A DNA stretch of 64,000 nucleotides from Bacteroidales bacterium (lineage in GTDB: Bacteria > Bacteroidota > Bacteroidia > Bacteroidales > UBA3824). Below, in pieces: positions 1 to 64,000 of the stretch. The stretch covers positions 1-64,000 of the forward strand of contig JAFXUC010000048.1 of the NCBI GenBank assembly GCA_017535325.1, written 5' to 3'. The translations under genes and the position numbers were made by a program. The notes under the pieces are model-generated. The model had not been told where the DNA came from and made no database searches. It was given only the letters and a program-made list of their open reading frames with translations. Each line of letters begins with the position of its first letter. Position 1 is the first letter of the stretch.

Positions 1-75
1 AAAATACCTTTTGGATGTCATGCGTACAGAAAATACGATTATGAAACTTTTTGGAAATTTCATATAAAAGACTAA
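1..75 (+). CDS. C-terminal end of a DUF5672-type protein (partial)
   Basis: Frame 1 is open from the window edge to a TAA at 73-75 and encodes the last 24 residues of a protein. The tail contains PFGCHAYRKYDYETFW, which resembles the conserved C-terminus of DUF5672 proteins, a family commonly found in capsule or O-antigen clusters and presumed to be glycosyltransferase-like. The gene runs in the same direction as the two glycosyltransferases that follow, which fits a polysaccharide cluster extending to the left of the window. The assignment rests only on this short tail. Confidence 0.55.
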   Translation, partial: KIPFGCHAYRKYDYETFWKFHIKD

Positions 76-137
76 TTTATTCGTTCTATTTAACGTATCC
101 GAAATATATTACTAATTAATATAACAAAAACTATATT

Positions 138-983
138 ATGATATTATCTATTATTACAATAAACTTGAATAACGTCATAGGACTTAGAAAAACGATTGAG
201 AGTGTTATAAATCAGACCTCAGATAGTTATGAGCATATAATAATAGACGGTGGCAGTACTGACGGTAGTGTAGATATTATTAAACAGTTTCTTGAAGACG
301 AGGAATATGCACGTCATGTAACTTTTTGGTGTAGTGAAAAAGACAGTGGTGTTTACGAGGCTATGAATAAGGGTATTGATAAAGCATCTGGAGATTATTG
401 TCTTATGCTAAATAGTGGGGATTATTTTTATGACTGCAATGTTCTGAAAATGATAAATATGTTGAAATTTGATGTGGATATTGTATATTTTAATGTTTTA
501 ATGCGTAAAAATAATAAAGAAATTATTTATAAATATCCCGATGAATTGAATGAAAATTTAATTGTTGGTAGTAGATTTATGGTGAATCATCAAAGTATGC
601 TGATAAAAATTTCTTTACAAAAAAGCAATTATTATAATATTAATTATCGTATTGTTAGTGATTATGAATTTTTTATAAAAGCCATATTGGAAATAAAATG
701 TTCTTACCGTCATATTGATAGTATTATGTGTAGTGTAGATTTTGAAACAGGTATTAGTTCTACTAATATAGAACTTAGAGATGAAGAGACGGTCGATGTT
801 GTTTTTAATTATCTTACAAAAAAAATTTCAACAGATAAAAAACTTGTTTATTTATATTATGATTATAATTATGGGTATGGTGGTCTTATAAGAGTGTTTA
901 GAAAGATATTGAATTTTGTCTCCCGTAAAACATTTAGGAGAAATTTTAAAGCGTTTGATAAATGGGAGGCTGAATTAAAATAA
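138..983 (+). CDS. Family 2 glycosyltransferase (WcaA/WcaE-like)
   Basis: A 281-residue cytoplasmic GT-A enzyme expected to transfer a sugar from a nucleotide donor to a lipid-linked glycan. The N-terminus (MILSIITINLNN) is the first beta strand of the GT2 fold. IIDGGSTDGS near residues 34-43 carries the nucleotide-binding acidic residue. SEKDSGVYEAMNKG near 65-78 and LNSGDYF near 90 are typical of colanic-acid-type GT2 enzymes; the last replaces the usual DxD. It is strongly AT-rich with many AT-ending codons, unlike the genes from 2 kb onward. The next glycosyltransferase begins 37 nt downstream, so co-transcription is likely. Sugar and acceptor cannot be deduced. Confidence 0.85.
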   Translation: MILSIITINLNNVIGLRKTIESVINQTSDSYEHIIIDGGSTDGSVDIIKQFLEDEEYARHVTFWCSEKDSGVYEAMNKGIDKASGDYCLMLNSGDYFYDCNVLKMINMLKFDVDIVYFNVLMRKNNKEIIYKYPDELNENLIVGSRFMVNHQSMLIKISLQKSNYYNINYRIVSDYEFFIKAILEIKCSYRHIDSIMCSVDFETGISSTNIELRDEETVDVVFNYLTKKISTDKKLVYLYYDYNYGYGGLIRVFRKILNFVSRKTFRRNFKAFDKWEAELK

Positions 984-1020
984 TTTTTAGGTTATAGTAT
1001 TAAGATTTTTTTTTAAAATT

Positions 1021-1983
1021 ATGTCATCTCCTAAAATTTCCATCATAGTTCCCGTTTATAAAGTAGAGAAATATCTTCGTCGTTGTCTTGACAGTATTGT
1101 TTCTCAGACATTTACTGATTGGGAGTGTATTTTAGTTGATGACGGTAGTCCTGATAATTCGGGTGAGATTTGCGACGAATATGCGGAGAAAGACAAGCGG
1201 TTTAGAGTGTTTCATCAAGAAAATGCAGGGGTTTCTGCTGCAAGAAATAAGGGATTAGATGAAGCAAAAGGTGAGTGGATTGGGTTTGTGGATTCTGATG
1301 ATTGGATAGAAAAGGAAATGTATGAATTTTTCTATACAAATACAATAATTGAAAATGCAGATGTTGTTTGTTGCGGAGTAAAATATTATAAACACGGAAA
1401 AACGAAAAATATTCCTTTTAAGGATAAAGGCGATATTTTTTATAAATTTCAAAATTATCGAGTTTATATGCATTCTTTATGCAATAAACTGATAAAAAGA
1501 AAGTTTATAAGTGGTAGACGGTTGAATACAAAAATTAAAGTAGGAGAAGATTTACTATTTGTGTTTGATGTCTTTACAGAAGAAAATATAAAAATTGTAT
1601 TTTATGATGCGTTATTGTATTTTTACTTTCAGGAAAACGAAAACTCTTCAATTCATTTAGTTAATTATGAAGAAAAAATTTATTCATTAGCACAATTAGG
1701 TGAAGGTATATATGCGGTTTACAAAAATAAACAAATGAAACTAAAAACTGAAAGTTCAAAGCGGTATTTGGATTATATAAATTATTTAATTGCAATTCCG
1801 TATATAGAATTATTAGATTCTTTTAATCCTGATAAATTTAGGCAAATATGTAAGAAATGGAATTTCGGAATAATGTTGCCGGTTATTTTCCTGCAAACTT
1901 TTTTTGTTTATATTAAGTTTGACTGGGTTGCAAAAGTTTTGTTACAAATAAAAACAAAAATTAGAGTATTATTATATAAATAA
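1021..1983 (+). CDS. Family 2 glycosyltransferase (EpsJ/WcaA-like)
   Basis: A 320-residue GT-A family 2 enzyme. SIIVPVYKVEKYLRRCLDSI opens the Rossmann-like fold, VDDGSPDNSG near residues 39-48 binds the nucleotide, AGVSAARNKG follows near 69-78, and DSDDW near 92-96 is the metal-binding DxD motif, so the catalytic core looks intact. The C-terminal third is hydrophobic and basic and may sit at the membrane surface. Like its upstream neighbour it is markedly AT-rich, as is usual for exchanged surface-polysaccharide genes. It is the last gene of the cluster before a structured intergenic repeat and the convergent purF-like gene. Confidence 0.87.
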   Translation: MSSPKISIIVPVYKVEKYLRRCLDSIVSQTFTDWECILVDDGSPDNSGEICDEYAEKDKRFRVFHQENAGVSAARNKGLDEAKGEWIGFVDSDDWIEKEMYEFFYTNTIIENADVVCCGVKYYKHGKTKNIPFKDKGDIFYKFQNYRVYMHSLCNKLIKRKFISGRRLNTKIKVGEDLLFVFDVFTEENIKIVFYDALLYFYFQENENSSIHLVNYEEKIYSLAQLGEGIYAVYKNKQMKLKTESSKRYLDYINYLIAIPYIELLDSFNPDKFRQICKKWNFGIMLPVIFLQTFFVYIKFDWVAKVLLQIKTKIRVLLYK

Positions 1984-1992
1984 ATAGTTAAA

Positions 1993-2088
1993 AGACCGTC
2001 CAAGAAGGTGTGTTGGAACGCAGGCGGTTCGCCTGCAAGTATCTAAATTGCGGGCGAGCCGACCGCAATCCACCTTTTCGGACAGCCT
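1993..2088. repeat. Structured intergenic inverted repeat (REP/MITE-like or bidirectional terminator)
   Basis: This gap between convergent genes holds nested inverted repeats. The outer arms are 1993-2010 and the complement of about 2071-2088: 18 positions, 14 matching, and all four mismatches are transitions. Inside are two perfect hairpins: GCAGGCG/CGCCTGC at 2020-2036 and ATTGCGG/CCGCAAT at 2047-2069. The layout (outer stem with two inner stems) resembles REP or small MITE units, but it also lies exactly where a terminator for both genes is needed. No second copy was seen in this window. Confidence 0.5.
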
Positions 2089-2101
2089 CTTATACATCTT
2101 T

Positions 2102-3514
2102 TTATCCTCTTGAACTTCCGTCGAAACAATGTGTACAGAGTTTTTCTTTCGGAAGACCTATTGCTTCCACCAAATCTGACAGTTTCTGAAATTTCAGAGT
2201 TGTAAGTCCTAAATCTTTTCTTATTTGTTCTACCATTTCTTTGTATTCTTTGGATTCGCTGTCTGCGTATTTCGACCAATCAACGTCTTCTATGTTGCCT
2301 CGGAGTTTCAAAACCGCCTTTCTTGTTGCAAGTTCCAATGATGAGCGCGACCGGCTGAAATTCAAGTATTCACACGGATAAATCAGCGGCGGACAAGCTA
2401 TCCTCATGTGAACCTCCTTGATTCCGTTTTCCACCAAATCTTTAACGTTATCCTTCAACTGAGTACCCCTTACTATCGAATCGTCCAAGAAAATTCCCTT
2501 TTTGCCGTCGATTAACGCGGTGTTTGGAACGAGTTTCATTTTTGCCACGAGTTCTCTTTGCTTTTGATTTTGAGGCATAAAACTTCTCGGCCATGTCGGA
2601 GTGTATTTTGCATACGGACGCAAATACGGTATATGTATCGTGTTTGAATATCCGAGTGCGTGTCCTACGCCGCTGTCGGGAATGCCCGCGACAAAATCTG
2701 CGTCTGTTTTGCCGTCTGCCAAAGCGAGTTTTTTACCGCACTCGTAACGGCATTTGTCAACATTGATTCCCTCGTAAAACGATGGCGGATAGCCGTAATA
2801 AACCCACAAAAACGAACATACTTGCATTTCCTTATTTTCTTTTTTGAGGGTTTTTATACCGGTGGTTTTAACGGCGACAATTTCTCCCGGTCCTAAATAT
2901 TGGTAGATTTTGTATCCTAAATTTAAGAAAGATGTCGTTTCAGAAGCCAAACAGAAAGAGCCGTCTTTGTGTCCGATGATTATCGGTGTTCTGCCCAATT
3001 TGTCTCGTCCGGCGATGATTTCGTTGCCGTTGAGAATGAGAATAGAACACGAACCTTTTATCGTGTTGTAAACGTTTTTGATACCTTCCGTGAAAGATTC
3101 TTTTTCGCAAATCAGCATTGCGACAAGTTCCGTTGGGTTGATTCCGCCTTGCGAGGTTTCAGCAAAAGTTTTGCCTTCTGAGAGAAATCTTTGCGCTATT
3201 TCTTCCAAATTGTTGATTTTTGAAACCGTTGAAATTGCGAATCTGCCTAATTTTGAATAGATGACAAGCGGCTGGGCTTCCGTGTCCGATATACAGCCTA
3301 TTCCCGCTGTACCTTGAAAACCGTTTGCATCGCTTTCAAATTTTGTTCTGAAATAACTGTTTTCAAGGCTGTGAATTGCCCTTTGAAAACCGTTTTTATC
3401 ACCGTAGACGGCCATTCCGCCTCTTTTAGTCCCTAAGTGGGAATGATAATCCGTGCCGTAAAACACGTCAGATACGCAGTCGTCTTTGGAAACTGCCCCG
3501 AAAAATCCGCTCAT
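2102..3514 (-). CDS. purF: Amidophosphoribosyltransferase-like protein with Ser at the catalytic Cys position
   Basis: A 470-residue class II glutamine amidotransferase plus phosphoribosyltransferase, the PurF architecture. PurF makes 5-phosphoribosylamine from PRPP and glutamine, the first step of purine synthesis. The C-terminal half has the PRPP-binding motif IFLDDSIVRGTQL near residues 346-358, and SRSRSSLE follows. The N-terminal half keeps the fold (HLGTKRGGM near 27-35, AGRDKLGRTP near 168-177). However the protein begins MSGFFGA where active PurF begins MCGI, so the N-terminal nucleophile Cys is Ser (codon AGC at 3511-3509). It may use ammonia, work with Ser, or be a paralogue with another role. 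Related Bacteroidota proteins starting MxGFFG are familiar to me, so this is probably not a sequencing error. It is convergent with the glycosyltransferase. Confidence 0.8.
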   Translation of the reverse strand: MSGFFGAVSKDDCVSDVFYGTDYHSHLGTKRGGMAVYGDKNGFQRAIHSLENSYFRTKFESDANGFQGTAGIGCISDTEAQPLVIYSKLGRFAISTVSKINNLEEIAQRFLSEGKTFAETSQGGINPTELVAMLICEKESFTEGIKNVYNTIKGSCSILILNGNEIIAGRDKLGRTPIIIGHKDGSFCLASETTSFLNLGYKIYQYLGPGEIVAVKTTGIKTLKKENKEMQVCSFLWVYYGYPPSFYEGINVDKCRYECGKKLALADGKTDADFVAGIPDSGVGHALGYSNTIHIPYLRPYAKYTPTWPRSFMPQNQKQRELVAKMKLVPNTALIDGKKGIFLDDSIVRGTQLKDNVKDLVENGIKEVHMRIACPPLIYPCEYLNFSRSRSSLELATRKAVLKLRGNIEDVDWSKYADSESKEYKEMVEQIRKDLGLTTLKFQKLSDLVEAIGLPKEKLCTHCFDGSSRG

Positions 3515-3567
3515 TTGAAATGTTGTTTTATATATTTTTTTAACGCTGCAAATTTATAAAAATAATT

Positions 3568-3575
3568 TATTTTTG
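3568..3575 (+). promoter_or_regulatory. Bacteroidota -7 box (TATTTTTG)
   Basis: TATTTTTG matches the TAnnTTTG consensus of the Bacteroidota primary sigma factor. A transcript would start near 3580-3583, so the GTG at 3578 is unlikely to be the start codon of the MFS gene and the ATG at 3599 is favoured. Confidence 0.6.
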
Positions 3576-3598
3576 CCGTGCAAAATTTAGGTAAAAAA

Positions 3599-4759
3599 AT
3601 GAAAAAAAGTCTTTTCGCTTTGTCTTTGGGGACCTTTGTTCTCGGAATGTCAGAATTTATAATGCCGGGTATATTGTCTTTTGTGGCTAACGATCTTAAA
3701 ATCAGTATTCCCGAAGCCGGACATTTGATTTCGGCGTATGCTTTGGGCGTGAGTTTCGGAGCACCTGTCATCTTGCTGAGTGTTGAAAAATACCGACTTA
3801 AAAGCACGATGATTTTTCTTGTACTTTTGATGTTAGCTGGCAATCTTTGTGCTGCTTTTGCTCCTAATTATTATACTTTGATGGCTTGTCGTTTTATTTC
3901 AGGACTGCCTCACGGAGCGTATTTTGGTATCGGAACGATTATCGCCTCAAAAATTGCCGACAAAGGTAAAGAATCCTCGGCTATTGCAATTATGGTTTCA
4001 GGCATGACTGTTGCCAACCTTTTGGGCGTGCCTGTGGGAACGTTTTTGAGTCATAATTTTTCTTGGAGAGTAATTTTCGGCTTTGTCGGGTTGCTGGCTT
4101 TGCTGTCGGTTTTTGCGATAAAAATCTTAGTTCCGAATATTGAAAATCAGACAACTGAAAGACTTTTAGACCGTTTCAAATTTTTGAAACATCTTGCTCC
4201 GTGGCTTGTTGTCGGTGCAACGTTTACTGGCAACTGCGGAATTTTCTGTATGTATTCTTACATCAACCCTATTTTGAACAAAGTTGCGGGCTTTTCAGAA
4301 AGTAGTCTTTCTATTTTGATGGTAATTGCAGGTTTTGGAATGGTTGCCGGAAATTTGATTTCGGGAAAGGTTTGCGACAAATATCCGATGGGCTTGGTTG
4401 CGGGAATAGTTCAAGGTGCAGCGGCGGTTTTCTTAACCGTTATGTGGCTGTTTTCTTTTAACCCGATAGTTGCTGTTGTGATGACTTTTTGTTGCACTTT
4501 CTGCCTTTTTGCGCTTTCATCGCCGCAGCAACTGCTTATTATTAAGCACGGTAAAGGCGGAGAAAAACTTGGAGGGGCATTGGTTCAAGTGGCTTTTAAC
4601 GTCGGGAATGCTGTCGGCGCGTTTTTGGGCGGTCTGCCGATACTTTCGGGCTGTACTTACAACGCTTCTGCCGCGCCGGGCATACCTTTCGGAATTTTAG
4701 GTTTTTGTCTCTTTATGTATTTTCATTACCGTTATGAGAGACAATCTAAATTATCTTAA
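3599..4759 (+). CDS. MFS transporter, AraJ/YdhP-like
   Basis: An inner-membrane major facilitator of 386 residues with about 12 hydrophobic helices, expected to export a small molecule by proton antiport; the substrate is unknown. The start LSLGTFVLGMSEFIMPGIL is typical of the AraJ/YdhP/sugar-efflux subgroup, and the loop after helix 2 carries the degenerate MFS motif (VEKYRLKS). ACRFISGLPHGAYFGIG matches the helix 4 region of that subgroup. A longer frame starts at a GTG at 3578, but a promoter box ends at 3575, so ATG 3599 is chosen. Its 3' end overlaps the convergent hydrolase gene by 14 nt. Confidence 0.88.
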   Translation: MKKSLFALSLGTFVLGMSEFIMPGILSFVANDLKISIPEAGHLISAYALGVSFGAPVILLSVEKYRLKSTMIFLVLLMLAGNLCAAFAPNYYTLMACRFISGLPHGAYFGIGTIIASKIADKGKESSAIAIMVSGMTVANLLGVPVGTFLSHNFSWRVIFGFVGLLALLSVFAIKILVPNIENQTTERLLDRFKFLKHLAPWLVVGATFTGNCGIFCMYSYINPILNKVAGFSESSLSILMVIAGFGMVAGNLISGKVCDKYPMGLVAGIVQGAAAVFLTVMWLFSFNPIVAVVMTFCCTFCLFALSSPQQLLIIKHGKGGEKLGGALVQVAFNVGNAVGAFLGGLPILSGCTYNASAAPGIPFGILGFCLFMYFHYRYERQSKLS

Positions 4760-5387
4760 CGAACGGATTTTCAGTGGTTTCTATTCCGACGGAGGTTGGT
4801 TCACCATGTCCGGGAAAGATTTCGTAAAGGCTGTCAAACCTCAAAATTATGTTACGGATAGAAGCCATTTCGTCATCGTATGACGCGCCGTCAAGGTCTG
4901 TTCTTCCGATTGTACCTTTGAAAAGCGTGTCGCCGGTAAACATAACTTTCTCTTTTTCGGCATAAATTGTCTGACCACCGGGCGTATGTCCGGGTGTGTG
5001 CGTGCATTTTAAAACCGTCTCGCCGAATTTTATAATTGTGCCATCTTCGCATGGAATGTCGATTTTTATTGGCGTGTCAATTTTCCAACGCCAACGCGAA
5101 GCGTATTCTGCTGCGTTTTCCAACAGAAATTCGTCTTTTGGATTTGCGGCAAAAGGGATTCCGTACTTTTCTTTTAGGAAGTTAACACCCAAAATATGGT
5201 CGCTATGACAATGCGTATTAATTATCATGATGGGTTTTAACTCTTTGTCTTCTAATGTTTTAGTTAAAAACTCCCTTTCTTTTTCGCTGTAACAGCCCGG
5301 GTCGATTATAACACATTCTTTCGTCTCATCGTAGACAAGATAAGTGTTGACTTCAAACAGGTTGAAGCGGAAAATTTCTACTTTCAT
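4746..5387 (-). CDS. Metallo-beta-lactamase-fold hydrolase (glyoxalase II-like)
   Basis: A 213-residue cytoplasmic MBL-fold hydrolase. The di-zinc motif THCHSDH is at residues 58-64, the third metal ligand lies in HTPGHTPGG near 132-140, the bridging Asp is in FTGDTLF near 150-156, and the last His is in FPGHGEP near 193-199. The family hydrolyses thioesters such as S-lactoylglutathione; in glutathione-poor anaerobes the real substrate is usually unknown. It overlaps the upstream 109-residue gene by 4 nt, so it is translationally coupled and the last gene of the aspS operon. Confidence 0.88.
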   Translation of the reverse strand: MKVEIFRFNLFEVNTYLVYDETKECVIIDPGCYSEKEREFLTKTLEDKELKPIMIINTHCHSDHILGVNFLKEKYGIPFAANPKDEFLLENAAEYASRWRWKIDTPIKIDIPCEDGTIIKFGETVLKCTHTPGHTPGGQTIYAEKEKVMFTGDTLFKGTIGRTDLDGASYDDEMASIRNIILRFDSLYEIFPGHGEPTSVGIETTENPFVKII

Positions 5388-5713
5388 AATGTTTTTAGAG
5401 TTTTTTCTAATTTTGTTTTGAGAACGGGAATTTCGTTTTCGATGTTGTAAATCAGCCTTCCCAAATTGTTTTTGTTAATGGCGTTGTTGACAAAATCCAC
5501 TTGATTCCGCAACTCTTCTTGCGTAACGTAAGGGTTTTGTTGCGGTGGAATTTGCATAAACAATTCGATAATTATAGTGTAATTTATACGTAAATTATCA
5601 AGGAAGAAGTCAATATCCTTGACTTCTCCACCTTGATTAATTTCGTTAGATAACGACATAATGTTTTTGCATGCCTGCACCAACTGACTTGTTATGCTTT
5701 TTAAGTCGGTCAT
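5384..5713 (-). CDS. Small helical protein of unknown function
   Basis: A 109-residue soluble protein that I do not recognise. The sequence is predicted to be mostly alpha-helical, with charged amphipathic stretches at both ends (residues 1-50 and 70-109) and a short proline/glutamine-rich link (IPPQQNPYVT) between them. It has no signal peptide or membrane segment. It starts 2 nt after the aspS stop codon and its own stop overlaps the start of the MBL hydrolase, so it sits tightly inside a three-gene operon. That tight packing is the best evidence that it is a real gene. Confidence 0.7.
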   Translation of the reverse strand: MTDLKSITSQLVQACKNIMSLSNEINQGGEVKDIDFFLDNLRINYTIIIELFMQIPPQQNPYVTQEELRNQVDFVNNAINKNNLGRLIYNIENEIPVLKTKLEKTLKTL

Positions 5714-5715
5714 AA

Positions 5716-7476
5716 CTAATTATCTTTTAGCGGTTTAATAATCAATGAAAGTTCGTCCAACTGTTCGTCAGAAATTGTTGAAGGCGCGTCAATCATGATG
5801 TCTCTTGCGGCGTTGTTTTTCGGGAATGCGATAACGTCTTTGATTGAGTCAGAGCCGTTTAAGAGCGCAGCCCAACGGTCGAGACCGAAAGCCAAACCGC
5901 CGTGAGGAGGTGCACCGTATTTGAAAGCGTTAATCAAACAAGAGAACTGAGCCTGAGCCTTTTCTTCGGTAAAGCCGAGCAACTTGAACATACGCACTTG
6001 AAGTGCCGAGTCGTGAATACGGATTGAACCGCCGCCGATTTCTATACCGTTGATTACAAGGTCGTAAGCGTTAGCGCGTGCTTCGCCCGGATTAGATTCG
6101 AGAATGTCGTAATCCTCTTTTTTCGGCGAAGTGAACGGGTGGTGCATTGCGTAAAAACGCTGTGTTGCCTCGTCCCATTCAAAAAGCGGAAAGTCGATAA
6201 CCCAAAGCGGGGCAAACGTGTCTTTGTCCCTAAGACCAAGACGGTTACCCATTTCGATACGGAGAACGCCCATTTGGTTCAAGACGGGGAGTTTTTTGCC
6301 GCAAAGGATTAACACCAAATCGCCCGTGCCTGCACCTGATGCTTTTGCGATTTCGGTGAGTTCTTCGGGAGAATAGAATTTGTCAACGGAAGATTTTATG
6401 GTGTTGTCTTCGTTGTATTTTATGTAAACGAGACCTTTTGCGCCGACTTGCGGACGTTTAACCCATTCGGTAATCTCGTCGAGTTGTTTTCTTGAATAAT
6501 TTGCACAGCCGCCCACTGCAATCGCGCAAACGTATTCTGCATCGTCAAAAACCTTGAAACCGTGATTTTTAACTTTGTCGGTGATGTCGTGAATCTTCAT
6601 TCCGAAGCGAATATCGGGTTTGTCCGAACCGTACTGCTCCATAGCGTCTTTCCAAACCATGCGCGGGAAATCGTAATTCATTTCAATGCCTCTGACGGTT
6701 TTGAAAAGGTGCTTTGCTAAGCCTTCAAAAATCTGCAAAATATCTTCTTGTTCTACAAACGACATTTCGCAGTCGATTTGTGTAAATTCAGGCTGACGGT
6801 CGGCACGCAAATCCTCGTCCCTGAAACATTTTACAATCTGATAGTAGCGGTCGATTCCGGCAACCATCAGGAGTTGTTTGTATTGTTGCGGACTTTGCGG
6901 AAGAGCGTAAAATTCGCCGTGGTGAATCCTTGACGGCACAACGTAGTCTCTTGCGCCTTCGGGAGTTGACTTTATAAGCATCGGCGTCTCAACTTCCATG
7001 AAGTTCAAGCCGTCCAAGTAGCGGCGCACTTCAAACGACATTTTGTTTCTGAGTTGAAGGCCTTTGATAATCGGTCGTCTGCGAATATCCAAATAACGGT
7101 ATTTCATTAAGAGGTCTTCGCCGCCGTCGGTGTTGTCTTCTATTGTGAAAGGCGGTATTTCGCTCTTGTTCAAGATGTTAAGTGTGCTGACGATGATTTC
7201 GATGTCGCCGGTCGGAATCTCTTTGTTCTTGCTTGAACGCTCGGTAACGTTACCTGTTGCCTGAACAACAAATTCTCTTCCGAGTTTTCTTGCCGCCTCG
7301 CAAAGTGCGGCGTTGTTTTCCATGTTGAAAACTAATTGAGTGATTCCGTAACGGTCTCTCAAATCGACGAAAGTCATTCCGCCGAGGTTTCTAACCCTCT
7401 GCACCCAACCGCAAAGGGTAACTGTTTTGTTTATGTCTGAGGCGCGTAATTCGCCGCAGTTATGTGTTCTGTACAT
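5716..7476 (-). CDS. aspS: Aspartyl-tRNA synthetase
   Basis: A 586-residue class II aminoacyl-tRNA synthetase, the normal length for bacterial AspRS. An N-terminal OB-fold anticodon-binding domain covers about residues 1-110 ([20 protein letters not shown]). The catalytic core has motif 2 around [16 protein letters not shown] near 217-232 and motif 3 at GLAFGLDRW near 530-538. The bacterial GAD insertion domain lies between them, about residues 290-420. It charges tRNA-Asp with aspartate in the cytoplasm. It heads an operon with the 109-residue protein and the MBL hydrolase, and a TAnnTTTG box lies just upstream. Confidence 0.97.
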
Positions 7477-7512
7477 TTTTTACTGTATGTTTTAACAAAA
7501 ATTTTCTGCATG

Positions 7513-7520
7513 CAAAGTTA
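7513..7520 (-). promoter_or_regulatory. aspS promoter -7 box (TAACTTTG on minus strand)
   Basis: The plus strand reads CAAAGTTA, so the minus strand has TAACTTTG, a full TAnnTTTG match, 37 nt upstream of the aspS ATG. A transcript would start near 7507. Confidence 0.65.
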
Positions 7521-7586
7521 CAAATTTTTTTAGAATTAAACGTTGTCAGAAAAAATATTTTTGTTGCGGGAAATAAAAAAAATGAT

Positions 7587-7594
7587 TATTTTTG
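7587..7594 (+). promoter_or_regulatory. Promoter -7 box of the DUF4143 ATPase (TATTTTTG)
   Basis: TATTTTTG matches TAnnTTTG, and a TTG at 7564-7566 lies 20 nt upstream in the -33 position. The start site would fall near 7600, just before the first of the three palindromic repeats, so these would lie in the transcribed leader. Confidence 0.65.
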
Positions 7595-7601
7595 CAAAGT
7601 T

Positions 7602-7683
7602 GTTTAATTGGTTAAATAAAAAAGAGTCATTTTTGTTTAATCAATTAAATAAAAAATGGTGTTTTCTGTTTAATTGATTAAAC
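7602..7683 (+). repeat. Three palindromic repeats at an exact 33-bp period, probable operators
   Basis: Three copies of a 16-bp near-palindrome begin at 7602, 7635 and 7668. The third, GTTTAATTGATTAAAC, has perfect 7-bp arms around a 2-bp centre; the first two differ at only a few positions in the right arm. Start-to-start distance is exactly 33 bp twice, about three helical turns, so bound proteins would sit on the same face of the DNA. The array runs from the predicted transcription start to 4 nt before the ATPase ATG. It could be an operator array or act in the mRNA leader. Confidence 0.75.
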
Positions 7684-7687
7684 AAAA

Positions 7688-8977
7688 ATGGATAAAACTA
7701 CGCTAAAACGGATAATTGTCGATAATATTTCCGAGGTAAAAAACTATAATGTTTTGCCGCGTAAAATTGATTTAGACAGTTTTAACTGCTTTGTTCTCGT
7801 TGGAGTAAGACGGGCAGGCAAGTCGTATATGCTTTACAACAAGATACAGCGGCTACTAAAAAACGGTACACCGGAAAGCGAAATTCTTTATATTAATTTT
7901 GAGGACGAGCGGTTGACAGATTTTCGGACTGATGATTTTAATCTTTTGTTGGAGGCTCATAGCGAACTTTACGGCAAGCGTCCTATGCTTTTTCTTGATG
8001 AAATTCAAAACATTGGGCATTGGGAAAAATTTGTGCGTCGTATGGCGGATTCCAACTATACGATTTTTATAACGGGAAGCAATTCAAAAATGCTTTCGGG
8101 CGAAGTTGCTACAACTTTGGGCGGGCGTTTTATAATCCGCGAAATTTATCCTTACAATTTTCAGGAGTATTTGAACGCCTTGAAAATCAATTATAACGAA
8201 ACTGCGCTTCTTGGCACGGAAAGTCGTTCTGAGGTTGTACGCGCCGCATTGAATTATCTTAGAAATGGTGGTTTGCCGGCCTCTGTTGCCTTGAAAGTTA
8301 CGCGGGATTATTTGAGTTCCGTTTATCAAAAAATATATTTAGGCGATATAATACAACGCAATGCTATTTCAAATGTTGCCGGCATAAAAATCATGGTAAA
8401 AAAAATTGCGGAATCGGTTTGCCGTCCTTTGTCTTACAATCGTATAGCCAATATTTTGTCTGGTACTGGCGGTAAAATCAGTCTTGCAACAATAATTAAA
8501 TATGTGGAATATTGCGAAGACGCATGGCTTTTGTTACGGTTAAAAAATTATGCCGCTTGTCTTTCAGAAAAGGAGAGCAATTGTAAATATTATTTTATTG
8601 ATAACGGTATTTTGCGGCTTTTCTTGATAGATAAAGATCCTATGCTGTTGGAAAATTTAGTTGCGCTTTCTCTTTTCTGTCGTTACGGTCATGATAGGGA
8701 CAACGACCACGTATATTTTTATAATACTGATTGTGAAGTTGATTTTTATGTTCCTGATAACGGTTTGGCGGTTCAGGTTTGTTACAGGCTTTTTGACAGC
8801 GAAGAAACCAAGCAACGCGAGGTTCATGGTCTTGAAAAAATTGCGAAAAGTTTTGACTGTAAACGCCGCATAATCGTAACGCTTGAAGAAACAGGTTCTA
8901 TAAAAGACAATTACGGTGAAATTCAAGTTTTACCGTTTTGGCAGTTTTTGTTGGAGAATAATCAAAATAATGCTTAA
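7688..8977 (+). CDS. AAA-family ATPase with DUF4143 domain
   Basis: A 429-residue cytoplasmic P-loop ATPase of the AAA_14/DUF4143 family, abundant in anaerobic bacteria and archaea and without a settled function. Walker A is GVRRAGKSYM near residues 39-48, Walker B is MLFLDEIQN near 99-107, and sensor 1 is FITGSNSKML near 130-139. The C-terminal DUF4143 part has a restriction-endonuclease-like signature, EVDFYV followed by AVQV near 345-360, in place of the canonical D-ExK. It is preceded by three 33-bp-spaced palindromes and followed 5 nt later by tadA. Roles proposed for relatives include regulation, toxin-antitoxin-like behaviour and DNA handling; none can be proved here. Confidence 0.88.
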   Translation: MDKTTLKRIIVDNISEVKNYNVLPRKIDLDSFNCFVLVGVRRAGKSYMLYNKIQRLLKNGTPESEILYINFEDERLTDFRTDDFNLLLEAHSELYGKRPMLFLDEIQNIGHWEKFVRRMADSNYTIFITGSNSKMLSGEVATTLGGRFIIREIYPYNFQEYLNALKINYNETALLGTESRSEVVRAALNYLRNGGLPASVALKVTRDYLSSVYQKIYLGDIIQRNAISNVAGIKIMVKKIAESVCRPLSYNRIANILSGTGGKISLATIIKYVEYCEDAWLLLRLKNYAACLSEKESNCKYYFIDNGILRLFLIDKDPMLLENLVALSLFCRYGHDRDNDHVYFYNTDCEVDFYVPDNGLAVQVCYRLFDSEETKQREVHGLEKIAKSFDCKRRIIVTLEETGSIKDNYGEIQVLPFWQFLLENNQNNA

Positions 8978-8982
8978 AAAAT

Positions 8983-9435
8983 ATGACAGACGATGAAAAA
9001 TTTATGAAGGCTGCTTTGGACGAAGCGTTAAAAGCCTTTGACGAAGACGAAATTCCGGTCGGCGCGGTGATTGTTGTTAACGGCAAAATCGTAGCCCGTG
9101 CGCATAATATGACCGAGCGTTTAAACGACGTAACCTCACACGCCGAAATGCAGGCTTTGACCATAGCGAGTTCCCAAGGCGGAAAATATCTGCCTCAGGC
9201 GACTCTTTATGTAACCCTTGAACCGTGTGTTATGTGTGCCGGTGCGCTTTCCTGGGCTCAAATCGGGCGGATTGTCTACGGTGCAAAAGACATAAAACGC
9301 GGTTTTCAAAAATTTGAAAACTGCGTTTTAAGCCAAAATCTTTCACTTCTTCACCCCAAGACAAAAGTTGTCTCTGGCGTTTTGGAAGACGAATGTGCCG
9401 ATTTATTGAAGTCGTTTTTCGCGAAAAAAAGGTGA
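8983..9435 (+). CDS. tadA: tRNA adenosine(34) deaminase
   Basis: A 150-residue zinc-dependent deaminase that converts A34 of tRNA-Arg(ACG) to inosine. The catalytic motif HAEMQAL lies near residues 54-60, with Glu as the proton shuttle, and PCVMCAGA near 84-91 supplies the two zinc-binding cysteines. Length and motifs match the family well. It starts 5 nt after the ATPase stop codon and probably shares its transcript. Its TGA at 9433-9435 abuts the stop codon of the convergent S74 gene with no spacer, leaving no room for a separate terminator. Confidence 0.93.
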   Translation: MTDDEKFMKAALDEALKAFDEDEIPVGAVIVVNGKIVARAHNMTERLNDVTSHAEMQALTIASSQGGKYLPQATLYVTLEPCVMCAGALSWAQIGRIVYGAKDIKRGFQKFENCVLSQNLSLLHPKTKVVSGVLEDECADLLKSFFAKKR

Positions 9436-11121
9436 TTATTTCTTTTCCAATGCCTCAATCCTTTTAACAAGGTCTTGAATTGTGGATTTTAGTTCGTCGT
9501 TTTCGGCTTTGAGTTCTTTGACAGCCTCTGTCAAAACAGGTACTATGCCGATGTAATTCAACGATTTAAAACCTTCCGAATCCGTTGTTACGAGTTCGGG
9601 GAATATTTTTTCAACTTCCTGCGCTATAAAACCGTATTGAAGTTTTTTGTCTGCTGACGGTTTTTTCGACGAATCCCAGTTGAAGGTTACGCCGCGGAGT
9701 TTTACGACCTTGTCAAGAGCGGACGAAATGCCGTTGACGTTGGTTTTCAAACGTGAGTCGGAAGATTGTGTTAATGTTCCCGACAGATTTGCTGTTCCGT
9801 CAGAATAGACCAAAAATGCGTTGCTGCGGTTACTTTCTTGTGTTCCGTTTCCGACTACAAACAAGGGATAAGGATTACTGCCGTCATTTTTTGCTACATT
9901 ATTGAATTTTCCGCAAACAAACTGACAATCAGCATTTTGTATTTTGATATTGTTGCCGAATCCTGCCGCATTGTTGCTTGAAAGCACGTTGCATTTTGTT
10001 CCGAAGGCAATTGAGCCTTTTGAACCGCTTACAACTGATTTGTCGCCGTTGATACCGAATGCAAAATTGTGGTCGCTGTCTATATCGCCGTAAAATGCGA
10101 GACAGCCTACCGGTACGTTAGGTGTGCTGTTGATAATTTTTTCCACTTTGGAAGTGCTGCCGACAACAATACTTCCGCCTTTCATATACATTTCGTTTTC
10201 TTTGAAAAGTATTCCGTGTCCGTCCGACTGACTGATTTCAAGGAGAAATTTTGAGTCGTCCGTAAAAGGTGTCGTAGAGGTTGATTTTCCGATTTCAACT
10301 CTTTGGGTCGTATAAATGCCTTTTTCCCATATTTTCCACATGTCGCCTTCCGGTGCGTTTATCCACTTTTTGCTCTCGCCGTCGTATTTGAGAATATGAC
10401 CGTCAGCAAGATTTTTACTGATGGTTACGTCGGTTAATTCAGACAATGCTGTTTTTGCTTCAACTGTTTTGTTGACCCATTTGCTGCCGTCAAAACTCAA
10501 AACCTGACCCGCCTCTGCCGAAGAGAGCGCAACATCGGTCAAAAGCGAAAGTTTGTCAGCGGAAGGACCCGTGCTTGTGATTGTTTTTGCCACCCATTTG
10601 CCGCCGTCAAGTGTTAATACCTGTCCGTCAGAGGCTTCCGCAACCTCTACGTCGGTCAAATCCGAAAGCACCATATTGGTAACTTTTTCTGCTGACTGGG
10701 CGTTTTTTGCGGCTAACGCGTAAGGCACTGCCGAAAATCTCGTTTTGCCCAAATCGTTCATGCCGTTAAGAAATTCCGACTTGCCGAAATCCGCTTTTAC
10801 CTGCAAATAATAAAATCCGCCGCTTATGTCAAGCCAGTTGATTTCAGAATAGTTTTCGCCGGCAATCTGTGTTCCCGAACCTATTTCCACGCTGAAAAGT
10901 CCGAGTTCGGAAGTAACGGTATTGTGAAGTTCCTTGTACTTTTCGGTTTCGCCTTGAAAAATCGTAATCTCTACCGTAATGTCCTTTTCTGCTACGGGTT
11001 TGCCTTCGTCGTCGTTGATAACAGCCTGATAATTAAAAGTTTCAGGCAGTTTGTTCTGACTTTTTGCCGTCAGGGACAACGTTAACAAAACTGCAAATAA
11101 TATAATTCTGTATATTTTCAT
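9436..11121 (-). CDS. Secreted fibre-like protein with C-terminal S74 chaperone domain
   Basis: A 561-residue exported protein with signal peptide (ILFAVLLTLSLTAKS, residues 6-20). Residues about 25-150 form the N-terminal domain common to Bacteroidota tail-fibre-like proteins. Three 35-40-residue repeats follow near 150-255, each built as LTDV...GQVL..DGxKW. The middle resembles YadA-like head sequence (SKGSIAFGTKCNVLSSNNAA). The C-terminus is a Peptidase_S74 intramolecular chaperone (SDSRLKTN near 467 and YGFIAQEVEKIFPEL near 505), ending in a coiled coil. S74 domains trimerise phage tail spikes and then cleave themselves off. It is the last gene of the T9SS operon but has no obvious type-A or type-B sorting domain. 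Confidence 0.82.
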   Translation of the reverse strand: MKIYRIILFAVLLTLSLTAKSQNKLPETFNYQAVINDDEGKPVAEKDITVEITIFQGETEKYKELHNTVTSELGLFSVEIGSGTQIAGENYSEINWLDISGGFYYLQVKADFGKSEFLNGMNDLGKTRFSAVPYALAAKNAQSAEKVTNMVLSDLTDVEVAEASDGQVLTLDGGKWVAKTITSTGPSADKLSLLTDVALSSAEAGQVLSFDGSKWVNKTVEAKTALSELTDVTISKNLADGHILKYDGESKKWINAPEGDMWKIWEKGIYTTQRVEIGKSTSTTPFTDDSKFLLEISQSDGHGILFKENEMYMKGGSIVVGSTSKVEKIINSTPNVPVGCLAFYGDIDSDHNFAFGINGDKSVVSGSKGSIAFGTKCNVLSSNNAAGFGNNIKIQNADCQFVCGKFNNVAKNDGSNPYPLFVVGNGTQESNRSNAFLVYSDGTANLSGTLTQSSDSRLKTNVNGISSALDKVVKLRGVTFNWDSSKKPSADKKLQYGFIAQEVEKIFPELVTTDSEGFKSLNYIGIVPVLTEAVKELKAENDELKSTIQDLVKRIEALEKK

Positions 11122-11133
11122 AACAATAGTTTT

Positions 11134-11574
11134 TTATAGTTTGACAACTTTTAAAGTATAAACGTTTTTGCCCGACAATACTCTTATTACATAGTGTCCG
11201 GGGCTGAGATTTGGCACGCTGACATAAAAACCGTCAGTATCCCGGTAAACGTCTTCACTGTTAAAAACTCTTCCTGTCATATCCGCAAACTGTATTACGG
11301 GTGTCTCTGAGAGTTCAAAGGGGAAAGAAATTTTTATTTTTTCCGTAAACGGGTTCGGATAAGCGGAAAGTTTTATGATTTTTTCCTCTTTTTGTTTGCT
11401 TTTGGCTTTTTGGGCGGTAAAATTCCCTGAGTCGGAAATTCTGAACGAAAAGTTTTTCCCGTCGGTTTTTACCGTTCCCGCAACAGGCGAAAGTCCTATC
11501 GGCACAATGTTTTGTGCTTTCAGCGTCCATGCCGGAAGTGTCAGAAAAGCCGTTATGATAAAAAATGTTTTCAT
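11134..11574 (-). CDS. Small T9SS type-A sorting-domain protein
   Basis: A 146-residue exported protein: signal peptide at residues 1-20 (ending LKAQ), a short polar linker, then a type-A T9SS C-terminal sorting domain over about 70-146. The domain begins at LSAYPNPFTEKI and ends with VIRVLSGKNVYTLKVVKL, the usual KxVK finish. Little is left besides the signal and the CTD, so this is close to a bare sorting domain and may be a small surface anchor. It lies 13 nt downstream of the PorP/OmpA gene and 12 nt upstream of the S74 gene, all in one transcription unit. Confidence 0.8.
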   Translation of the reverse strand: MKTFFIITAFLTLPAWTLKAQNIVPIGLSPVAGTVKTDGKNFSFRISDSGNFTAQKAKSKQKEEKIIKLSAYPNPFTEKIKISFPFELSETPVIQFADMTGRVFNSEDVYRDTDGFYVSVPNLSPGHYVIRVLSGKNVYTLKVVKL

Positions 11575-11587
11575 AGTTTTTTATTTT

Positions 11588-13075
11588 TTATTTGTTTTCT
11601 TCGTCTTCATCCTTTTTTTCGCGGCTGATTTTTACGTTGTTGCTTTCAAAATGTTCCGTTCCGTTTTTGCTTTTGTTTCTGCCTGCAATACCTCTTGTGG
11701 AGATTCTGTTTGCGGGAACACCTTTTGAAACCATATACGCTTTAATTTTTTCGGCTCTTTCCAAAGCAAGTTTCTGATTGTACTTTTTGGAATCGCCCTG
11801 TTCTGCCGTTACGATAATCAGGACTTCTCTGTCCATGTATTTGTCGTTGATTACCGGACCTTCCACAGTGTCTTTCATCAGGGATATATATGCGTCGATT
11901 CCGGGATAAGACGACTTGTTGAGGATTGAAGTGCCGGAGGCGAAAGTAACGTTTCTCATTATTTCGGGTGTTTCCCATTTGACGTTGGTGGCTCCCGGTT
12001 CCTCCTCTATGTGTTCGGGTTCGGGGCTCGGACGTTTTTCGTCGTTTTCAAGCACGTCGTTTATTTTTGCCGTTTTTACCTCTTCTTCGAGTTTTTTGAT
12101 TTCTTCTTTGAGTTTTTGGATTTCATTTGATTTTTCTTTTTCCTTTTCCTCAAAGAAGACCGTCGGTTTTTTGTGCGTTTTGCCTTTCTGAATCAAAAAG
12201 CCTATGCTGATTTCGTGAGTGCCGCCGCAGGTTTTTGCGATTTCGGACGTTCCGTAAAGGTATTGGTAGTTGAAGGCGATTCTGTTTGTCGCCGAAAATC
12301 CCATGCCGAGGGCAAGCCATTTTGTTGACTGATAACCGAGAGAAACCCACGCTCTTTCGTTGTATTTTGCGTTGAGGGCGGCTTTCCATTCCAATTCTTT
12401 CATTCCAAGCGGATAACAAACCTCCGCTGCGGGTTCAAATTCCCATTTGTCGCTTTCTATTGCGTAGGAGAGGTTGCTGAAAATTTCTCTGTCGGTGTTT
12501 AAGATTCCGTTTTGAAACTTCAAATCCTGACAAATAAGTCTCGGCACATACACGCTGAAATTCAGTCCGCCTGCCTTAAACATTACGGAAAATCCGGCGT
12601 CAAAACCGCCGCCTGAAAGTCCCGCCTCGTTTGCCAAAACGGGGTCTGTCGCCGAACCGAAAGTTTTCGCCCCTGCGAGATTGTATGCCGAGCGTACTAT
12701 TGCCGGCGTTACCGCGAAACTCAGTCCCGACTCTTCGGAAAACCTTATGTGGTAAGCGTATGTAATTCCCGCGTAAAAATTGCTGAAATTACCTGATTTT
12801 TCGTTGATTATCTGTACGCCGTAGCCCATGCTCTCGCCTAAATCGCCGTTGACGTCGGCGGTTAAGAGTTTTGTTGCGCCGTCAATACCCGTCATAAAAC
12901 TTCTGTACCCCAAAAAAGCCTCGTCGTTTCCGTTGTAACCTGCGTATGCGGGTGCGGCGGAAAACTTGTTCATGTATTCCTGACCTTCGGGTTTTAAGTG
13001 CTGCGCTTTAACGCTCTGACCGGCAAAACTTATTGCCGCTATGGTTAAAAACAATATTTTTTTCATAGTTTTCAT
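11588..13075 (-). CDS. PorP/SprF-like outer-membrane protein fused to an OmpA domain
   Basis: About 495 residues. The ATG at 13075 is chosen because it lies 2 nt after the upstream stop and is followed by a clean signal peptide (ILFLTIAAISFAGQSVKAQ); the frame is open further upstream but only antisense to the previous gene's codons. Residues about 25-300 form a PorP/SprF-type barrel (NKFSAAPAYAGYNG, YAYHIRFSEES). A Glu/Lys-rich coiled coil follows near 305-345, then an OmpA-like peptidoglycan-binding domain (TFASGTSILNKSSY, ALERAEKIKAYMVSKGV, RISTRGIAG). SprF-like proteins are needed for secretion and attachment of type-B CTD substrates through T9SS. The gene directly upstream encodes such a substrate, so the two very likely work as a pair. 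Confidence 0.85.
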   Translation of the reverse strand: MKTMKKILFLTIAAISFAGQSVKAQHLKPEGQEYMNKFSAAPAYAGYNGNDEAFLGYRSFMTGIDGATKLLTADVNGDLGESMGYGVQIINEKSGNFSNFYAGITYAYHIRFSEESGLSFAVTPAIVRSAYNLAGAKTFGSATDPVLANEAGLSGGGFDAGFSVMFKAGGLNFSVYVPRLICQDLKFQNGILNTDREIFSNLSYAIESDKWEFEPAAEVCYPLGMKELEWKAALNAKYNERAWVSLGYQSTKWLALGMGFSATNRIAFNYQYLYGTSEIAKTCGGTHEISIGFLIQKGKTHKKPTVFFEEKEKEKSNEIQKLKEEIKKLEEEVKTAKINDVLENDEKRPSPEPEHIEEEPGATNVKWETPEIMRNVTFASGTSILNKSSYPGIDAYISLMKDTVEGPVINDKYMDREVLIIVTAEQGDSKKYNQKLALERAEKIKAYMVSKGVPANRISTRGIAGRNKSKNGTEHFESNNVKISREKKDEDEENK

Positions 13076-13077
13076 TT

Positions 13078-13932
13078 TTATTGTCTGATTATATCCACAA
13101 AGCCTGTAACGCCTCTGCGCCCTTTGCTTTTGATTACAAAATAATAAGTGCCGGCAAAAAGGTCGTTGCCGCTCTCGTCCAAGCCTTTGAAACCGTCCGT
13201 GTTGCTGTAATTCCTGTTTTCGTAAACCGCTTTGCCGTGTTTGTTGAAAATCATTACTTCGCACGGCTCTTCATAGCCGTCAAGGTCTTCGATGTAGAGA
13301 ACGTCGTTTATGCCGTCGTTGTTCGGCGTGATTATGTTGTTGGCAACAATAATCGAACTGAAATCCGCAAGTTGGTTTTTCTGATACGAAACCGTTTTGG
13401 AGTCTTCCGTGGTGCAGCCGTCTTTTGAAGTTACGACTACTTTGTATTCTCCCGACTCCAAATAATTGAGTTCCGGCTCTTTGTCTTGAAGTTCTTTTTC
13501 AGTGCCTTTTCTGTCAACGGCATACCAGGTGTAAGAGGCTGCGTTTGTGCTGCTTGCAACGAGTTTCGCGCTTTTTGTGTCGTCGTAGAGCGACAAATCC
13601 GGCGTAACGCCTACCGTAATTGTTTCAAGCGTTGTTTCTTCGTCGGGTTCTTTGCCCTCGTAAAAAGTCTGATAGGTAATAGTTTTGGAACCTTCTTCTA
13701 AATATATGTGTTTCAGTTCCTTGTCCATATCGGTTATGTAACTGTACTTTCCGTCGCCGAATTTTACGGTTATATATTTAAAAGGTGTGTGAACTTTGTC
13801 AACTTTTACCGTAACAACGCTTTTGTCGGTGCAGGCGGTTTTGGTATCGACTGTAAGTTCCGGTTTTTGGGCTTTCAGCGGTACTGCCGCCGTTAATGCC
13901 GATATTGTTAAAATCGTATATAAAAGTTTCAT
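13078..13932 (-). CDS. T9SS type-B (gliding-motility C-terminal) surface protein
   Basis: A 284-residue secreted protein with signal peptide (LLYTILTISALTAAVPLKA). Residues about 25-190 look like two PKD/Ig-type beta domains (KYITVKFGDGKYSY, ASYTWYAVDRKG). The C-terminal 90 residues are a CHU_C / type-B T9SS sorting domain: NNIITPNNDGINDVLYI near 198-214, MIFNKHGKAVYENRNY, and LFAGTYYFVIK near 262. Type-B substrates need a PorP/SprF-like partner, which is encoded 2 nt downstream. It is the first gene of a four-gene leftward operon ending with the S74 protein. Confidence 0.86.
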   Translation of the reverse strand: MKLLYTILTISALTAAVPLKAQKPELTVDTKTACTDKSVVTVKVDKVHTPFKYITVKFGDGKYSYITDMDKELKHIYLEEGSKTITYQTFYEGKEPDEETTLETITVGVTPDLSLYDDTKSAKLVASSTNAASYTWYAVDRKGTEKELQDKEPELNYLESGEYKVVVTSKDGCTTEDSKTVSYQKNQLADFSSIIVANNIITPNNDGINDVLYIEDLDGYEEPCEVMIFNKHGKAVYENRNYSNTDGFKGLDESGNDLFAGTYYFVIKSKGRRGVTGFVDIIRQ

Positions 13933-13999
13933 TTTTTTATAGTATTATTGGTTTTGCGTATATAAAACAATAAAAATGCCAAAAATATTGTACTTATTT

Positions 14000-14878
14000 T
14001 TAGAAGGTTCTTTTACGGAAATAAACGGACTCTTTTTTCTCGAAATTTGCGCCTACTGTCCCTATGATTCCTTCATGACGGCCTATTACAAGGCAGCCGT
14101 TTTTGGTAAGGTTCTCGTAAAAAAAGGTTATGACTTTGTTTTGCAGGTCGTGGTTAAAATATATTAAAACGTTCCGGCAAAGAATCATCTCGAATTTCTT
14201 CTCAAAAATATTTTTGCATGATACCAAATCGTGTTTGATAAAAAGCGGTTTTTCCACCAAAAAATCAGCCATTTGTACGTTGTCGTTAAACTTGTTGACC
14301 TTGATGTATTTTGTCATGTCAACGCTTGGATAGTTTTTTTTCATGTTTTCCGACTCGTTGAGTGCCTTGTCGAAATTGTCAAGATAATTGATAAGTTCAT
14401 GATATTTGTATCTTCCCGACATTGCGGTGTTAAGGACGTTTGCATTGATGTCGGAGGCGTATATCGAGGTTTTTTCCAAGAGGTTCATTTCGTTCAGGAG
14501 AATCATCAGCGAATACACCTCCAAACCCGTACTGCACCCTGCGTGCCAGATGTTGATGTTTTCACAGCCGGCAAACCTCTGCTCTATGGCCTGGCGTATA
14601 AAAAACCAAGTCTCAGGGTCGCGGAAAATCTCCGTTGTGTTTACGGTGATGTTTCTTACGACCTTTTCGAGAAAGTTGTAATCTTTTTTGACGTTTCTTA
14701 TCAGAGTTTCAATATCCGTTTCAAAGTCCGAAAGTATTTTTTCTATTCTCCTATAAAAACTGTTATAGGAATAGTCGGAGAAATTGTATGTCGAAACTTC
14801 CCTTATGGCATCTTGAAGCCTGAAAATGTCTTTTTCAGATATATCGCCTGTGTAATCCATTGTCATATCAAAGTGCAA
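14000..14878 (-). CDS. cheR: CheR-type protein-glutamate methyltransferase
   Basis: A 292-residue SAM-dependent methyltransferase of the CheR family, which methylates glutamates of chemoreceptors. The N-terminal helical CheR_N domain covers about residues 15-75. The SAM site is IWHAGCSTGLEVYSL near 109-123 (usual form WSAGCSTGEEPYS), and CRNVLIYFN near 232-240 is the second signature. VNTTEIFRDPETW near 78-90 is diagnostic. No receptor, CheB, CheA or CheW gene is present, so the substrate may be the GAF/PAS sensors encoded divergently. A TACTTTTG box at 14883-14876 overlaps the first ATG, so the true start may be the ATG at 14866 or 14860, making a nearly leaderless mRNA. Confidence 0.88.
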   Translation of the reverse strand: MHFDMTMDYTGDISEKDIFRLQDAIREVSTYNFSDYSYNSFYRRIEKILSDFETDIETLIRNVKKDYNFLEKVVRNITVNTTEIFRDPETWFFIRQAIEQRFAGCENINIWHAGCSTGLEVYSLMILLNEMNLLEKTSIYASDINANVLNTAMSGRYKYHELINYLDNFDKALNESENMKKNYPSVDMTKYIKVNKFNDNVQMADFLVEKPLFIKHDLVSCKNIFEKKFEMILCRNVLIYFNHDLQNKVITFFYENLTKNGCLVIGRHEGIIGTVGANFEKKESVYFRKRTF

Positions 14879-15186
14879 AAGTAAAGAATTTTTGTAAAAT
14901 AAAGCAATAAAAAACGCGGAATTTCAAAAAAAAATAATCGTTTGGGCTTTCGGCATATTTTTTGATTTTGTTAGGATTAGGCATATAAAAAAATGCCGGA
15001 ATAATCTTGAAATAAAATTTGGTTTATAATTTTCTGATTATCAGTTATGAAGCGTTTTTTTTGAAGTTTTGTCAAAAAAATACAGCAAATTTTACAAAAA
15101 ATCAAAAAATTATTTCTAAATTTGACCTTTAAGATTTAATAACTGTTTTACAAGAAAAAATTAACTGAATATTTAAACTCGGCAGA
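14879..15186. other. Divergent intergenic region between cheR and the sensor gene
   Basis: 308 nt without a gene, very AT-rich. It holds an 11-bp palindrome CTGATTATCAG at 15034-15044, a GGCAT/ATGCC hairpin at 14980-14997, and an upstream partner CGGCAT at 14951-14956 that can pair with ATGCCG at 14993-14998. The rightward promoter box lies at 15117-15124. Nothing resembling an RNA gene was seen. Confidence 0.5.
15117..15124 (+). promoter_or_regulatory. Promoter -7 box of the GAF/PAS sensor (TAAATTTG)
   Basis: Full TAnnTTTG match 62 nt upstream of the ATG at 15187. No clear -33 element was seen at the usual distance. It is the only good match ahead of this signalling cluster. Confidence 0.55.
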
Positions 15187-17763
15187 ATGGAATTTATTCG
15201 TCAAATATTTGATAGATTGAACCTTAGGAGCAAGATAGCCCTAATGTTTGCCGTATTGTCGGTATACGTTATATTCTTCGGGGTTTATGTATTTTTTCTT
15301 GTCAGCGGCGTCAAAAACGACATTGACTCGTTTACCACCCGTCAGGCTAACGGTATTTACCCCCTTTACGCGATGACCGAGGATATTTATTCTTTGGTCG
15401 TTCAGAATCACGCCATTGTAGAAAACGAGACTGACGTAGTGGCTATTCAACGCCATCACAACAAGTTCAACCAGTTTTACGAGATAAGACTCAAAGAGTA
15501 CGAGAATACCTTGCAGACCTCCGAAGAACTCAAAATGCTTGACAGGTTCAAGAGTGAGTTTGTCATTTATCAGAACATCAACAAGGACATTATCCGCCTG
15601 ATGATTAACGGCAACGTTGAGACGGCGCGTCAGTTGTTGTCAATCAAGGAGATAAGCGCGTTCAACCAAATGCGCAAAACCCTTGACCAGATGTATCAGA
15701 TGCACAGAAAAAATCTTTTGGCGGGCGAACAGTCTATCAGAGACGAGGTTTCTAAGACGCTTATTATTTCTGGCGTATTGATTTTGCCGCTTTTGTTGTT
15801 AGCGGCCTTTACTGCTTTATATATTATAAAGGTGTTGAAAAAATCTTTTGTGGATTTTGACGGTTTTACAAAACAACTCAGCAAAGGTATCATTCCGGAT
15901 ACAAAACTCACGGAAGACGGTTCTGATTTTGGTCAAATCAACAAAAATGTCAACGATACGGCAGAATTGTTTAAGAAACTTACGGAGTTTTCTAACGAGA
16001 TTGCAAAAGGCGTTTACGATGCAAAAGCCTCCGTTGAAGCACCTGAGGGTTCGATGGCAAAAAGTCTTATTGACCTGCGCGACCGTTTGGTGGAGACCGA
16101 AAAGGAGCAGAAACAACGTCGTTTGGAAGATGAGCAGCGCAACTGGACAACTCAGGGTCTTGCAAAGTTCGGCGACATTATGCGCCATTCCAACGACAAT
16201 ATTACGAAACTTTCCGACGATGTTATCAAAAACCTCGTACATTATATCAATGCGAGTCAGGGCGGTCTGTTTGTGCTTGACGACAGCGACCCGCAGCACA
16301 TCTTCTTGGAGATGGCATCGGCTTTTGCATACGACAGAAAGAAATTTTTGACAAGAAAAGTGCCTTTGGGAGACGGTTTGATCGGTGTTTGCGCTTTGGA
16401 AAAGAACACTATTTTTATTACCGACGTTCCGGAGGATTATATGGAAATTGAGTCAGGCTTGGGAGATTCAAAACCGAAATGCCTCTTGATTGTGCCTTTG
16501 AAATCGGAGGACAAAATCATGGGTGTTATCGAGTTGGCCTCGTTCAACATCCTGAAACCTTACGAGATACAGTTTGTGGAGCAACTCGGCGATTCTATCG
16601 CTTCTACCTTGTCGTCGCAGAGAATCAACATCAGGACGGCGGAACTTCTTTCAGAATCTCAGAAGAAGTCAGACGAGTTGGCTGTCCGCGAGGTTGAACT
16701 TCATAAGACGATGGACGAAATGACCGTTGCCCGCGACGAGGCTCAAAGACGTGAGGCGGAGATGGCAGGTATTCTTTCTGCCGTTGACGAGACACTTTTG
16801 AAAGCCGAACTTGACAATCAGGGCGTTTTTGAGTCGGCTAACCAGAAGTTCCTTTCCGCGCTCGGTTACCGCAAGGACGAACTTATCGGCAGAAACATCA
16901 AGACTATTCTCGACGACAAATATCTTGACAATTTTGACATCGTATGGCAAAATATTTGTGCGGGTCAGTCTTATCAGAACACTTACAACCAAAAGAACAA
17001 ATACGGCGAAGTGATTTGGCTTTTGGCGCAGTTTACGCCGATTTTCGACCAGAACGGCGAGGTTGTAAAAGTGCTTTATATTGCAAATAATATTACCGAA
17101 CAGCAGGTTACGGAGGAGAAAAACAAGAGACTTTTGGCGGAGAGTACCGAGAGGGCGGAAATGCTCATGGCAACTCAGGAAAGCATGGCAAAGAACCGTA
17201 TCGAAATGGTTTCCGTGATGACCGCAATCGACGAAACGCTTATGAAAGCCGAGTATTCTGTGGAAGGTAACTTGTTGGCTGCCAATCAGAAACACATCGA
17301 GACCATGGGTTATGACTTTGAGACGACAAAGGGCAAAAACATTTTAACGTTTATTCCCGATGAAGAAATTGTCGAATTTAAAGCATTATGGCAAAATGTT
17401 TGTGAAGGTAATTTACACCAAATGACAGTAAAACGTAAGAGTAAACTTACGGGACACGATATTTGGCTTATAAACCAATATACGCCGGTTAAGGACACAC
17501 AAGGAAAAGTTATCAAGGTCTTGTACACCGCTATCGACATCACGGCTCATAAAGAGATTGAAGAGCAGGCGATGAAACAAGTGGAAAATCTGAGAAAACA
17601 GAACGAAGAACTTTCTTCGCAACTCTCAATGACAAAAGCGAATGAAAGTTCGTTGAAAACCAAACTCGGCGAAATAGAGAAAGTTAACAGCCTTGCTGAA
17701 AGCGGACGGCAATCCTCAGTTGATGAAAAATATCACAATTGGCTGGCAAGTTTTGACAAGTAA
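15187..17763 (+). CDS. Membrane sensor with GAF and two PAS domains, no output domain
   Basis: An 858-residue inner-membrane protein. A first membrane helix lies near residues 17-39, a four-helix-bundle periplasmic region near 40-195 (as in MCP ligand domains), and a second helix near 196-216. The cytoplasmic part has a HAMP-like stretch, a GAF domain near 325-480, and two PAS/PAC domains near 535-640 and 680-785 that look like a tandem duplication (both contain VDETLxKAE/IDETLMKAE and end with VLYIANNIT/VLYTAIDIT). The protein ends in a coiled coil. There is no kinase, cyclase, phosphatase or MCP signalling tip, so it must signal through a partner. The GAF is clearly paralogous to that of the PP2C protein 71 nt downstream, the likely partner. 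It could also be methylated by the divergent CheR. Confidence 0.85.
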   Translation: MEFIRQIFDRLNLRSKIALMFAVLSVYVIFFGVYVFFLVSGVKNDIDSFTTRQANGIYPLYAMTEDIYSLVVQNHAIVENETDVVAIQRHHNKFNQFYEIRLKEYENTLQTSEELKMLDRFKSEFVIYQNINKDIIRLMINGNVETARQLLSIKEISAFNQMRKTLDQMYQMHRKNLLAGEQSIRDEVSKTLIISGVLILPLLLLAAFTALYIIKVLKKSFVDFDGFTKQLSKGIIPDTKLTEDGSDFGQINKNVNDTAELFKKLTEFSNEIAKGVYDAKASVEAPEGSMAKSLIDLRDRLVETEKEQKQRRLEDEQRNWTTQGLAKFGDIMRHSNDNITKLSDDVIKNLVHYINASQGGLFVLDDSDPQHIFLEMASAFAYDRKKFLTRKVPLGDGLIGVCALEKNTIFITDVPEDYMEIESGLGDSKPKCLLIVPLKSEDKIMGVIELASFNILKPYEIQFVEQLGDSIASTLSSQRINIRTAELLSESQKKSDELAVREVELHKTMDEMTVARDEAQRREAEMAGILSAVDETLLKAELDNQGVFESANQKFLSALGYRKDELIGRNIKTILDDKYLDNFDIVWQNICAGQSYQNTYNQKNKYGEVIWLLAQFTPIFDQNGEVVKVLYIANNITEQQVTEEKNKRLLAESTERAEMLMATQESMAKNRIEMVSVMTAIDETLMKAEYSVEGNLLAANQKHIETMGYDFETTKGKNILTFIPDEEIVEFKALWQNVCEGNLHQMTVKRKSKLTGHDIWLINQYTPVKDTQGKVIKVLYTAIDITAHKEIEEQAMKQVENLRKQNEELSSQLSMTKANESSLKTKLGEIEKVNSLAESGRQSSVDEKYHNWLASFDK

Positions 17764-17834
17764 AAAAAACAGAGGAAAAAAATTTTTTTATTGTAAAAAA
17801 ATCCGTACTTTTACAACCGTATTTTTAAAAGAAA

Positions 17835-20477
17835 ATGGCGAAGCAGGAAACTGACATAACAACAGCGGCAAGCAAGAGCAATTCAAGCCGGAATATGGTG
17901 CTCAAATACACCTTAATCGGTTTTTGTATCGGCTTGTTGTTCCCTCTTGTTTCTATTTTGACTGAGTTTCAAATCAAGCATATACAGTTTGATTACACAA
18001 AGATTCCGTATCTGCATGACAGAACACCTGTGCTTTTTGTCATAGACTTGGCTCCGATTGTCATTGCGCTTATTTTCAATTATTTTGCCGTTAAAAACCG
18101 CCGTCAGAATGAGGAGTTGGAAACGATGCTTGCTGAAAAGAATGAGATTTTCCGCAAAAACTCCTTGATTGCAAAGCGTATCGGAGAAGGTGATTTGTTT
18201 TTTGACACTTCTGAAATTGACGAGGACGACCTTCTCGGACGTTCGCTCCTTATAATGAAAAACAACCTTGTGGCAACCTCGCAGCGTGAAAACGAGCAAA
18301 ACTGGATTGCAAAAGGTAAGGAAATCATCGGTGACATCTTGCGTCAGAGAAACAATATCAGTGAATTGGCTTACGAGACTATTATTAATTTGATAGAGTA
18401 TATAGGAGCCGTTCAAGGAGCGTTTTATCTTTACGATGACGATAACAAAGTCCTCTCTAATATTGCAACTTACGCATACAACAGGAAAAAATACATAACT
18501 CAGGAATTTAAAATTGGTATCGGCTTGGTAGGTCAGGCGGCTTTTGAGCGCGACATCATTTACCGTAAAGAGATTCCTGATGATTATGTTACTATTTCTT
18601 CGGGTATTTTGGGGGACAAAAAGCCTAAAACACTGCTTCTTTCGCCGCTTATCAACGACGAAAAACTTCAAGGCGTTATTGAGTTTGCATCTTTGGAAGA
18701 TGATATGCCTGACAAAACGTTACGCCTTATAAAAGAGGTGAGCGAAATTATCGCGCAGACCATCTTCAACCTTCGTGTCAACGCCACTACGGAAAAACTC
18801 CTCCAAGAGGCGCAGACTATGACACGTCAGTTGCAGAAAAACGAGGACGAACTCCGCAAAAACGCCGAGGATATGAAAAAGGCGCAGTTGGAACTTCAAG
18901 AGGTCAACAAAAACTTGCAGGCGCAAATCCGCGAGGTGGAACGCGGTCAGAAACGTCAGTACGCCCTTTTGGAAAACGCCTCCGAGGTCATCTCAATTTA
19001 TGACGAAAACGCAATCGTAACCTACGAAAGCCCGTCTTCAAAGAGCATTTTGGGTTACGACCCCGATTATATTATCGGCAAGACTGCTTACGAAAAGTTC
19101 GACGACAACTCCCGGAGCAAGTTTCAGGAAGTTTTCAAGCAACTTTTGCAGCAGCCTGACGCGCCTGTTACGTTTGAGTATCAGTTCAGGAAGTCTAACG
19201 AGGAGGTGCTTTGGCTTGAAGCGAGCGGACGAAACCTTTTGAGCAACGCCGCTATTCAGGGCATTATCTTTAATACGCGCGACATCACCGTGCGCAAGAT
19301 TGCTGAAAAAGCGCAGCGTATGAGTGGTGAAATGCAGGCATTGTCAGAAAACTCCTTGGATGCAATCCTCCGTCTCTCGCCGGAAGGCAAGTTCTTCTAT
19401 GTCAACCCCGTGGCGGAAAAAGTTACCGGTGTCAAGAAAGAAGACCTTTTGCAAAAGCAAATTGACGATGTGGAACTCAACGAGAAAATCTCAGGTTTCT
19501 TCAAGGATGCTTTGTCGCAGGTTGTACAAAACCAGAGAATGTTCGATACGGAAACCACTTTCCCCGCTGTGGACGGCGGAGAGGATATTATCATTCAGTT
19601 CAACGCAATTCCGGAGTTCAACAAGGAGAAGGAGTTGGAGACCATTTTGTTTGTGGCTCACGACATCACAGAGCGCAAGCGTATCGAAATGGAAATCGAA
19701 GAAAAGAACAAGAGTATCACCGAGTCCATCAACTATGCTCAAAGGATTCAGTCTGCGATTATTCCGAGCCTCGATGCAATCGGAGCAAGACTGCCGAAGT
19801 TCTTTATGTTTTACCGTCCGAGGGACGTTGTCAGCGGCGACTTCCCGTGGTTTTTCGACAAGGACGAAAACATTTACATCGCGGCTGTTGACTGTACGGG
19901 ACACGGAGTGCCGGGCGCACTGCTCTCGTTTATCGGATATTTCAACCTTAACATAATAGCCGACCATGCCGACAAACTCAATGCGGGTCAGGTACTTGAC
20001 CTCTTGCATACTGGCGTTAAGAAGACTTTGAAACAAGACAGCGACGAGACGGAGGCAAGAGATGGCATGGATATTGCTTTATGTAAAATTAACTTTGAGA
20101 CCCAAACTTTACATTACGCGGGTGCTCACAGACCTTTGTATTACCTTAACAGCAACAAAGAGTTGATAAAATACAAAGGTACGCCTCAGGCCATCGGCGG
20201 AAAACCGACCAGAAAAGGCAAGGAAAAGGAATTTGAAAACTTTGAAATAAAGTTCAATCCGGGTGAAAAAGTATTCTTCTTCTCCGACGGTCTGCCCGAC
20301 CAGGTAGGCGGCGATGCCGGAAGAAAATACCGTCCGGGCAGAATAGAAGAACTCATAACAGGAAATCCTGATTTTACGATGGCTCAGTACAAGGAGTTGT
20401 TTGAGAACGATTTTCTGCAATGGAAGGGTTCTTACAAGCAGGTGGACGACATTCTGCTGATTGGTATAGAATTTTAA
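17835..20477 (+). CDS. SiaA-like PP2C/SpoIIE phosphatase with GAF and PAS sensors
   Basis: An 880-residue membrane protein. Two helices near residues 25-45 and 70-90 enclose a short outer loop. A GAF domain (about 165-320), coiled coil (320-375), PAS domains (about 380-495 and 500-620) and a C-terminal SpoIIE-type PP2C Ser/Thr phosphatase (about 635-880) follow. Metal-binding acids are visible in RDVVSGDF and AAVDCTGHGVPGALLS, and in FFFSDGLPDQ and KQVDDILL near the end. This is the role of SiaA in the SiaABC partner switch: it dephosphorylates SiaC, whose kinase SiaB is the next gene. The N-terminal region differs from Pseudomonas SiaA, which has a periplasmic Cache-like sensor. A weak promoter box (TACTTTTA) lies at 17816-17823. 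Confidence 0.87.
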   Translation: MAKQETDITTAASKSNSSRNMVLKYTLIGFCIGLLFPLVSILTEFQIKHIQFDYTKIPYLHDRTPVLFVIDLAPIVIALIFNYFAVKNRRQNEELETMLAEKNEIFRKNSLIAKRIGEGDLFFDTSEIDEDDLLGRSLLIMKNNLVATSQRENEQNWIAKGKEIIGDILRQRNNISELAYETIINLIEYIGAVQGAFYLYDDDNKVLSNIATYAYNRKKYITQEFKIGIGLVGQAAFERDIIYRKEIPDDYVTISSGILGDKKPKTLLLSPLINDEKLQGVIEFASLEDDMPDKTLRLIKEVSEIIAQTIFNLRVNATTEKLLQEAQTMTRQLQKNEDELRKNAEDMKKAQLELQEVNKNLQAQIREVERGQKRQYALLENASEVISIYDENAIVTYESPSSKSILGYDPDYIIGKTAYEKFDDNSRSKFQEVFKQLLQQPDAPVTFEYQFRKSNEEVLWLEASGRNLLSNAAIQGIIFNTRDITVRKIAEKAQRMSGEMQALSENSLDAILRLSPEGKFFYVNPVAEKVTGVKKEDLLQKQIDDVELNEKISGFFKDALSQVVQNQRMFDTETTFPAVDGGEDIIIQFNAIPEFNKEKELETILFVAHDITERKRIEMEIEEKNKSITESINYAQRIQSAIIPSLDAIGARLPKFFMFYRPRDVVSGDFPWFFDKDENIYIAAVDCTGHGVPGALLSFIGYFNLNIIADHADKLNAGQVLDLLHTGVKKTLKQDSDETEARDGMDIALCKINFETQTLHYAGAHRPLYYLNSNKELIKYKGTPQAIGGKPTRKGKEKEFENFEIKFNPGEKVFFFSDGLPDQVGGDAGRKYRPGRIEELITGNPDFTMAQYKELFENDFLQWKGSYKQVDDILLIGIEF

Positions 20478-20507
20478 AAAAAACGTTTCATCATAATGTA
20501 AACATAT

Positions 20508-21086
20508 ATGGCAAGTATGAAAGAACATAAAGAATCGCTTGATTTTGTTTATGACTTCTACGTTAAGATGAAGAGGAACAAAATAAATTTGGCATACGAG
20601 GGCGAAATAACGCATCAGATTACAAAGGCGTTTACTTCGCTTACCGAGACCAATATGGTCAGGGAGGAGGATGCGAGTTCGGTGCAAAAGAAGGTCTTTC
20701 ACGTTATGGTGGAGTGCCTTCAAAACATCAGCAAGCACTCCGAAGGCTCGCCAAATACCTCTGCAAAAGACGGACGGGGCATATTTATGGTCTCAAAGGG
20801 CGATACGGAGTACAATGTTACTACCGGAAACATTATTAAAAACGAAAACGTTGACAAACTGCGCGGGATTTTGGAGAACATCAACAAACTCGACAAAGAC
20901 GGGCTGAACAAACTTTACAAACAGCAGATGCGCGAAGGTCATATTTCTGACCGTGGCGGTGCCGGTTTGGGGTTTATTGATATTGCCCGCAAGACTGGAG
21001 AAAAACTGTTGTTCAGTTTCTTGAAAATCGACAGCACAAACTCATTTTTCGTATTAACATCAACAATTTCACGAATTAAAGAATAA
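20508..21086 (+). CDS. siaB: SiaB-family protein kinase (DUF6272)
   Basis: A 192-residue cytoplasmic GHKL-type protein kinase. The N-box-like helix is VECLQNISKHSEG near residues 68-80 and the glycine-rich box is DRGGAGLGFIDIARKTG near 148-164. In Pseudomonas SiaB phosphorylates SiaC on a threonine and so opposes the phosphatase SiaA. The gene lies 30 nt after the PP2C gene and 13 nt before siaC, the conserved order A-B-C. A second in-frame ATG 9 nt downstream (20517) is an alternative start. Confidence 0.85.
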   Translation: MASMKEHKESLDFVYDFYVKMKRNKINLAYEGEITHQITKAFTSLTETNMVREEDASSVQKKVFHVMVECLQNISKHSEGSPNTSAKDGRGIFMVSKGDTEYNVTTGNIIKNENVDKLRGILENINKLDKDGLNKLYKQQMREGHISDRGGAGLGFIDIARKTGEKLLFSFLKIDSTNSFFVLTSTISRIKE

Positions 21087-21099
21087 AAAATTTATTATT

Positions 21100-21483
21100 A
21101 TGCAAGTTATAAAAATACAAGGTTCGGACGATACACCTACAGTTACTCTTGACAAGGAGAACAACATTTTTGAAATTTCGGGAAGGTCTCTCCCCGAAGA
21201 CGTGGTGGCTTTTTACACTCCTATTTTGGACTGGCTCACCGAGTATGCTTCCGACCCGTTGGATAAGACAGTATTCAATTTCAAATTAGAGTATTTCAAT
21301 ACGGCTTCGTCAAAACTTCTTCTTGACGTTCTTTTGAAACTTGAAGATATAAAGAACGACGGACACGACGTTTTGGTAAAATGGCATTATCCCGATGACG
21401 ACGAGGATATGTTGGATGCAGGTACGGAATATGCCGATATTGTAGACGTTGAATTTGAGCAGGTACCTTATACTGTTGACTAA
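21100..21483 (+). CDS. siaC: SiaC-family regulatory phosphoprotein (DUF1987)
   Basis: A 127-residue protein, the usual length for SiaC. It is the switch protein that SiaB phosphorylates and SiaA dephosphorylates; in Pseudomonas unphosphorylated SiaC binds and activates the diguanylate cyclase SiaD. The conserved segment LEYFNTASSKLLLD includes Thr68, the same residue number as the phosphorylated threonine of P. aeruginosa SiaC. The fold signature ILDWLTEYASDP is also present. There is no siaD here; the next gene, 56 nt downstream, is a TerB/ABC transporter, which makes that transporter the candidate target. Confidence 0.87.
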   Translation: MQVIKIQGSDDTPTVTLDKENNIFEISGRSLPEDVVAFYTPILDWLTEYASDPLDKTVFNFKLEYFNTASSKLLLDVLLKLEDIKNDGHDVLVKWHYPDDDEDMLDAGTEYADIVDVEFEQVPYTVD

Positions 21484-21539
21484 CGTAAAAAGAATAATTG
21501 TCTTAAAATCAGAATTTTAACTTTTAGAATTCCGGCGTT

Positions 21540-24500
21540 ATGAGTGAAGAGATATTAAAGGCGTTGATTCAGATGTTTGCCCTTATTGCCAAGCAGGACG
21601 GCGGCATAGAGGACAAGGAATTGCAGTATGTGGAGAGTTTTCTTGTATCGCAGTTGGGTGCCGAGGCCTCTGAACCTGTAATGCTTGATTTTAAGAAGCA
21701 AGTCGGTCTTATTGAGGACGAAAAAACAAGACGCAAACGCGAGAGAGAACGTCTTAAAGCCTTGGAAGCGGGCATAGACCCAGAAAAAAAGGCAAAAGAG
21801 GAAAAAGACGCGCAGCTTACCTCCGTGAGGGAGTCGGTGAAAATCCTCGGTTTGTGTAAGAAAATCAACAAGACCATTAATACAAAACAAAAAGTCGTCG
21901 TATTTGTGCGTTTGTACGAGTTGGTGAACACGAGTAAAAAGTTTACCGACCAGCGTATGGCTATTATCAATACGGCGGGCGAGGTCTTCAATTTTAAGAG
22001 CGGTGTTATCAACGAGATTAAAAATTTCGTTATCAACAACGATATTAAAACTTTGGACTATCCCGCTATTTTGGCAATTTCCGACAACAAATACGATTTT
22101 GAACAGGCTAAACAAATTCATTGCGAGGGTCTTGACTCGGATATTTTTATCCTGAGGCAAGAAATGGAGACCGAAAGCGGCGAGTTGTATTTTATGCGCT
22201 ATACCGGAAGTCATGACGTTTATCTTAACGGCTCACCGATTTTCAGCGACCGTATTTACGCTTTCGCTCCCGGCGCAACCCTCAAAATGACAAAGGGCCG
22301 TCCTATTTATTACAGCGACGTTGTTGCGACTTTTCAGGCGGACAAGACTTTCGCCAATTTGTCGTTTAACGTTACAGATTTGGAGTTTAGGTTTCCCAAC
22401 AATGCCATCGGTCTCAGAAACATCAATTTTTCGGAGTGTCAGGGCAGGCTTGTCGGAATCATGGGTGCCTCCGGTGCGGGCAAAACTACGTTGCTTAACG
22501 TTTTGTCGGGCATTACAACACCCTCGAAAGGTTCGGTCAAAATCAACGGCATCGACCTTCATAGAGAAAAGGAAAAACTTGAAGGCGTTATCGGTCTTAT
22601 TCCTCAGGACGACCTTCTGATTGAGGAACTTACCGTCTTCGAAAACTTGTATTTCAGCGCGAAATTCTGTTTTAAGGATATGCCTGAAAACGAAATACGC
22701 GCAAAAGTGGATTCGGTCTTGAAATCCTTAGGGTTGTACGACAGAAAGGATTTGAAGGTCGGAAATTCGCTCAACAAACTTATTTCGGGCGGTCAGCGTA
22801 AACGTCTTAACATTGCTCTCGAACTTATCAGGGAGCCTTCCGTGTTGTTTGTTGACGAGCCTACTTCGGGTTTGTCGTCAAGGGACTCGGAAAACGTAAT
22901 GGACCTTTTGAGCGAGTTAACCTTAAAAGGCAAACTTATTTTTGTGGTCATTCACCAGCCGTCTTCTCAAATATACAAGATGTTTGACAAGATGATAATC
23001 CTCGACACGGGCGGTTATATGGTTTATTACGGGCATCCTACGGACGCTATTTCGTATTTCAAAACCATTGACGGTCAGGTCAAGAGCGAAGAGGGCGAAT
23101 GTCCGCACTGCGGTAACGCTACGCCGGAGGTGATTTTCGACATCATCGAGGCGAGAAAAGTCAACGAGTTCGGTTCCTGGTCAAACGAAAGGAAAATTGA
23201 GCCGCCTAAATGGGAGGAACTTTTCCACAAAAAAATTACGCCGGAAATTATCCCCGACGTTACGACCGAGCCGCCTAAGAACTTAAAAGTTCCGAATTGG
23301 TTGAACCAGTTTTTGACATATTTGAGGAGGGATTTCAAGTCGAAAATCTCAAACCTTCAATATATATTCCTGAACCTGATTGAGGCTCCTTTATTGGGCT
23401 TTATTTTGGCGTTCTTAATCCGTTATACCGCTGCAAACAGAGACGAATATGTCTTTTACGAAAACGAGAACATCGTGCCGTATATTTTTATGAGTATTAT
23501 TGTCGCTCTGTTTTTGGGACTTACGGTTTCGGCGGAGGAAATTTTCCGCGACAGGAAGATTTTGAAGCGGGAAGAATTTTTGAATCTTTCGCGGTCGAGT
23601 TATTTGGTGGCGAAAGTGGTGATTTTGGTGATGATTTCGGCAATTCAGTCGTCGCTTTACATTTTGGTCGGTAATTCGATACTGAATTTCAGCGAACCGT
23701 CGATGTATTTCTCTTTCTGGCTTGTGCTGTTCCCGATGTGGGTTTTGGCGAACATGATGGGCTTGAACATTTCGTCGGCGTTCAACTCGGCGGTAACGAT
23801 TTACATTTTGATACCGCTGTTGATGATTCCGCAGATGGCTTTGGGAGGTTCTATGTTCGCTTTTGACAAGTTGAACCAAATCATCGGAAGCGTCGGAAAA
23901 GTGCCGATTATCGCCGAATGTATGGCTTCAAGATGGGCATACGAGGCTTTGATGGTAAAACAGTTCAAGGACAACAAATTCGAGAGCAACTTCTACGAGT
24001 TTGAAAAACTGAAAAATAATTCTTCGTTCAAGCAGATTTACTACGTTGCCGAACTTAAAAAGGCAAACACAAACGCTTACGAATGTGTTGAAACATTGGT
24101 TGACGAGGATTATGAATATTCTGACGATATTGAGAAAGAAAAAATCGTAGACAGTCTGAACAACGTTATGGAATACAACCTCGCGCTTTTGAGAGAGGAA
24201 ATTGCAGAGGAAGTGCGGGTTTTCCCGGATATGGAGCCGGATTTTGAACTCTCTGATTTGGTTACTGACAAGTTTTCGGAGAGTTTATACAACGAGGTTG
24301 ATGATTATCTCTCCAAACTTGACTCATATTACGGCAAGCAGTTTAACATTGCCGATTCGAGGATTGAGTCGAGAAAGGAAGCCTTTGACAAGAAATCCAA
24401 AGGTTTGTACATAAGATACAGGGAACGTTATCATAACGAAAAATTGCAGGATATTGTAACAAATGTTTATGAAAAAAATAAAATAATTCGCTACAAAAAC

Positions 24501-24845
24501 CGTTTAATACAACAAGCGGATCCGGTATTTTTGGATGCTGACAATTCCGGTTTCTTCGGTTTCAGGGCGCATTTTTACGCTCCCAGAAAATGGTTTTGCG
24601 GCAGATATTATGATACGTTCAGTTTTAACATAGTGATTTTGTGGCTGTTCAGTCTTGTATGCTATGTTACGCTGTATTTTGACGTGCTGAAAAAACTTGT
24701 AGACTGGGGCGGCAATATTTCGTTGAAAGGATACAAGGAAAAACTCTTGAAAATGCTTCCTAAAAAAGGAGACAAACAGCCGGAGGAAGAAGTAAAAGAA
24801 GAGCCGGCGGAGAAAAAAACGGTTGCGGAAGAAAAAACGGAGTAA
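21540..24845 (+). CDS. TerB-FHA-like-ABC-G half transporter fusion
   Basis: A 1101-residue inner-membrane protein. Residues about 1-160 resemble a TerB tellurite-resistance domain (IKxDGGIEDKELQYVESFL type) with a charged helical insert. About 175-275 is a beta-rich FHA-like region (DIFILRQEM, HDVYLNGSPIFSDRIYAF). The ABC ATPase spans about 280-510: Walker A GASGAGKTT near 308-316, signature LISGGQRKRLNIALEL near 415-430, Walker B VLFVDEPTSGL. An ABC-2/ABCG permease follows from about 610 to 800, a long charged soluble insert from about 800 to 1020, one more helix near 1030-1050, and a Glu/Lys-rich tail. ABCG-type order is ATPase first. The substrate is unknown. An FHA-like region and co-transcription with SiaBC suggest control by phosphorylation. 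Confidence 0.82.
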   Translation: MSEEILKALIQMFALIAKQDGGIEDKELQYVESFLVSQLGAEASEPVMLDFKKQVGLIEDEKTRRKRERERLKALEAGIDPEKKAKEEKDAQLTSVRESVKILGLCKKINKTINTKQKVVVFVRLYELVNTSKKFTDQRMAIINTAGEVFNFKSGVINEIKNFVINNDIKTLDYPAILAISDNKYDFEQAKQIHCEGLDSDIFILRQEMETESGELYFMRYTGSHDVYLNGSPIFSDRIYAFAPGATLKMTKGRPIYYSDVVATFQADKTFANLSFNVTDLEFRFPNNAIGLRNINFSECQGRLVGIMGASGAGKTTLLNVLSGITTPSKGSVKINGIDLHREKEKLEGVIGLIPQDDLLIEELTVFENLYFSAKFCFKDMPENEIRAKVDSVLKSLGLYDRKDLKVGNSLNKLISGGQRKRLNIALELIREPSVLFVDEPTSGLSSRDSENVMDLLSELTLKGKLIFVVIHQPSSQIYKMFDKMIILDTGGYMVYYGHPTDAISYFKTIDGQVKSEEGECPHCGNATPEVIFDIIEARKVNEFGSWSNERKIEPPKWEELFHKKITPEIIPDVTTEPPKNLKVPNWLNQFLTYLRRDFKSKISNLQYIFLNLIEAPLLGFILAFLIRYTAANRDEYVFYENENIVPYIFMSIIVALFLGLTVSAEEIFRDRKILKREEFLNLSRSSYLVAKVVILVMISAIQSSLYILVGNSILNFSEPSMYFSFWLVLFPMWVLANMMGLNISSAFNSAVTIYILIPLLMIPQMALGGSMFAFDKLNQIIGSVGKVPIIAECMASRWAYEALMVKQFKDNKFESNFYEFEKLKNNSSFKQIYYVAELKKANTNAYECVETLVDEDYEYSDDIEKEKIVDSLNNVMEYNLALLREEIAEEVRVFPDMEPDFELSDLVTDKFSESLYNEVDDYLSKLDSYYGKQFNIADSRIESRKEAFDKKSKGLYIRYRERYHNEKLQDIVTNVYEKNKIIRYKNRLIQQADPVFLDADNSGFFGFRAHFYAPRKWFCGRYYDTFSFNIVILWLFSLVCYVTLYFDVLKKLVDWGGNISLKGYKEKLLKMLPKKGDKQPEEEVKEEPAEKKTVAEEKTE

Positions 24846-24851
24846 AAAATA

Positions 24852-24882
24852 TTTGGAAATAAAAACATTTTTTGTAGTTTTG
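24852..24882 (+). promoter_or_regulatory. Consensus Bacteroidota promoter (TTTG-N19-TAGTTTTG)
   Basis: TTTG at 24852-24855 and TAGTTTTG at 24875-24882 are separated by exactly 19 nt, the textbook -33/-7 arrangement in this phylum. The start site would be near 24889, so the lipoprotein gene has its own strong promoter and is not merely the tail of the signalling operon. Confidence 0.75.
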
Positions 24883-24926
24883 CACTCTAAAAATGTATAT
24901 TTGAACAGAAAAATTATAGGGAGATT

Positions 24927-25835
24927 ATGCATAAGAAATGTTTATATTTGGCATTAGTTTGCCTTACTTTTGTGCAGTTCAGTTGCGGCGGTTGTGACGG
25001 CTCAGGAAATGACGTAGACTTTATACCGCCGGAGGACGAGGTTATAACAACCTCTGACGTGAATTATAACGCTGAGGCAATGAACGAGGTTATTGCAAGT
25101 TTTTCGTCGCCGGTTGAAATGGCGGCACTGCTTAAAGCCTCTGATGTGCCTTTTTCTCAGAAGTACTTGATGGATCCCGATAAAGTCAACGGTTATACTT
25201 CAAGTTTTAAGCGTGCTTTGGGTTTGGGAATTCTGAGTGCCGACTTGGGTTATTTGAATGTTTATTCAAAAACCTCGATGATTTTAGACTATTTAGTGGG
25301 AATCCGGAAACTTACTGAGTCTTTGACTTTGGGACAGTTTTTTGATTTTCAGGCCTTGAAGAGGCTGGCTACCTCCGATGACAATATTGACTCTCTTTTA
25401 ATTATGTCAGTCCAGAGTTATCATAACATGGACGAACATTTGAGAAACAATCAAAGGAGCAATCTCAGTGCGCTGATGGTAACGGGAGTTTGGATTGAGT
25501 CTATGTATCTTGTAACGCAGGTTGCAAAAGAGCGTCCGAGCGAGGAGTTTAAAAACACTATCGGTGAACAAAAAGGCATTTTGAACAATCTTCTGCCGAT
25601 TTTGAAGTTGTTTAAGGAAAACGACAAGCATTTTGCAGATTTGGTAGGAAATTTGGAAGAAGTCAAGGAGGTACTTGACGTGGTAAAAATCACCGTTCAG
25701 GTAAAGGATGACATTCCGGCTGAATCCGAAGGCGCGATTGTTCAAAACGAGGAAAGTATCGTTACCGTTTCAGACGAGGAACTTTCGGAAATTATTACTG
25801 TAACAGAAAAGATTCGTAACAAAATTATAAATTAA
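24927..25835 (+). CDS. Lipoprotein of unknown function
   Basis: A 302-residue predicted lipoprotein. The signal peptide has a lipobox VQFSC with the acylated Cys near residue 19, followed by GGCDGSGNDVDF. The rest is predicted mainly helical, with no motif I recognise. There is a negatively charged C-terminal part (PAESEGAIVQNEESIVTVSDEE). The absence of a clear inner-membrane retention signal suggests the outer membrane. It has its own consensus promoter and precedes the small exported protein by 12 nt, so the two are probably made together. A link to the upstream SiaABC/ABC cluster is possible by position only. Confidence 0.7.
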   Translation: MHKKCLYLALVCLTFVQFSCGGCDGSGNDVDFIPPEDEVITTSDVNYNAEAMNEVIASFSSPVEMAALLKASDVPFSQKYLMDPDKVNGYTSSFKRALGLGILSADLGYLNVYSKTSMILDYLVGIRKLTESLTLGQFFDFQALKRLATSDDNIDSLLIMSVQSYHNMDEHLRNNQRSNLSALMVTGVWIESMYLVTQVAKERPSEEFKNTIGEQKGILNNLLPILKLFKENDKHFADLVGNLEEVKEVLDVVKITVQVKDDIPAESEGAIVQNEESIVTVSDEELSEIITVTEKIRNKIIN

Positions 25836-25847
25836 TTGCTTTATAAT

Positions 25848-26327
25848 ATGAAAAGACTGTTTATTATATTAGTTTTTGCTATTGTGGCTCTCGCAATGAC
25901 AACCTCAACCGCAGATGCGCAATGTAAACAACAAGTTGTATATCAGTGTGCGACTCAAACTGAAAAAGCCATATATCTTCGTGATTTCAATACAAAATTG
26001 AAACGTGACGCAGCAGACGAAGAAACGGGTATGAAATGGACTGTTGTCCTCAACAAAGGAACGCAGTACAGATTTTCGCTTTGTGCGCCTGACGGTTTTC
26101 AGGATCAGGTTGTCTTGACACTTTATGACAGCGAGCACCCCGAAAATTCAAAACCGTGGGGAAGCACTTACGACAAAACAACCAAGTCTGACAGAAAATC
26201 TTTTGACTTTATCTGCAACAAAACGGCGATGTATTATATTTCAATCCGTTTTAAGGCAGGTGAGGGCTCAAAGAAGGCGTGTGCAGTAGGTATTTTGTCT
26301 TTCGTAGGAAAGAGTACCAACAAATAA
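25848..26327 (+). CDS. Small exported protein of unknown function
   Basis: A 159-residue protein starting at ATG 25848; an in-frame upstream start at 25836 gives four extra residues but abuts the previous stop and is less likely. A clear signal peptide (LFIILVFAIVALAMTTSTADAQ) leads into a mature domain of about 135 residues predicted as beta sandwich, with paired cysteines (CKQQ, YQC, LCAPD, ICNKT). Segments such as FSLCAPDGFQDQVVLTLYD and MYYISIRFKAGEGSKKAC recall C-terminal pre-peptidase-like (PPC) beta domains, but this is tentative. It ends the transcription unit; a strong terminator follows. Confidence 0.68.
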   Translation: MKRLFIILVFAIVALAMTTSTADAQCKQQVVYQCATQTEKAIYLRDFNTKLKRDAADEETGMKWTVVLNKGTQYRFSLCAPDGFQDQVVLTLYDSEHPENSKPWGSTYDKTTKSDRKSFDFICNKTAMYYISIRFKAGEGSKKACAVGILSFVGKSTNK

Positions 26328-26353
26328 GCATAGCAAGATGCAGCATTGCTGAG

Positions 26354-26402
26354 TTTTTTGCCGGATTCATTCCTTGTTTAGGGGAATAAGTCCGGCAAAA
26401 AG
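26354..26402 (+). terminator. Rho-independent terminator hairpin
   Basis: A long inverted repeat with arms TTTTTGCCGGATT at 26354-26367 and AGTCCGGCAAAAA ending at 26401, extended inward by ATTCC/GGGGAAT around a loop near 26374-26380. The flanking T and A runs make it able to work in both directions. It ends the lipoprotein unit before the galactan locus. Confidence 0.8.
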
Positions 26403-26469
26403 TGTATATAGATGTCTGTTTTATTTTTTTAGAGATTATTATAATTTTTTACCTTAAAAACAAATATGT

Positions 26470-27924
26470 ATGAAAAAGTTTAGTTTTTTTGCGGCATTTT
26501 CTTTGTCGCTTTTGATGTTTTTTTCGTGTAACAGCGGCGGCAAAGAAGACGAAACAGTTCCCGACCCCGAACCGGAGCCTGCTCCTGAACCCGTTCCGGA
26601 AGTTGTTACAGAAATTCCTTTTGCCTACGGTTGCGACCCTTCCTGGGTAACGCCTATGGAAATCTCCGGCATAAAATTCCGCAATTCTGACGGTACTGAG
26701 TCCGAATGTTTTTCCTTGTTGAAAAGTGTCGGTTTCAACGCCGCGCGGTTTCGTCTCTGGGTTAATCCCAAAACTTCCGGCTCTGACGGAATGTGCGGTA
26801 TTGACGATGTTTTGTCGAAATGCAAACGCGCACAGGCTCAGAATATGAAAATTATGATTGACTTTCATTATTCCGACACTTGGGCAGACCCTGCAAAGCA
26901 GTTCAAGCCTAAGGCGTGGGACAACATCGAAACCGTTGACGCGCTTGCCGGTGAGGTCTATAATTATACAAAAGAGTCTCTTCAAACATTAAAAGACGCC
27001 GGAATTGATGTTTCGTGGGTTCAAATCGGCAACGAAACGCAGACCGGCATGATGAAAACGCAGTCCGACGGCACAGAAACTTCCGTCAACGGCGAAATCA
27101 GCAAAAGCAACAACAATTTTGCAAAAATGGTAACTTCCGGCACAAAAGCGGTCAGGGAAGTTTTTCCGAATGCAAAAACCATAGTTCATTTGGCTAACGG
27201 TCAGGATTTGGGCAAACTCACCTGGGCGTTGGACATTATAAAAAACGGCAACGCTGATTATGATATTTTCGGTGTCTCGCTTTATCCTTATTATAATAAT
27301 GCCGACTGGTACAAAACTTATATCGACGCCTGTATCAGCAATCTTAACAAAATTGCCGATACATACGATAAAGACGTTATGATTTGCGAACTCGGCACTT
27401 CTGCTATTGCGTCTTGGAAGGGCAGACGTGCGGTCATTAACACCGTAATCCGCGCCAAAGAGGAAGTTACGCGTTGTAAAGGCGTGTTTTATTGGGAGCC
27501 TGAGTGCTACGACGGTTATAACGGTTACTCTATGGGCGGCTTTTTGTCGGACGGTTCGCCTGCTCCCGCGCTTAAAGTTTTTGCCGGAGAGATGACAAAA
27601 GATGATTTACTGCCGGCTGACGACCCTGACGGAAATTCCGGCGGAGACGTTTTGAAAATCAGTCTTCTTAGCGGCGAGGAAATCGGCATTCTTGAAAAAC
27701 AGGACGACGGTACTTATAAAGGCACGCTTAATTTTTCGACCGATTATGCTAACTTTATCGTTACTGACAAGGACGGAAATACTTACGGTCCTAAATCCTC
27801 ATGGGATAATCAGTATTCGATTTCTGTTTCTCACGGCGATTTCAATCATTTTTGGATTGACGGCAAAGCGGGGGAGAGGACTCTTGTGTTTGACTTTTCG
27901 TCGATGACATGGTCGGTATCGTAA
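26470..27924 (+). CDS. GH53 endo-beta-1,4-galactanase lipoprotein with SusE/F-like C-terminal domain
   Basis: A 484-residue surface lipoprotein: signal peptide with lipobox FFSC near residue 20, then a Pro/Glu-rich linker (DPEPEPAPEPVPE). The GH53 TIM barrel covers about 50-375. Family motifs are FRLWVNP near 95, DFHYSDTWADPAKQ near 136-149, the acid/base Glu189 in WVQIGNETQ, and the nucleophile Glu306 in MICELGTS. GH53 cleaves beta-1,4-galactan, for example in pectin side chains. The last 90 residues match the repeat units of the SusE/F-like protein in the same locus (DGTYKGTL, DKDGNTYGP, HFWIDGKAGE), so it is probably a glycan-binding module. The gene lies directly upstream of susC-susD-susE. 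Confidence 0.9.
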   Translation: MKKFSFFAAFSLSLLMFFSCNSGGKEDETVPDPEPEPAPEPVPEVVTEIPFAYGCDPSWVTPMEISGIKFRNSDGTESECFSLLKSVGFNAARFRLWVNPKTSGSDGMCGIDDVLSKCKRAQAQNMKIMIDFHYSDTWADPAKQFKPKAWDNIETVDALAGEVYNYTKESLQTLKDAGIDVSWVQIGNETQTGMMKTQSDGTETSVNGEISKSNNNFAKMVTSGTKAVREVFPNAKTIVHLANGQDLGKLTWALDIIKNGNADYDIFGVSLYPYYNNADWYKTYIDACISNLNKIADTYDKDVMICELGTSAIASWKGRRAVINTVIRAKEEVTRCKGVFYWEPECYDGYNGYSMGGFLSDGSPAPALKVFAGEMTKDDLLPADDPDGNSGGDVLKISLLSGEEIGILEKQDDGTYKGTLNFSTDYANFIVTDKDGNTYGPKSSWDNQYSISVSHGDFNHFWIDGKAGERTLVFDFSSMTWSVS

Positions 27925-27925
27925 C

Positions 27926-27947
27926 CGTTTGCGCAATCGTTTGCGCA
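27926..27947 (+). promoter_or_regulatory. Tandem/dyad CGTTTGCGCA motif, LacI-type operator candidate
   Basis: CGTTTGCGCA occurs twice with a 12-bp period (27926-27935 and 27938-27947). Read as a dyad, GCGCAA and TTGCGC face each other across 4 nt. CG-centred GTTTGCGC motifs resemble operators of LacI-family sugar regulators in this phylum. It lies 2 nt after the GH53 stop codon and upstream of the susC promoter. No LacI-type gene is in the window, and a role in termination is not excluded because a T run follows. Confidence 0.45.
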
Positions 27948-27991
27948 CTTTTTTAATAAATTTAAACACTTTTTTTGTCTTAAAACTTTTG

Positions 27992-28039
27992 CAATACCTT
28001 AAATTTGCTGCGTGTAAAAACAGAAAATTTAAGGTATTG
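27992..28039 (+). promoter_or_regulatory. Perfect 15-bp inverted repeat spanning the susC promoter
   Basis: CAATACCTTAAATTT (27992-28006) is the exact reverse complement of AAATTTAAGGTATTG (28025-28039), separated by 18 nt. The left arm overlaps a TAAATTTG -7 box (28000-28007), so the predicted start near 28014 falls in the spacer. A protein bound to the two arms would straddle the start site, as expected of an operator. A TTTG at 27974-27977 is a weak -33 candidate. Confidence 0.6.
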
Positions 28040-28099
28040 TTATACCGTAATATACACACTAATTTTCAAATTTTATTAAAACAATTTAAACTTAAAAAA

Positions 28100-31087
28100 A
28101 TGGACTGTAAAACATTAAACTTTCGTTATCTCATAGCGTTTTTGCTATGTATAACATTCGCAGGGCTTTCTCTGTCTGCCTCAGCCCAAAAACAACTTTC
28201 GGGAAAGGTTACCGACGAGAACAGCCAGCCGCTTATCGGTGTTACCGTCTCAATCGAAGGAACTACCGTCGGTACGATTTCCGACATTGACGGCAACTAT
28301 CAACTCCAAGTTCCCGCCGGAAAAGAAGACGGAACTGTCGTGTTTTCTTTTATCGGTTACGAAACCGTTTCTACGGCTGTTCCCGCATCCGGAAAACTTG
28401 ACATTCAAATGAATCAGGCCGTTACCGAGTTGGGCGAGGTGGTAGCCATCGGTTACGGTACCAAGCGCAAAGGCGACCTGACAGGCTCTATTGCCTCTGT
28501 CAGCGAAAAAGACTTCAACGGCGGCGTGGTTTCAAGCCCCGAACAACTCATCAACGGAAAGGTTGCCGGCGTTCAGATTATGAGTAAAGGCGGTTCGCCT
28601 TCTGCCGGAAGCGCGATTAAAATCCGCGGCGGCGCGTCTCTTAACGCCTCCAACAACCCGCTTATCGTTCTTGACGGCGTGCCGCTTGAAAACGGCGGTA
28701 TCATGGGCAACGATAACAATTTTCTCGCCATGATTAACCCCGCCGACATTGAATCAATGTCTATCTTGAAGGACGCATCCTCCACCGCAATCTACGGTTC
28801 AAGGGCTTCTAACGGTGTCATTATTATCAACACAAAGAAAGGGTCAAAAGACAAGATAAAGGTTAATTTCAACACTACAAACTCTGTCTCTTTCAAAACC
28901 AAAACCGCCGACATGCTTTCGCGTGAGGAGTTTATTGACGTTTACAACAAATACGGCACCGACATTCAGAAATCGCTCATCGGTACAGAAAATACAGATT
29001 GGAACGACGAAATCTTCCAGCCTGCTTGGGCGTCAGACAACAATGTTTCCGTATCTGGTTCAATTGCAAAAGTGCTTCCTACTCGTGTCAGTGTCGGCTA
29101 TCTGGCTCAGGATGGCATCCTCAAAAGCGACAATGTAAAGCGTTATACTGCCAATCTCAACCTCAGTCCAACCTTTTTTAAAGACGCATTGAAGGTAAAC
29201 CTCTCATTGAAAGGTTCTTTCAACGACAATACTTACGCCAACAACGTTATTTACAATGCTGCCACCTTCAACCCCACAATTGCCGTAAAATCTGATGACC
29301 CTGATTTCTTGGGCGGCTGGAACGAGGCTTGCATCGTTAATGGCGACGGCACAAAATCGCCCAACATCGTAAGTAGTGCGGCAAATCCTGCTGGCGTATT
29401 GGATTATTACAGAAGTACTTCCACTGTAAAGCGTATCACCACCAACATAGACGTTGATTACACATTCCCCTTCCTCAAAGATTTGAAGGCTCATATAACT
29501 GGCGGTTTTGATGGCGCACAGGGCGAGGGTAATGTCAGTTACCCCTACAATCGTTTCCTTGATTACACCACCAACGGTCGCAACTACGACTACGGTCCTG
29601 AGATTAAGAAAAACGGTTTGTTTACTGGTTATTTGTTCTACAACAAACGTACTGACAACATCAACTTTGACTTCACCCTCGGTTACGATTACCAAAAATG
29701 GCACACCACGATGGACTCTTACTGGGAATACTCTTACCTTGGCAAAACCGAGGCTGACCAAATCAAATCCAATCCAGAAAAGGACTATGCTCACGTGCTG
29801 ATGTCATACTACGGCAGGGCAAACGTTGCCTTCTTCGGTAAATATATGATTACTGCCACACTTCGTCGCGACGGTACATCGAGGTTTTCCAAAGATGAAC
29901 GTTGGGGTACATTCCCCTCTGTCGCAGTGGCTTACCGTCTTTCGGAAGAACATTTTATGTACGGAATCCGAAACATTGTCAACAACATAAAACTCCGCGC
30001 ATCTTACGGTATTACAGGTCAGCAGGACGGCATTGGCGACTACAACTACCTTTCCACCTACAATCTCTCGCAGGTAGGTGCGCAATACAAGTTTGGCGAC
30101 CAGTACTACTATATGTACCGTCCGTCGGCATACGTTTCCAACCTCAAATGGGAAACTACAAAATCTTGGAATATCGGTGTTGACTTCGGATTCCTCAATG
30201 ACAAGGTTACGGCATCGTTCGACTATTACACCCGCAAGACCGAAGACCTCCTTGCAACTGTTCCCGTGGCTGCCGGCACCAACTTCGCCGCTACCATTAT
30301 GACCAACGTAGGCAATGTGGATTCCAAGGGCATCGAGTTGGAAATCGGCGTATCACCCATTCAAACTAAAGACTGGGGACTTGACTTAAACTTTAACGCT
30401 GCATGGCAGAAAAACGAAATCTCTAACCTCCGTCTCTCCGACAAGGCAGCCGTGGCTCCCACATACGTCGGTGAAAAAATCGACAATAACCAGTTTCAGG
30501 TGTTCAACGAGGGTTATGCACCCTATACGTTCTACCTTTATCACCAACTTTACGACACCAACGGCAACCCTATTGAGGGCGCATACGCCGATGTTACCAA
30601 GGACGGTCAAATCACTAACGACGACCGCTATATGTGTCATTCCGCAATGCCAGACTGGATTATGGGGTTCTCCTTCAATCTGAGGTACAAGAAGTTAACT
30701 TTGACAAGTTCGTTGAGGGCAAATGTGGGCAATTACGTGTTCAACGGCTCGGCAATGAACACCGGTGCGCTCAACCGTATGAGTTACAGTTCATACCAAA
30801 TCAATAACCTCAGTTCATCGTTTTTGGATACAAGATTTACAGAACGTCAGTTGTTCACTGATTACTACTTGGAGAACGCTTCGTTCTTGAAAATGGACAA
30901 CATCAGTTTGAACTACAATTTCGGCAGAATTACCAAATTTTTCGGTCTTAACGCTACATTTACTGTTCAAAACGTGTTTACGGTTACAAAATACACTGGC
31001 GTTGACCCCGAAATCGAAAACGGTATCGACAACAATTTTTATCCGAGACCCAGAACATTCTCGCTTGGTTTAGGTTTTGATTTTTAA
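28100..31087 (+). CDS. susC: SusC/RagA-like TonB-dependent glycan transporter
   Basis: A 995-residue outer-membrane transporter that, with SusD, imports oligosaccharides into the periplasm with TonB energy. ATG 28100 is chosen because it begins a good signal peptide (FLLCITFAGLSLSASAQ); the open frame upstream runs through the promoter. A carboxypeptidase-like beta domain (about 30-115) starts LSGKVTDENSQPLIGVTVSI. The TonB-box/plug region follows (VVAIGYGTKRKGDLTG, then GVQIMSKGGSPSAG and STAIYGSRASNGVIIINTKKG), with a beta barrel ending in FSLGLGFDF, C-terminal Phe as usual. The neighbouring GH53 suggests that the cargo is galacto-oligosaccharides. Confidence 0.95.
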   Translation: MDCKTLNFRYLIAFLLCITFAGLSLSASAQKQLSGKVTDENSQPLIGVTVSIEGTTVGTISDIDGNYQLQVPAGKEDGTVVFSFIGYETVSTAVPASGKLDIQMNQAVTELGEVVAIGYGTKRKGDLTGSIASVSEKDFNGGVVSSPEQLINGKVAGVQIMSKGGSPSAGSAIKIRGGASLNASNNPLIVLDGVPLENGGIMGNDNNFLAMINPADIESMSILKDASSTAIYGSRASNGVIIINTKKGSKDKIKVNFNTTNSVSFKTKTADMLSREEFIDVYNKYGTDIQKSLIGTENTDWNDEIFQPAWASDNNVSVSGSIAKVLPTRVSVGYLAQDGILKSDNVKRYTANLNLSPTFFKDALKVNLSLKGSFNDNTYANNVIYNAATFNPTIAVKSDDPDFLGGWNEACIVNGDGTKSPNIVSSAANPAGVLDYYRSTSTVKRITTNIDVDYTFPFLKDLKAHITGGFDGAQGEGNVSYPYNRFLDYTTNGRNYDYGPEIKKNGLFTGYLFYNKRTDNINFDFTLGYDYQKWHTTMDSYWEYSYLGKTEADQIKSNPEKDYAHVLMSYYGRANVAFFGKYMITATLRRDGTSRFSKDERWGTFPSVAVAYRLSEEHFMYGIRNIVNNIKLRASYGITGQQDGIGDYNYLSTYNLSQVGAQYKFGDQYYYMYRPSAYVSNLKWETTKSWNIGVDFGFLNDKVTASFDYYTRKTEDLLATVPVAAGTNFAATIMTNVGNVDSKGIELEIGVSPIQTKDWGLDLNFNAAWQKNEISNLRLSDKAAVAPTYVGEKIDNNQFQVFNEGYAPYTFYLYHQLYDTNGNPIEGAYADVTKDGQITNDDRYMCHSAMPDWIMGFSFNLRYKKLTLTSSLRANVGNYVFNGSAMNTGALNRMSYSSYQINNLSSSFLDTRFTERQLFTDYYLENASFLKMDNISLNYNFGRITKFFGLNATFTVQNVFTVTKYTGVDPEIENGIDNNFYPRPRTFSLGLGFDF

Positions 31088-31117
31088 TTAATTAACGATT
31101 AACTTTCTTAGATAAAA

Positions 31118-32725
31118 ATGAAAAAAATAGGATATATAGCATTAGCCGCATTGACATTGATGATGTCTTTTAACGCTTGCGACGAATTAGACCAGTATCC
31201 CTCTACCGAGACTTCTGGTAATGAGGTTTATTCTTCGGTAGAAGGTTACAGACAAGCACTTGCAAAAATTTATGCCGCATACGTAATCCGCGGTCAGGAA
31301 GAGGGCGGCGGCAATGCCGACCTCAACGATTCAGACCCGTATTACTGCTCGCGTTCGTGTTTCAACTTGCAGGAGTGCGGCACCGACGAGATAATGTTTA
31401 CTTGGGCGACCTCCGACCAACTCAAAGAAATCTCGTTGCTACAAGGTCTTACGGGACAGTCAAAATGGATTGCGGGCGCGTATTATTCGCTTTATTACAT
31501 CGTTACTTTGTCAAACGATTTTATCCGCAACTGCTCTGACGACGGCGAAATTGGTCAGATGAAAAACGAGGCGCGTTTTATGCGTGCGTTTGCTTATTCG
31601 CAGATTATGGATTTCTGGCCTGTAGGCGCGTTTGTTACCGACGAAGACCCGATCGGAGCATACGAACCCAAAATCGCCACCCGCAAGGAAATCTGCGAGT
31701 ATGTGATTTCGGAACTTGAAGATTTGGTTACAAAACTTCCTGAGAAAAATGAGCAGTACCGTGCCGACAAATACGTTGCTGCTGCATTGCTTTCGAGGGT
31801 TTGTCTTAACGCACCCGTCTACACTGAAACCTCCGGCACTGAATATTACGACAAGTGTATCAAGTATTCTGAAATGGTGATTAACGGCGGTTACAGTCTG
31901 GAAAGCGACTTCTATAAACTTTTCAACGCTGAAAACTATAAGAGAACAAACGAGATAATCTTTTCGTTCTACACCGGCAAAGACGGTTCTAACGGCAACA
32001 AGGGTTACGGCTCTACTACGATGATAATCTGCGGCGAGGGCAATACGGCTTCCGATGCTGCCACCGAAAATCTCGCCAACGTACTTGGTGCGGCAGGCAA
32101 TGCATGGCAACTTTTCCGCGCAAGGAAGGAAGCCGCACAGAGGTTTGAATCTGGCGACAAACGCGACCTCTTCTTTAAAGAAGATCGTCCCATCGCCAAT
32201 GAATCAAGCATCGATCAGCAGGCTGTTGGTGAGGGTTACGTATTCAACAAATTTTGCAATACAAAAGACGACGGCTCTCTGGCAAGTGATTTTTCAACGA
32301 CGCTTTCGATGGTGGATTTGCCGGTTTTGAGACTGTCAGAAATTCTTTTGAACGAAGCCGAGGCAATTCTCCGCGGCGGTACGGGCGCAACGAGGTCTGC
32401 CATTCAACTTGTTAACGAGGTTCGTTCAAGGGCTGGGGTTGCCGACTTTTCGCAAGGCGACTTGGACGCAACGACTAACGGCGTTCAGTTTTGGAATCTT
32501 TTGGAAGAACGCGGCAGGGAGTTTATGTTGGAATCTTTGCGCAGAACGGACTTAATCAGATTCAACGCATACGCCGGCGACGCCCAGTATAATTGGGAAT
32601 GGAAAGGCGGCGTTTTGAGCGGTGCGCAGGCTGACGCAAAATATAAATTCTTCCCGTTGCCGGTTGCGGAACTTTCTGCAAATTCGGCACTTTACGATCC
32701 GTATTACGGTTCTGGTAGTTATTAA
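31118..32725 (+). CDS. susD: SusD/RagB-like surface glycan-binding lipoprotein
   Basis: A 535-residue lipoprotein with lipobox FNAC near residue 21. It is the lid of the SusCD complex and captures oligosaccharides at the cell surface. Family features include the N-terminal DELDQYPSTETSGNEVYSS, the TPR-like helical core (EARFMRAFAYSQIMDFWPVG near 148-167) and the C-terminal LLEERGREFMLESLRRTDLI followed by KYKFFPLPVAEL. It lies 30 nt after susC and 25 nt before the SusE/F-like gene, so all are co-transcribed. A galactan-type ligand is inferred from GH53 in the locus. Confidence 0.95.
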   Translation: MKKIGYIALAALTLMMSFNACDELDQYPSTETSGNEVYSSVEGYRQALAKIYAAYVIRGQEEGGGNADLNDSDPYYCSRSCFNLQECGTDEIMFTWATSDQLKEISLLQGLTGQSKWIAGAYYSLYYIVTLSNDFIRNCSDDGEIGQMKNEARFMRAFAYSQIMDFWPVGAFVTDEDPIGAYEPKIATRKEICEYVISELEDLVTKLPEKNEQYRADKYVAAALLSRVCLNAPVYTETSGTEYYDKCIKYSEMVINGGYSLESDFYKLFNAENYKRTNEIIFSFYTGKDGSNGNKGYGSTTMIICGEGNTASDAATENLANVLGAAGNAWQLFRARKEAAQRFESGDKRDLFFKEDRPIANESSIDQQAVGEGYVFNKFCNTKDDGSLASDFSTTLSMVDLPVLRLSEILLNEAEAILRGGTGATRSAIQLVNEVRSRAGVADFSQGDLDATTNGVQFWNLLEERGREFMLESLRRTDLIRFNAYAGDAQYNWEWKGGVLSGAQADAKYKFFPLPVAELSANSALYDPYYGSGSY

Positions 32726-32750
32726 TTGTATTAATAAAAATTAGAAAGAA

Positions 32751-34715
32751 ATGAAAAGATTTAATTATTTATATATCGGTGCGCTTTCAATGTTATTGTC
32801 AGGCGGCTTGGTTTCTTGCGAAGACGATTTGGAGCATTACACCGTGGAAGGTCTGACTCCGACCTCTGATTTCGCACTTTCAGAAAGCAAAGTGCAGATT
32901 GACGAAGAAAACCTTTCGGAGGAGGTTTTGAAACTCAACTATACCAAAAGCGATTTGAGGCTTACAAACGGCAGTGAAGCAATCAGCATGGACGGCGGTT
33001 ACATTTTGGTTCAAGCCTCTAAAAGTGAAAGTTTTTCTGATTACAAAACTTTTGCGGGCAGCAATCTTTCTTCGCTCAAAGGCGACGACCTCAACAAAAT
33101 GGCAACTGCGCTCGGTTTGCAGCCTAACACGGAAGGCGTTATGTATCTCCGTTTGGTATCTTCATACGGTCAAAACAGTGAGGTTTCTTATAATTCCAAC
33201 GTTGTAAAACTTAACGTTACACCTTTGGAAATCGACTCTCATTGGGCATACATTTACACGAAAGACGCGGACGAAAAGTTCACGGTAAAAAGTTCGCAGT
33301 ATTTGTTTTCGCCTGATAACGACGGCAAATATCAGGGCTTTATCAACGCTGAGGCTTGGTTGAATTTCGGTGTTATGACAGAAGACGGCACATTGTACGG
33401 CACTTCGGAAGGCACGGGCTGGACGTTTATGAGTTATATGGCGGGCGGCGACCACTTCTGGCTGACGGCTAAGGCGGGCTGCTACTATTTTACGATGGAC
33501 ACCAAAAACACTTCAAAATTGGCTGACGCTTATTTGATAACCTCGCTTACTTGCGGCGGCGACATCAACAATGCCTCAATGGTTTACGATGCTGCAAAAT
33601 CGGCTTGGTACGCATACATTGTTGTTCCCAAAGATAATTCCAACGTAACGATTTCGGGAACTGCCGACCATTTCCAGTCGTCGCAGGACAATCCCGACGA
33701 GGTTGTTGAAATCGGCTTTTCAGGCACGCAAAACGATGTTACCTTTACTTTGGGTGATAAAGGTACGGGCGTTACGGTTGCCGAAAAAGGTACTTATAAA
33801 CTCACTTTGAAACTCGGTCTTAACTCGAAATACAAATTCACTCTCGAACCTGCCGAGGTTACGGTTTATCCCGACAAAGTTACCCTCAGCGGCAGCGAAC
33901 TTGTTACCGAAGTTCTTGACGGTGCTGCAACGGGTGTTTATACGGGCTTTGCAAACTTGAAATCGGGCGTTCAGGAAATTGTCTTTTCCGATGCCAAGGA
34001 TTACGGCGTAAAAGTTGACATCAAAAAAGACGGCTGGTATATGATTAGCCTCGACCTTACCAAAAAACGCGCTGAGGCGGTTCTTTACGGCAACACTCTA
34101 ACTGTTTCCGGGGGCAACTGGACAGGCGAGTTGAAGATGAATTCAAACGGCAAATATGCCGGTTATCTTACCGCAGGCGAAGGCTGGGACATAAAACTCA
34201 CTGACGAAAACGGACAGACATACGGCACTTATCCGGGCTGGGATCAGTTTACTTTCGGCATTGAGGCTGACGGTCATGACCACCTCTGGCTTGAACCCAA
34301 AGGCAATGCTTTCATAGAGATTGACCCGTTCAACCACACTTGGAATTATGCTTACGAAAATGCTTTGATTGTGGTTGCAAAACAGTCTGTGGTTGCCTTG
34401 GGCGGCGTAAGAGCAATTCTTTTCTATGACGAGGCCACCGGCACTTACAAAGGTGAATATGACAATACGGCTGACGAGTCAGGTACGGCATGGAACTATT
34501 ATTTGCAGGGCGTAAATGCTGCGAAAGACGGTCTTGTATTTTACGGCTGCGACGACAGTTGGACTGCTTCGCCTGACAATTATGCGACCATACCTGTTGC
34601 GCGTGAATTTTCTGACGCTTCGGATGCCCATACGTTTTGGGTAGACCCGTCAAACAAATACAATATGACGGTTGACCTTGCGGGCAGTGCTGTATCGTTT
34701 GAAAAAACAGAATAA
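32751..34715 (+). CDS. SusE/SusF-like surface glycan-binding lipoprotein
   Basis: A 654-residue lipoprotein (signal ending GGLVSC, Cys near residue 23). After a SusE-type N-terminal Ig-like domain (about 30-165) come several 90-110-residue beta-sandwich repeats. Recurring elements are DGKYQGFINAEAWLNF, NGKYAGYLTAGEGWDIKL and the Trp-rich HFWL, HLWLEP and HTFWVDP lines. These match the C-terminal domain of the GH53 enzyme. Such modules bind glycans on the cell surface next to SusCD. It is the last gene of the locus and is followed by a bidirectional terminator. Confidence 0.87.
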   Translation: MKRFNYLYIGALSMLLSGGLVSCEDDLEHYTVEGLTPTSDFALSESKVQIDEENLSEEVLKLNYTKSDLRLTNGSEAISMDGGYILVQASKSESFSDYKTFAGSNLSSLKGDDLNKMATALGLQPNTEGVMYLRLVSSYGQNSEVSYNSNVVKLNVTPLEIDSHWAYIYTKDADEKFTVKSSQYLFSPDNDGKYQGFINAEAWLNFGVMTEDGTLYGTSEGTGWTFMSYMAGGDHFWLTAKAGCYYFTMDTKNTSKLADAYLITSLTCGGDINNASMVYDAAKSAWYAYIVVPKDNSNVTISGTADHFQSSQDNPDEVVEIGFSGTQNDVTFTLGDKGTGVTVAEKGTYKLTLKLGLNSKYKFTLEPAEVTVYPDKVTLSGSELVTEVLDGAATGVYTGFANLKSGVQEIVFSDAKDYGVKVDIKKDGWYMISLDLTKKRAEAVLYGNTLTVSGGNWTGELKMNSNGKYAGYLTAGEGWDIKLTDENGQTYGTYPGWDQFTFGIEADGHDHLWLEPKGNAFIEIDPFNHTWNYAYENALIVVAKQSVVALGGVRAILFYDEATGTYKGEYDNTADESGTAWNYYLQGVNAAKDGLVFYGCDDSWTASPDNYATIPVAREFSDASDAHTFWVDPSNKYNMTVDLAGSAVSFEKTE

Positions 34716-34742
34716 TCCTTAAATTTTCTCTCTCATAAAATC

Positions 34743-34777
34743 AATCCGCCGGAAGAAAGTTTTTCTGCCGGCGGATT
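34743..34777. terminator. Bidirectional terminator hairpin
   Basis: AATCCGCCGG (34743-34752) and CCGGCGGATT (34768-34777) form a perfect 10-bp GC-rich stem with a 15-nt loop, flanked by A-rich and T-rich sequence. It lies between the convergent SusE/F-like and ATPase genes and can serve both. Confidence 0.88.
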
Positions 34778-34782
34778 TTGTT

Positions 34783-36201
34783 TTATATCAAATCTTCCAT
34801 TGTAATCTCCTTTTGCGCGATGCTTGAATATTCATTTGTTACAAGTCCGTAGGTTGTTACCATAACAAGATGGATTGCTTTTTTACATTTGGTTTCGTCT
34901 GCAAAAACTTGTATTTTGTTTAAAAGTTCTTCGTGGTATTTTTTTGTGATATTGTATTTTGTATTCCAAAATTTTATTTCGCATACGTTGATGATATTGT
35001 CGGCACGGTTGATTACAAGATCTATTTGTACGCCTTTTTCGCTTTTTTGCGATTGCCAGCATGATACCGATGTCTGTATGCCCGATATGCCGAGTGCGTG
35101 TTCTATTTTATTGATATGGTTGAGACATAATAGTTCAAATGCGTATCCAGTCCAAGCATTATGAAGCGGGGTGTTGAGTTGTAATGACCAAAATTCCTTG
35201 TCGGTGGTTCCGTATTTTTTTATAAACTTGAAATAAAAAAACGAGTAAAAATCCGTCAGTTGATAAATACTGTTGCGTTCTTTGTTGTTGAACCCTTGAT
35301 ATTTGCGGATAAAATCGCAGTTGTCAAGGTCTTCAAGGATTTTGGATAATGTTCCGCCGTCTGTAAGTTTTGTAACCTCAATTATTTCTTTGCGCGAAAG
35401 CCCCTTGTTTTTTTTGCTTAATGCTTCGATTACTTTTACATAACCGGTGCTTTCTTCAAAAAGCGAAGAGTATAGAGCCTTAAATTCACCGTAGAGTTTG
35501 CCTTGCCGTTTGAACAGCATATTGTCAATGTTTTGAGCGAGGCTCATGCCTTTTTCTATCATGCTGAGGTAATACGGAACTCCGCCCATTACCATGTAAC
35601 ATTCCAAAATATCTTTTTGACTGAAAATGATGTTGTTGGCATCAAAATATTCTTTACATTCGGCCAGCGAAAATTGTTTTAAATATATTTTACGGGTTAT
35701 TCTGTTGTGAAGTCCGCCCTTGTTTTTGATTATGTTTTTGGTAATCCATGATGTTGCCGAGCCGCAAATTATAAGTACAATATTGTTTTGTGTATTGCCG
35801 TAATCGTTCCAAAAATGCTCCAATGCCGTTACTAAATTGCTTTTAGCGGTTGCCATGTACGGAAGTTCGTCAATGAAGACCACTTTTTTGCCTTTTGTTT
35901 TTTTTGTGTTTTCCAATAATACGCGCAGCAGCGAAAATGCTTCCATCCAATTTTTGGGGTCGGGACTTAGAGGCGAACCGTACCGGCGGAGTGATTCTCC
36001 GAAATTGTGAAGTTGCTCAGTTTTATTTTTCAGAGCAAGTCCTGTATGTTTGAATGTGAATTTGTTGTTGAAATATTGGTTTATCAAAAATGTTTTGCCG
36101 ATTCTGCGTCTGCCGAATATTACAACAAATTCAGGTTCAGATGATTGTATTATATTGTCGAGTTGGGTAGTCTCGTTTTTACGCCCGATAAGTCTTGACA
36201 T
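34783..36201 (-). CDS. Archaeal-type P-loop ATPase (DUF234-like C-terminus)
   Basis: A 472-residue cytoplasmic ATPase of the archaeal-ATPase/DUF234 family, distinct from but related to the DUF4143 ATPase at 7.7 kb. Walker A is IFGRRRIGKTFLI near residues 28-40, Walker B is KVVFIDELPYM near 97-107, and sensor 1 is LIICGSATSWITKNI near 133-147. A winged-helix segment (GLSRKEIIEVTKLTDGGTLSKIL) follows. The C-terminus has a PD-(D/E)XK-like nuclease signature: GVQIDLVI then VCEIKFWN near 395-420. ATG 36201 is preferred over the TTG at 36210. Upstream lie paired inverted repeats that probably control it. The family has no agreed function. Confidence 0.88.
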   Translation of the reverse strand: MSRLIGRKNETTQLDNIIQSSEPEFVVIFGRRRIGKTFLINQYFNNKFTFKHTGLALKNKTEQLHNFGESLRRYGSPLSPDPKNWMEAFSLLRVLLENTKKTKGKKVVFIDELPYMATAKSNLVTALEHFWNDYGNTQNNIVLIICGSATSWITKNIIKNKGGLHNRITRKIYLKQFSLAECKEYFDANNIIFSQKDILECYMVMGGVPYYLSMIEKGMSLAQNIDNMLFKRQGKLYGEFKALYSSLFEESTGYVKVIEALSKKNKGLSRKEIIEVTKLTDGGTLSKILEDLDNCDFIRKYQGFNNKERNSIYQLTDFYSFFYFKFIKKYGTTDKEFWSLQLNTPLHNAWTGYAFELLCLNHINKIEHALGISGIQTSVSCWQSQKSEKGVQIDLVINRADNIINVCEIKFWNTKYNITKKYHEELLNKIQVFADETKCKKAIHLVMVTTYGLVTNEYSSIAQKEITMEDLI

Positions 36202-36229
36202 GTTGTTCAAAATTTTATTTATTCATGGG

Positions 36230-36237
36230 CAAAAATA
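36230..36237 (-). promoter_or_regulatory. Promoter -7 box of the DUF234-like ATPase (TATTTTTG on minus strand)
   Basis: The plus strand reads CAAAAATA, giving TATTTTTG on the minus strand, a full TAnnTTTG match. The start would be near 36224, with a leader of about 23 nt to the ATG at 36201. The repeat array begins 24 nt further upstream, at about the -33 position and beyond. Confidence 0.65.
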
Positions 36238-36260
36238 GCATATTTTTTTGTATTTACAAA

Positions 36261-36354
36261 AAATACTCAGCTGTAACTATGATTTTTTTTATAGTTACAG
36301 CTGAGTATTTTAAAAATTGTCAGCTGTAACTGCTATTTTTTATATAGTTACAGC
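36261..36354. repeat. Two related inverted-repeat pairs sharing GCTGTAACT, probable operators
   Basis: The first unit is a perfect 20-bp inverted repeat, AAATACTCAGCTGTAACTAT at 36261-36280 and its reverse complement at 36291-36310, with a 10-nt T-rich centre. The second unit repeats the core: GCTGTAACT at 36323-36331 and AGTTACAGC at 36346-36354. The core therefore occurs four times in 94 bp in alternating orientation. The array sits upstream of the ATPase promoter, between it and the btuB riboswitch. It could also fold as a hairpin in either transcript. Confidence 0.8.
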
Positions 36355-36428
36355 CGCGTATTTTTCTCTCAAACATTAATTTTATATTATCAATTATTCT
36401 GTTTGGGTTTTAAATTTTGAAATGTTCT

Positions 36429-36436
36429 TACCTTTG
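36429..36436 (+). promoter_or_regulatory. btuB promoter -7 box (TACCTTTG)
   Basis: TACCTTTG is a full TAnnTTTG match immediately upstream of the cobalamin riboswitch, so transcription would begin near 36441 at the first base-paired segment of the aptamer. Confidence 0.65.
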
Positions 36437-36439
36437 CAT

Positions 36440-36640
36440 CGGCGTTTTGTTTCCGTTTTTCTAAAATCCGAAAACACGGAATTAAAAGGGAATCAGGTGA
36501 AAAACCTGAACAGTCCCGCTGCTGTAAACTTTTTTAAAAGAAAACGTTACATTCTTTTGCCACTGTTTTTACGGGAAGGCGTAACGTTTTAAAGTAAGTC
36601 AGAAGACCTGCAAAACAGCCTTTTTAGTTGCCAAAAACTG
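36440..36640 (+). ncRNA. Cobalamin riboswitch
   Basis: The leader of btuB has the conserved parts of a B12 aptamer. These are AAAAGGGAATCAGGTG near 36483-36498 followed by AACCTGAACAGTCCCGCTGC, then GCCACTGTTTTTACGGGAAG near 36561-36580, and finally the B12-box region AGTAAGTCAGAAGACCTGC near 36593-36611. GCGTTTTG near 36442 can pair with CAAAACAGC near 36611 to close the P1 helix. High cobalamin is expected to shut off expression of the downstream transporter genes. The expression platform (36612-36686) contains no clear T-rich terminator, so control is more likely at translation. Confidence 0.92.
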
Positions 36641-36686
36641 CGAGGACGGTTTGGGTAACAACTTGATAATAATCATTTTGGATTAA

Positions 36687-38651
36687 ATGAAAGGAATATT
36701 GCCATACTCTCTTATTTTGGTGTGGTTGGTGGTGTTTTGTGCCGGAGTTTCAGCGCAAAACTCTGACACCGTTATCACCAAAAATTTGAGGGAAATAGAT
36801 GTTTTTGCTGACAAGGAAACTAATAAATCCTCTATCGTTCAGGCACTTGAAGGAAAATTTATTTGCCTTATGCCGGTCAGCGAAATATCTGATGTTTTGA
36901 AATTGTTCAGCGGACTTAATATAAAGGATTACGGCGGCACAGGCGGTCTTAAAACCGTTTCCGTGCGTTCTCTCGGTGCGTCGCATACCGCAGTGGAATA
37001 CGACGGCGTTCCCGTTTCTAACACGTTGGGCGGACAAATCGACATTTCGCGTTTTCAGACGGGCAGTGTTTCCGAGATAAATCTTTGTATCGGTCAGACG
37101 GACAATCTCTTAAAACCTGCTAAACTTTTTGCCGCAGGTGCAGTCCTTAGTATCAAGTCTTTTGATGCTTTTCTGCCTGAGCCTCAAAAACTGAAACTCA
37201 ATTTTAAAACCGGTTCTTTCGGCTATCTTTCCCTTGGCACTGACTTTTTGAAAAAAATCGGCAAGCATTTGATTTTTAGTGTGAATGCGGATTTTTTGCG
37301 CTCTGACGGAATGTACAGTTTCACTTTGAAAAATTACAAAACCGTAACAAAAGAAAAACGCCGCAATACCGACATCCGTTCCGGCAAAATGGAGTTTTCG
37401 CTGAATTTCAACGATTCTATAAGAAACAGTTTTAACATAAAATTTTACGGTTACAAGTCTGAGCGGGGACTGCCCGGAAGCGTTGTTTTTTATAATCCGC
37501 ATGCCGAAGAGAGGCTCAAAGACGCTGACTTTTTCGTTCAGACGGATTATAAACGCCGTATTTTCAGCAATTTGACCACAAAGTTGATTGCAAAATACGA
37601 TTATTCCAACAATTATTACACCGACAAAAATGTTATGTATACTGACGGAAAACTCAAACAAAATTCCACTCAAAACGAGGTTTTCTTTTCGTGGATAAAT
37701 TTTTGGCAGGTGATTCCGCCGCTGAGTTTTTCCGTCAGCATAGACGAGAGTTTCAACACTCTTGAAAGTGATATAACTGACAGACAGCCAAAGCGTAACA
37801 CAATTCAGTCGGTGGCAAATTTGCGTTACCGTTTTAGGAATTTGCTGTCCTTTACTTTGGGTGAAGTGTTTACGCATTTGAGAGAAAAAACTGTAAAAGG
37901 TGCGCATTTAAATGATTTGGACAAATTTTCGCCTTATATGACTGTGGAAGTTTTCCTCACGAAAAATTTTACCGCTGATATTCTGTTAAAAAACACTTAC
38001 CGTGTCCCAACGTTCAACGAGTTGTATTACACGACCTTAGGTTCAACGGCACTGGAACCCGAAGACGCGTCGGAAGTGAATTTCGGAGTTTGTTACGGCA
38101 AAAAAACTTGGAACGTTTCGGCTGATTTTTATCATAATAATGTTGATAATAAGATAGTTGCGATTCCGACTTTGTATGTTTGGAAAATGTCGAACTGCGG
38201 CAGAGTAAAAATTTCAGGAGCGGATTTTTCTCTTGACAAAAATTTCAGTTTTCCGCAATTTGATATGTCCATTGATGTCTGCGCAAAATATTCTTATCAA
38301 AAAGCCGTGGACGTAACCGACGAAAAATCAAAACTTTACAATAACCAAATACCTTATACGCCGTTACATTCGGGCAATTTTTATTCGGTTTTTAAATACA
38401 GGAATTATGCGCTGAGTTTGGTTTCGGTGCTGAGCGGCAAGAGGTACTTTTTGGCGTACAATATTCCTGACAACGAAATTTCAGGTTATGCAGAATTTTC
38501 CGCCTCTTTGGTGCGGGAATTTTCAGTAAAAAATACTCAAATTTTAGTAAAATTTTCTTGTATAAATTTTACCAATGAGCAGTATGACGTGATAAAATTT
38601 TATCCGATGCCCGGACGGCAGTATCAGTTGAATTTAACTTTAACATTATAA
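36687..38651 (+). CDS. btuB: BtuB-like TonB-dependent cobalamin receptor
   Basis: A 654-residue outer-membrane TonB-dependent receptor for B12 or related corrinoids. A signal peptide (SLILVWLVVFCAGVSAQ) is followed by a plug domain (LKTVSVRSLGASHTAVEYDG near 92-111, GGQIDISRFQTGSVSEI) and a beta barrel ending QYQLNLTLTL. There is no SusC-type N-terminal beta domain, as expected of BtuB. Assignment to cobalamin rests on the riboswitch ahead of it and on the BtuG-like lipoprotein 12 nt downstream. Confidence 0.9.
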   Translation: MKGILPYSLILVWLVVFCAGVSAQNSDTVITKNLREIDVFADKETNKSSIVQALEGKFICLMPVSEISDVLKLFSGLNIKDYGGTGGLKTVSVRSLGASHTAVEYDGVPVSNTLGGQIDISRFQTGSVSEINLCIGQTDNLLKPAKLFAAGAVLSIKSFDAFLPEPQKLKLNFKTGSFGYLSLGTDFLKKIGKHLIFSVNADFLRSDGMYSFTLKNYKTVTKEKRRNTDIRSGKMEFSLNFNDSIRNSFNIKFYGYKSERGLPGSVVFYNPHAEERLKDADFFVQTDYKRRIFSNLTTKLIAKYDYSNNYYTDKNVMYTDGKLKQNSTQNEVFFSWINFWQVIPPLSFSVSIDESFNTLESDITDRQPKRNTIQSVANLRYRFRNLLSFTLGEVFTHLREKTVKGAHLNDLDKFSPYMTVEVFLTKNFTADILLKNTYRVPTFNELYYTTLGSTALEPEDASEVNFGVCYGKKTWNVSADFYHNNVDNKIVAIPTLYVWKMSNCGRVKISGADFSLDKNFSFPQFDMSIDVCAKYSYQKAVDVTDEKSKLYNNQIPYTPLHSGNFYSVFKYRNYALSLVSVLSGKRYFLAYNIPDNEISGYAEFSASLVREFSVKNTQILVKFSCINFTNEQYDVIKFYPMPGRQYQLNLTLTL

Positions 38652-38663
38652 AAATAACAAAAA

Positions 38664-39758
38664 ATGACACAGAAATTTTTAAAATTTTTCTCGTTAAGTA
38701 CTTTTGTATTAAGTACTTGCTTTGTATCATGCGACAAAGAGGACAACGACAAACAAGAACCCGTTATCGACCCTGTTTCAAGGCGTGCTTTCATTCTTAA
38801 CGAAGGCTCTTGGGGTGCTAACAACTCCACACTTGATCTCTATCATCCTTACTCCGAGCCGACAGTTTTGGAGAAAGATATTTTCTCTACTGCCAACGGT
38901 CAAAAGGTTGGCGATACAGGTCAAGACCTTATTGCATACGACGGCAGACTCTACCTTTCTGTATGGGGCAGCAACTATTTGGCAAAGTTGGACAATAATG
39001 GCAAAGTAATCGAAAAATATCAGTTCAAAGCCGACGAAGGTCAGCCGCGCCGTCTCGCCGCTGACGGAAAATACATTTATGTTTCTACTTACGGCGGCAA
39101 AGTTGCAAAGTTTGACACCACGTCAATCGCTGCGCCGGTTGCTTTTGTTGAGGTCGGCAACAATCCCGAAGGCATCGCCGTAAAAGGCAACTATCTTGTG
39201 GTTTGCAACTCGCAGAAAGACTACGTTTCCGACAACAGAATTTCTATCGTTGACCTCAGCACATTCACCCTCGCAAAACACATCACATCAGAAGTTTACA
39301 GCAATTATCAGAATGTCGCAGTGGTAAAGGACAGCGTTTATATTACGTATTACACGCCGTCGTACACTGTCGAAATGCTCAATCTTGACATCAGCAAAGG
39401 TACGCTGACTCCCTCTGGTGCGGCGACCAAGATGATTGGCACTTCCGAAGGCGAACTTTTCTGCGCCAACGTTGCCACTGTCTATGACGAAAATTGGAAC
39501 GCCACCACCAACACGTCATTCTTTGTACGCGATGTCAAAACCGGACAAGACACGCCCATTCTTGACCTTAACGCAACGCCCGAACTTACCACTGCAACGG
39601 TCTATCTGTTTGATATTGACTATGCCTCCCGCGACCTTTATATCGGCACAACCGATTACAAAACCAACGGTACGATTTACCGTTTTGACAAGGACGGCAA
39701 GTTCATAGAAAAATTTGAGACAAGCAGCATAAGCCCGAGCAAGGCGGTGATATTTTAA
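38664..39758 (+). CDS. btuG: BtuG-like surface cobalamin-binding lipoprotein (DUF5074/YncE-like propeller)
   Basis: A 364-residue lipoprotein (lipobox FVSC, Cys near residue 24) whose remainder is a seven-bladed beta propeller. The start of the domain, RRAFILNEGSWGANNSTLDLY near 42-62, is characteristic of Bacteroides BtuG/DUF5074 proteins, and blades such as GQDLIAYDGRLYLSVWGSNY and ADGKYIYVSTYGGKVAKFD follow. In Bacteroides BtuG binds cobalamin with extreme affinity and caps BtuB. Its position directly after btuB under the riboswitch supports that role. Its composition is more GC-rich than the flanking btuB. Confidence 0.9.
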   Translation: MTQKFLKFFSLSTFVLSTCFVSCDKEDNDKQEPVIDPVSRRAFILNEGSWGANNSTLDLYHPYSEPTVLEKDIFSTANGQKVGDTGQDLIAYDGRLYLSVWGSNYLAKLDNNGKVIEKYQFKADEGQPRRLAADGKYIYVSTYGGKVAKFDTTSIAAPVAFVEVGNNPEGIAVKGNYLVVCNSQKDYVSDNRISIVDLSTFTLAKHITSEVYSNYQNVAVVKDSVYITYYTPSYTVEMLNLDISKGTLTPSGAATKMIGTSEGELFCANVATVYDENWNATTNTSFFVRDVKTGQDTPILDLNATPELTTATVYLFDIDYASRDLYIGTTDYKTNGTIYRFDKDGKFIEKFETSSISPSKAVIF

Positions 39759-39775
39759 AGTTGGAAAAAATATAT

Positions 39776-39783
39776 TACCTTTG
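39776..39783 (+). promoter_or_regulatory. rnhA promoter -7 box (TACCTTTG)
   Basis: Full TAnnTTTG match 25 nt upstream of the rnhA ATG; the leader would be about 20 nt. It marks the start of the rnhA-recA-udk unit. Confidence 0.6.
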
Positions 39784-39808
39784 CACCGTTAAAATAAATG
39801 AAGTTTAA

Positions 39809-40300
39809 ATGGACATAACAATCTACACTGACGGTGCTTCACGCGGCAATCCCGGACCGGGCGGTTACGGGGTTGTCTTGCTTTCGGGACCTTACAGACG
39901 GGAAATTTCAGAAGGCTTTAAGTCCACAACCAACAACCGCATGGAACTCCTGGCTGTTATCATCGGTCTTGAAGCCTTGAAAAAAGACGGCATGAACGTT
40001 ACGATATATTCTGATTCTCAATACGTTGTCAACAGCGTTGAAAAAGGCTGGGTGTTCGGCTGGGTGAAAAATAATTTCAAGGGCAAAAAAAATTCCGACC
40101 TTTGGAAACGTTTTTTGAGCGTTTACAGCCGTCATAAAGTGAAATTCATCTGGATAAAAGGCCACAACGAAACCAAAGAAAACGAGCGTTGCGACCGTCT
40201 GGCTGTTGCGGCGGCTTTGGACAAGGCAAATTTAAGGGACGATGTCGGCTTTTTGGAGTCGCAAATGGAAGACGAAGCCCTTTTCAATTCGGTTTCCTAA
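39809..40300 (+). CDS. rnhA: Ribonuclease HI
   Basis: A 163-residue enzyme that degrades the RNA strand of RNA-DNA hybrids, for example R-loops and Okazaki primers. All four catalytic acids are visible: Asp in YTDGASRGNPGPGGYG near residue 7, Glu in TTNNRMELLA near 47, Asp in YSDSQYVV near 69, and Asp in ERCDRLAV near 130. The length is normal. There is no N-terminal hybrid-binding domain. It precedes recA by 72 nt, probably in the same unit. Confidence 0.95.
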   Translation: MDITIYTDGASRGNPGPGGYGVVLLSGPYRREISEGFKSTTNNRMELLAVIIGLEALKKDGMNVTIYSDSQYVVNSVEKGWVFGWVKNNFKGKKNSDLWKRFLSVYSRHKVKFIWIKGHNETKENERCDRLAVAAALDKANLRDDVGFLESQMEDEALFNSVS

Positions 40301-40372
40301 AAAGAGTGAAAAAATTTGCCGTTAACAAAAATAATTATTACGTTTGCGGCAATAAACTTTAATGAAGAAAAA

Positions 40373-41464
40373 ATGGCAAAAAAAGAAACTGCTGCGCCTG
40401 TTGACGCCAAGGCTGAACGCCTTAAAGCACTGCAACTTGCGCTCGACAAAATAGACAAAGACTACGGCAAGGGTACGATTATGAAACTCGGCGACAAAGT
40501 TACCGAAGACATACCCTGCATTCCGACCGGCTCGCTCGGACTGGATTTCGCAATCGGAATCGGCGGCTATCCGAGAGGCCGTGTAATTGAAATTTTCGGA
40601 CCCGAATCCTCTGGTAAAACCACCCTCGCAATCCACGCTATCGCAGAGGCTCAGAAACTCGGCGGCATTGCGGCTATCATTGACGCGGAACACGCTTTTG
40701 ACCGCACTTACGCTGAAAATCTCGGCGTTGACACCTCGCAACTTCTTATTTCCCAGCCGGATTGCGGCGAGCAGGCTTTGGAAATCGCTGACTCGCTTAT
40801 CCGCTCAGGTGCGCTTGACATTATCGTTATCGACTCTGTTGCGGCACTTACTCCGAGGGCTGAAATCGAAGGCGAAATGGGTGATTCAAAAATGGGACTT
40901 CAAGCCCGTTTGATGTCGCAGGCTTTAAGAAAACTCACGGCAAACATTTCAAAAACAAATACCTGCGTTATTTTTATCAACCAGTTGAGAGACAAAATCG
41001 GCGTACTTTTCGGCAACCCCGAAACCACAACCGGCGGTAACGCTTTGAAATTTTACTCTTCCCTCAGGCTTGACGTCCGCAGAATCGGACAGATAAAAGA
41101 CGGCGAAGATGTTATCGGCGGCAGAATCAAGGTCAAAGTCGTAAAAAACAAAGTTGCGCCGCCTTTCAAAAAAGCGGAATTTGATTTGATGTTCGGCACG
41201 GGCATTTCGTTTGTCGGCGAACTTGTTGACACGGCTGTTGAACTTGGAATCGTGAAAAAGAGCGGTTCGTGGTTCAGTTACGGCGACAGCAAAATCGGTC
41301 AGGAACGCGACGCTGTGCTTCAACTTCTTACAGAAAACAAAGAACTTTCAAAAGAGATTGAAGACAAAGTAAGAACGCAGATGAAAGGCGAGAATTTCTC
41401 AGCCGACCTTTCTGCCGAAGAAAAGGTGGAAGACCCTGAACAAGAAAGAGAACCGGAAGAATAG
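40373..41464 (+). CDS. recA: Recombinase RecA
   Basis: A 363-residue RecA. The ATG at 40373 is chosen because it yields the family start [20 protein letters not shown]; an open frame extends to 40316 without conserved residues. Walker A is GPESSGKTT near 76-84, Walker B is [10 protein letters not shown] near 150-159, and the L2-region [17 protein letters not shown] is intact. RecA coats single-stranded DNA, drives strand exchange and stimulates LexA-type cleavage. The C-terminus is acidic ([15 protein letters not shown]), as in other RecAs. udk follows 15 nt later. Confidence 0.97.
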
Positions 41465-41479
41465 TTAATTGAAAACAAA

Positions 41480-42085
41480 ATGATAATAATAGGAATAGCC
41501 GGCGGTACGGGATGCGGAAAAACTACCGTCGTAAAAAAAATTGCGGAAACCTTGCCGCCTGACAATGTGGCGGTTATCCCTTTGGATTCGTATTACAACC
41601 AAACGGACGACTTGACGCCCGAACAGAGGCGGCAGATAAATTTCGACCATCCAAACGCTTTTGACTGGGATTTGTTGTTTGAGCATATTTCCATGCTGAA
41701 AAACGGTCAGGCGGTGGAGCAGCCGACGTATTCCTATGTTATCTCCAACCGCCTGAAAGAAACTATTCACGTAGAGCCAAAGCCCGTGATGATTGTCGAG
41801 GGCATTATGTCTTTGATAAAAAAAGAGTTGCGGGACTTGATGGATTTGAAGATTTTTGTAGACACCGACTCCGACGAGCGTTTGATAAGGATTATCAAAC
41901 GCGACGTTTTGGAACGCGGCAGAACTGCCGAAATGGTGATGGAGCGTTATGTCAACATTCTAAAACCCATGCACTTAGAGTTTATTGAGCCGACAAAGCG
42001 TTATGCCGACATCATAATCCCTCAGGGCGGCGACAACGAAAAAGGCATTTCAATCATCAAAAAATACATCTTGTCGATTCAATAA
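41480..42085 (+). CDS. udk: Uridine kinase
   Basis: A 201-residue P-loop kinase that phosphorylates uridine and cytidine with ATP or GTP for pyrimidine salvage. Walker A GIAGGTGCGKTTV lies at residues 4-16. The substrate-binding region contains PLDSYYN near 36-42 and NFDHPNAFDW near 54-63, typical of Udk. The lid segment RIIKRDVLERGRTAEMV near 136-152 is present. The length is normal. It follows recA in what appears to be one transcription unit. Confidence 0.94.
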   Translation: MIIIGIAGGTGCGKTTVVKKIAETLPPDNVAVIPLDSYYNQTDDLTPEQRRQINFDHPNAFDWDLLFEHISMLKNGQAVEQPTYSYVISNRLKETIHVEPKPVMIVEGIMSLIKKELRDLMDLKIFVDTDSDERLIRIIKRDVLERGRTAEMVMERYVNILKPMHLEFIEPTKRYADIIIPQGGDNEKGISIIKKYILSIQ

Positions 42086-42100
42086 CCAAAGCAAACTGTT

Positions 42101-43912
42101 ATGAAAACAATTGTTTCGGTCTTTTTGCTGATTGTTTTGGCTGCAAAAAACGTTACCGCGCAAGATTACAGTTTCAAAAGCAGTTTGGAATACGGTGCTG
42201 AAATTGCGGATTTTTTCGTCTCGGATTTCTCTCCTGACGACTTGGTGTATTATGTTGACGGTTTAAAAACCTTAAAAACCACAGTCTATTCAGCCGGAAA
42301 ATACAGACTGAAAGTTGTTTCCGGCAGTGATTTTTCGGCGGAGGCTGAAATCGAAATCCAGAAAAAGAAAATCAATCCCGGAACGCTTACCGTCGGCAGC
42401 AAAATTTATGACGGCTCTCCGCGGGCAAGGGAATATGCCTTGAATTTTGACAACACCCAAATTCTTGCAAAAGACCGGATTGGCGTATCCGTAAGGCTGA
42501 AAAGCATACCTTATTTTCCCTCAGAAAATGCTGATACATACACTTGGAATGAGTTGGTGTATTTGAGCGGTTATTCTTTTATGACCGCAAATTATGAATT
42601 GGAGACCAATTATGTTTCAGTCACGGCAACTATCTATCCGAGAGAGACTTCGCCTTTTAATTTTTCCGTCGATGACAAATTTTATGACGGAACTGACACG
42701 TCTATCGGTCAGCGTTGCACAATCACCATCGTAAAAGGCGACGACGACCTTGATTTCAAATTCGCAGAAAAAATAGTCTTTCCTTCCAAAAATGCCGGCA
42801 CTTATACGTTGACATGCAAATTGAAGATTGAAGGTCCTAAGGCAAAAAATTACCGCTTAGTGCCTGACTATTTTACGACAGAGGCAAAAATTTTGCCGTT
42901 AACTGTTTCTATGTCATCGTTTTATGTCGCTGACAAAATTTATGACGGCACAAAAAAAGTTTACGATTATAGTTTTTCTTCTGACATTGACTCAGTAAGA
43001 ATCGAAGGCGACGACCTTGAAATCGGCTTTCTTTCCGAGCCGGAATTTCCGCAAAAAAACGTCGGAAAATATACCGTTTCGGCGGATTTTGTTTTAAAAG
43101 GTGAGGATTCCCAAAACTATGTTTTAGAGTTTGAAAACCAGCAGGACGAAGCAGAAATTACGCCCAAAGAAGTTTCAGTCAGCGGCTTTTTTGTTGCGGA
43201 CAAACTTTACGACGGAACAACTGCCGTCCCTGAAAATAATGTCTCGATGCCGGAAGTTGACGGCTCTTTCAGCGGCGACGATGTTTATGCGGCATTTTCT
43301 ATAAAGCCTGAATATCCGTCGCCAAACACCGGTGAAAACTATTTAATTGAGGCGGATTTTTCTCTCGCCGGCGCAGATTCACAGAATTATTACCTTAAAA
43401 ATACGTCTTTAACTGCTTATTCGTCAATTCTTTGCGGCTCAAATTTGATTCATCAGAAGTTTTATGACGTGGTTTTTGTTTCCAATTATGACAGGGAATA
43501 TTCCGGTTATCAATGGTTTAAAAACGGCGAAAAACTTGACGGCGAAACCAAGCAGTTTTTTTGCGACCCGGCAAAATTTTCGGGCTTTTACCAGTGCGAA
43601 ATCACCAAACTTGACGGCTCAAAAATCCTCACGTGTCCTTATTATCCCACTATAACAGAGGTAGAAACGCCTTCGCCCGTGGAACTTGTCGTCTACCCTA
43701 ATCCGGCATCATCCGGCTTGCCGGTCATAATAAAAGCAGAAAATCTTAATGCCGAAAACGCTGAAATTATGATTTTCAATTCCAAAGGTCAGTTGGTAAA
43801 AAAGATTCTAAGACCTGAAACAGAAAACGAGGTTTTGCTTCCAAGGGGAGAATTTTCAGTCCGTTTAATCTCCGGCAGTAAGAAACAGACGCTTAAAATG
43901 ATTGTGAAATAA
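42101..43912 (+). CDS. T9SS-secreted surface protein with YDG repeats
   Basis: A 603-residue exported protein with signal peptide (IVSVFLLIVLAAKNVTAQ). It contains four 85-100-residue YDG-type beta repeats, marked by SKIYDGSP, DKFYDGTD, DKIYDGTK and DKLYDGTT, each followed later by FPSKNAGTYT- or FPQKNVGKYT-like lines. The end is a type-A T9SS sorting domain (VVYPNPASSG near 530, then IFNSKGQLVKK and LKMIVK). YDG/MBG repeats are found in large surface adhesins. It lies 15 nt after udk but is a surface protein, so the adjacency is probably incidental. Its CTD predicts export by the same T9SS as the 9.4-13.9 kb operon. Confidence 0.85.
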   Translation: MKTIVSVFLLIVLAAKNVTAQDYSFKSSLEYGAEIADFFVSDFSPDDLVYYVDGLKTLKTTVYSAGKYRLKVVSGSDFSAEAEIEIQKKKINPGTLTVGSKIYDGSPRAREYALNFDNTQILAKDRIGVSVRLKSIPYFPSENADTYTWNELVYLSGYSFMTANYELETNYVSVTATIYPRETSPFNFSVDDKFYDGTDTSIGQRCTITIVKGDDDLDFKFAEKIVFPSKNAGTYTLTCKLKIEGPKAKNYRLVPDYFTTEAKILPLTVSMSSFYVADKIYDGTKKVYDYSFSSDIDSVRIEGDDLEIGFLSEPEFPQKNVGKYTVSADFVLKGEDSQNYVLEFENQQDEAEITPKEVSVSGFFVADKLYDGTTAVPENNVSMPEVDGSFSGDDVYAAFSIKPEYPSPNTGENYLIEADFSLAGADSQNYYLKNTSLTAYSSILCGSNLIHQKFYDVVFVSNYDREYSGYQWFKNGEKLDGETKQFFCDPAKFSGFYQCEITKLDGSKILTCPYYPTITEVETPSPVELVVYPNPASSGLPVIIKAENLNAENAEIMIFNSKGQLVKKILRPETENEVLLPRGEFSVRLISGSKKQTLKMIVK

Positions 43913-43924
43913 CAACTTTTTTTG

Positions 43925-43932
43925 TAATTTTG
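43925..43932 (+). promoter_or_regulatory. ilvBN promoter -7 box (TAATTTTG)
   Basis: Full TAnnTTTG match 28 nt before the first ilvB ATG. The leader is too short for a leader-peptide attenuator. Confidence 0.65.
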
Positions 43933-43960
43933 CCGCCGTGAAATTTTTTTTTACGGTTTT

Positions 43961-45658
43961 ATGGAAAACAAATTTAATATTACCGGTGCCGAGGCTATAA
44001 CACTTGCTCTTATCGAAGAGGGCGTAGATACGGTTTTCGGCTATCCGGGCGGCAACAATCTGCCTGTTTACGACTCTTTTTACACGCATGAAAAAGAAAT
44101 CCGCCACGTTTTGGTAAGACACGAGCAAGGCGCGGTGCACGCAGCCGAGGGTTATGCAAGCGCAAACCGCAGAGTCGGCGTCTGCATGGTAACTTCTGGA
44201 CCGGGTGCGACAAACCTTTTGACCGGAATCGCCGACGCTCAACTCGACAGTGTGCCGATTGTCTGCATTACGGGGCAGGTTGTAAAACCGCAACTCGGTT
44301 ACGACGCTTTTCAGGAGACTGACGTCGTAGGCTTTTCGATGCCTGTCACAAAATGGAATTATCAGATAACTTCCGCCTCTGAAATCGCCTCCGTAATGGC
44401 GAAAGCGTTTTATATTGCCCGCAGCGGACGTCCTGGTCCCGTGCTGTTGGACATCACCAAAGACGCCCAGACGCAGATAATAGAAAAATTCGAGTATAAA
44501 AAATGTACTAAAATCCGCAGTTACCACCCGAAACTGAAACCTTCGGAAACCTCCGTCAACGAGGCTGCAACCCTTTTGAACAATGCCCAGCGTCCGCTTA
44601 TGATTGTCGGACACGGCGTTTTGCTCTCCGGCTGTCAAGACGAGGTGAAAGAACTCGCCGAAAAACTTGACATGCCCGTTGCAAGCACTCTGCTCGGACT
44701 TTCAAGCGTTGAAAACGACAATCCGCTTTTTGCCGGAATGGTGGGACTTCACGGAAACTACGCCGCCAACATGATGACAAACCGCTGCGACGTTTTGCTC
44801 GCTGTCGGCATGAGGTTTTCCGACCGTGTTATCGGCAATCCCGAAAAATACGCAACACAGGCTGCGGTAATTCACATCGAAATAGACCCGTCAGAAGTCG
44901 GAAAAATAATTTCACCGGCTGTCGGAATCGTTTCCGATGCAAAGTCGGCTTTACAAAAAATTCTGCCGCTCATACGCAAGTCGTCGCACATTTCGTGGCT
45001 GAACCAGATGCGGGAGTTTCAGGCTAAGGAAAACGAAACCGTCATCAATGAAAACCTTTCAAAACTCCGCATGGGCAAAGCCGTTAGGGTTGTCAGCGAG
45101 AAAAAATCCGGAAGTACGGCTGTCGTGGCTGACGTCGGACAAAACCAGATGGCCTCGGCGCGGTATTTCAGTTTTCAGCCGGGCGACTCGATTATAACTT
45201 CCGGCGGTCTCGGAACGATGGGTTTTGCGCTTCCAGCCTCTATCGGCGCGGCGTATACGAAAAAGTTTCAAAACGTGGTCTGCATTATGGGCGACGGCGG
45301 TTTTCAGATGACAATCGAGGAACTCGGTACAATTATGCAGTACAAACTGCCCGTCAAGATTCTCCTTTTGAACAACAATTATCTCGGAATGATACGCCAA
45401 CTTCAAGACCTGTATTACAATTCGCATTATTATTTCGGCGAAATGCAGAATCCCGATTTTGTGAAAATTGTTGAGGCTTACGGAATCAAGGCGGAAAAAG
45501 TTGACAATTTGGAGGCTTTGGAGCCGGCAGTCAAGAGAATGATGGATTATAACGGCGCGTATTTTTTGGAAGTCCGCGTGGAAAAGCAGGAAAACATCTA
45601 TCCCGTGATTCCTTCCGGAAAAGCCGTTGACGAAATGTTACTGACCCCTAACAATTAA
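43961..45658 (+). CDS. ilvB: Acetolactate synthase large subunit (copy 1)
   Basis: A 565-residue thiamine-diphosphate enzyme that condenses two pyruvates, or pyruvate and 2-ketobutyrate, in valine/leucine/isoleucine synthesis. The N-terminal PYR domain has FGYPGGNNLPVYD and the cofactor-activating Glu in RHEQGAVHAAEGYA. The C-terminal PP domain has MGDGGFQM followed by NNNYLGMIRQ, the ThDP/Mg site. A FAD-binding central domain lies between them. The regulatory subunit follows 9 nt downstream. A second ilvBN pair begins at 52.2 kb; the two large subunits are clearly divergent paralogues (GYPGGNNLPVYD against GYPGGAVIPLYD). Confidence 0.94.
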   Translation: MENKFNITGAEAITLALIEEGVDTVFGYPGGNNLPVYDSFYTHEKEIRHVLVRHEQGAVHAAEGYASANRRVGVCMVTSGPGATNLLTGIADAQLDSVPIVCITGQVVKPQLGYDAFQETDVVGFSMPVTKWNYQITSASEIASVMAKAFYIARSGRPGPVLLDITKDAQTQIIEKFEYKKCTKIRSYHPKLKPSETSVNEAATLLNNAQRPLMIVGHGVLLSGCQDEVKELAEKLDMPVASTLLGLSSVENDNPLFAGMVGLHGNYAANMMTNRCDVLLAVGMRFSDRVIGNPEKYATQAAVIHIEIDPSEVGKIISPAVGIVSDAKSALQKILPLIRKSSHISWLNQMREFQAKENETVINENLSKLRMGKAVRVVSEKKSGSTAVVADVGQNQMASARYFSFQPGDSIITSGGLGTMGFALPASIGAAYTKKFQNVVCIMGDGGFQMTIEELGTIMQYKLPVKILLLNNNYLGMIRQLQDLYYNSHYYFGEMQNPDFVKIVEAYGIKAEKVDNLEALEPAVKRMMDYNGAYFLEVRVEKQENIYPVIPSGKAVDEMLLTPNN

Positions 45659-45667
45659 AAAAACAGA

Positions 45668-46201
45668 ATGAACCGTAAATATACTTTGTTGATATATACC
45701 GAAAACCATGTCGGACTTTTGAACAGGATTTCGATAATTTTTACGCGGCACAAGGTTAATATTGAGTCGCTCAACACTTCACCCTCGATGGAAGAAGGCG
45801 TACACTCTTTTGTCATAACGGTAAATACTTCGCTTGCTCAGGCTGAGCATCTTCGCAAGGCGATAGAAAAGCAGGTTGAGGTTTTAAAGGCCTTTTTGTA
45901 CGAGGAAAAGCAGGTGATACCCATGGAAGTCGCGCTTTTTAAGATTTCGACGGCTAATCTTAAAAGCGGCAATGCGCTGGAAAAACTCATCCGCGAGTCT
46001 TCGGCGCGTATTATCACCGTAGAGCCGGAATTTTTGGTAATCGAAAAGACCGGCACGCAGTCCGACATTCAGGACTTTTTGAGGCAACTCTCTGATTTTG
46101 ACGTTCGTGAGTTTATTCAGTCGGGGCGCGTTATAGTTACACGTCCGATGGGAAAACTCAAAGATTATCTTTTGGAATTGGAAAAACAGGAAGAGGAATA
46201 A
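45668..46201 (+). CDS. ilvN: Acetolactate synthase small subunit (copy 1)
   Basis: A 177-residue regulatory subunit with an N-terminal ACT domain (YTLLIYTENHVGLLNRIS at residues 4-21) that normally senses valine, and a C-terminal ALS_ss_C domain (about 80-165, with LAKF/FLVIEKTGTQSDI). It stimulates the large subunit and gives feedback inhibition. It lies 9 nt after ilvB. The copy at 53.9 kb is 12 residues longer. Confidence 0.92.
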   Translation: MNRKYTLLIYTENHVGLLNRISIIFTRHKVNIESLNTSPSMEEGVHSFVITVNTSLAQAEHLRKAIEKQVEVLKAFLYEEKQVIPMEVALFKISTANLKSGNALEKLIRESSARIITVEPEFLVIEKTGTQSDIQDFLRQLSDFDVREFIQSGRVIVTRPMGKLKDYLLELEKQEEE

Positions 46202-46241
46202 AAAAATTAAAATATATTATTCTGCATAAGAAAATTATTTT

Positions 46242-46249
46242 TATATTTG
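46242..46249 (+). promoter_or_regulatory. Promoter -7 box ahead of the 6S region (TATATTTG)
   Basis: Full TAnnTTTG match 41 nt after the ilvN stop. A transcript would begin near 46255, just before the CCCCTGA hairpin. It is the best promoter candidate for the 6S RNA, although about 85 nt upstream of the conserved stem, so the RNA may be processed. Confidence 0.5.
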
Positions 46250-46261
46250 CAGTGTTCTTTT

Positions 46262-46300
46262 CCCCTGAAGCCCCAAGCGGGTGTCAGGGGTGAAAGGAAT
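46262..46300 (+). other. GC-rich hairpin followed by T run
   Basis: CCCCTGA (46262-46268) pairs perfectly with TCAGGGG (46284-46290), with an inner GCCC/GGGT extension and a CAAGC loop. A nine-T run lies at 46302-46310, about 11 nt after the stem, which is further than in a standard terminator. It may be a weak terminator of ilvBN, a separate short RNA, or the 5' part of the 6S precursor. Confidence 0.5.
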
Positions 46301-46335
46301 ATTTTTTTTTAAAAGGCGTTACTTCGCGCTTTGTT

Positions 46336-46512
46336 TTTGACTATCATAGATCTGGCAGTTTGTGAATACTTGTCAAAATCAAAGCAGCATTGTAATGCCC
46401 GACGGTATGTATTATCTCAGACCGATTGGTTTGTCATATACATAATACGTGGGGCTTTCGGTGTTGCTCGTTCTTGACAAGTGGGCAATGCCAGAGCCTT
46501 TGATAGTGGGAC
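46336..46512 (+). ncRNA. ssrS: 6S RNA (Bacteroidota 6S-Flavo type)
   Basis: About 175 nt fold into one long interrupted hairpin, as in 6S RNA. Paired segments, outside to inside, are: ACTATCA 46340-46346 with TGATAGT 46501-46507; TCTGGCA 46351-46357 with TGCCAGA 46489-46495; ACTTGTCAA 46368-46376 with TTGACAAGT 46474-46482; AGCA 46383-46386 with TGCT 46465-46468; GTATTAT 46409-46415 with ATAATAC 46442-46448; and an apical ACC/GGT hairpin near 46420. The large central bubble between the AGCA and GTATTAT helices would be the open-promoter mimic that traps the housekeeping RNA polymerase. The call is from structure alone, without a covariance search. Confidence 0.75.
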
Positions 46513-46547
46513 GAGCGGCTAAGAAATAAATCCCACGTCTTTTTTTT
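46506..46547 (+). terminator. Terminator of the 6S RNA
   Basis: GTGGGA (46506-46511) pairs with TCCCAC (46531-46536), followed by GTC and an eight-T run (46540-46547). The 5' arm starts in the last bases of the 6S closing stem, so formation of the terminator would compete slightly with that stem. Confidence 0.65.
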
Positions 46548-46749
46548 GTACTAAATTTTAAAAAAGTTCCTGTTTCGGGATTTAGGGGACAAAATTTTTT
46601 TTGATTAATGTTGTAACCTTTTTGTGGATTGCGACACTAAGAAGAAAAAACAAACAAAGTAACACCACCAATCAAACAATTTTAGTACGTCATTTCCAAA
46701 TGGTCAATGACTTGAATTGCTTGACTAATAACCAAAAGGAAGTAAAAAA
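46548..46749 (+). other. Leader region of the 46.7-51.3 kb cassette
   Basis: About 200 nt without a gene. It contains a short inverted repeat GTCATT (46689-46694) / AATGAC (46706-46711) and a purine-rich AAGGAAGT a few nt before the ATG at 46750 that could be a Shine-Dalgarno site. No full TAnnTTTG box was found; the nearest sequence is TAACCTTTTTG near 46615-46625. Confidence 0.4.
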
Positions 46750-47490
46750 ATGAAAAACTACAATTTAAAAATTGACGAGGCCTTCTCTGATATGGTAGAA
46801 GGATACGCAATGCAACTGAATTTAGCATCCGCGTTGGGCAATTCGGAAGATGCGGCATACTATGCTGACCAATTGTTTCGCGCTTGCTACGGAAGCAATG
46901 GACATAAATTGTTGCAAATAAGAGAAAGTGCATTGCAGCCGGTTGGCTTGGCATTCGTTAAAGTCGCCATTCACTTCGATTTTAATGACTTGGATCTGAA
47001 CTCAGTTGCCGCCGAAAACGCATTGTATTGTCTTGGCGCAAGTGTCATATCCAATCATAACACGTATTGCGCCCCGGCAATTTTCACACTTCTACTCAAT
47101 CATTCGAATTTGCTCAGGGACAAACTGATTGCTGCGCACTGCACAAACGCTGAGCGTGAAATGGGTATGTTTGCACCTATTAGAATGATGTTGGGTGGCA
47201 ATCCGTACACCGCACCACATTTGAATGAGTTCAGAACACAGGCTATCTCGAAGCGTGTGTTTATAATGACTTACTTGCTGTCGATGTTTTACGACATCAA
47301 CGGTAGGAAGTTCACGATTCCAAGCGATCTGTCGTATCATCTTCCAAAAGAGCAAGACATAGACAATTATATTGCTCTTGCAAAGGCAATGGACGCAGGT
47401 GCCAATTCCGCATTCAATCTGAAAGAAGGCGAAAAGTACTTCAATACGATTGTTGAGGAGTGTGGTGACACCCTTTCAAAAATGGTTTGA
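46750..47490 (+). CDS. Unrecognised helical protein, gene 1 of the candidate system
   Basis: A 246-residue soluble protein that I do not recognise. It is predicted to be all-helical, with a repeat-like N-terminal half (EDAAYYADQLFRACYG, then ESALQPVGLAFVKVAIHFDF) and a conserved-looking centre with several His, Cys and Asn residues (SNHNTYCAPAIFTLLLNH near 107-124). There is no signal peptide or membrane helix. It is the first of four co-oriented genes (gaps 47, 12 and 8 nt) lying between 6S RNA and a broken LRR gene. The block is AT-richer than the ilv genes on both sides. A scaffold or regulatory role in the cassette is possible. Confidence 0.7.
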   Translation: MKNYNLKIDEAFSDMVEGYAMQLNLASALGNSEDAAYYADQLFRACYGSNGHKLLQIRESALQPVGLAFVKVAIHFDFNDLDLNSVAAENALYCLGASVISNHNTYCAPAIFTLLLNHSNLLRDKLIAAHCTNAEREMGMFAPIRMMLGGNPYTAPHLNEFRTQAISKRVFIMTYLLSMFYDINGRKFTIPSDLSYHLPKEQDIDNYIALAKAMDAGANSAFNLKEGEKYFNTIVEECGDTLSKMV

Positions 47491-47537
47491 AAAATTGGTT
47501 GCTACGAACAAGTCTAATCAATAATACTGTAAAAAAA

Positions 47538-48173
47538 ATGACAGAAACAGAAAAATATGTGACCGAAGCAATGGCACAGTATAAGAGAGGAATTGATGGT
47601 GATGCTGTTTACCATCCTCTGTACAAAGCCTGGCGTTCATTTCAGAACGACGTTTCTCAACTCGGAAAGATTCAAGATTGTAGTCAATTCGGTATGGGTC
47701 TGATGTTTTTTCTCTCATACGGAACTGTCCGCAACATTGACGAACAACAACAATTGGCAAGCATTGCTTATTATTTCATAAGCAAGTCCATCAAGGAGAA
47801 TCCAAACAATATCAACAATTACAAGAATCGACTTCTCATTATGCTTCTGAATCAAGAAGCATTCCAATACACGGTGTCGTCTGTTGTAAATGAAGATGCA
47901 GGATTTGATTTTATGGGAATGCAAATGGGTTCGTTCAATGCAAGGGATGCAATGTTCAAGATGGAATTTGCAGACTTGCACACGAATCAGTCCCTATTGT
48001 CAATTGAAATGTTGAGGAACAGATACAATGATTTGCGCAACAAAATCTCATCCGGTTTTTTTGGCAACAGCGAAACATATCAAACGATTCAGCAAAGTGG
48101 TATGAAGTACCACAATGACGTTTTCTCATATATTGAGGAGAAGGTAATCACAGAACAAGACGTTGATTTCTAA
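47538..48173 (+). CDS. Unrecognised TPR-like helical protein, gene 2 of the candidate system
   Basis: A 211-residue soluble protein. ATG 47538 is chosen; the frame is open to 47487, but that start would overlap gene 1 and give unconserved-looking residues. The middle resembles a tetratricopeptide unit (SIAYYFISKSIKENPNNINNYKNRLLIMLLNQ pattern around residues 75-107), and MGMQMG with several Met residues follows. There is no catalytic motif. It lies 12 nt before the helicase-like gene, which suggests that it is an adaptor or regulator of that enzyme. Confidence 0.68.
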   Translation: MTETEKYVTEAMAQYKRGIDGDAVYHPLYKAWRSFQNDVSQLGKIQDCSQFGMGLMFFLSYGTVRNIDEQQQLASIAYYFISKSIKENPNNINNYKNRLLIMLLNQEAFQYTVSSVVNEDAGFDFMGMQMGSFNARDAMFKMEFADLHTNQSLLSIEMLRNRYNDLRNKISSGFFGNSETYQTIQQSGMKYHNDVFSYIEEKVITEQDVDF

Positions 48174-48185
48174 ATAAGTGGAATT

Positions 48186-49523
48186 ATGCGACAAAAAAAA
48201 TGGTTCATAAGCAATCTCGACGATTCTCAGCGCAAAGTAATCATAGAGGACATCGAAAAAAGCATAATTGTACAAGGTATGGCGGGCAGTGGGAAAACCA
48301 ACCTTGCCATACACCGTGCTTTACAGGCGAAAGGGAAGGGATCGTATGCTATTGTTATTATGACAGTAGCATTGCGACGAATGATAGCATACGGTATGAA
48401 AGCGGTGGGCTTGGATAGCGAGCGAATCGCTTATGAATGGTCGTGGATAAACAGAGGTTTCGATTTGGAAGGTGATGTTTTTAACACATATAAGCCTTCC
48501 GGCGAAATAGATGAAAACATTGTTTATCTTGTAAATGGTAAAAATGTTCGTAAATTTGAACTCGCTTTCAAAGAGTATCAAGCACCATATTCAAAAAGCA
48601 AAGGATATTTTGGTATTGATTTCGCCGATTGGGTTGACTATTCGTATTACAAAACTTGGCATAGAAGAACGAGTTGGTTTAAAGAAGTTCCGATGGATTA
48701 TGTTTTCAATATTTCTGATTCAAGATACAACTTGGTGCCAAGTGGAACACTCTACAAATCGGTAGAAGATGTCATCGATTACATTGTTGTTGATGAAGCA
48801 CAGGATTTCTGTGTAAACGAGTATAAAACACGTTTTATTCCAAAGGCAGGTAAGAGTATTTCCTTGTTGGGAGACTCAAATCAGAAAATGATAAAAGGCG
48901 GCAACTCTATTCAAGAGTTACAAATGGCATTTCCTGATTTCAAACCATTTAAATTGAAGTACAACTACCGTTTACCTAAATCCATAGCAAAAGTTGCACA
49001 AAAAATCTCTAACAATGAAATTGATTTAATGTCTGACAATCTCAAAGACAATGGTAACAGTGATTTCCCGAACTTCCCCAAACCAATTGTAAAAAAATGT
49101 GGTTCAAGGGAAGATGAAATAAGATGGATTGCAAATTTGATTAATAATGAAGGTCTTGATGATGTTGCAATTTTAGTCTTAGGTGACGCTAATGTTCAAG
49201 AAGTTATCAGATTGTTGGCAGAGAATGGTATCGAACAAGTTCAAACCCATTATAGAACAAGAGCGGAAGTTCCTTTCCACACGGTCAACACTTTGGATTT
49301 TTCAAACAATGAATTGCCCTGCATATTGGATTATTATGCGGCAAAAGGATCAGAGTTTGACAACGTGTTTGTCCCGTTTGCTAACGAAGGTTACGTAGGC
49401 AAAAATAATGATTTTTTCGTTGCTTGCACTCGCTCTTCGCATAGTCTGTACATTACATATTCAGGAATACGGACATCGTATTTGAGAAATGTTAATAAAA
49501 ATGATATTGTAGAATATAAATAA
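48186..49523 (+). CDS. Compact SF1 (UvrD/Rep-like) helicase or NTPase, gene 3 of the candidate system
   Basis: A 445-residue P-loop protein with SF1 helicase motifs in order. Motif I is VQGMAGSGKTNLA near residues 28-40, motif II is VVDEAQDF near 201-208, motif III is LLGDSNQKM near 225-233, motif IV/Va-type is KYNYRLPKSIA near 258-268, then DYYAAKGSEFDNVFVPF near 382-398 and the motif VI-like FFVACTRSSHSLYITYS near 411-427. The motif VI Arg is present in CTR. At 445 residues it is much shorter than UvrD (about 720), lacks most of the 1B/2B insertions and carries no nuclease domain. It could be a helicase, a translocase or a signalling NTPase. It is central to the four-gene cassette. Confidence 0.85.
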   Translation: MRQKKWFISNLDDSQRKVIIEDIEKSIIVQGMAGSGKTNLAIHRALQAKGKGSYAIVIMTVALRRMIAYGMKAVGLDSERIAYEWSWINRGFDLEGDVFNTYKPSGEIDENIVYLVNGKNVRKFELAFKEYQAPYSKSKGYFGIDFADWVDYSYYKTWHRRTSWFKEVPMDYVFNISDSRYNLVPSGTLYKSVEDVIDYIVVDEAQDFCVNEYKTRFIPKAGKSISLLGDSNQKMIKGGNSIQELQMAFPDFKPFKLKYNYRLPKSIAKVAQKISNNEIDLMSDNLKDNGNSDFPNFPKPIVKKCGSREDEIRWIANLINNEGLDDVAILVLGDANVQEVIRLLAENGIEQVQTHYRTRAEVPFHTVNTLDFSNNELPCILDYYAAKGSEFDNVFVPFANEGYVGKNNDFFVACTRSSHSLYITYSGIRTSYLRNVNKNDIVEYK

Positions 49524-49531
49524 GTGAACAA

Positions 49532-51259
49532 ATGAAATACTACATTGAAATAAGTTCGTGGAATCTTTTGGAGTCATTTGTTACCGAAAGCATATCCCCT
49601 TTCTCATTCTATCAAGAAAGGAATTTTGGCAACAATTTGAGCCGCTATATGAGTGGAGGAAAGGAAAGGACATATCACCTTATTCTTTCTACAAAAGATT
49701 TGGGCGGCGATTATTCGATATGCGTTGATGAAACTCTCATTGATACAAGTATTCTTGTTCCTATCAAAGGATTAAAAACCGCATTTATGTATCCAAAAAC
49801 GATTTATTATCGCAAAGGATATGTAAGTTTCCGTTTCGGGTCTTCGGATTTAAAGGATGCTTTAATATCCGAATCGCAGATACTTCTCGAAGTGAAAAGT
49901 GTAGAAAAATATTCTTCTGATTTTTATATCAAAACCATTGACACCAAAGAAGTTAAAGCCATTTCTAATTTGGGCAATTTATTGTCGTCTGACTACAAAA
50001 AATACATTGACTTTGATAACTCATTCAATAAAATCAAAGGTGCTATTACGGGTTATGTCAGGGGACTTTACACTTCCACCGATGAATCAAATCGTATGTT
50101 GCAGTCAAAATTGAGAGATTTGAAAAACTCATTTGGCGGTTTCAACACACAGATAATGATTAACGACACTTTTCACGAAAATCCTGAAATTTGTAGTTTG
50201 ATTGACGAGTGCAAATCTATGTATTTTGCACAAATAGAGCATACTAATTCTTTTGATGTACTGTCGGCACAATACAAAGAAATTGTAAAGTTGGCAACGT
50301 TAAGGGCAAAAGACATACAGGTGCAAACGTCTTTTGCCGCAAGAGAAAAATTGATTCAAGATAAAACATCAGTTGAAAATCAAATTGCCAAAATAGAAAG
50401 GAAGTTTGACATTTACAATGTTAGGCTTGAATTGGAAAACATCAAATCATTGGAAAAGGCCAATGGGAAAAAAATCGGAAAGACAAGGAACTATTTCAAA
50501 AAAGGTTCCTTAGAATATGAACGCAAAAAACAACTCAAACAAATCATTGAGGATTTTGAGAAAAATAATTCAGAATACGGTGAACTAAGAGGAAGGCTTT
50601 ACCAAATAGAGCAACATCTTAGTGGTGACACAAATAAGTATGATACAACAATTTCTGCATATTTTGCACGTGTGAGCGATATTATCAATGATTTGATAAA
50701 AAGTGTTGCATCGGTAGCAAGCAAAGATGAGATTAGTCTTTCTTCTGTAAAAATTTCTGATGGCAATATATTGTTTAATAATTTGGACGGGAACCCCGAA
50801 ATATGCTATTTCAATATCGTATTAGAACTGATTTTGCAAAAAAGCGGTTCAATGCAGTTGTCTGAATTTGCCGCATTGCAAGTCTTGGAAGAATCGGGAA
50901 AGAAATTTAAAACGAATCCTATTTCCAATACAGACAAAGGTAATAGAATTCTAAAATGTCTTCGTGAATTTTGGATGTACAAACACCAACAAATCGAGCA
51001 ATTCGATGTACCAAAGGAAGATATGCCAATCTTTCAATCTGTATTTGCTTTCTTTATAAAACCATTGGATTATGAACAGATTGAAAGGTATATGCTTTTA
51101 AAAAAATTTTCACAAAAAGCGTATGCTTTTATGCTGTGGGCTGCGTGGGTAGGTTTTGCCGACTTGCCAAAGACTTTCACGAATATTTTGTATTCTGATG
51201 AAAAAGTTACGTCCATTGTTGACGTATTTTTATTAACATTGCAAAAACAAAATCAGTAA
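49532..51259 (+). CDS. Unrecognised coiled-coil protein, gene 4 of the candidate system
   Basis: A 575-residue soluble protein that I do not recognise. Residues 1-150 look like mixed alpha/beta (MKYYIEISSWNLLESFVTES, FGNNLSRYMSGG, SFRFGSSDLKDAL). A long charged coiled coil covers about 250-375 (VENQIAKIERKFDIYNVRL, EYERKKQLKQIIEDFE). The C-terminal 190 residues are helical and Trp/Phe-rich (KCLREFWMYKH, FMLWAAWVGFADLPKTF). No catalytic motif is obvious. It lies 8 nt after the helicase-like gene. A coiled-coil partner beside an SF1 motor is an arrangement also seen in known DNA-surveillance systems, but no specific family can be named. Confidence 0.75.
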   Translation: MKYYIEISSWNLLESFVTESISPFSFYQERNFGNNLSRYMSGGKERTYHLILSTKDLGGDYSICVDETLIDTSILVPIKGLKTAFMYPKTIYYRKGYVSFRFGSSDLKDALISESQILLEVKSVEKYSSDFYIKTIDTKEVKAISNLGNLLSSDYKKYIDFDNSFNKIKGAITGYVRGLYTSTDESNRMLQSKLRDLKNSFGGFNTQIMINDTFHENPEICSLIDECKSMYFAQIEHTNSFDVLSAQYKEIVKLATLRAKDIQVQTSFAAREKLIQDKTSVENQIAKIERKFDIYNVRLELENIKSLEKANGKKIGKTRNYFKKGSLEYERKKQLKQIIEDFEKNNSEYGELRGRLYQIEQHLSGDTNKYDTTISAYFARVSDIINDLIKSVASVASKDEISLSSVKISDGNILFNNLDGNPEICYFNIVLELILQKSGSMQLSEFAALQVLEESGKKFKTNPISNTDKGNRILKCLREFWMYKHQQIEQFDVPKEDMPIFQSVFAFFIKPLDYEQIERYMLLKKFSQKAYAFMLWAAWVGFADLPKTFTNILYSDEKVTSIVDVFLLTLQKQNQ

Positions 51260-51273
51260 TGCAATGAGCAACT

Positions 51274-51507
51274 ATGAAAACCAAACCTCTCAAATATCCC
51301 AAGTCCTACGGCGTCCGAGACGAATTTGGAGCACTGTACAGCGCGGATGGAACAAAACTGTTGAAATACGACAATGACGATTTGGAAACGTATTCCGTCA
51401 GAGAAGGCACAAAAATTATTTGTGATGGTGCGTTTTTGCATTTAGATAATAGAAATTTCTTAAAAAAGTTGCACGATATTGAAACTTTTGTTACATTTGC
51501 GCTATGA
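51274..51507 (+). pseudogene. Truncated BspA-like leucine-rich-repeat protein
   Basis: A 77-residue open frame. The part ALYSADGTKLLKYDNDDLET followed by REGTKIICDGAFLH is the typical opening of BspA-type leucine-rich repeats (YSADGKTLLK..., then ...G.I.DGAF), but the frame then changes to unrelated sequence and stops without any complete LRR array. BspA proteins usually have several hundred residues and a signal peptide; neither is present. It is therefore probably a remnant left by a rearrangement at the edge of the inserted block. Its last 4 nt overlap the toxin gene. Confidence 0.5.
51469..51499 (+). promoter_or_regulatory. Promoter of the higBA-type pair (TTG-N20-TACATTTG)
   Basis: TTG at 51469-51471 and TACATTTG at 51492-51499 have the normal spacing. 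The start would coincide with the toxin ATG at 51504, predicting a leaderless message. Confidence 0.5.
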
Positions 51508-51845
51508 ATCGCACTATACTGACATACGGCGGATATTTTGAGGCTTTTATGGAGAGTTTGCAAGAGAAGGAGCGAGAAAAAATCCAATATGGTCTTCTTC
51601 TCTTGAAAACTCAAAACAGGCTTTCTACCAAGTTTGTGAAACACATCAAGGACGGTGTTTATGAACTTCGTACAGAGTATGCAGGCAATATTTACAGAGT
51701 ATTCTTCATTTTTGACGACGGAAATATTGTGGTGCTTTTCAACGGTTTTCAGAAGAAAACACAGAAAACCCCGCAAAATGAAATTGACAAAGCATTAAAA
51801 ATAAAGGAGGAATATTATGCCGACAAACGATCACAAAATACGTAA
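51504..51845 (+). CDS. higB: HigB/Gp49-type toxin of a toxin-antitoxin pair
   Basis: A 113-residue protein of the Gp49/HigB (RelE superfamily) type, ribosome-dependent mRNA interferases in characterised members. Recognisable parts are KIQYGLLLLKTQNRLSTKFVKHIKDGVYELRTEYAGNIYRVFF in family order (residues about 26-68: helix, then DGVYELR and YRVFF strands) and VVLFNGFQKKTQKTP near 76-90, which supplies the usual basic active-site residues. The gene comes first and the antitoxin second, as in higBA, with a 29-nt overlap. It borders the candidate system and may stabilise the inserted block. Confidence 0.87.
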   Translation: MNRTILTYGGYFEAFMESLQEKEREKIQYGLLLLKTQNRLSTKFVKHIKDGVYELRTEYAGNIYRVFFIFDDGNIVVLFNGFQKKTQKTPQNEIDKALKIKEEYYADKRSQNT

Positions 51846-52122
51846 CTACGACCTCGTTCTTGACGAAACCTTTGGCAAACAGGGAACACCTGAACGTGCA
51901 AAGGCGGAGGAAGAAGCGTATAATTTTTATTCGGGACAGATTTTGCAAACCGCCCGCAAGGAAGCAAAAATCACACAGTTGGAACTCGCCAACCGCGCTC
52001 ACACAACAAAATCTTACATCTCAAAAATTGAGAACGGCATCGTAACTCCCACAGTCGGAATGTTTTACCGTATCATTGCCGCTTTGGGAATGAGGGTTGA
52101 GATTGTTAAACCTATGTATTAA
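51817..52122 (+). CDS. higA: HigA-type antitoxin with XRE helix-turn-helix
   Basis: A 101-residue protein whose C-terminal half is an XRE-family HTH (QLELANRAHTTKSYISKIENG near residues 61-81, then PTVGMFYRIIAALGMRVEI). It should bind and neutralise the toxin encoded just upstream and repress the shared promoter. A strong Shine-Dalgarno sequence AAAGGAGG lies at 51803-51810, 6 nt before the ATG. This is unusual for Bacteroidota, whose messages mostly lack such sites, and would favour antitoxin excess. It ends the inserted block, 76 nt before the second ilvB. Confidence 0.88.
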   Translation: MPTNDHKIRNYDLVLDETFGKQGTPERAKAEEEAYNFYSGQILQTARKEAKITQLELANRAHTTKSYISKIENGIVTPTVGMFYRIIAALGMRVEIVKPMY

Positions 52123-52198
52123 AATCACTTTCTTTCAGAAAAAAATTTGCAGATGTTTATATTTTTTTGTTAATTTGCGGAAAATATTTACGAAGAAA

Positions 52199-53923
52199 AT
52201 GGAAAAAATTTCAGGTGCGGACGCCGTATTGCTTTCTTTGATTGAAGAGGGTCAGGATACGGTTTTCGGTTATCCGGGCGGTGCGGTGATACCGCTTTAT
52301 GACAGTCTTTACGGCAAAAGGGACAAAATTCATCATATTTTGGCACGCCATGAGCAGGCTGCCGTTCACGAGGCTCAGGCATACGCGCAGATTACCGGCA
52401 AACCCGGTGTTTGTATCGTAACCTCCGGTCCGGGCGCAACCAACGCCATCACGGGCATTGCAAACGCCAACATGGACTCCGTTCCGCTTATTGTTATAAC
52501 GGGACAGGTGGGAAGCGCGTTTTTAGGAACTGACGCTTTTCAGGAGACCGACGTTTTCGGTCTGTCAATGCCGATTGCAAAATGGAGTGCTCAAATTACA
52601 AGGGCGGAAGATATTGCCGAAACTATGGCAAAAGCCTTTTATATTGCCGTTTCGGGACGTCCGGGCGTGGTGGTTTTGGAGATTACAAAAAACGCCCTGA
52701 CTTCAAAGACGGATTTCGTTTACAAAAAAGCCCCGGTGATAAGGAGTTACGTTCCTTATCCCGAAATTCCGGGCGAAGTTATTGACAAGGCGGCTGAAAT
52801 GATTAACGCTGCCGAAAAACCCCTTATCCTTCTCGGACACGGCGTTTTGATTGCAAGGGCGGAAAAAGCCGTCAAAGAGTTTGTCGAAAAATCGGGCATA
52901 CCTTTCGGTACTACACTGATGGGCTTGTCTGCGTTGCCGTCAGACCATCCGCTTAACGTCGGAATGTTGGGAATGCACGGCAGTTATGCTTCCAACATGC
53001 TGACCAACCAGGCCGACCTTATCATCGCAATCGGCATGAGGTTTTCTGACAGGGTTACGGGAAAAACCTCCGGCTACGGCACAAAAGCCAAAATCCTTCA
53101 CATCGAAATCGACAAGTCGGAAATCGGAAAAATCGTTTCGGCGGATTTGTCTGTACACGGGGATTTGAAATCGGCTTTGTCGTACCTTACGCCCAGAATC
53201 GAGAAAAAAACTTACAACCGCTGGCGCAAAGAGTTCGACAAGTTCTATCAAATGGAATTAGAGCAGGTTATAAGAAAAGATATTCAGTCAACAGAGCCGC
53301 TTATTCAAATGGGCGAGGCTGTTGACATCGTGTCAAAAAAGACTGCCGGAAACGCCATTGTCGTTACGGATGTCGGTCAAAACCAAATGGTTGCGGCAAG
53401 ATATTATAAGTTTAAGCACCCCGATACGTTTTTGACTTCGGGCGGTTTGGGTACGATGGGATTCGGACTTCCGGCGGCTGTCGGAGCGGCTGTCGCCCAG
53501 AAATTTATGCCCGAAGACAACATAATGAAAAATTTCCCCGTCGTGCTTTTTACCGGCGACGGCGGTTTCCAGATGAACGAACAGGAACTCGGAACTATTA
53601 TTCAGGAAAAAGTCCCCGTTAAAATGGTGATTCTCAACAACTCCGTTCTTGGGATGGTACGTCAGTGGCAGAATATGTTCAACGGAAAGCGTTATTCGGA
53701 AACAGACCTTATAAATCCAGATTTCGTCTGTCTTGCAAAGGCTTACGGAATCAAAGCCAAAAAAGTGGAATACCGTGACGACTTGGAGTCCTCAATTGTG
53801 GAAATGCTTAATTTTGACGGTCCGTATCTGCTTGAAATCATGGTGGACAAGGACATGAAAGTTATGCCTTTTATCGCTCCCGGTTCTACGGTTGACGAAA
53901 TGAAATTAGTTAGCAACGATTAG
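52199..53923 (+). CDS. ilvB: Acetolactate synthase large subunit (copy 2)
   Basis: A 574-residue ThDP enzyme of branched-chain amino acid synthesis. ATG 52199 is chosen because it gives MEKISGADAVLLSLIEEGQD, aligned with the start of copy 1; the open frame to 52097 crosses the end of higA. The PYR domain has FGYPGGAVIPLYD and the catalytic Glu in RHEQAAVHEAQAYA. The PP domain has TGDGGFQMNEQE and NNSVLGMVRQWQ. This copy matches typical bacterial IlvB more closely (GGAVIPLYD, MVRQWQ) than copy 1, so it may be the ancestral biosynthetic enzyme. It is followed 5 nt later by its small subunit. Confidence 0.95.
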   Translation: MEKISGADAVLLSLIEEGQDTVFGYPGGAVIPLYDSLYGKRDKIHHILARHEQAAVHEAQAYAQITGKPGVCIVTSGPGATNAITGIANANMDSVPLIVITGQVGSAFLGTDAFQETDVFGLSMPIAKWSAQITRAEDIAETMAKAFYIAVSGRPGVVVLEITKNALTSKTDFVYKKAPVIRSYVPYPEIPGEVIDKAAEMINAAEKPLILLGHGVLIARAEKAVKEFVEKSGIPFGTTLMGLSALPSDHPLNVGMLGMHGSYASNMLTNQADLIIAIGMRFSDRVTGKTSGYGTKAKILHIEIDKSEIGKIVSADLSVHGDLKSALSYLTPRIEKKTYNRWRKEFDKFYQMELEQVIRKDIQSTEPLIQMGEAVDIVSKKTAGNAIVVTDVGQNQMVAARYYKFKHPDTFLTSGGLGTMGFGLPAAVGAAVAQKFMPEDNIMKNFPVVLFTGDGGFQMNEQELGTIIQEKVPVKMVILNNSVLGMVRQWQNMFNGKRYSETDLINPDFVCLAKAYGIKAKKVEYRDDLESSIVEMLNFDGPYLLEIMVDKDMKVMPFIAPGSTVDEMKLVSND

Positions 53924-53928
53924 AAAAA

Positions 53929-54498
53929 ATGGAAGAAAATATAAAACAATATACGGTTGTCGTTTTTACGGAAGACAAAGTCGGACTTTTGAACCGCATA
54001 ACGATAGTTTTTACCCGCAGGCATCTTAACATTGATTCCCTGACGACTTCGGAATCGGAAATCAAAGGCATTTTCCGTTACACGATTGTTACCAAGACGA
54101 CACCCGAAATGATGAAAAAAGCCGCCGATCAGATTGAAAAACTGACGGAGGTTTTAAGGGCGTTCTATTATGAGGCTCAGGACGTTGTAAGTCAGGAACT
54201 TGCGCTTTACAAAATTTCGACGGCAAACCTTTCTACACCAATGGAAGGCTTGATTAGGGATTTCAACGTAAGAATACTTGACATCGAAAAAGAGTTTATC
54301 ATCGTCGAAAAAACCGGTTCAAGAAAAGAAGTCTTGAAACTTTTTGAACAGTTGAAGCCTTACGGTATTTTGCAGTTTGCATGTACGGGACAGGTTGCGG
54401 TAACAAAGCCGATGAAAGAACTCGAAACTTATCTTCAAGAACTTAACAAGGCAGCGCAAAAGTCCAACGAAATCAGAAGTTGGAAACTTAAAAACTAA
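53929..54498 (+). CDS. ilvN: Acetolactate synthase small subunit (copy 2)
   Basis: A 189-residue regulatory subunit: ACT domain at the N-terminus (YTVVVFTEDKVGLLNRIT near residues 8-25) and ALS_ss_C domain from about 85 (LALYKISTANL, EFIIVEKTGSRKEV). The C-terminal tail beyond 175 (AAQKSNEIRSWKLKN) is absent from copy 1. It ends at a bidirectional terminator shared with the convergent patatin gene. Confidence 0.93.
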   Translation: MEENIKQYTVVVFTEDKVGLLNRITIVFTRRHLNIDSLTTSESEIKGIFRYTIVTKTTPEMMKKAADQIEKLTEVLRAFYYEAQDVVSQELALYKISTANLSTPMEGLIRDFNVRILDIEKEFIIVEKTGSRKEVLKLFEQLKPYGILQFACTGQVAVTKPMKELETYLQELNKAAQKSNEIRSWKLKN

Positions 54499-54528
54499 AA
54501 AAAGCCGCAGTTTTATGCGGCTTTTTTT
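54497..54528. terminator. Bidirectional terminator hairpin
   Basis: A7-GCCGCA (54497-54509) and TGCGGC-T7 (54516-54528) form a perfect 13-bp stem with a 6-nt loop. The A tract on one side and the T tract on the other serve both convergent genes. Confidence 0.93.
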
Positions 54529-54530
54529 GT

Positions 54531-56846
54531 TTAATTTCTGTCCCACCAACTCTTGTTGTAAAGCATAAAGCCGATATTGAACATAAAATAGAAATGACTT
54601 TTGCCTTTCGGCTCGTAACGCGCTGTAAAGGCTATCGGCCCAATAAAAGTCTGGTATGACAGAGCCGCGTTGAAAAAGTATTTAAAACCGTCAAAATCGC
54701 CTTTTCTTACGAGTTCAAAACGGTTGCCTTGTTCGTTGACAGTAAGAAAATCCTTTTGATACGGCACAAACGCAAAGCCCGAAAGCCTGAACGTGAAATC
54801 GTCTGAGAAATAGTACATTACGCCCAAACTTGCTCCGATGTATTTCAACGCTCTGTAATCTTCAAACAGCATGGTTTTGGTGTAGTCTGTCGGACGGTAG
54901 GCGTTTGTGGCAAGAAGCGTAGCCATCGGATTCATAAGGCTGTCGTGTTTGCTCAGATTCAACTCTGCCGAAAACGGAAAACCTACTTTGCCGTTTTGAG
55001 TGCGCAGATTATAGTTTTCGTAAAAAGCGTAAATCTCGTAAAAATTTCTGTTCAGGGGTTTTATGTCTTTCTTGTTGCCCGTAAAATCCGAACCCGGCAA
55101 AAACTTTTCCTTCGCTTTGGTGTACTTTGTTTTCAGCAAAAAGTTTGTTCCCTTGCCCGGCATCGTGATATGGTTGAGGGTCTGGTGCTGAAAAGTAACG
55201 TGGGCTCCGAAATATCCGAGTTGCGTTTTGTCAAGTTTGTCAGACGACTTGTATGACGGCGACATGTAATACTGCTCCGAAAAACTTCCGGTTGAAAGTC
55301 CGATGGTGATTTTTCCCGCCATCGAAACCGGCGCAATCAGGTTTACGTAATATTCCATGTCGTGTTTTATTGACACAGGGCTGCGCGTGTCAACAAAAAA
55401 TATGTCGGGGTCTGCCTCCATGTAATTGTAACGGTTCAGTTGAACGGCTGTTTCTACGGAGAAAATCGGTTTTGGAAAATACGCTTTCATTTTTGCCAAA
55501 CCAGATGTGTAAAAACGTCCGAAATAGCCGTTGACAGTGGTTTCTATCGGAATATAAGCGCAATACAGATATTCCGCGCCGACAAAGCCCTCGCAGTTTG
55601 CGGCGGTTGAAATATTGCCGCCGATTTTCGCGCTGATGGATTTGCTCTTTGTGAGTTCCATATTGAGACTGTAATTGCCGGAGTTTTCGTCGTAGGTTGT
55701 CGTCGGATAAATCCTGTCCAAAGTCTTGTCGGCGGCAACCTTGTAAAACTCTTTTCTCATGTTGTCAAGACCGATTGTGTCGTTTTTGAAATCTCCGAAA
55801 GAGGCGACAATGTATTTCGCGTGAGAATGTCTGAGCCCGTTGATTACCACGTCGTCAAACACCATTTCGGGAAGCCGCTCCTTGAATTTGCGGCGTTTTT
55901 CCGCCATCTGCTCTTTGGTAACGCGCTTTTGTATAAGGTGTTTTAGCGAGTCCATTTTTGAAATTGCCTCGTCGTAGCCGCGTTTTATAAGGTCTTCAAC
56001 CGGCGAAAAATCCAGCGTGCTGTGGTTCAGGACGTCGGGAATCAGCATGATGCCTTTTTCCTTGGGTATCGTGTAGTTGCTGGGGTCCATCACCATGTTT
56101 TCAATCTGGCTCATAAGGTCGTCTTCCTTGGGCTTTTCGTTGTTGGTGGAGACCTGAACGCCGATTATAATGTCCGGGTCAAAATCGTTTTCCATAACGT
56201 CAATCGGACAGTTGTCGTAGATTCCGCCGTCAAAAAGCAGACTCCCCTGATAAATCATCGGCTTGAAATACAGCGGTATAGCCATCGACGAGCGTACAGC
56301 GGTGCTTAGATGTCCGTTTTTGAAAATAACGGGTTTCTTTTTGTAGACGTCAGAGGCCACGCACCTGAAAGGCACCATCAGGGAGTCAAAATTGTATCTT
56401 GCCGCCGCAGCGGATTGTCCCATGATTTCCTCAAAGGCAAAGTCCATCTGATACGACGAAATTATGTTGGTGGGCAGATATATTTTCAGGACTGAATCCA
56501 CGTTCATTCTAAGGTTAAGCCAGACAGCAGTCGGGTCTTCGTTTTTGTAGAAAAAGCGCAGATTCTCCGCCGTCATGCCGCTGAGCCATGTCTTGAATTT
56601 GTCCGAGGTGAAAAGTTCGGTCATTTCGTCGGTAGTATAGCCAGAGGCGTACAACGCTCCGATAATCGAGCCCATTGAAGTTCCCGTGATATAGTCTATC
56701 GGTATGCCGTTTTCTTCAAAAGCCTTCAAAACTCCGATATGGGCAAGACCTTTTGCGCCGCCGCCGCTGAGCACTAAGCCGACCTGCTGAGGCTTTGCGC
56801 TGAAACATAGAAGTAAAAAGGTTAAGATAAATAGCGTTTTTTTCAT
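54531..56846 (-). CDS. Patatin-like phospholipase with Omp85-type C-terminal barrel
   Basis: A 771-residue protein with signal peptide (LFILTFLLLCFSAKPQ). The patatin domain (about 23-310) has the oxyanion loop LSGGGAKGLAHIG near 26-38, the nucleophile Ser in GTSMGS near 60-65 and the catalytic Asp in DGGIYDN near 208, so the Ser-Asp dyad is intact. A POTRA-like segment follows (about 325-400), and the C-terminal 370 residues are a BamA/Omp85-like beta barrel ending KSHFYFMFNIGFMLYNK. This is the PlpD/type Vd-like layout, in which a lipase is carried to the cell surface by its own barrel. It is the last gene of the leftward cluster, 5 nt after the caspase-fold gene. Confidence 0.88.
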   Translation of the reverse strand: MKKTLFILTFLLLCFSAKPQQVGLVLSGGGAKGLAHIGVLKAFEENGIPIDYITGTSMGSIIGALYASGYTTDEMTELFTSDKFKTWLSGMTAENLRFFYKNEDPTAVWLNLRMNVDSVLKIYLPTNIISSYQMDFAFEEIMGQSAAAARYNFDSLMVPFRCVASDVYKKKPVIFKNGHLSTAVRSSMAIPLYFKPMIYQGSLLFDGGIYDNCPIDVMENDFDPDIIIGVQVSTNNEKPKEDDLMSQIENMVMDPSNYTIPKEKGIMLIPDVLNHSTLDFSPVEDLIKRGYDEAISKMDSLKHLIQKRVTKEQMAEKRRKFKERLPEMVFDDVVINGLRHSHAKYIVASFGDFKNDTIGLDNMRKEFYKVAADKTLDRIYPTTTYDENSGNYSLNMELTKSKSISAKIGGNISTAANCEGFVGAEYLYCAYIPIETTVNGYFGRFYTSGLAKMKAYFPKPIFSVETAVQLNRYNYMEADPDIFFVDTRSPVSIKHDMEYYVNLIAPVSMAGKITIGLSTGSFSEQYYMSPSYKSSDKLDKTQLGYFGAHVTFQHQTLNHITMPGKGTNFLLKTKYTKAKEKFLPGSDFTGNKKDIKPLNRNFYEIYAFYENYNLRTQNGKVGFPFSAELNLSKHDSLMNPMATLLATNAYRPTDYTKTMLFEDYRALKYIGASLGVMYYFSDDFTFRLSGFAFVPYQKDFLTVNEQGNRFELVRKGDFDGFKYFFNAALSYQTFIGPIAFTARYEPKGKSHFYFMFNIGFMLYNKSWWDRN

Positions 56847-56851
56847 TTTTG

Positions 56852-58732
56852 TTATTTTAAAAGTTTTATGTCGTATCTTCCCGTGCAGTCCATTTTGGGG
56901 AGAACCTTTAAATTCTTTTGCGCCGCGTTTTTTGCCATTCCCCTTGAAACTGTTTCGTAAAGGTTTTCCATGTCAAGGGTTTTGCGGTTTTCGCCGTAGT
57001 TTTTCAGCGCGGTGAGAATGTAGTGGGTAAACATTCCGTGCGCGGTGCTTTCTTCCACGGGGTTGAATCCTGAGCCGCCTGAGGCGTAAAACATACACGT
57101 GTTGTCGTTTTTGATGCCCGGAAACTGAACGGCGGTTTTTTGCTGCTGGTTGTTTGGCAGAAAAGAATTTCCCGCTCTGTCAAGACCGTTGAAGTTGCTT
57201 TCAAAAAGGCAAATCAGACTCAGTACCCTCATTGTCAGAATTGCGTTGTACATTTCCAAAACTCCGTAGCCGGTTTTCAAATGCGATGAAACCTCACTGT
57301 CAAAAAGCATCATATACGGCTGCGCCATTTTCTGGGACGGCATTCCGAGTCCCGAAAAATATACGATAACGTTTCTTGCGCCGTTTTCAATCAGCGTTTG
57401 AAGTTCGCCGCCGGGGGCAAAAATTCTTCCGATTCTGTAACGGTTTGCCTGTCTGTCGGTTACGTAAATGATGTTCTGACGGGGAACGTTGATTACTTTT
57501 ACGAGGTAATTGTAAAAAATCTGGGCATCGTTTTTGGCGTACAATGCCTTGGGACAACTGAGGTAGTTTTCCACTCCGACAACAACGGCGCAAATGCCTT
57601 TGCCGCTGTAATTTGTAATCGGAAAGTCTCTGTTGATGTCGCCCGTGTTGTTCTCGCGTAAGGAGAGCGTAAACGTGATGCCTTCGTCGGCGGGTTTGTT
57701 GGCGGGCGTTATGTAAGTTCTTGTCGGAATCGAAAACGTCAGGCTTTCCGCTAAGCGTTCCTTGTCGTCGGTAATGTCGATTTTGAATTTCAGGTTGTCA
57801 AGGTTGCAAAATTCGTTTACCTTGATTATAAGGTCAAAGGTCTGGCTCTGGTTGCGCGAGACGTCGTTCAGAGGCTGGGGAACGCTTTGGTTTATAATTT
57901 TTACGTAATCGCTTATTACATAAAAGTTTACCAATAGATTTCCTGTTTTTTGAAAACCTTGGTTTCTTAATGTAACGTTTAGTTTTACGGTCTCGCCCGG
58001 CTGTATTCTGCAGTCTCCGTTGCCGAAAAGCACGCCTGACTCGTCAACGTTGTCGTCAATGCTGCAATGCGAAAACTTCATTTTGGCGTTGTAGCCCAAG
58101 AGCGGCTCGTAATTTTTTGAACCGTAGATTCCGAAGTTGTAAACTTCCGCTGTCTGTCTGCCGTAAAGTATTATGCCCGCGTTGTCGCCGAAATATTTTT
58201 GATTGGGAATGTGAGCGACGTATTTGCCGTTGATGAAAAACATCAGTTCGCCTTCTGAATACTGGACGCGGATAGTGTTGATGTTGCCGGTTTTTTGAAC
58301 GTGCTGCGAACTTTTAGGCTCAATCAGGTATTCGCCTTGTTCTCCTTTTTGAATTTTCCGTGCGTAAAACTTTCCGTCGCCTGTTACGACAAACGAAAAA
58401 TATCCGAAATCGCTTTTGCCCCAGACGATACCGATTCCGTTAGTGGCGTCGCCGGATTTGATTTTGCTTTTTAGTTCTATGAAATAATTTGTTCCGGGAT
58501 AGAGTTGCGTCGGAATGTCAAAACATTTTGAGCCGTAGTTTCTTTTGTGTTCGATGTAGTAAACGCCGGAATTAACGCTTGCCGTATAAACATCGTTGAT
58601 GTCCTCCGGCCAGCCTGCGAGGTTGTCGGTAAAATTTTCGTTCAGGACAGTTTCCTTTACCTGCGCCGAAAGCGTGAGGTGCATGACAACTGACAAAATT
58701 ATTACGGCAAGCGTTCTTAGCATTTTATACAA
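56852..58732 (-). CDS. Exported caspase-fold protein lacking the catalytic His-Cys dyad
   Basis: A 626-residue protein with signal peptide (LAVIILSVVMHLTLSAQ). Residues about 25-205 are a beta-sandwich, LamG/DUF1080-like (FTDNLAGWPED, VWGKSDFGYFSFVV). About 215-375 are Ig-like domains. A peptidase C14-type caspase domain covers about 385-610 (ICAVVVGVENYLSCPKALYAKNDA is its start pattern). At the His site the motif is YFSGLGMP with Leu462 (codon CTC) instead of YFSGHG. At the Cys site it is LFESNFNG with Asn513 instead of LDACFSG. Both catalytic residues are therefore missing and it should be inactive as a protease, serving in binding or scaffolding. It overlaps the upstream membrane protein gene by 8 nt. 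Confidence 0.83.
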   Translation of the reverse strand: MYKMLRTLAVIILSVVMHLTLSAQVKETVLNENFTDNLAGWPEDINDVYTASVNSGVYYIEHKRNYGSKCFDIPTQLYPGTNYFIELKSKIKSGDATNGIGIVWGKSDFGYFSFVVTGDGKFYARKIQKGEQGEYLIEPKSSQHVQKTGNINTIRVQYSEGELMFFINGKYVAHIPNQKYFGDNAGIILYGRQTAEVYNFGIYGSKNYEPLLGYNAKMKFSHCSIDDNVDESGVLFGNGDCRIQPGETVKLNVTLRNQGFQKTGNLLVNFYVISDYVKIINQSVPQPLNDVSRNQSQTFDLIIKVNEFCNLDNLKFKIDITDDKERLAESLTFSIPTRTYITPANKPADEGITFTLSLRENNTGDINRDFPITNYSGKGICAVVVGVENYLSCPKALYAKNDAQIFYNYLVKVINVPRQNIIYVTDRQANRYRIGRIFAPGGELQTLIENGARNVIVYFSGLGMPSQKMAQPYMMLFDSEVSSHLKTGYGVLEMYNAILTMRVLSLICLFESNFNGLDRAGNSFLPNNQQQKTAVQFPGIKNDNTCMFYASGGSGFNPVEESTAHGMFTHYILTALKNYGENRKTLDMENLYETVSRGMAKNAAQKNLKVLPKMDCTGRYDIKLLK

Positions 58733-59036
58733 ACTTTGTTATGATTGTTATCAAAAGCAGAATGATTATTACCGCCAACATTCCTTTGCAGGCGTTGTCG
58801 TAACGTTTTTGCGAGAGAAAATAAAAAATCAGCGGATCGGGCAGTGCGCACACCGCAATTATCTGCATAAACTGGCTGAATTTCAGCGTGCTTGTAGCAA
58901 GTTCTATCAGTCCGACTTCCGGATAAAATTTCAAGTACCAATAAAAAACGAAAACAATCAGCGGGACGGCAGTTGCAATGCCTAATCCCGCGAAAAAATT
59001 GTTTATACTTGTTGAGTGTCTTTTACGAATTTCCAT
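58725..59036 (-). CDS. Small two-to-three-helix membrane protein
   Basis: A 103-residue inner-membrane protein that I do not recognise. A basic N-terminus (MEIRKRHS) is followed by hydrophobic segments near 18-37 (IATAVPLIVFVFYWYLKF), a weaker one near 52-75, and a very hydrophobic C-terminal helix near 84-101 (MLAVIIILLLITIITKFV). It begins 15 nt after the ilvD stop and overlaps the caspase-fold gene by 8 nt, so it is translationally coupled to that gene. Confidence 0.72.
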   Translation of the reverse strand: MEIRKRHSTSINNFFAGLGIATAVPLIVFVFYWYLKFYPEVGLIELATSTLKFSQFMQIIAVCALPDPLIFYFLSQKRYDNACKGMLAVIIILLLITIITKFV

Positions 59037-59051
59037 TTCTTCTGACTTTTT

Positions 59052-60872
59052 TTAAAGTTCCCTTACTGCGCCTTTGTCTGCGCTTGAAGCGTGAGCGGCG
59101 TAGAGTTGCAACGCTTTTGAAACTTTTCTGTCGCGTTTGGGTTTGTAGCCTTCGGGGTCTGAATCCATTTTTTTGCGGCGTTTTTCCAACTCTTCGTCAG
59201 AGATTTTGAGGTTGACACTGCGGTTTAGGATGTCAAACTCGATGACATCGCCGTCTTCGATTAACGCAAATTCGCCGTGAGAAGCCGCCTCCGGGCTTAC
59301 GTGTCCGACAGAGAGACCTGATGTTCCGCCGGAGAATCTTCCGTCGGTTATCAAAGCGCATTTTTCGCCCAAATGTTTGGATTTCAAGTATGAAGTCGGA
59401 TAAAGCATTTCCTGCATTCCGGGGCCGCCTTTGGGTCCTTCGTATTTGATGACAACAACGTCGCCGGCTTTTACCTTGTCGCCGAGGATAGCCTCAACAG
59501 CCTGCTCCTGAGAGTCATAGACTTTTGCCGTGCCGGAGAATTTAAAAATCTTTTCGCTGACACCTGCCGTCTTGACAACGCAGCCGTCTTTTGCAATGTT
59601 TCCGAAAAGAACCGCAATTCCGCCGTCTTTGGTGTAAGCGTGCTGAATGTCCCTGATACAGCCTTTTTCACGGTCGGTGTCAAGAGTTTCCCAGCGTGAG
59701 TTCTGACAGCCTACTTTCAAGAGGCCGATTGCGCCGCTTGCTGCCGAAGTGTAAATGTCTTTTACGTTTTCGGGAACGTTGTCCGTCAGAATTGAATATT
59801 GTTTTACAGCCTCGCCGAGTGTCAAGCCGTCAATACGTTTGCAAGTCAAGTCCAAAAGGTTTGCTTTCGCAAGTTCGCCCATGATGTTGAGAACGCCGCC
59901 CGCACGGTTAACCTCTTCAATGTGGAAATCGTGAGTGTTAGGAGCCACTTTGCAAATGCACGGAACTCGTCTTGAAAGTTCGTCGATGTCTTTCATTTTG
60001 AAATCAACTCCCGCCTCTTTTGCAACAGCCAAAAGGTGGAGAACGGTATTTGTTGAGCCGCCCATCGCAATATCAAGAGCCATAGAATTGATGAAAGCCG
60101 CTTTTGTTGCGATGTTTTTCGGGAGCATAGAATCGTCGTTGTCGTTGTAATATTTATAAGTGAGTTCAACGACACGTTTTGCTGCCCTTTTGAAAAGTTC
60201 AGCGCGGTTTCTGTGTGTAGCCACGATTGTGCCGTTACCCGGAAGAGACAAGCCCAAAGCCTCTGTCAAACAATTCATTGAGTTTGCCGTAAACATTCCC
60301 GAACAACTACCGCAAGTCGGACAAGCGATTTTTTCAACTTTTGAAAGTTCTTCTTCTGAAACGCCGTTGTCGCCGCCCATAATCATTGCGTCAATGAGGT
60401 CTATTTTGCCGTTTTTGTAACGGCCTGCTTCCATAGGTCCGCCCGAAACAAAAACCGTCGGAATGTTTAGACGCATAGCCGCCATGAGCATACCGGGAGT
60501 GATTTTGTCGCAGTTTGAGATGCAGACCAAAGCGTCGGCTTTGTGAGCCTGACACATATATTCTACGCTGTCGGCGATGATTTCGCGGGAGGGGAGGGAA
60601 TACAACATTCCGTCGTGTCCCATTGCGATACCGTCATCGATGGCTATCGTGTTGAACTCTGCGGCAAAACAGCCGAGGTCTTCAACGGTTTGTTTTACGA
60701 TTTTGGCACATTCGTCCAGATGGACGTGTCCGGGGACAAACTGCGTGAAAGAATTGGCAATAGCGATTATCGGTTTGCCGAAATGCTCTTTTTTCATACC
60801 GTTGGCACGCCAGAGACCGCGTGCAGCCGCCATAAGACGGCCGGTGGTGTTTACTTTGCTTTTTAAATCCAT
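59052..60872 (-). CDS. ilvD: Dihydroxy-acid dehydratase
   Basis: A 606-residue iron-sulfur enzyme that makes the 2-keto acid precursors of valine, leucine and isoleucine, directly following the IlvBN and IlvC steps. Cluster-binding cysteines are visible in [10 protein letters not shown] near residues 120-129 and [18 protein letters not shown] near 190-207. [11 protein letters not shown] near 509-519 is the C-terminal family signature. The length is normal. It is the first gene of a leftward cluster with the membrane protein, caspase-fold and patatin genes, and faces the second ilvBN pair 4.6 kb away. Confidence 0.96.
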
Positions 60873-60900
60873 GATTCGATCGTTTTTTTCTTACCGAGCG

Positions 60901-60908
60901 CAAAAATA
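60901..60908 (-). promoter_or_regulatory. ilvD promoter -7 box (TATTTTTG on minus strand)
   Basis: The plus strand reads CAAAAATA, so the minus strand has TATTTTTG, a full TAnnTTTG match 28 nt upstream of the ilvD ATG. It shows that ilvD can be transcribed independently of the TerB gene upstream. Confidence 0.65.
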
Positions 60909-60919
60909 GTGATTTTTAG

Positions 60920-62713
60920 TTATAATGCAAAATTAAGAGCCTCTAAATTTTTTAAATCCTCTTTATAATCTTCAACTATTTTCAGCGTATTGCCTTCACA
61001 TTCTATAATATTGTCGCCGATTTCGTCAAAGAATCTTTCGTTGAGGCTGTCGGCAATGATTGTCGGCATAAGGCGGTGCGCTTTGATTAAACCGTCAGGA
61101 TTTTCACCTTTTAAAAGCATAACGAGAATCTTGGTTTCAATGTCGGAGGCTTCCTCTTGCGGCGGTTTTTCTTCCGTAACGGTCTTAATTTCCGGAACTT
61201 CAAAAAGTTCGTCTTCCGTCAAAAGGCTGTCGCGGGTCTGTGCGGCGTTTTGACGGATGTTTTCAAGACTGTCAAGATTGATGCTGACTTTCGGGCGCAG
61301 AGCCTCCTCTTTTTTGCGTTTGTCGTCTTCGATAACGGCATTGATGTACGGCAAAAACCAAACATCGGCAAGGTTTTCTTTTAAATATCTTCCCGTCTTA
61401 AAATAACGCCTCAGACGTGCCTCCGTCAGGCGCAAAATCCCGGATAACAGTTTGGTGTCAAAACGGTTGTAGGTGTAACACTGTAAATGCCACAGTCCGT
61501 TGTGATATAAAAATTTGCGGATTTCGTTAACCTCGTATATGGTTTCCTGCTGATTTTTTGGGCAGTAGACCGCGTTTGAAAGCGGCTGCCAGATATACGT
61601 GTCCATACCGCCGAAACATTTTTTCATTATGCCGCCGTCTTCTGAAAAGTTTTTCACTGCATAACGCCAGATTTCCGCCGCCAAATGCAGTCCCTCGTCC
61701 GGCAGTTTGAAAGCCGTTTTTTTGTCCGCAACGGCATAAAGCATGTCAAGAATTAGTGAATCAGGATGTTTTTCAGGGTGCGCTAATATCAAAAGTGTGC
61801 GGTCTATGAGTAAAAAATCCTGATAATATTTTGTTAATTCTTTGACAGGCAGGTTGTTGATGATAATAAAATCAGGAAGCCAACGTCTGATGTTCCGCTG
61901 AATGTGCAGAGAATTGTAACTTATATTTACAACTTCGTTATAAATTTCCTGCAATTTTTTCAGACCTTCTTCTGCCGACTTTGTGCCGATACCGTTCAGG
62001 AGTTCGTAAATGTAAATGTAGATAAACGAATCGGCAGTCCTCTCAAACACGCCTTTGCGGATTTTGGTGCGCCACGAGAAATATCCCCGCAACTGCTTGA
62101 CATTCAAGTCGTGATAAGTGGTGAAATACTGTTTGCTGACCTCGCCGCTCCAAGAAAAATCGTCCTCGTAATCCTCCATAAATTTGCCCTGACAGAAAAA
62201 ATTTTCAGCCCGTTTTTCGGGTGTCGCCGCACCGTAAGAATAGAGTTGCTGCATTTTACGGATTTTTTCGGGGATTGAATTATCGGGGATATTGTCGGCG
62301 GTAAAAAGCGGCGTGTCCTTATAACCGCTTGCCTCAGAGTGAGGTACATCAAGCGTAAAAGTATAACTTCCCGCCTGGTTTTCTTTTTCAAATGCGCGGT
62401 TCAAAAGTTTAAAAACTGTATCCTTTGGAGTATAACGGTCGAATTTTATCCCAATCCAGTCCTCGCCTTTCATGCGGAAAGGTTTGTAAAGAAATCTGTA
62501 TTCATCTTGCAGACGGTTAATTTTTCCGCATTTGAGGTCGCAGACTTCGATAATTTCGCCGGATTCTCTGTCCCATTGCCGCATAAGGAGAGCGATTCTG
62601 CCGCCGGTTGTTATGTGGCAGAGTTCTGAAACTTCCGGCAAGCCTGTCTGCTTGTGCCGCTCTTTTATGCCGAAATACTGTTCCGCGTATTTTGTTAAAT
62701 CCGATAAGGTCAT
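60920..62713 (-). CDS. TerB_N/TerB_C domain protein
   Basis: A 597-residue cytoplasmic protein. Residues about 155-350 match TerB_N (NVKQLRGYFSWRTKIRKGVFE near 202-222, then DSFIYIYIYELLNGIGTKSAEEG). About 515-590 match TerB_C (IETKILVMLLKGENPDGLIK, LMPTIIADSLNERFFDEIGD). The first 150 residues are less clear. TerB_N/TerB_C proteins occur with DUF2791-type ATPases and superfamily II helicases in gene sets thought to act in DNA processing or phage defence. Such an ATPase is encoded divergently at 63.2 kb. It lies 4 nt after the HigA-like repressor gene and is probably co-transcribed with it. Its role is not established experimentally as far as I know. Confidence 0.85.
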   Translation of the reverse strand: MTLSDLTKYAEQYFGIKERHKQTGLPEVSELCHITTGGRIALLMRQWDRESGEIIEVCDLKCGKINRLQDEYRFLYKPFRMKGEDWIGIKFDRYTPKDTVFKLLNRAFEKENQAGSYTFTLDVPHSEASGYKDTPLFTADNIPDNSIPEKIRKMQQLYSYGAATPEKRAENFFCQGKFMEDYEDDFSWSGEVSKQYFTTYHDLNVKQLRGYFSWRTKIRKGVFERTADSFIYIYIYELLNGIGTKSAEEGLKKLQEIYNEVVNISYNSLHIQRNIRRWLPDFIIINNLPVKELTKYYQDFLLIDRTLLILAHPEKHPDSLILDMLYAVADKKTAFKLPDEGLHLAAEIWRYAVKNFSEDGGIMKKCFGGMDTYIWQPLSNAVYCPKNQQETIYEVNEIRKFLYHNGLWHLQCYTYNRFDTKLLSGILRLTEARLRRYFKTGRYLKENLADVWFLPYINAVIEDDKRKKEEALRPKVSINLDSLENIRQNAAQTRDSLLTEDELFEVPEIKTVTEEKPPQEEASDIETKILVMLLKGENPDGLIKAHRLMPTIIADSLNERFFDEIGDNIIECEGNTLKIVEDYKEDLKNLEALNFAL

Positions 62714-62717
62714 AAAA

Positions 62718-63107
62718 TTATGCCATTACAGGTTTCCGCTGTTTAAATAGCACTTTTTGAAGGTTAGACAAAATTATGTCAAAATTCTTGTCATGCAATT
62801 TCTCCGAAAAAATTGAAAAATCATTGAAAACTTTAATTTTGCTTGTCATTTCGTCCCTGTCTGCTTGTAATTTGAGCAACATGCCGCTTTCAAGATTAAA
62901 CAATTTATCTGCATTTTGGGCAACCTGCCTGGTAATAGGAATTTCTGCGTTAATAAGCAACTTTAACTCTGCTGTTGAAATTCCCAATTTTTTTGCGGCT
63001 TCTTCAAGCGGCATTTCAGCAAATTCAATTTCATCTGCTATAAGTTCGCCCGGATGCGTCGGTAATGTATTATCTTTTAACTCTTTTGAAACAATTTCAA
63101 ACTTCAT
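62718..63107 (-). CDS. HigA/VapI-like HTH repressor without toxin partner
   Basis: A 129-residue protein. The core THPGELIADEIEFAEM near residues 17-32, then EAAKKLGISTAELKLLINAEIPIT near 36-59, is the XRE-family HTH of HigA/VapI antitoxins, and DKLFNLESGMLLKLQADRDE completes it. The C-terminal extension (about 90-129) is unrelated to it. No toxin gene is adjacent. It is the first gene before the TerB protein (4-nt gap), so it probably acts as the repressor of this unit. Direct repeats upstream are candidate operators. Confidence 0.8.
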   Translation of the reverse strand: MKFEIVSKELKDNTLPTHPGELIADEIEFAEMPLEEAAKKLGISTAELKLLINAEIPITRQVAQNADKLFNLESGMLLKLQADRDEMTSKIKVFNDFSIFSEKLHDKNFDIILSNLQKVLFKQRKPVMA

Positions 63108-63120
63108 AACCTTTTTTGAA

Positions 63121-63154
63121 GTAATATTTTACTGCGAAAATAGTGTAATATTTT
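63121..63154 (-). promoter_or_regulatory. Direct repeats flanking the repressor promoter
   Basis: GTAATATTTT occurs at 63121-63130 and 63145-63154, a 24-bp period. Between them the minus strand has TATTTTCG (63142-63135), a one-mismatch -7 box. The left repeat extends to GTAATATTTTAC, a near-palindrome. The layout suits autoregulation by the HigA-like protein. Confidence 0.5.
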
Positions 63155-63199
63155 GGATTGAACAAACTTTTTTTCAAAAAAAATTCCCGTTTTTTTTTG

Positions 63200-63207
63200 T
63201 AACTTTG
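63200..63207 (+). promoter_or_regulatory. Promoter -7 box of the DUF2791 ATPase (TAACTTTG)
   Basis: Full TAnnTTTG match 20 nt upstream of the ATG at 63228, giving a leader of about 15 nt. Confidence 0.65.
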
Positions 63208-63227
63208 CGCCGCAATCCAAGAAAAAC

Positions 63228-64000
63228 ATGCAAGAGAACATAAAAATACCAAAACGCATAGCACAGACGGTGCTGAACTCTTTGAAAGGCGGTGTTGTGC
63301 CGCGTATCGGTCTGCCGTATATCACTGTCGGACGCAAAAACGAAATTGAAGCCCTCCTTCACGTTGTTGACATTATTCAGGAAGGCGGCGCGTCGTTCCG
63401 CTTTATTGTCGGACGATACGGCTCAGGCAAAAGTTTTCTTTTGCAGACAATCCGCAACTATGTCATGGACAAAGGTTTCATCGTTGTTGACGCCGACCTT
63501 TCGCCGGAGCGCCGTCTGCAAGGCACTCGCGGTCAAGGGCTTGCAACTTACCGCGAACTCATCTCCAACCTTGCTACCAAAACCCGTCCCGAAGGCGGTG
63601 CGCTTACCCTCGTGCTTGACCGCTGGATCAACGCCGTTCAGACTGAGGCAGTGCAGGCATTGGGCGGCAATGCCGACGACAAAACTTTGGCACAGGAAAC
63701 CGACAAAAAAATCTACGCCGTAACCTCTTCTTTGCAGGATATGGTTCACGGTTTTGAGTTTTCGCGGCTGCTGTCAGCATATTACCACGCCTATCTTGAC
63801 GGCGACGACATTACAAAAGCAAAAGTTGTCCGCTGGTTTCGCGGCGAGTATTCTCTGAAAAAAGAGGCAAAAGAAGAACTCGGCGTCAACATAATAATTT
63901 CTGACGACGACTGGTACGAATATTTGAAACTTTTTGCGGTGTTTTTCAGGCTTGCGGGTTACGCGGGCATGATGATAATGATTGACGAATTAGTCAACAT
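63228..64000 (+). CDS. BrxD-like ATP-binding protein (DUF2791), cut by the window end
   Basis: The first 257 residues of a P-loop ATPase; the frame is open to the window edge. Walker A is VGRYGSGKSF near residues 61-70, and Walker B is MIMIDEL near 248-254. LSPERRLQGTRGQGLATYRE near 87-106 and the early IPKRIAQTVLNSLKGGVVPRIG are typical of the DUF2791 family, which includes BrxD of type 2 BREX. The family is usually about 430 residues, so a good part is missing. The divergent TerB_N/TerB_C gene is a known companion of this ATPase, and a helicase gene would be expected to the right of the window. Confidence 0.85.
   Translation, partial: MQENIKIPKRIAQTVLNSLKGGVVPRIGLPYITVGRKNEIEALLHVVDIIQEGGASFRFIVGRYGSGKSFLLQTIRNYVMDKGFIVVDADLSPERRLQGTRGQGLATYRELISNLATKTRPEGGALTLVLDRWINAVQTEAVQALGGNADDKTLAQETDKKIYAVTSSLQDMVHGFEFSRLLSAYYHAYLDGDDITKAKVVRWFRGEYSLKKEAKEELGVNIIISDDDWYEYLKLFAVFFRLAGYAGMMIMIDELVN

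Follow-up and report, generated by a model that had tools for sequence, protein, structure and literature searches.

A SiaABC-type partner switch with a TerB/FHA-like ABC-G exporter as its probable output in Bacteroidales

Introduction

Sigma factors are known end points of bacterial partner switches, and so are diguanylate cyclases (PMC8457831, PMC7647112), as in the SiaABCD system of Pseudomonas aeruginosa, where a PP2C phosphatase, the kinase SiaB and SiaC with its Thr68 are encoded with the output gene, that of the diguanylate cyclase SiaD, directly 3' of SiaC. In the window analysed here, 64,000 nt of the Bacteroidales contig JAFXUC010000048.1, a similar set of genes occurs with an ABC-G exporter in the place of SiaD, raising the question of what the switch controls. 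A literature search that covered few subscription journals and no bioRxiv preprints listed no paper linking a SiaC/SiaB partner switch with a TerB/FHA/ABC transporter in Bacteroidetes. Our analysis suggests that the locus probably encodes a SiaABC-type switch with a dedicated ABC-G exporter as its output, a model based on gene content, predicted folds, conserved gene order, co-occurrence and the absence of GGDEF domains.

Results

Gene content of the locus

Open reading frames and protein families agree with the initial annotation, which had read the locus as PP2C phosphatase, SiaB, SiaC with Thr68 and, 56 nt further on by ORF coordinates, a TerB/FHA-like/ABC-G fusion (Table 1). The stretch that it delimited begins, however, at 15,187 with a separate sensor gene and not with the phosphatase. 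The phosphatase matches SpoIIE/PP2C (5.8e-15) and aligns to the SiaA PP2C chain 6k4e_A (E 2e-29) with its acidic motifs retained; SiaB matches DUF6272 (8.4e-43) and the NCBIfam SiaB_fam_kinase model (174.8 bits, cut-off 85), and NF038262 is matched by all 23 operon SiaBs scanned. SiaC matches its Pfam family (5.1e-40), and its Thr68 falls in a gap-free alignment to the Pseudomonas SiaC chain 6kko. As judged from these sequences, the trio is of SiaABC type: a SiaC with Thr68 and Asn67, an adjoining SiaB-family kinase and a SiaA-related PP2C. Its sensor domains differ from those of P. aeruginosa SiaABCD, and all three proteins score below the NCBIfam equivalog cut-offs (SiaA 149.7 of 700 bits, SiaB 82.7 of 225, SiaC 77.7 of 150).

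Table 1. Genes and domains of the locus, in window coordinates
Feature	Position	Strand	Basis or remark
CheR-family methyltransferase, divergent	14000..14878	(-)	Pfam CheR 5.3e-34
Membrane sensor: 4HB_MCP, GAF, two PAS, without output domain	15187..17763	(+)	Pfam domains
SiaA-like sensor phosphatase: two TM helices (by eye), GAF, two PAS, PP2C/SpoIIE	17835..20477	(+)	
SiaB-family kinase (DUF6272)	20508..21086	(+)	Pfam and NCBIfam
SiaC, phosphorylatable adaptor	21100..21483	(+)	Thr68 codon 21301-21303
TerB/FHA-like/ABC-G exporter, 1101 aa	21540..24845	(+)	
TerB-like helical domain (aa 3-172)	21546..22055	(+)	predicted model and fold match
FHA-fold beta domain (aa 177-250)	22068..22289	(+)	predicted model and fold match
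Nucleotide-binding domain (NBD), then ABC-2 membrane domain	22365..24842	(+)	family matches
Helical lipoprotein (LIPO), without known family	24927..25835	(+)	co-conserved
Small secreted protein with conserved Cys (P163), without known family	25848..26327	(+)	co-conserved

The transporter matches ABC_tran (2.8e-33) and ABC2_membrane (2.8e-17) in Pfam; its NBD precedes the membrane domain in one chain, the order of ABC-G exporters, and where solved structures of relatives align across both domains, they are of the ABCG type. No terminator was found between SiaC and the transporter (21483-21540) by a scan that returned 16 terminator-like sites, against 13.8 in shuffles. A sigma-70-like site at 21503-21530, one of 40 predicted against 22.2 in shuffles, means that the transporter may be transcribed separately.

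Two co-conserved genes 3' of the transporter, encoding LIPO and P163, had been missed by the initial annotation. Neither product has a family match in Pfam or NCBIfam, nor does LIPO in the scan of locus L119. The LIPO model (pLDDT 85.7) finds its best fold matches (Z up to 6.9) among unrelated helical proteins, with no clear match, and a PDB sequence search returned weak matches (best E 0.0083); conservation of the Cys in P163 is seen in its alignment (A7). At the other end of the locus, CheR is present in 43 of the 80 relative loci described below and CheB (PF01339) was found in locus L119; in many relatives CheR and CheB head the same operon as the SiaABC-transporter genes.

Linkage between SiaC and the transporter

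Among the best 80 relatives of the transporter in the genome contig collection, SiaC is present at 61 loci, and at 59 it lies upstream on the same strand; LIPO accompanies 68 and P163 61, and the full order PP2C-SiaB-SiaC-ABC-LIPO-P163 is kept on one strand at 49. At one locus (L116) SiaB adjoins the transporter and SiaC is absent. The 70-row clade of the transporter tree that contains the window comprises 64 SiaC-linked members, four without SiaC and two that are cut off. Scoring 395 genomes of the class for the transporter N-terminus and SiaC gave, as raw counts that ignore phylogeny, 191 with both, nine with the transporter N-terminus only, 22 with SiaC only and 173 with neither; about half of the sampled genomes (200) thus carry the transporter N-terminus. 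Cultured carriers include Chryseosolibacter and Fulvivirga. Together with the 59 same-strand upstream SiaCs, this table rules out a chance neighbourhood.

Seen from the side of SiaC, the association is looser. SiaC is multi-copy, with at least 16 copies in the window's own genome and up to 21 in others, and it adjoins the transporter in three of the 16 copies examined in the own genome and at four of 26 SiaC loci in other genomes of the phylum. The transporter is only one of several SiaC neighbours, and most copies lie elsewhere; SprA, Omp85/TIR and PanE are among the unrelated genes found next to them. At the genomic level, the check proposed with the initial annotation, whether the transporter rarely accompanies siaBC, nevertheless came out for its reading (61/80 loci, 191/200 genomes). 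These other neighbours lend some weight to a rival explanation, in which the genes form one regulon, SiaC acts on another target (a transcription factor, the operon's sensor or a distantly encoded protein) and the exporter is merely co-expressed. We regard this as unlikely, though the most serious of the rivals. The two families are tightly coupled in their occurrence; SiaC and the transporter stay paired in two gene layouts, the second, convergent one occurring in at least 19 genomes; and a tree of SiaC groups the transporter-linked members together (7 changes, where shuffles give 30.7). Counting against the exporter model, the positions by which SiaC contacts SiaD carry residues without significant group specificity (Fisher 0.19, Mann-Whitney 0.10), and so furnish no proof of a new partner.

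GGDEF domains

No GGDEF gene directly follows SiaC in the window, which sets the locus apart from SiaABCD, and a search of the whole assembly returned no GGDEF match, whereas the same search was positive in 8 of 14 control genomes. The domain is likewise absent from 34 of 36 locus-bearing genomes and from four other transporter-bearing genomes of the phylum. The initial annotation's statement that the switch lacks a GGDEF gene is borne out, and a GGDEF partner elsewhere in the own genome, which would have spoken against its reading, is ruled out at the level of the assembly. That SiaC still serves c-di-GMP through a distant GGDEF enzyme finds its one foothold in the two locus-bearing genomes that do carry the domain (L129 and L144); for the organism studied here it is contradicted unless the enzyme is encoded in sequence that the assembly lacks or belongs to a non-GGDEF kind, and we consider it exceedingly improbable. 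Elsewhere in the phylum, three genomes have the slot after SiaC filled by a GGDEF domain, with broken frames in one (G272). The description of the switch as "rewired", which would make GGDEF the ancestral output and the transporter the later one, is a guess.

The transporter front end

The front end of the transporter, its N-terminal 275 residues, is predicted to fold with a pLDDT of 89, and the model matches TerB-type structures (2h5n, Z 9.3; 2ou3, Z 8.0) and, by Foldseek and VIA-align, FHA domains (best Z 7.5). Pfam TerB falls below its cut-off in the window transporter (E 0.062), exceeds it in the L119 orthologue (1.6e-8) and matches five of seven alignment rows (A2) at E up to 10, the best at 5.6e-7. 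The FHA-like part has no Foldseek match with E < 0.001 and no Pfam match. Across 89 FHA-like regions, the canonical phosphothreonine-binding motifs are all but absent, S[RK]xH occurring once and SxN[GN][TS] never; the domain of the window transporter is without them.

A second transporter paralogue (G049, G186 and relatives, a clade of eight) shares the TerB/FHA/ABC domains and mostly an adjoining LIPO-type lipoprotein, which in its case lies upstream, but has SiaC beside none of its eight members; the front end must have some other use there. Comparison with this clade identifies positions conserved in SiaC-linked transporters and lost in the unlinked paralogues: T94, S95, V96, D98, S99 and V100, found in most linked orthologues, and further F135, Q138, R139, M140 and T145, all within TerB. 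Of the 54 positions that separate the linked from the unlinked clade, 25 lie in TerB, against 69 of 437 conserved positions (Fisher 8e-9), although the excess of TerB over FHA is not significant (p 0.21 and 0.08). Mirror-tree distance correlations with SiaC run in the opposite direction (FHA 0.33, TerB 0.14). SiaC may plausibly dock on the TerB/FHA front end, the position analysis pointing to TerB and the distance correlations to FHA; on sequence and model, the TerB-like domain is a candidate docking surface.

The stronger correlation with FHA also bears on a reading with inverse logic, in which phosphorylated SiaC would bind the FHA-like domain and shut the exporter. Rv1747 of Mycobacterium tuberculosis has the layout FHA-NBD-TMD, shared by the window transporter, and is not known to carry a TerB domain. 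It is an exporter with an FHA fold before the NBD under threonine-phosphorylation control, as predicted here, and its FHA I is reported to bind a phosphothreonine of Rv2623 (PMC5549992); Rv1747 FHA-2 is itself among our fold matches (6cah, Z 6.2). Rv1747 relies on the Ser/Thr kinase PknF in place of PP2C/SiaB/SiaC, and the window FHA-like part, unlike that of Rv1747, lacks the usual binding motifs. In Pseudomonas, moreover, N67, T68 and S69 of SiaC form the contact and switch, and phosphate on Thr68 blocks target binding (PMC8457831). Among the 68 transporter-linked SiaCs, Thr68 is kept in 67, with Ser in the remaining one, and Asn67 and Tyr65 are kept in all, which supports the exporter model. 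We consider the inverse logic improbable.

Discussion

We posit a mechanism in which the GAF/PAS phosphatase, probably with the upstream sensor, would sense signals and thereby set the balance between SiaB and PP2C activities. By analogy with Pseudomonas, the phosphate that SiaB places on Thr68 of SiaC would be removed by the PP2C domain, and it would likewise be unphosphorylated SiaC that binds its target, here putatively the cytosolic TerB/FHA-like front end. Binding would switch export, most likely on, and phosphate at Thr68 would break the contact between SiaC and the transporter. LIPO and P163 may serve as periplasmic partners of the exporter.

The original proposal that the switch controls export is strengthened by a SiaABC-transporter link that extends across the class, in genomes that are nearly all free of GGDEF, and is qualified by the finding that the transporter is one among SiaC's neighbours. 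More tentatively, and with the balance of probability against so broad a picture, SiaC in Bacteroidota without c-di-GMP could serve as adaptor in a signalling network built on proteins alone, with many SiaB/SiaC pairs per genome, a TerB-type docking module and, as its core class-wide output, the gating of a single conserved exporter with three components. An exporter as the output of a partner switch, if true, would give these systems a new type of target and end point, and would explain the role of SiaC in genomes without GGDEF.

Results

The operon lies on contig 94 of its own genome (Bacteroidota, 3.72 Mb, 98.4 percent complete), and 12 to 81 nt separate successive genes from the sensor through the small secreted protein. 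The PP2C domain can be aligned with SiaA (6k4e) at its acidic motifs, and SiaC with the Pseudomonas chain 6kko at Thr68. Family searches matched the lipoprotein and the small secreted protein to no known family and a predicted model of the lipoprotein gave no clear fold match. A minus-strand row of secreted and OmpA-like proteins (9436-13932) adjoins the CheR gene, one of them ending in what we take, by eye, to be a gliding-motility-type C-terminal tail.

Genes of the operon in the window
Feature	Position	Strand	Basis
Sensor	15187-17763	+	
GAF/PAS/PP2C phosphatase	17835-20477	+	
SiaB kinase	20508-21086	+	family assignment
SiaC	21100-21483	+	family assignment
Transporter, 1101 residues	21540-24845	+	
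Lipoprotein	24927-25835	+	
Small secreted protein	25848-26327	+	

Pfam TerB matches the window transporter weakly (E 0.062) and a relative at locus L119 well (1.6e-8); Pfam gave no FHA match in the transporter. AlphaFold2, given 34 sequences, models residues 1-275 (pLDDT 89.1, pTM 0.83) as ten helices followed by a beta sandwich. By fold comparison, the helices resemble TerB-type 2h5n (Z 9.3, 116 residues, 3.6 A) and 2ou3 (Z 8.0), and the sandwich resembles FHA domains (5yyx, Z 7.5; Rv1747 FHA-2, 6cah, Z 6.2). Because Foldseek alone returned no match below 0.001 for this model, we read these as fold resemblances, not close kinship. The usual phosphothreonine-binding motifs of FHA domains are nearly absent from the FHA-like parts in a pattern search (S[RK]xH in 1/89, SxN[GN][TS] in 0/89). 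The window's genome encodes three full-length transporter copies, about 41 percent identical to the window copy, and a fourth N-terminus on contig 104; the closest relative of the window copy among the matches listed, at 87 percent, belongs to an uncultured member of the Bacteroidales from red deer. In another class, two SiaC-bearing genomes (G275, G283) encode longer ABC-G proteins (L086, L087, L092, L093; open frames 1214-1323 aa), three with N-termini that are TerB-like by eye.

The collection genome_contigs was scanned with the membrane part of the transporter (alignment A4), so that TerB lay outside the query, and the best 80 of 561 confirmed stretches were retained; gene content was scored by six-frame search with HMMs seeded on window sequences and then iterated. 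Among these best 80, TerB/FHA was found in all, the lipoprotein in 68, SiaC and the small secreted protein in 61 each, SiaB in 60, PP2C in 56 and CheR in 43, with a same-strand SiaC at most 1,500 nt upstream of the transporter in 59 and the complete six-gene order in 49. The link between a SiaABC partner switch and an ABC transporter, proposed in the initial annotation, is present in most of these loci. Some loci end close to the transporter, and absent neighbours are therefore partly truncation. In samples of the genes found, the window's own included, Pfam SiaC matched 24/24 SiaCs and NCBIfam SiaB 23/23 SiaBs. CheR is the first gene of the operon in many relatives; at L119 the next genes after it encode CheB and a membrane GAF protein.

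In a quick tree of 90 transporters (SH-aLRT support only), a 70-row clade (support 100) holds 64 SiaC-linked sequences, two cut ones and four without SiaC: L116, where SiaB precedes the transporter and SiaC is absent, L156, for which the upstream sequence covers only 860 nt, L187 and one of the L145 copies. None of an 8-row paralogue clade (support 100) is SiaC-linked, and a long-branched 12-row group comprises four linked, six without SiaC and two cut. SiaC occurs elsewhere, in up to 21 copies, in 18 of the 19 genomes with a SiaC-free transporter locus, the exception being that of L185 (2.1 Mb).

Across 296 phylum genomes, SiaC is present in 18 and the transporter N-terminus in five, all within those 18. 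Among 395 class genomes, the N-terminus (E up to 1e-5, weak rows included) occurs in 200 and SiaC in 213: both in 191, transporter only in nine, SiaC only in 22 and neither in 173 (odds ratio 167, Fisher 8e-74, a statistic that ignores shared ancestry). The rates differ so greatly that the two draws must be unlike in make-up. Convergent transporter/SiaC pairs with gaps below 1,000 nt occur in at least 19 genomes among the matches listed, indicating that the pair is kept together in two layouts.

The locus had been described as lacking GGDEF, and a search of the whole genome for a partner elsewhere likewise found none. GGDEF is also absent from the four other transporter-bearing phylum genomes and from 34 of the 36 genomes that carry a chosen set of 36 genome_contigs loci (L116 and 35 SiaC-linked ones). 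It is present in 13 of the 18 SiaC-bearing phylum genomes, all 13 lacking the transporter N-terminus, and directly follows SiaC in G133, G125 and G272 (broken frames in G272), the same order as in Pseudomonas. The position after SiaC is thus occupied by GGDEF in one lineage set and by the exporter in another.

SiaC had been suggested to bind the TerB or FHA-like part. According to PMC8457831, Pseudomonas SiaC contacts a helical stalk of SiaD through N67, T68, S69 and helices two and three, and the Thr68 phosphate blocks this contact. Transporter-linked SiaCs keep Tyr65 (68/68), Asn67 (68/68) and Thr68 (67/68), with Ala at position 69 in 64/68. That position is Ser in 3/3 GGDEF-linked SiaCs and 19/21 others outside the window's genome, and mixed in the 13 others within it (Ser 8, Ala 4, Thr 1); over all published contact positions the residue shift is not significant. 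Positions kept in 64 linked transporters and lost in the eight unlinked paralogues are enriched in TerB (25/69 versus 29/368 elsewhere; 13/38 versus 18/351 with agreement of the 12-row group also required), a pattern that a fast-changing domain could also produce; the paralogue clade is small (8 rows). TerB against FHA alone was not significant in either analysis. Conserved positions point to TerB, but partial distance correlations over 58 loci favour FHA (0.33 with SiaC, versus 0.14 for TerB), so that either domain is a candidate for the SiaC site.

Tandem SiaB fusions of about 380 aa occur at L042, L045, L049, L052 and L053 of the window's genome and again at L079 (G045) and L173. Three SiaC and two SiaB genes are consecutive at L040 (8386-10837, contig 69), and at L041 (9784-17802) a SiaC paralogue is followed after about 160 nt by a 2488-aa SprA_N protein (type IX secretion). 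L072 (10162-12039) joins PP2C and SiaB in one phosphatase-kinase fusion, followed by SiaC; at L044 (8424-13337) a C-terminally extended SiaC has a TIR-domain protein on one side and an Omp85 protein on the other.

Discussion

We consider signal-gated export the most likely role of this operon, judging by analogy. According to PMC7647112, Pseudomonas SiaC is phosphorylated on Thr68 by SiaB and dephosphorylated by SiaA; carried over, SiaB would phosphorylate, and PP2C dephosphorylate, Thr68 of the SiaC described here. The FHA-bearing exporter Rv1747, under threonine-phosphorylation control (PMC5549992), offers a precedent for an exporter with FHA governed in this way. The lipoprotein and small secreted protein may be periplasmic partners of the exporter.

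The genome further encodes 17 SiaB domains, several as tandem fusions, and the loci examined contain at least 16 SiaC genes, the family search having scored 14 of 24 candidates. Since most of these copies have no transporter beside them, the transporter may be one output of a larger SiaB/SiaC network.

Follow-up and report, generated by a model that had tools for sequence, protein, structure and literature searches.

A conserved helicase gene pair of the Bacteroidota with predicted ADP-ribosyltransferase-like and ARH-like folds and a likely role in defence

The analysis of a stretch of 64,000 nucleotides from a Bacteroidales genome (hereafter, the window) outlined a conserved unit of two adjacent genes, the third and fourth of a co-oriented series of four. 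Gene 3 encodes a compact SF1 helicase and gene 4 a protein in which a predicted ADP-ribosyltransferase (ART)-like domain is followed by an ARH-like domain interrupted by a coiled coil (Table 1). The gene-4 family recurs in gut and rumen Bacteroidota. The pair is probably an undescribed antivirus system of gut-type Bacteroidales, with a role in defence made likely by its gene neighbourhoods. On balance, we favour its interpretation as a defence module in which ADP-ribosylation would be coupled to the helicase and around which the accessory genes would be swappable.

Table 1. Position of the features discussed in the text, in window coordinates.
Feature	Position	Strand	Basis
Insert of 5.9 kb separating two ilvBN pairs	46202..52138	.	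Flank alignment and junction sequences
Dispersed rod-folding repeat, ~240 nt	46312..46550	+	Multi-copy, folding (not 6S RNA)
Gene 1 (246 aa), accessory helical protein	46750..47490	+	Relative 35% identical beside TerB in L040
Gene 2 (211 aa), accessory helical protein	47538..48173	+	Distant relative (~26%) beside TerB in L041
Gene 3 (445 aa), core gene for the compact, UvrD/HelD-like SF1 helicase	48186..49523	+	Pfam and PDB matches, motifs, pairing 18/18
Helicase motif I, GMAGSGKT	48276..48299	+	Sequence motif
Helicase motif II, VVDEAQDF	48786..48809	+	Sequence motif
Helicase motif VI, VACTRSS	49419..49439	+	Sequence motif
Gene 4 (575 aa), core gene: ART-like domain, then ARH-like domain interrupted by a coiled coil	49532..51259	+	Predicted structure
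Gene 4 residues 1-139: predicted ADP-ribosyltransferase fold (DarT/Tpt1-like)	49532..49948	+	Invariant E19, R30, K122; E120 in 16/18
Residues 155-183 of gene 4: opening helix of the ARH-like fold, with the motif DxxxNxIKGxxxGYxxG	49994..50080	+	Model
Residues 184-396 of gene 4: coiled-coil/helical insertion, to which the weak SH3BP5 match is due	50081..50719	+	Model, Pfam
Residues 397-575 of gene 4: remainder of the ARH-like fold, with no conservation at the metal-ligand positions	50720..51256	+	Model
HigB-type toxin (Gp49/PF05973), insert neighbour	51504..51845	+	Pfam and other profile matches
XRE-family antitoxin, insert neighbour	51817..52122	+	Profile match

The preliminary description of this region had proposed a single cassette of four genes. 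The four open reading frames lie on the forward strand with gaps of 47, 12 and 8 nt, exactly as it had reported, but only genes 3 and 4 recur as a unit. Relatives of gene 4 were located at 17 further loci (L008, L009, L010-L019, L028, L029, L032, L033 and L034), and in all 18 distinct loci, spread across the Bacteroidota, gene 4 comes directly after a helicase gene of the same orientation, with 1-16 nt between the two; the helicase reading frame is split in one of these loci (L013). The suggestion that the gene order might be kept elsewhere hence holds for genes 3 and 4, which co-occur at the 17 other loci, and fails for genes 1 and 2, which were found at no other pair locus examined. The two proteins of the pair also diverge in parallel, as revealed by the correlation of their distance matrices (r=0.95, 0/2000 permutations, 17 pairs). 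Two additional search matches, in genomes G450 and G060, were judged to be chance matches from their gene neighbourhoods.

The sequence of gene 3 presents all the motifs that define SF1 helicases of the UvrD/Rep type (I, Ia, II, III, V and VI), together with the NYR motif, and matches the Pfam UvrD_C family over its cut-off (E 1.7e-11). As had been anticipated, it is the only one of the four genes with a recognisable family; the other three yielded no match in Pfam, NCBIfam, PADLOC or PHROGs, bar a sub-threshold match of gene 4 to a coiled-coil family (SH3BP5). The best PDB and NCBIfam match of the C-terminal half of gene 3 is HelD, the RNA polymerase recycling motor, from which it differs in its score (69 bits against the HelD cut-off of 419), its much shorter length and its fixed partner. 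The UvrD-like SF1 helicases of Gabija (GajB) and of the PADLOC RTasHel model are also relatives of gene 3. In contrast with Gabija, the partner here is a member of the gene-4 family, and no OLD-family nuclease of the GajA type is present in the insert that carries the window pair; unlike in the RTasHel setting, this insert contains no reverse transcriptase (RT).

The expectation of a DarT-like signature in the N-terminal region of gene 4 was written down before the structural search. A model of this region alone (residues 1-185, pLDDT 78) was compared with known structures using VIA-align, and the first 19 rows all corresponded to ART folds: DarT (Z 6.7-7.6), Tpt1/KptA (Z up to 7.3), TreTu, Arr and CC0527, which we take to be an ART-like DUF952 protein. 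The lowest of these rows scored 3.5, and the next row in the list, an unrelated one, 2.7. The top three Foldseek matches of the same model were all DarT. An ART fold can thus be assigned to this domain with considerable confidence, as far as a predicted structure allows. An alternative reading of the LLEVK segment (E120-x-K122) as a PD-(D/E)XK nuclease motif was discarded, the model presenting no such strand.

Membership in the DarT family proper is not apparent at the sequence level. Gene 4 did not match the DarT Pfam family (PF14487) at E<=1, and the reverse profile search was not significant. In DarT1, the NAD+-binding residues of the H-x-T motif in beta-1 are H17 and T19, and the catalytic residues are R52 and E152 (PMC11543638). 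The positions equivalent to the H-x-T residues (5 and 7) are both isoleucine in the window protein, and a threonine at position 7 appears only in divergent members. E19, R30 and K122 are invariant in the 18 sequences. R30 and E120 are candidate equivalents of R52 and E152, and E120 is conserved in 16 of the 18, having been lost in L029 and L034. Given the replacement of the histidine and the loss of the candidate glutamate in these two loci, some members of the family may therefore be inactive.

The model of the complete protein, generated with AlphaFold on 13 aligned sequences (pLDDT 85), suggests that the preliminary description of gene 4 as a coiled-coil protein was correct as to the coil and missed the ART and ARH folds predicted around it. 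Residues 164-575, excluding the coiled coil (~184-396), aligned with ARH3, ARH1 and DraG over 190 residues at 3.3 A and with Z of up to 13.4, in a range (13-14) that helical models can reach by chance. The alignment nonetheless spans the three proteins from their opening helix to their final one, starting with model residue 164 on residue 19 of ARH3 and 163 on residue 5 of DraG, and the rows competing with it cover only ~110 residues of coiled coil or have an rmsd above 11 A. Furthermore, the invariant G170 of the DxxxNxIKG motif presumably falls on the glycine of the RxRG/DRxxG-type motif at the N-terminus of ARH proteins, in a register counted by hand from the ARH3 and DraG sequences. An all-alpha ARH fold is hence the likely assignment for the C-terminal domain in the predicted model.

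No ARH profile (PF03747) match accompanies this fold, and neither the comparison with ARH sequence profiles from related genomes nor the hhalign, hmmsearch and PDB hmmsearch comparisons aimed at the ART and ARH domains of gene 4 were significant. Foldseek searches with the complete model against PDB and BFVD were likewise set aside: they returned no match below E 0.001, and their lists were filled with coiled-coil matches. The positions of the DxDT metal site read Q/A/Y, D/R/L or other combinations in all members, in a register set by motif alignment, and the T-D-D segment has apparently been replaced by the coiled coil. The ARH domain of gene 4 is therefore probably inactive.

The loss of the metal ligands in all members, together with the absence of the H-x-T histidine and the loss of E120 in two of 18 sequences, means that both ADP-ribose domains of gene 4 may be binders only. 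The protein would then be a non-catalytic reader that senses NAD+ or ADP-ribose adducts (for instance, those left by phage ARTs) and switches the helicase, which would be the effector. We regard this as unlikely, albeit the best placed of the alternatives, because the invariance of E19, R30 and K122 and the conservation of E120 in 16 of 18 sequences have the appearance of a retained active site. Whether the ART domain is catalytically active is, in our assessment of the model, evenly balanced.

A defence role, as had been proposed, draws support from the genes that accompany the pair. By raw count, recognised defence genes lie within about 8 kb of it in six of the 17 other loci (L016, L018, L028, L029, L033 and L034). 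In L028 the pair is enclosed by a BREX system, between PglX and PglZ/BrxL, and in L029 it lies near the Hachiman gene hamB. A retron-type RT follows the pair in L016 and L018, with AbiD also nearby in the latter; PDC-S05 is present in L033, and PtuA-like and HNH candidates in L034. WYL regulators accompany the pair in L016-L018 and L028. A protein of ~296 aa after the retron-type RT was also observed in two genera (L016 11394-12281, L018 11912-12805), with no match in Pfam (L016) or PADLOC.

A different set of companions characterises L008-L014, where a methyltransferase-like gene precedes the helicase and a DUF1848 gene follows gene 4. DUF1848 also lies directly after gene 4 in L033 and L034, and a methyltransferase-like gene is often found before the helicase. 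DUF1848 carries a CxxxxCxYCYA motif, which by eye is radical-SAM-like. When examined on L010, the methyltransferase-like and DUF1848 companions matched the PADLOC RTasDUF1848 and RT_UG35 models, as in the DRT/UG RT neighbourhoods with DUF1848; the gene-4 family is not part of PADLOC, and no RT was seen in L008-L014. The best reading of these arrangements is that the accessories up- and downstream of the pair are exchangeable. Our literature searches on DUF1848 and on helicase-coupled ART/ARH systems returned nothing, and a survey of BREX systems (PMC12839542) does not mention ADP-ribosylation.

The proposal that the region is a mobile module was borne out. The ilvBN pairs lie directly side by side in a sibling genome (G689, locus L063), where the counterparts of window positions 46200 and 52140 are 4448 and 4432 and each flank aligns at 86% identity. 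It follows that the cassette is part of a 5.9-kb insert, along with a HigBA-type pair and a repeat element. No target duplication was seen at its junctions. Another genome (G698; L066, 4430-6050) has an unrelated ATPase gene in the same position, and the gap between the ilvBN pairs therefore looks like a cargo hotspot. The distribution of the pair is patchy (five of 295 genomes of the order and five of 395 genomes of the phylum), two of its loci (L015 and L032) lie on mobilisable-element-like segments, and copies are also found on viral- or phage-labelled contigs. One such phage-labelled contig came from the phage searches, the remainder of which, like the plasmid searches, returned no match. 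The core is AT-richer than the ilv genes, as had been claimed for the whole cassette (GC 0.37 for the helicase and 0.34 for gene 4, against 0.49 and 0.475 for the ilvB genes), a claim that does not extend to gene 1, whose GC content (0.43) equals that of ilvN. A sigma-70 promoter scan returned no more sites than in shuffled sequences.

This context bears on two further explanations. Since the scores of Tpt1/KptA structures come close to those of DarT, the pair might combine a Tpt1-like 2'-phosphotransferase domain with the helicase in a nucleic-acid repair or RNA-processing module unrelated to defence; the mobile, patchy and defence-embedded setting of the pair is unlike that of housekeeping repair, and makes this improbable. 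Equally improbable is that the pair plays no part against viruses and is selfish or addiction cargo carried by a mobile element. The mobilisable-element-like segments would fit it, as would the HigBA-type pair in the insert, correctly recognised in the preliminary description (Gp49, Pfam 7.6e-24, followed by an XRE HTH gene overlapping it by 29 nt). Against it, the pair is repeatedly surrounded by systems dedicated to defence, and in one locus it has BREX genes on either side. The 77-aa reading frame earlier interpreted as a broken LRR gene had no Pfam match and no second copy within the genome.

Genes 1 and 2 are distantly related to each other and belong to a separate family of helical proteins associated with TerB. 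A profile search detected the gene-1 family in two of 374 genomes of the order, the second instance lying beside TerB with no helicase, and scans of viral contigs detected neither gene. The best reading of the two genes is that of a locally acquired accessory. A single obligatory system made up of all four genes, with genes 1 and 2 as subunits, is the least probable of the alternatives: the gaps of 47 nt (genes 1-2) and 12 nt (genes 2-3) suggest co-transcription, yet both genes are missing from the other pair loci. Relatives of genes 1 and 2 were also observed in a recurrent Bacteroidales operon with a protein of ~140 aa and a TerB-like gene named by eye (L040 6514-8516, L041 6988-9294).

In the helicase-coupled interpretation that we favour, the SF1 helicase would load on invader nucleic acid, such as replication or repair intermediates, and deliver or license the ART domain of gene 4, which would ADP-ribosylate either the nucleic acid or a protein bound to it, so that phage replication, or the cell itself, is stopped. 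Split by the coiled-coil arm, the degenerate ARH domain would bind ADP-ribose or the ART site and restrain the enzyme at rest, with the accessory role filled here by the two TerB-associated helical proteins. Catalysis, target, restraint and antiphage effect are what we infer around folds taken from predicted structures.

ADP-ribosylation is an established antiphage weapon, as exemplified by DarTG. Like this system, in which the DarT toxin is paired with the DarG macrodomain antitoxin (or with NADAR in its variants), gene 4 appears to tie a DarT-type ART fold to an ADP-ribose-handling domain in a defence setting. It differs in that this second domain is ARH-like, apparently inactive and fused in the same chain, in its coupling to an SF1 helicase and in the absence of both the H-x-T histidine and a DarT Pfam match; no macrodomain or NADAR antitoxin was found among the Pfam-scanned neighbours of the pair. 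A combination of ART and ARH folds is also present in the DraT-DraG and ART-ARG (ARH) toxin-antitoxin pairs, which are encoded by separate genes, with a metal-binding ARH and no helicase (PMC9503650), whereas gene 4 is a helicase-linked fusion that has lost the metal site.

The absence of the gene-4 family from Pfam, NCBIfam, PADLOC 2023 and PHROGs agrees with the earlier view of the system as undescribed, and the present analysis provides a first structural reading of this family. The parts of the system belong to known fold families, but neither the papers nor the family libraries that were searched contained a nucleic-acid motor combined with a writer and a dead eraser fused in one chain (ART-coiled-coil-pseudoARH); hence, we propose a form of ADP-ribosylation defence that could realistically prove to be a new type of system. 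The complete proposal, in which the helicase would target the fused enzyme to invader nucleic acid, the dead glycohydrolase would act as a built-in brake and the accessory sets, including BREX, would differ, is more tentative and falls somewhat short of probable. The pair nevertheless provides a concrete case in which the idea of a pseudoenzyme brake in bacterial immunity can be put to the test.

Upstream of gene 1, the element initially taken for a 6S RNA gene matched no Rfam family, RF00013 included, even at E<=5, and proved instead to be a dispersed, multi-copy repeat. It folds into a long rod (MFE -89 kcal/mol, z -6.6) and is present in most genomes of the genus, with up to 14 matches in each and four in the window genome; its copies are 70-80% identical and sit between unrelated genes. 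It may be a MITE-like element or an undescribed structured RNA. Elsewhere in the window, a cobalamin riboswitch was identified at 36430-36629 (Rfam RF00174, 100 bits). Lastly, positions 1-2000 encompass two glycosyltransferase-like genes that, unlike the rest of the window, combine a low GC content (26-28%) with a strong GC skew (0.31-0.35), and were therefore likely acquired.
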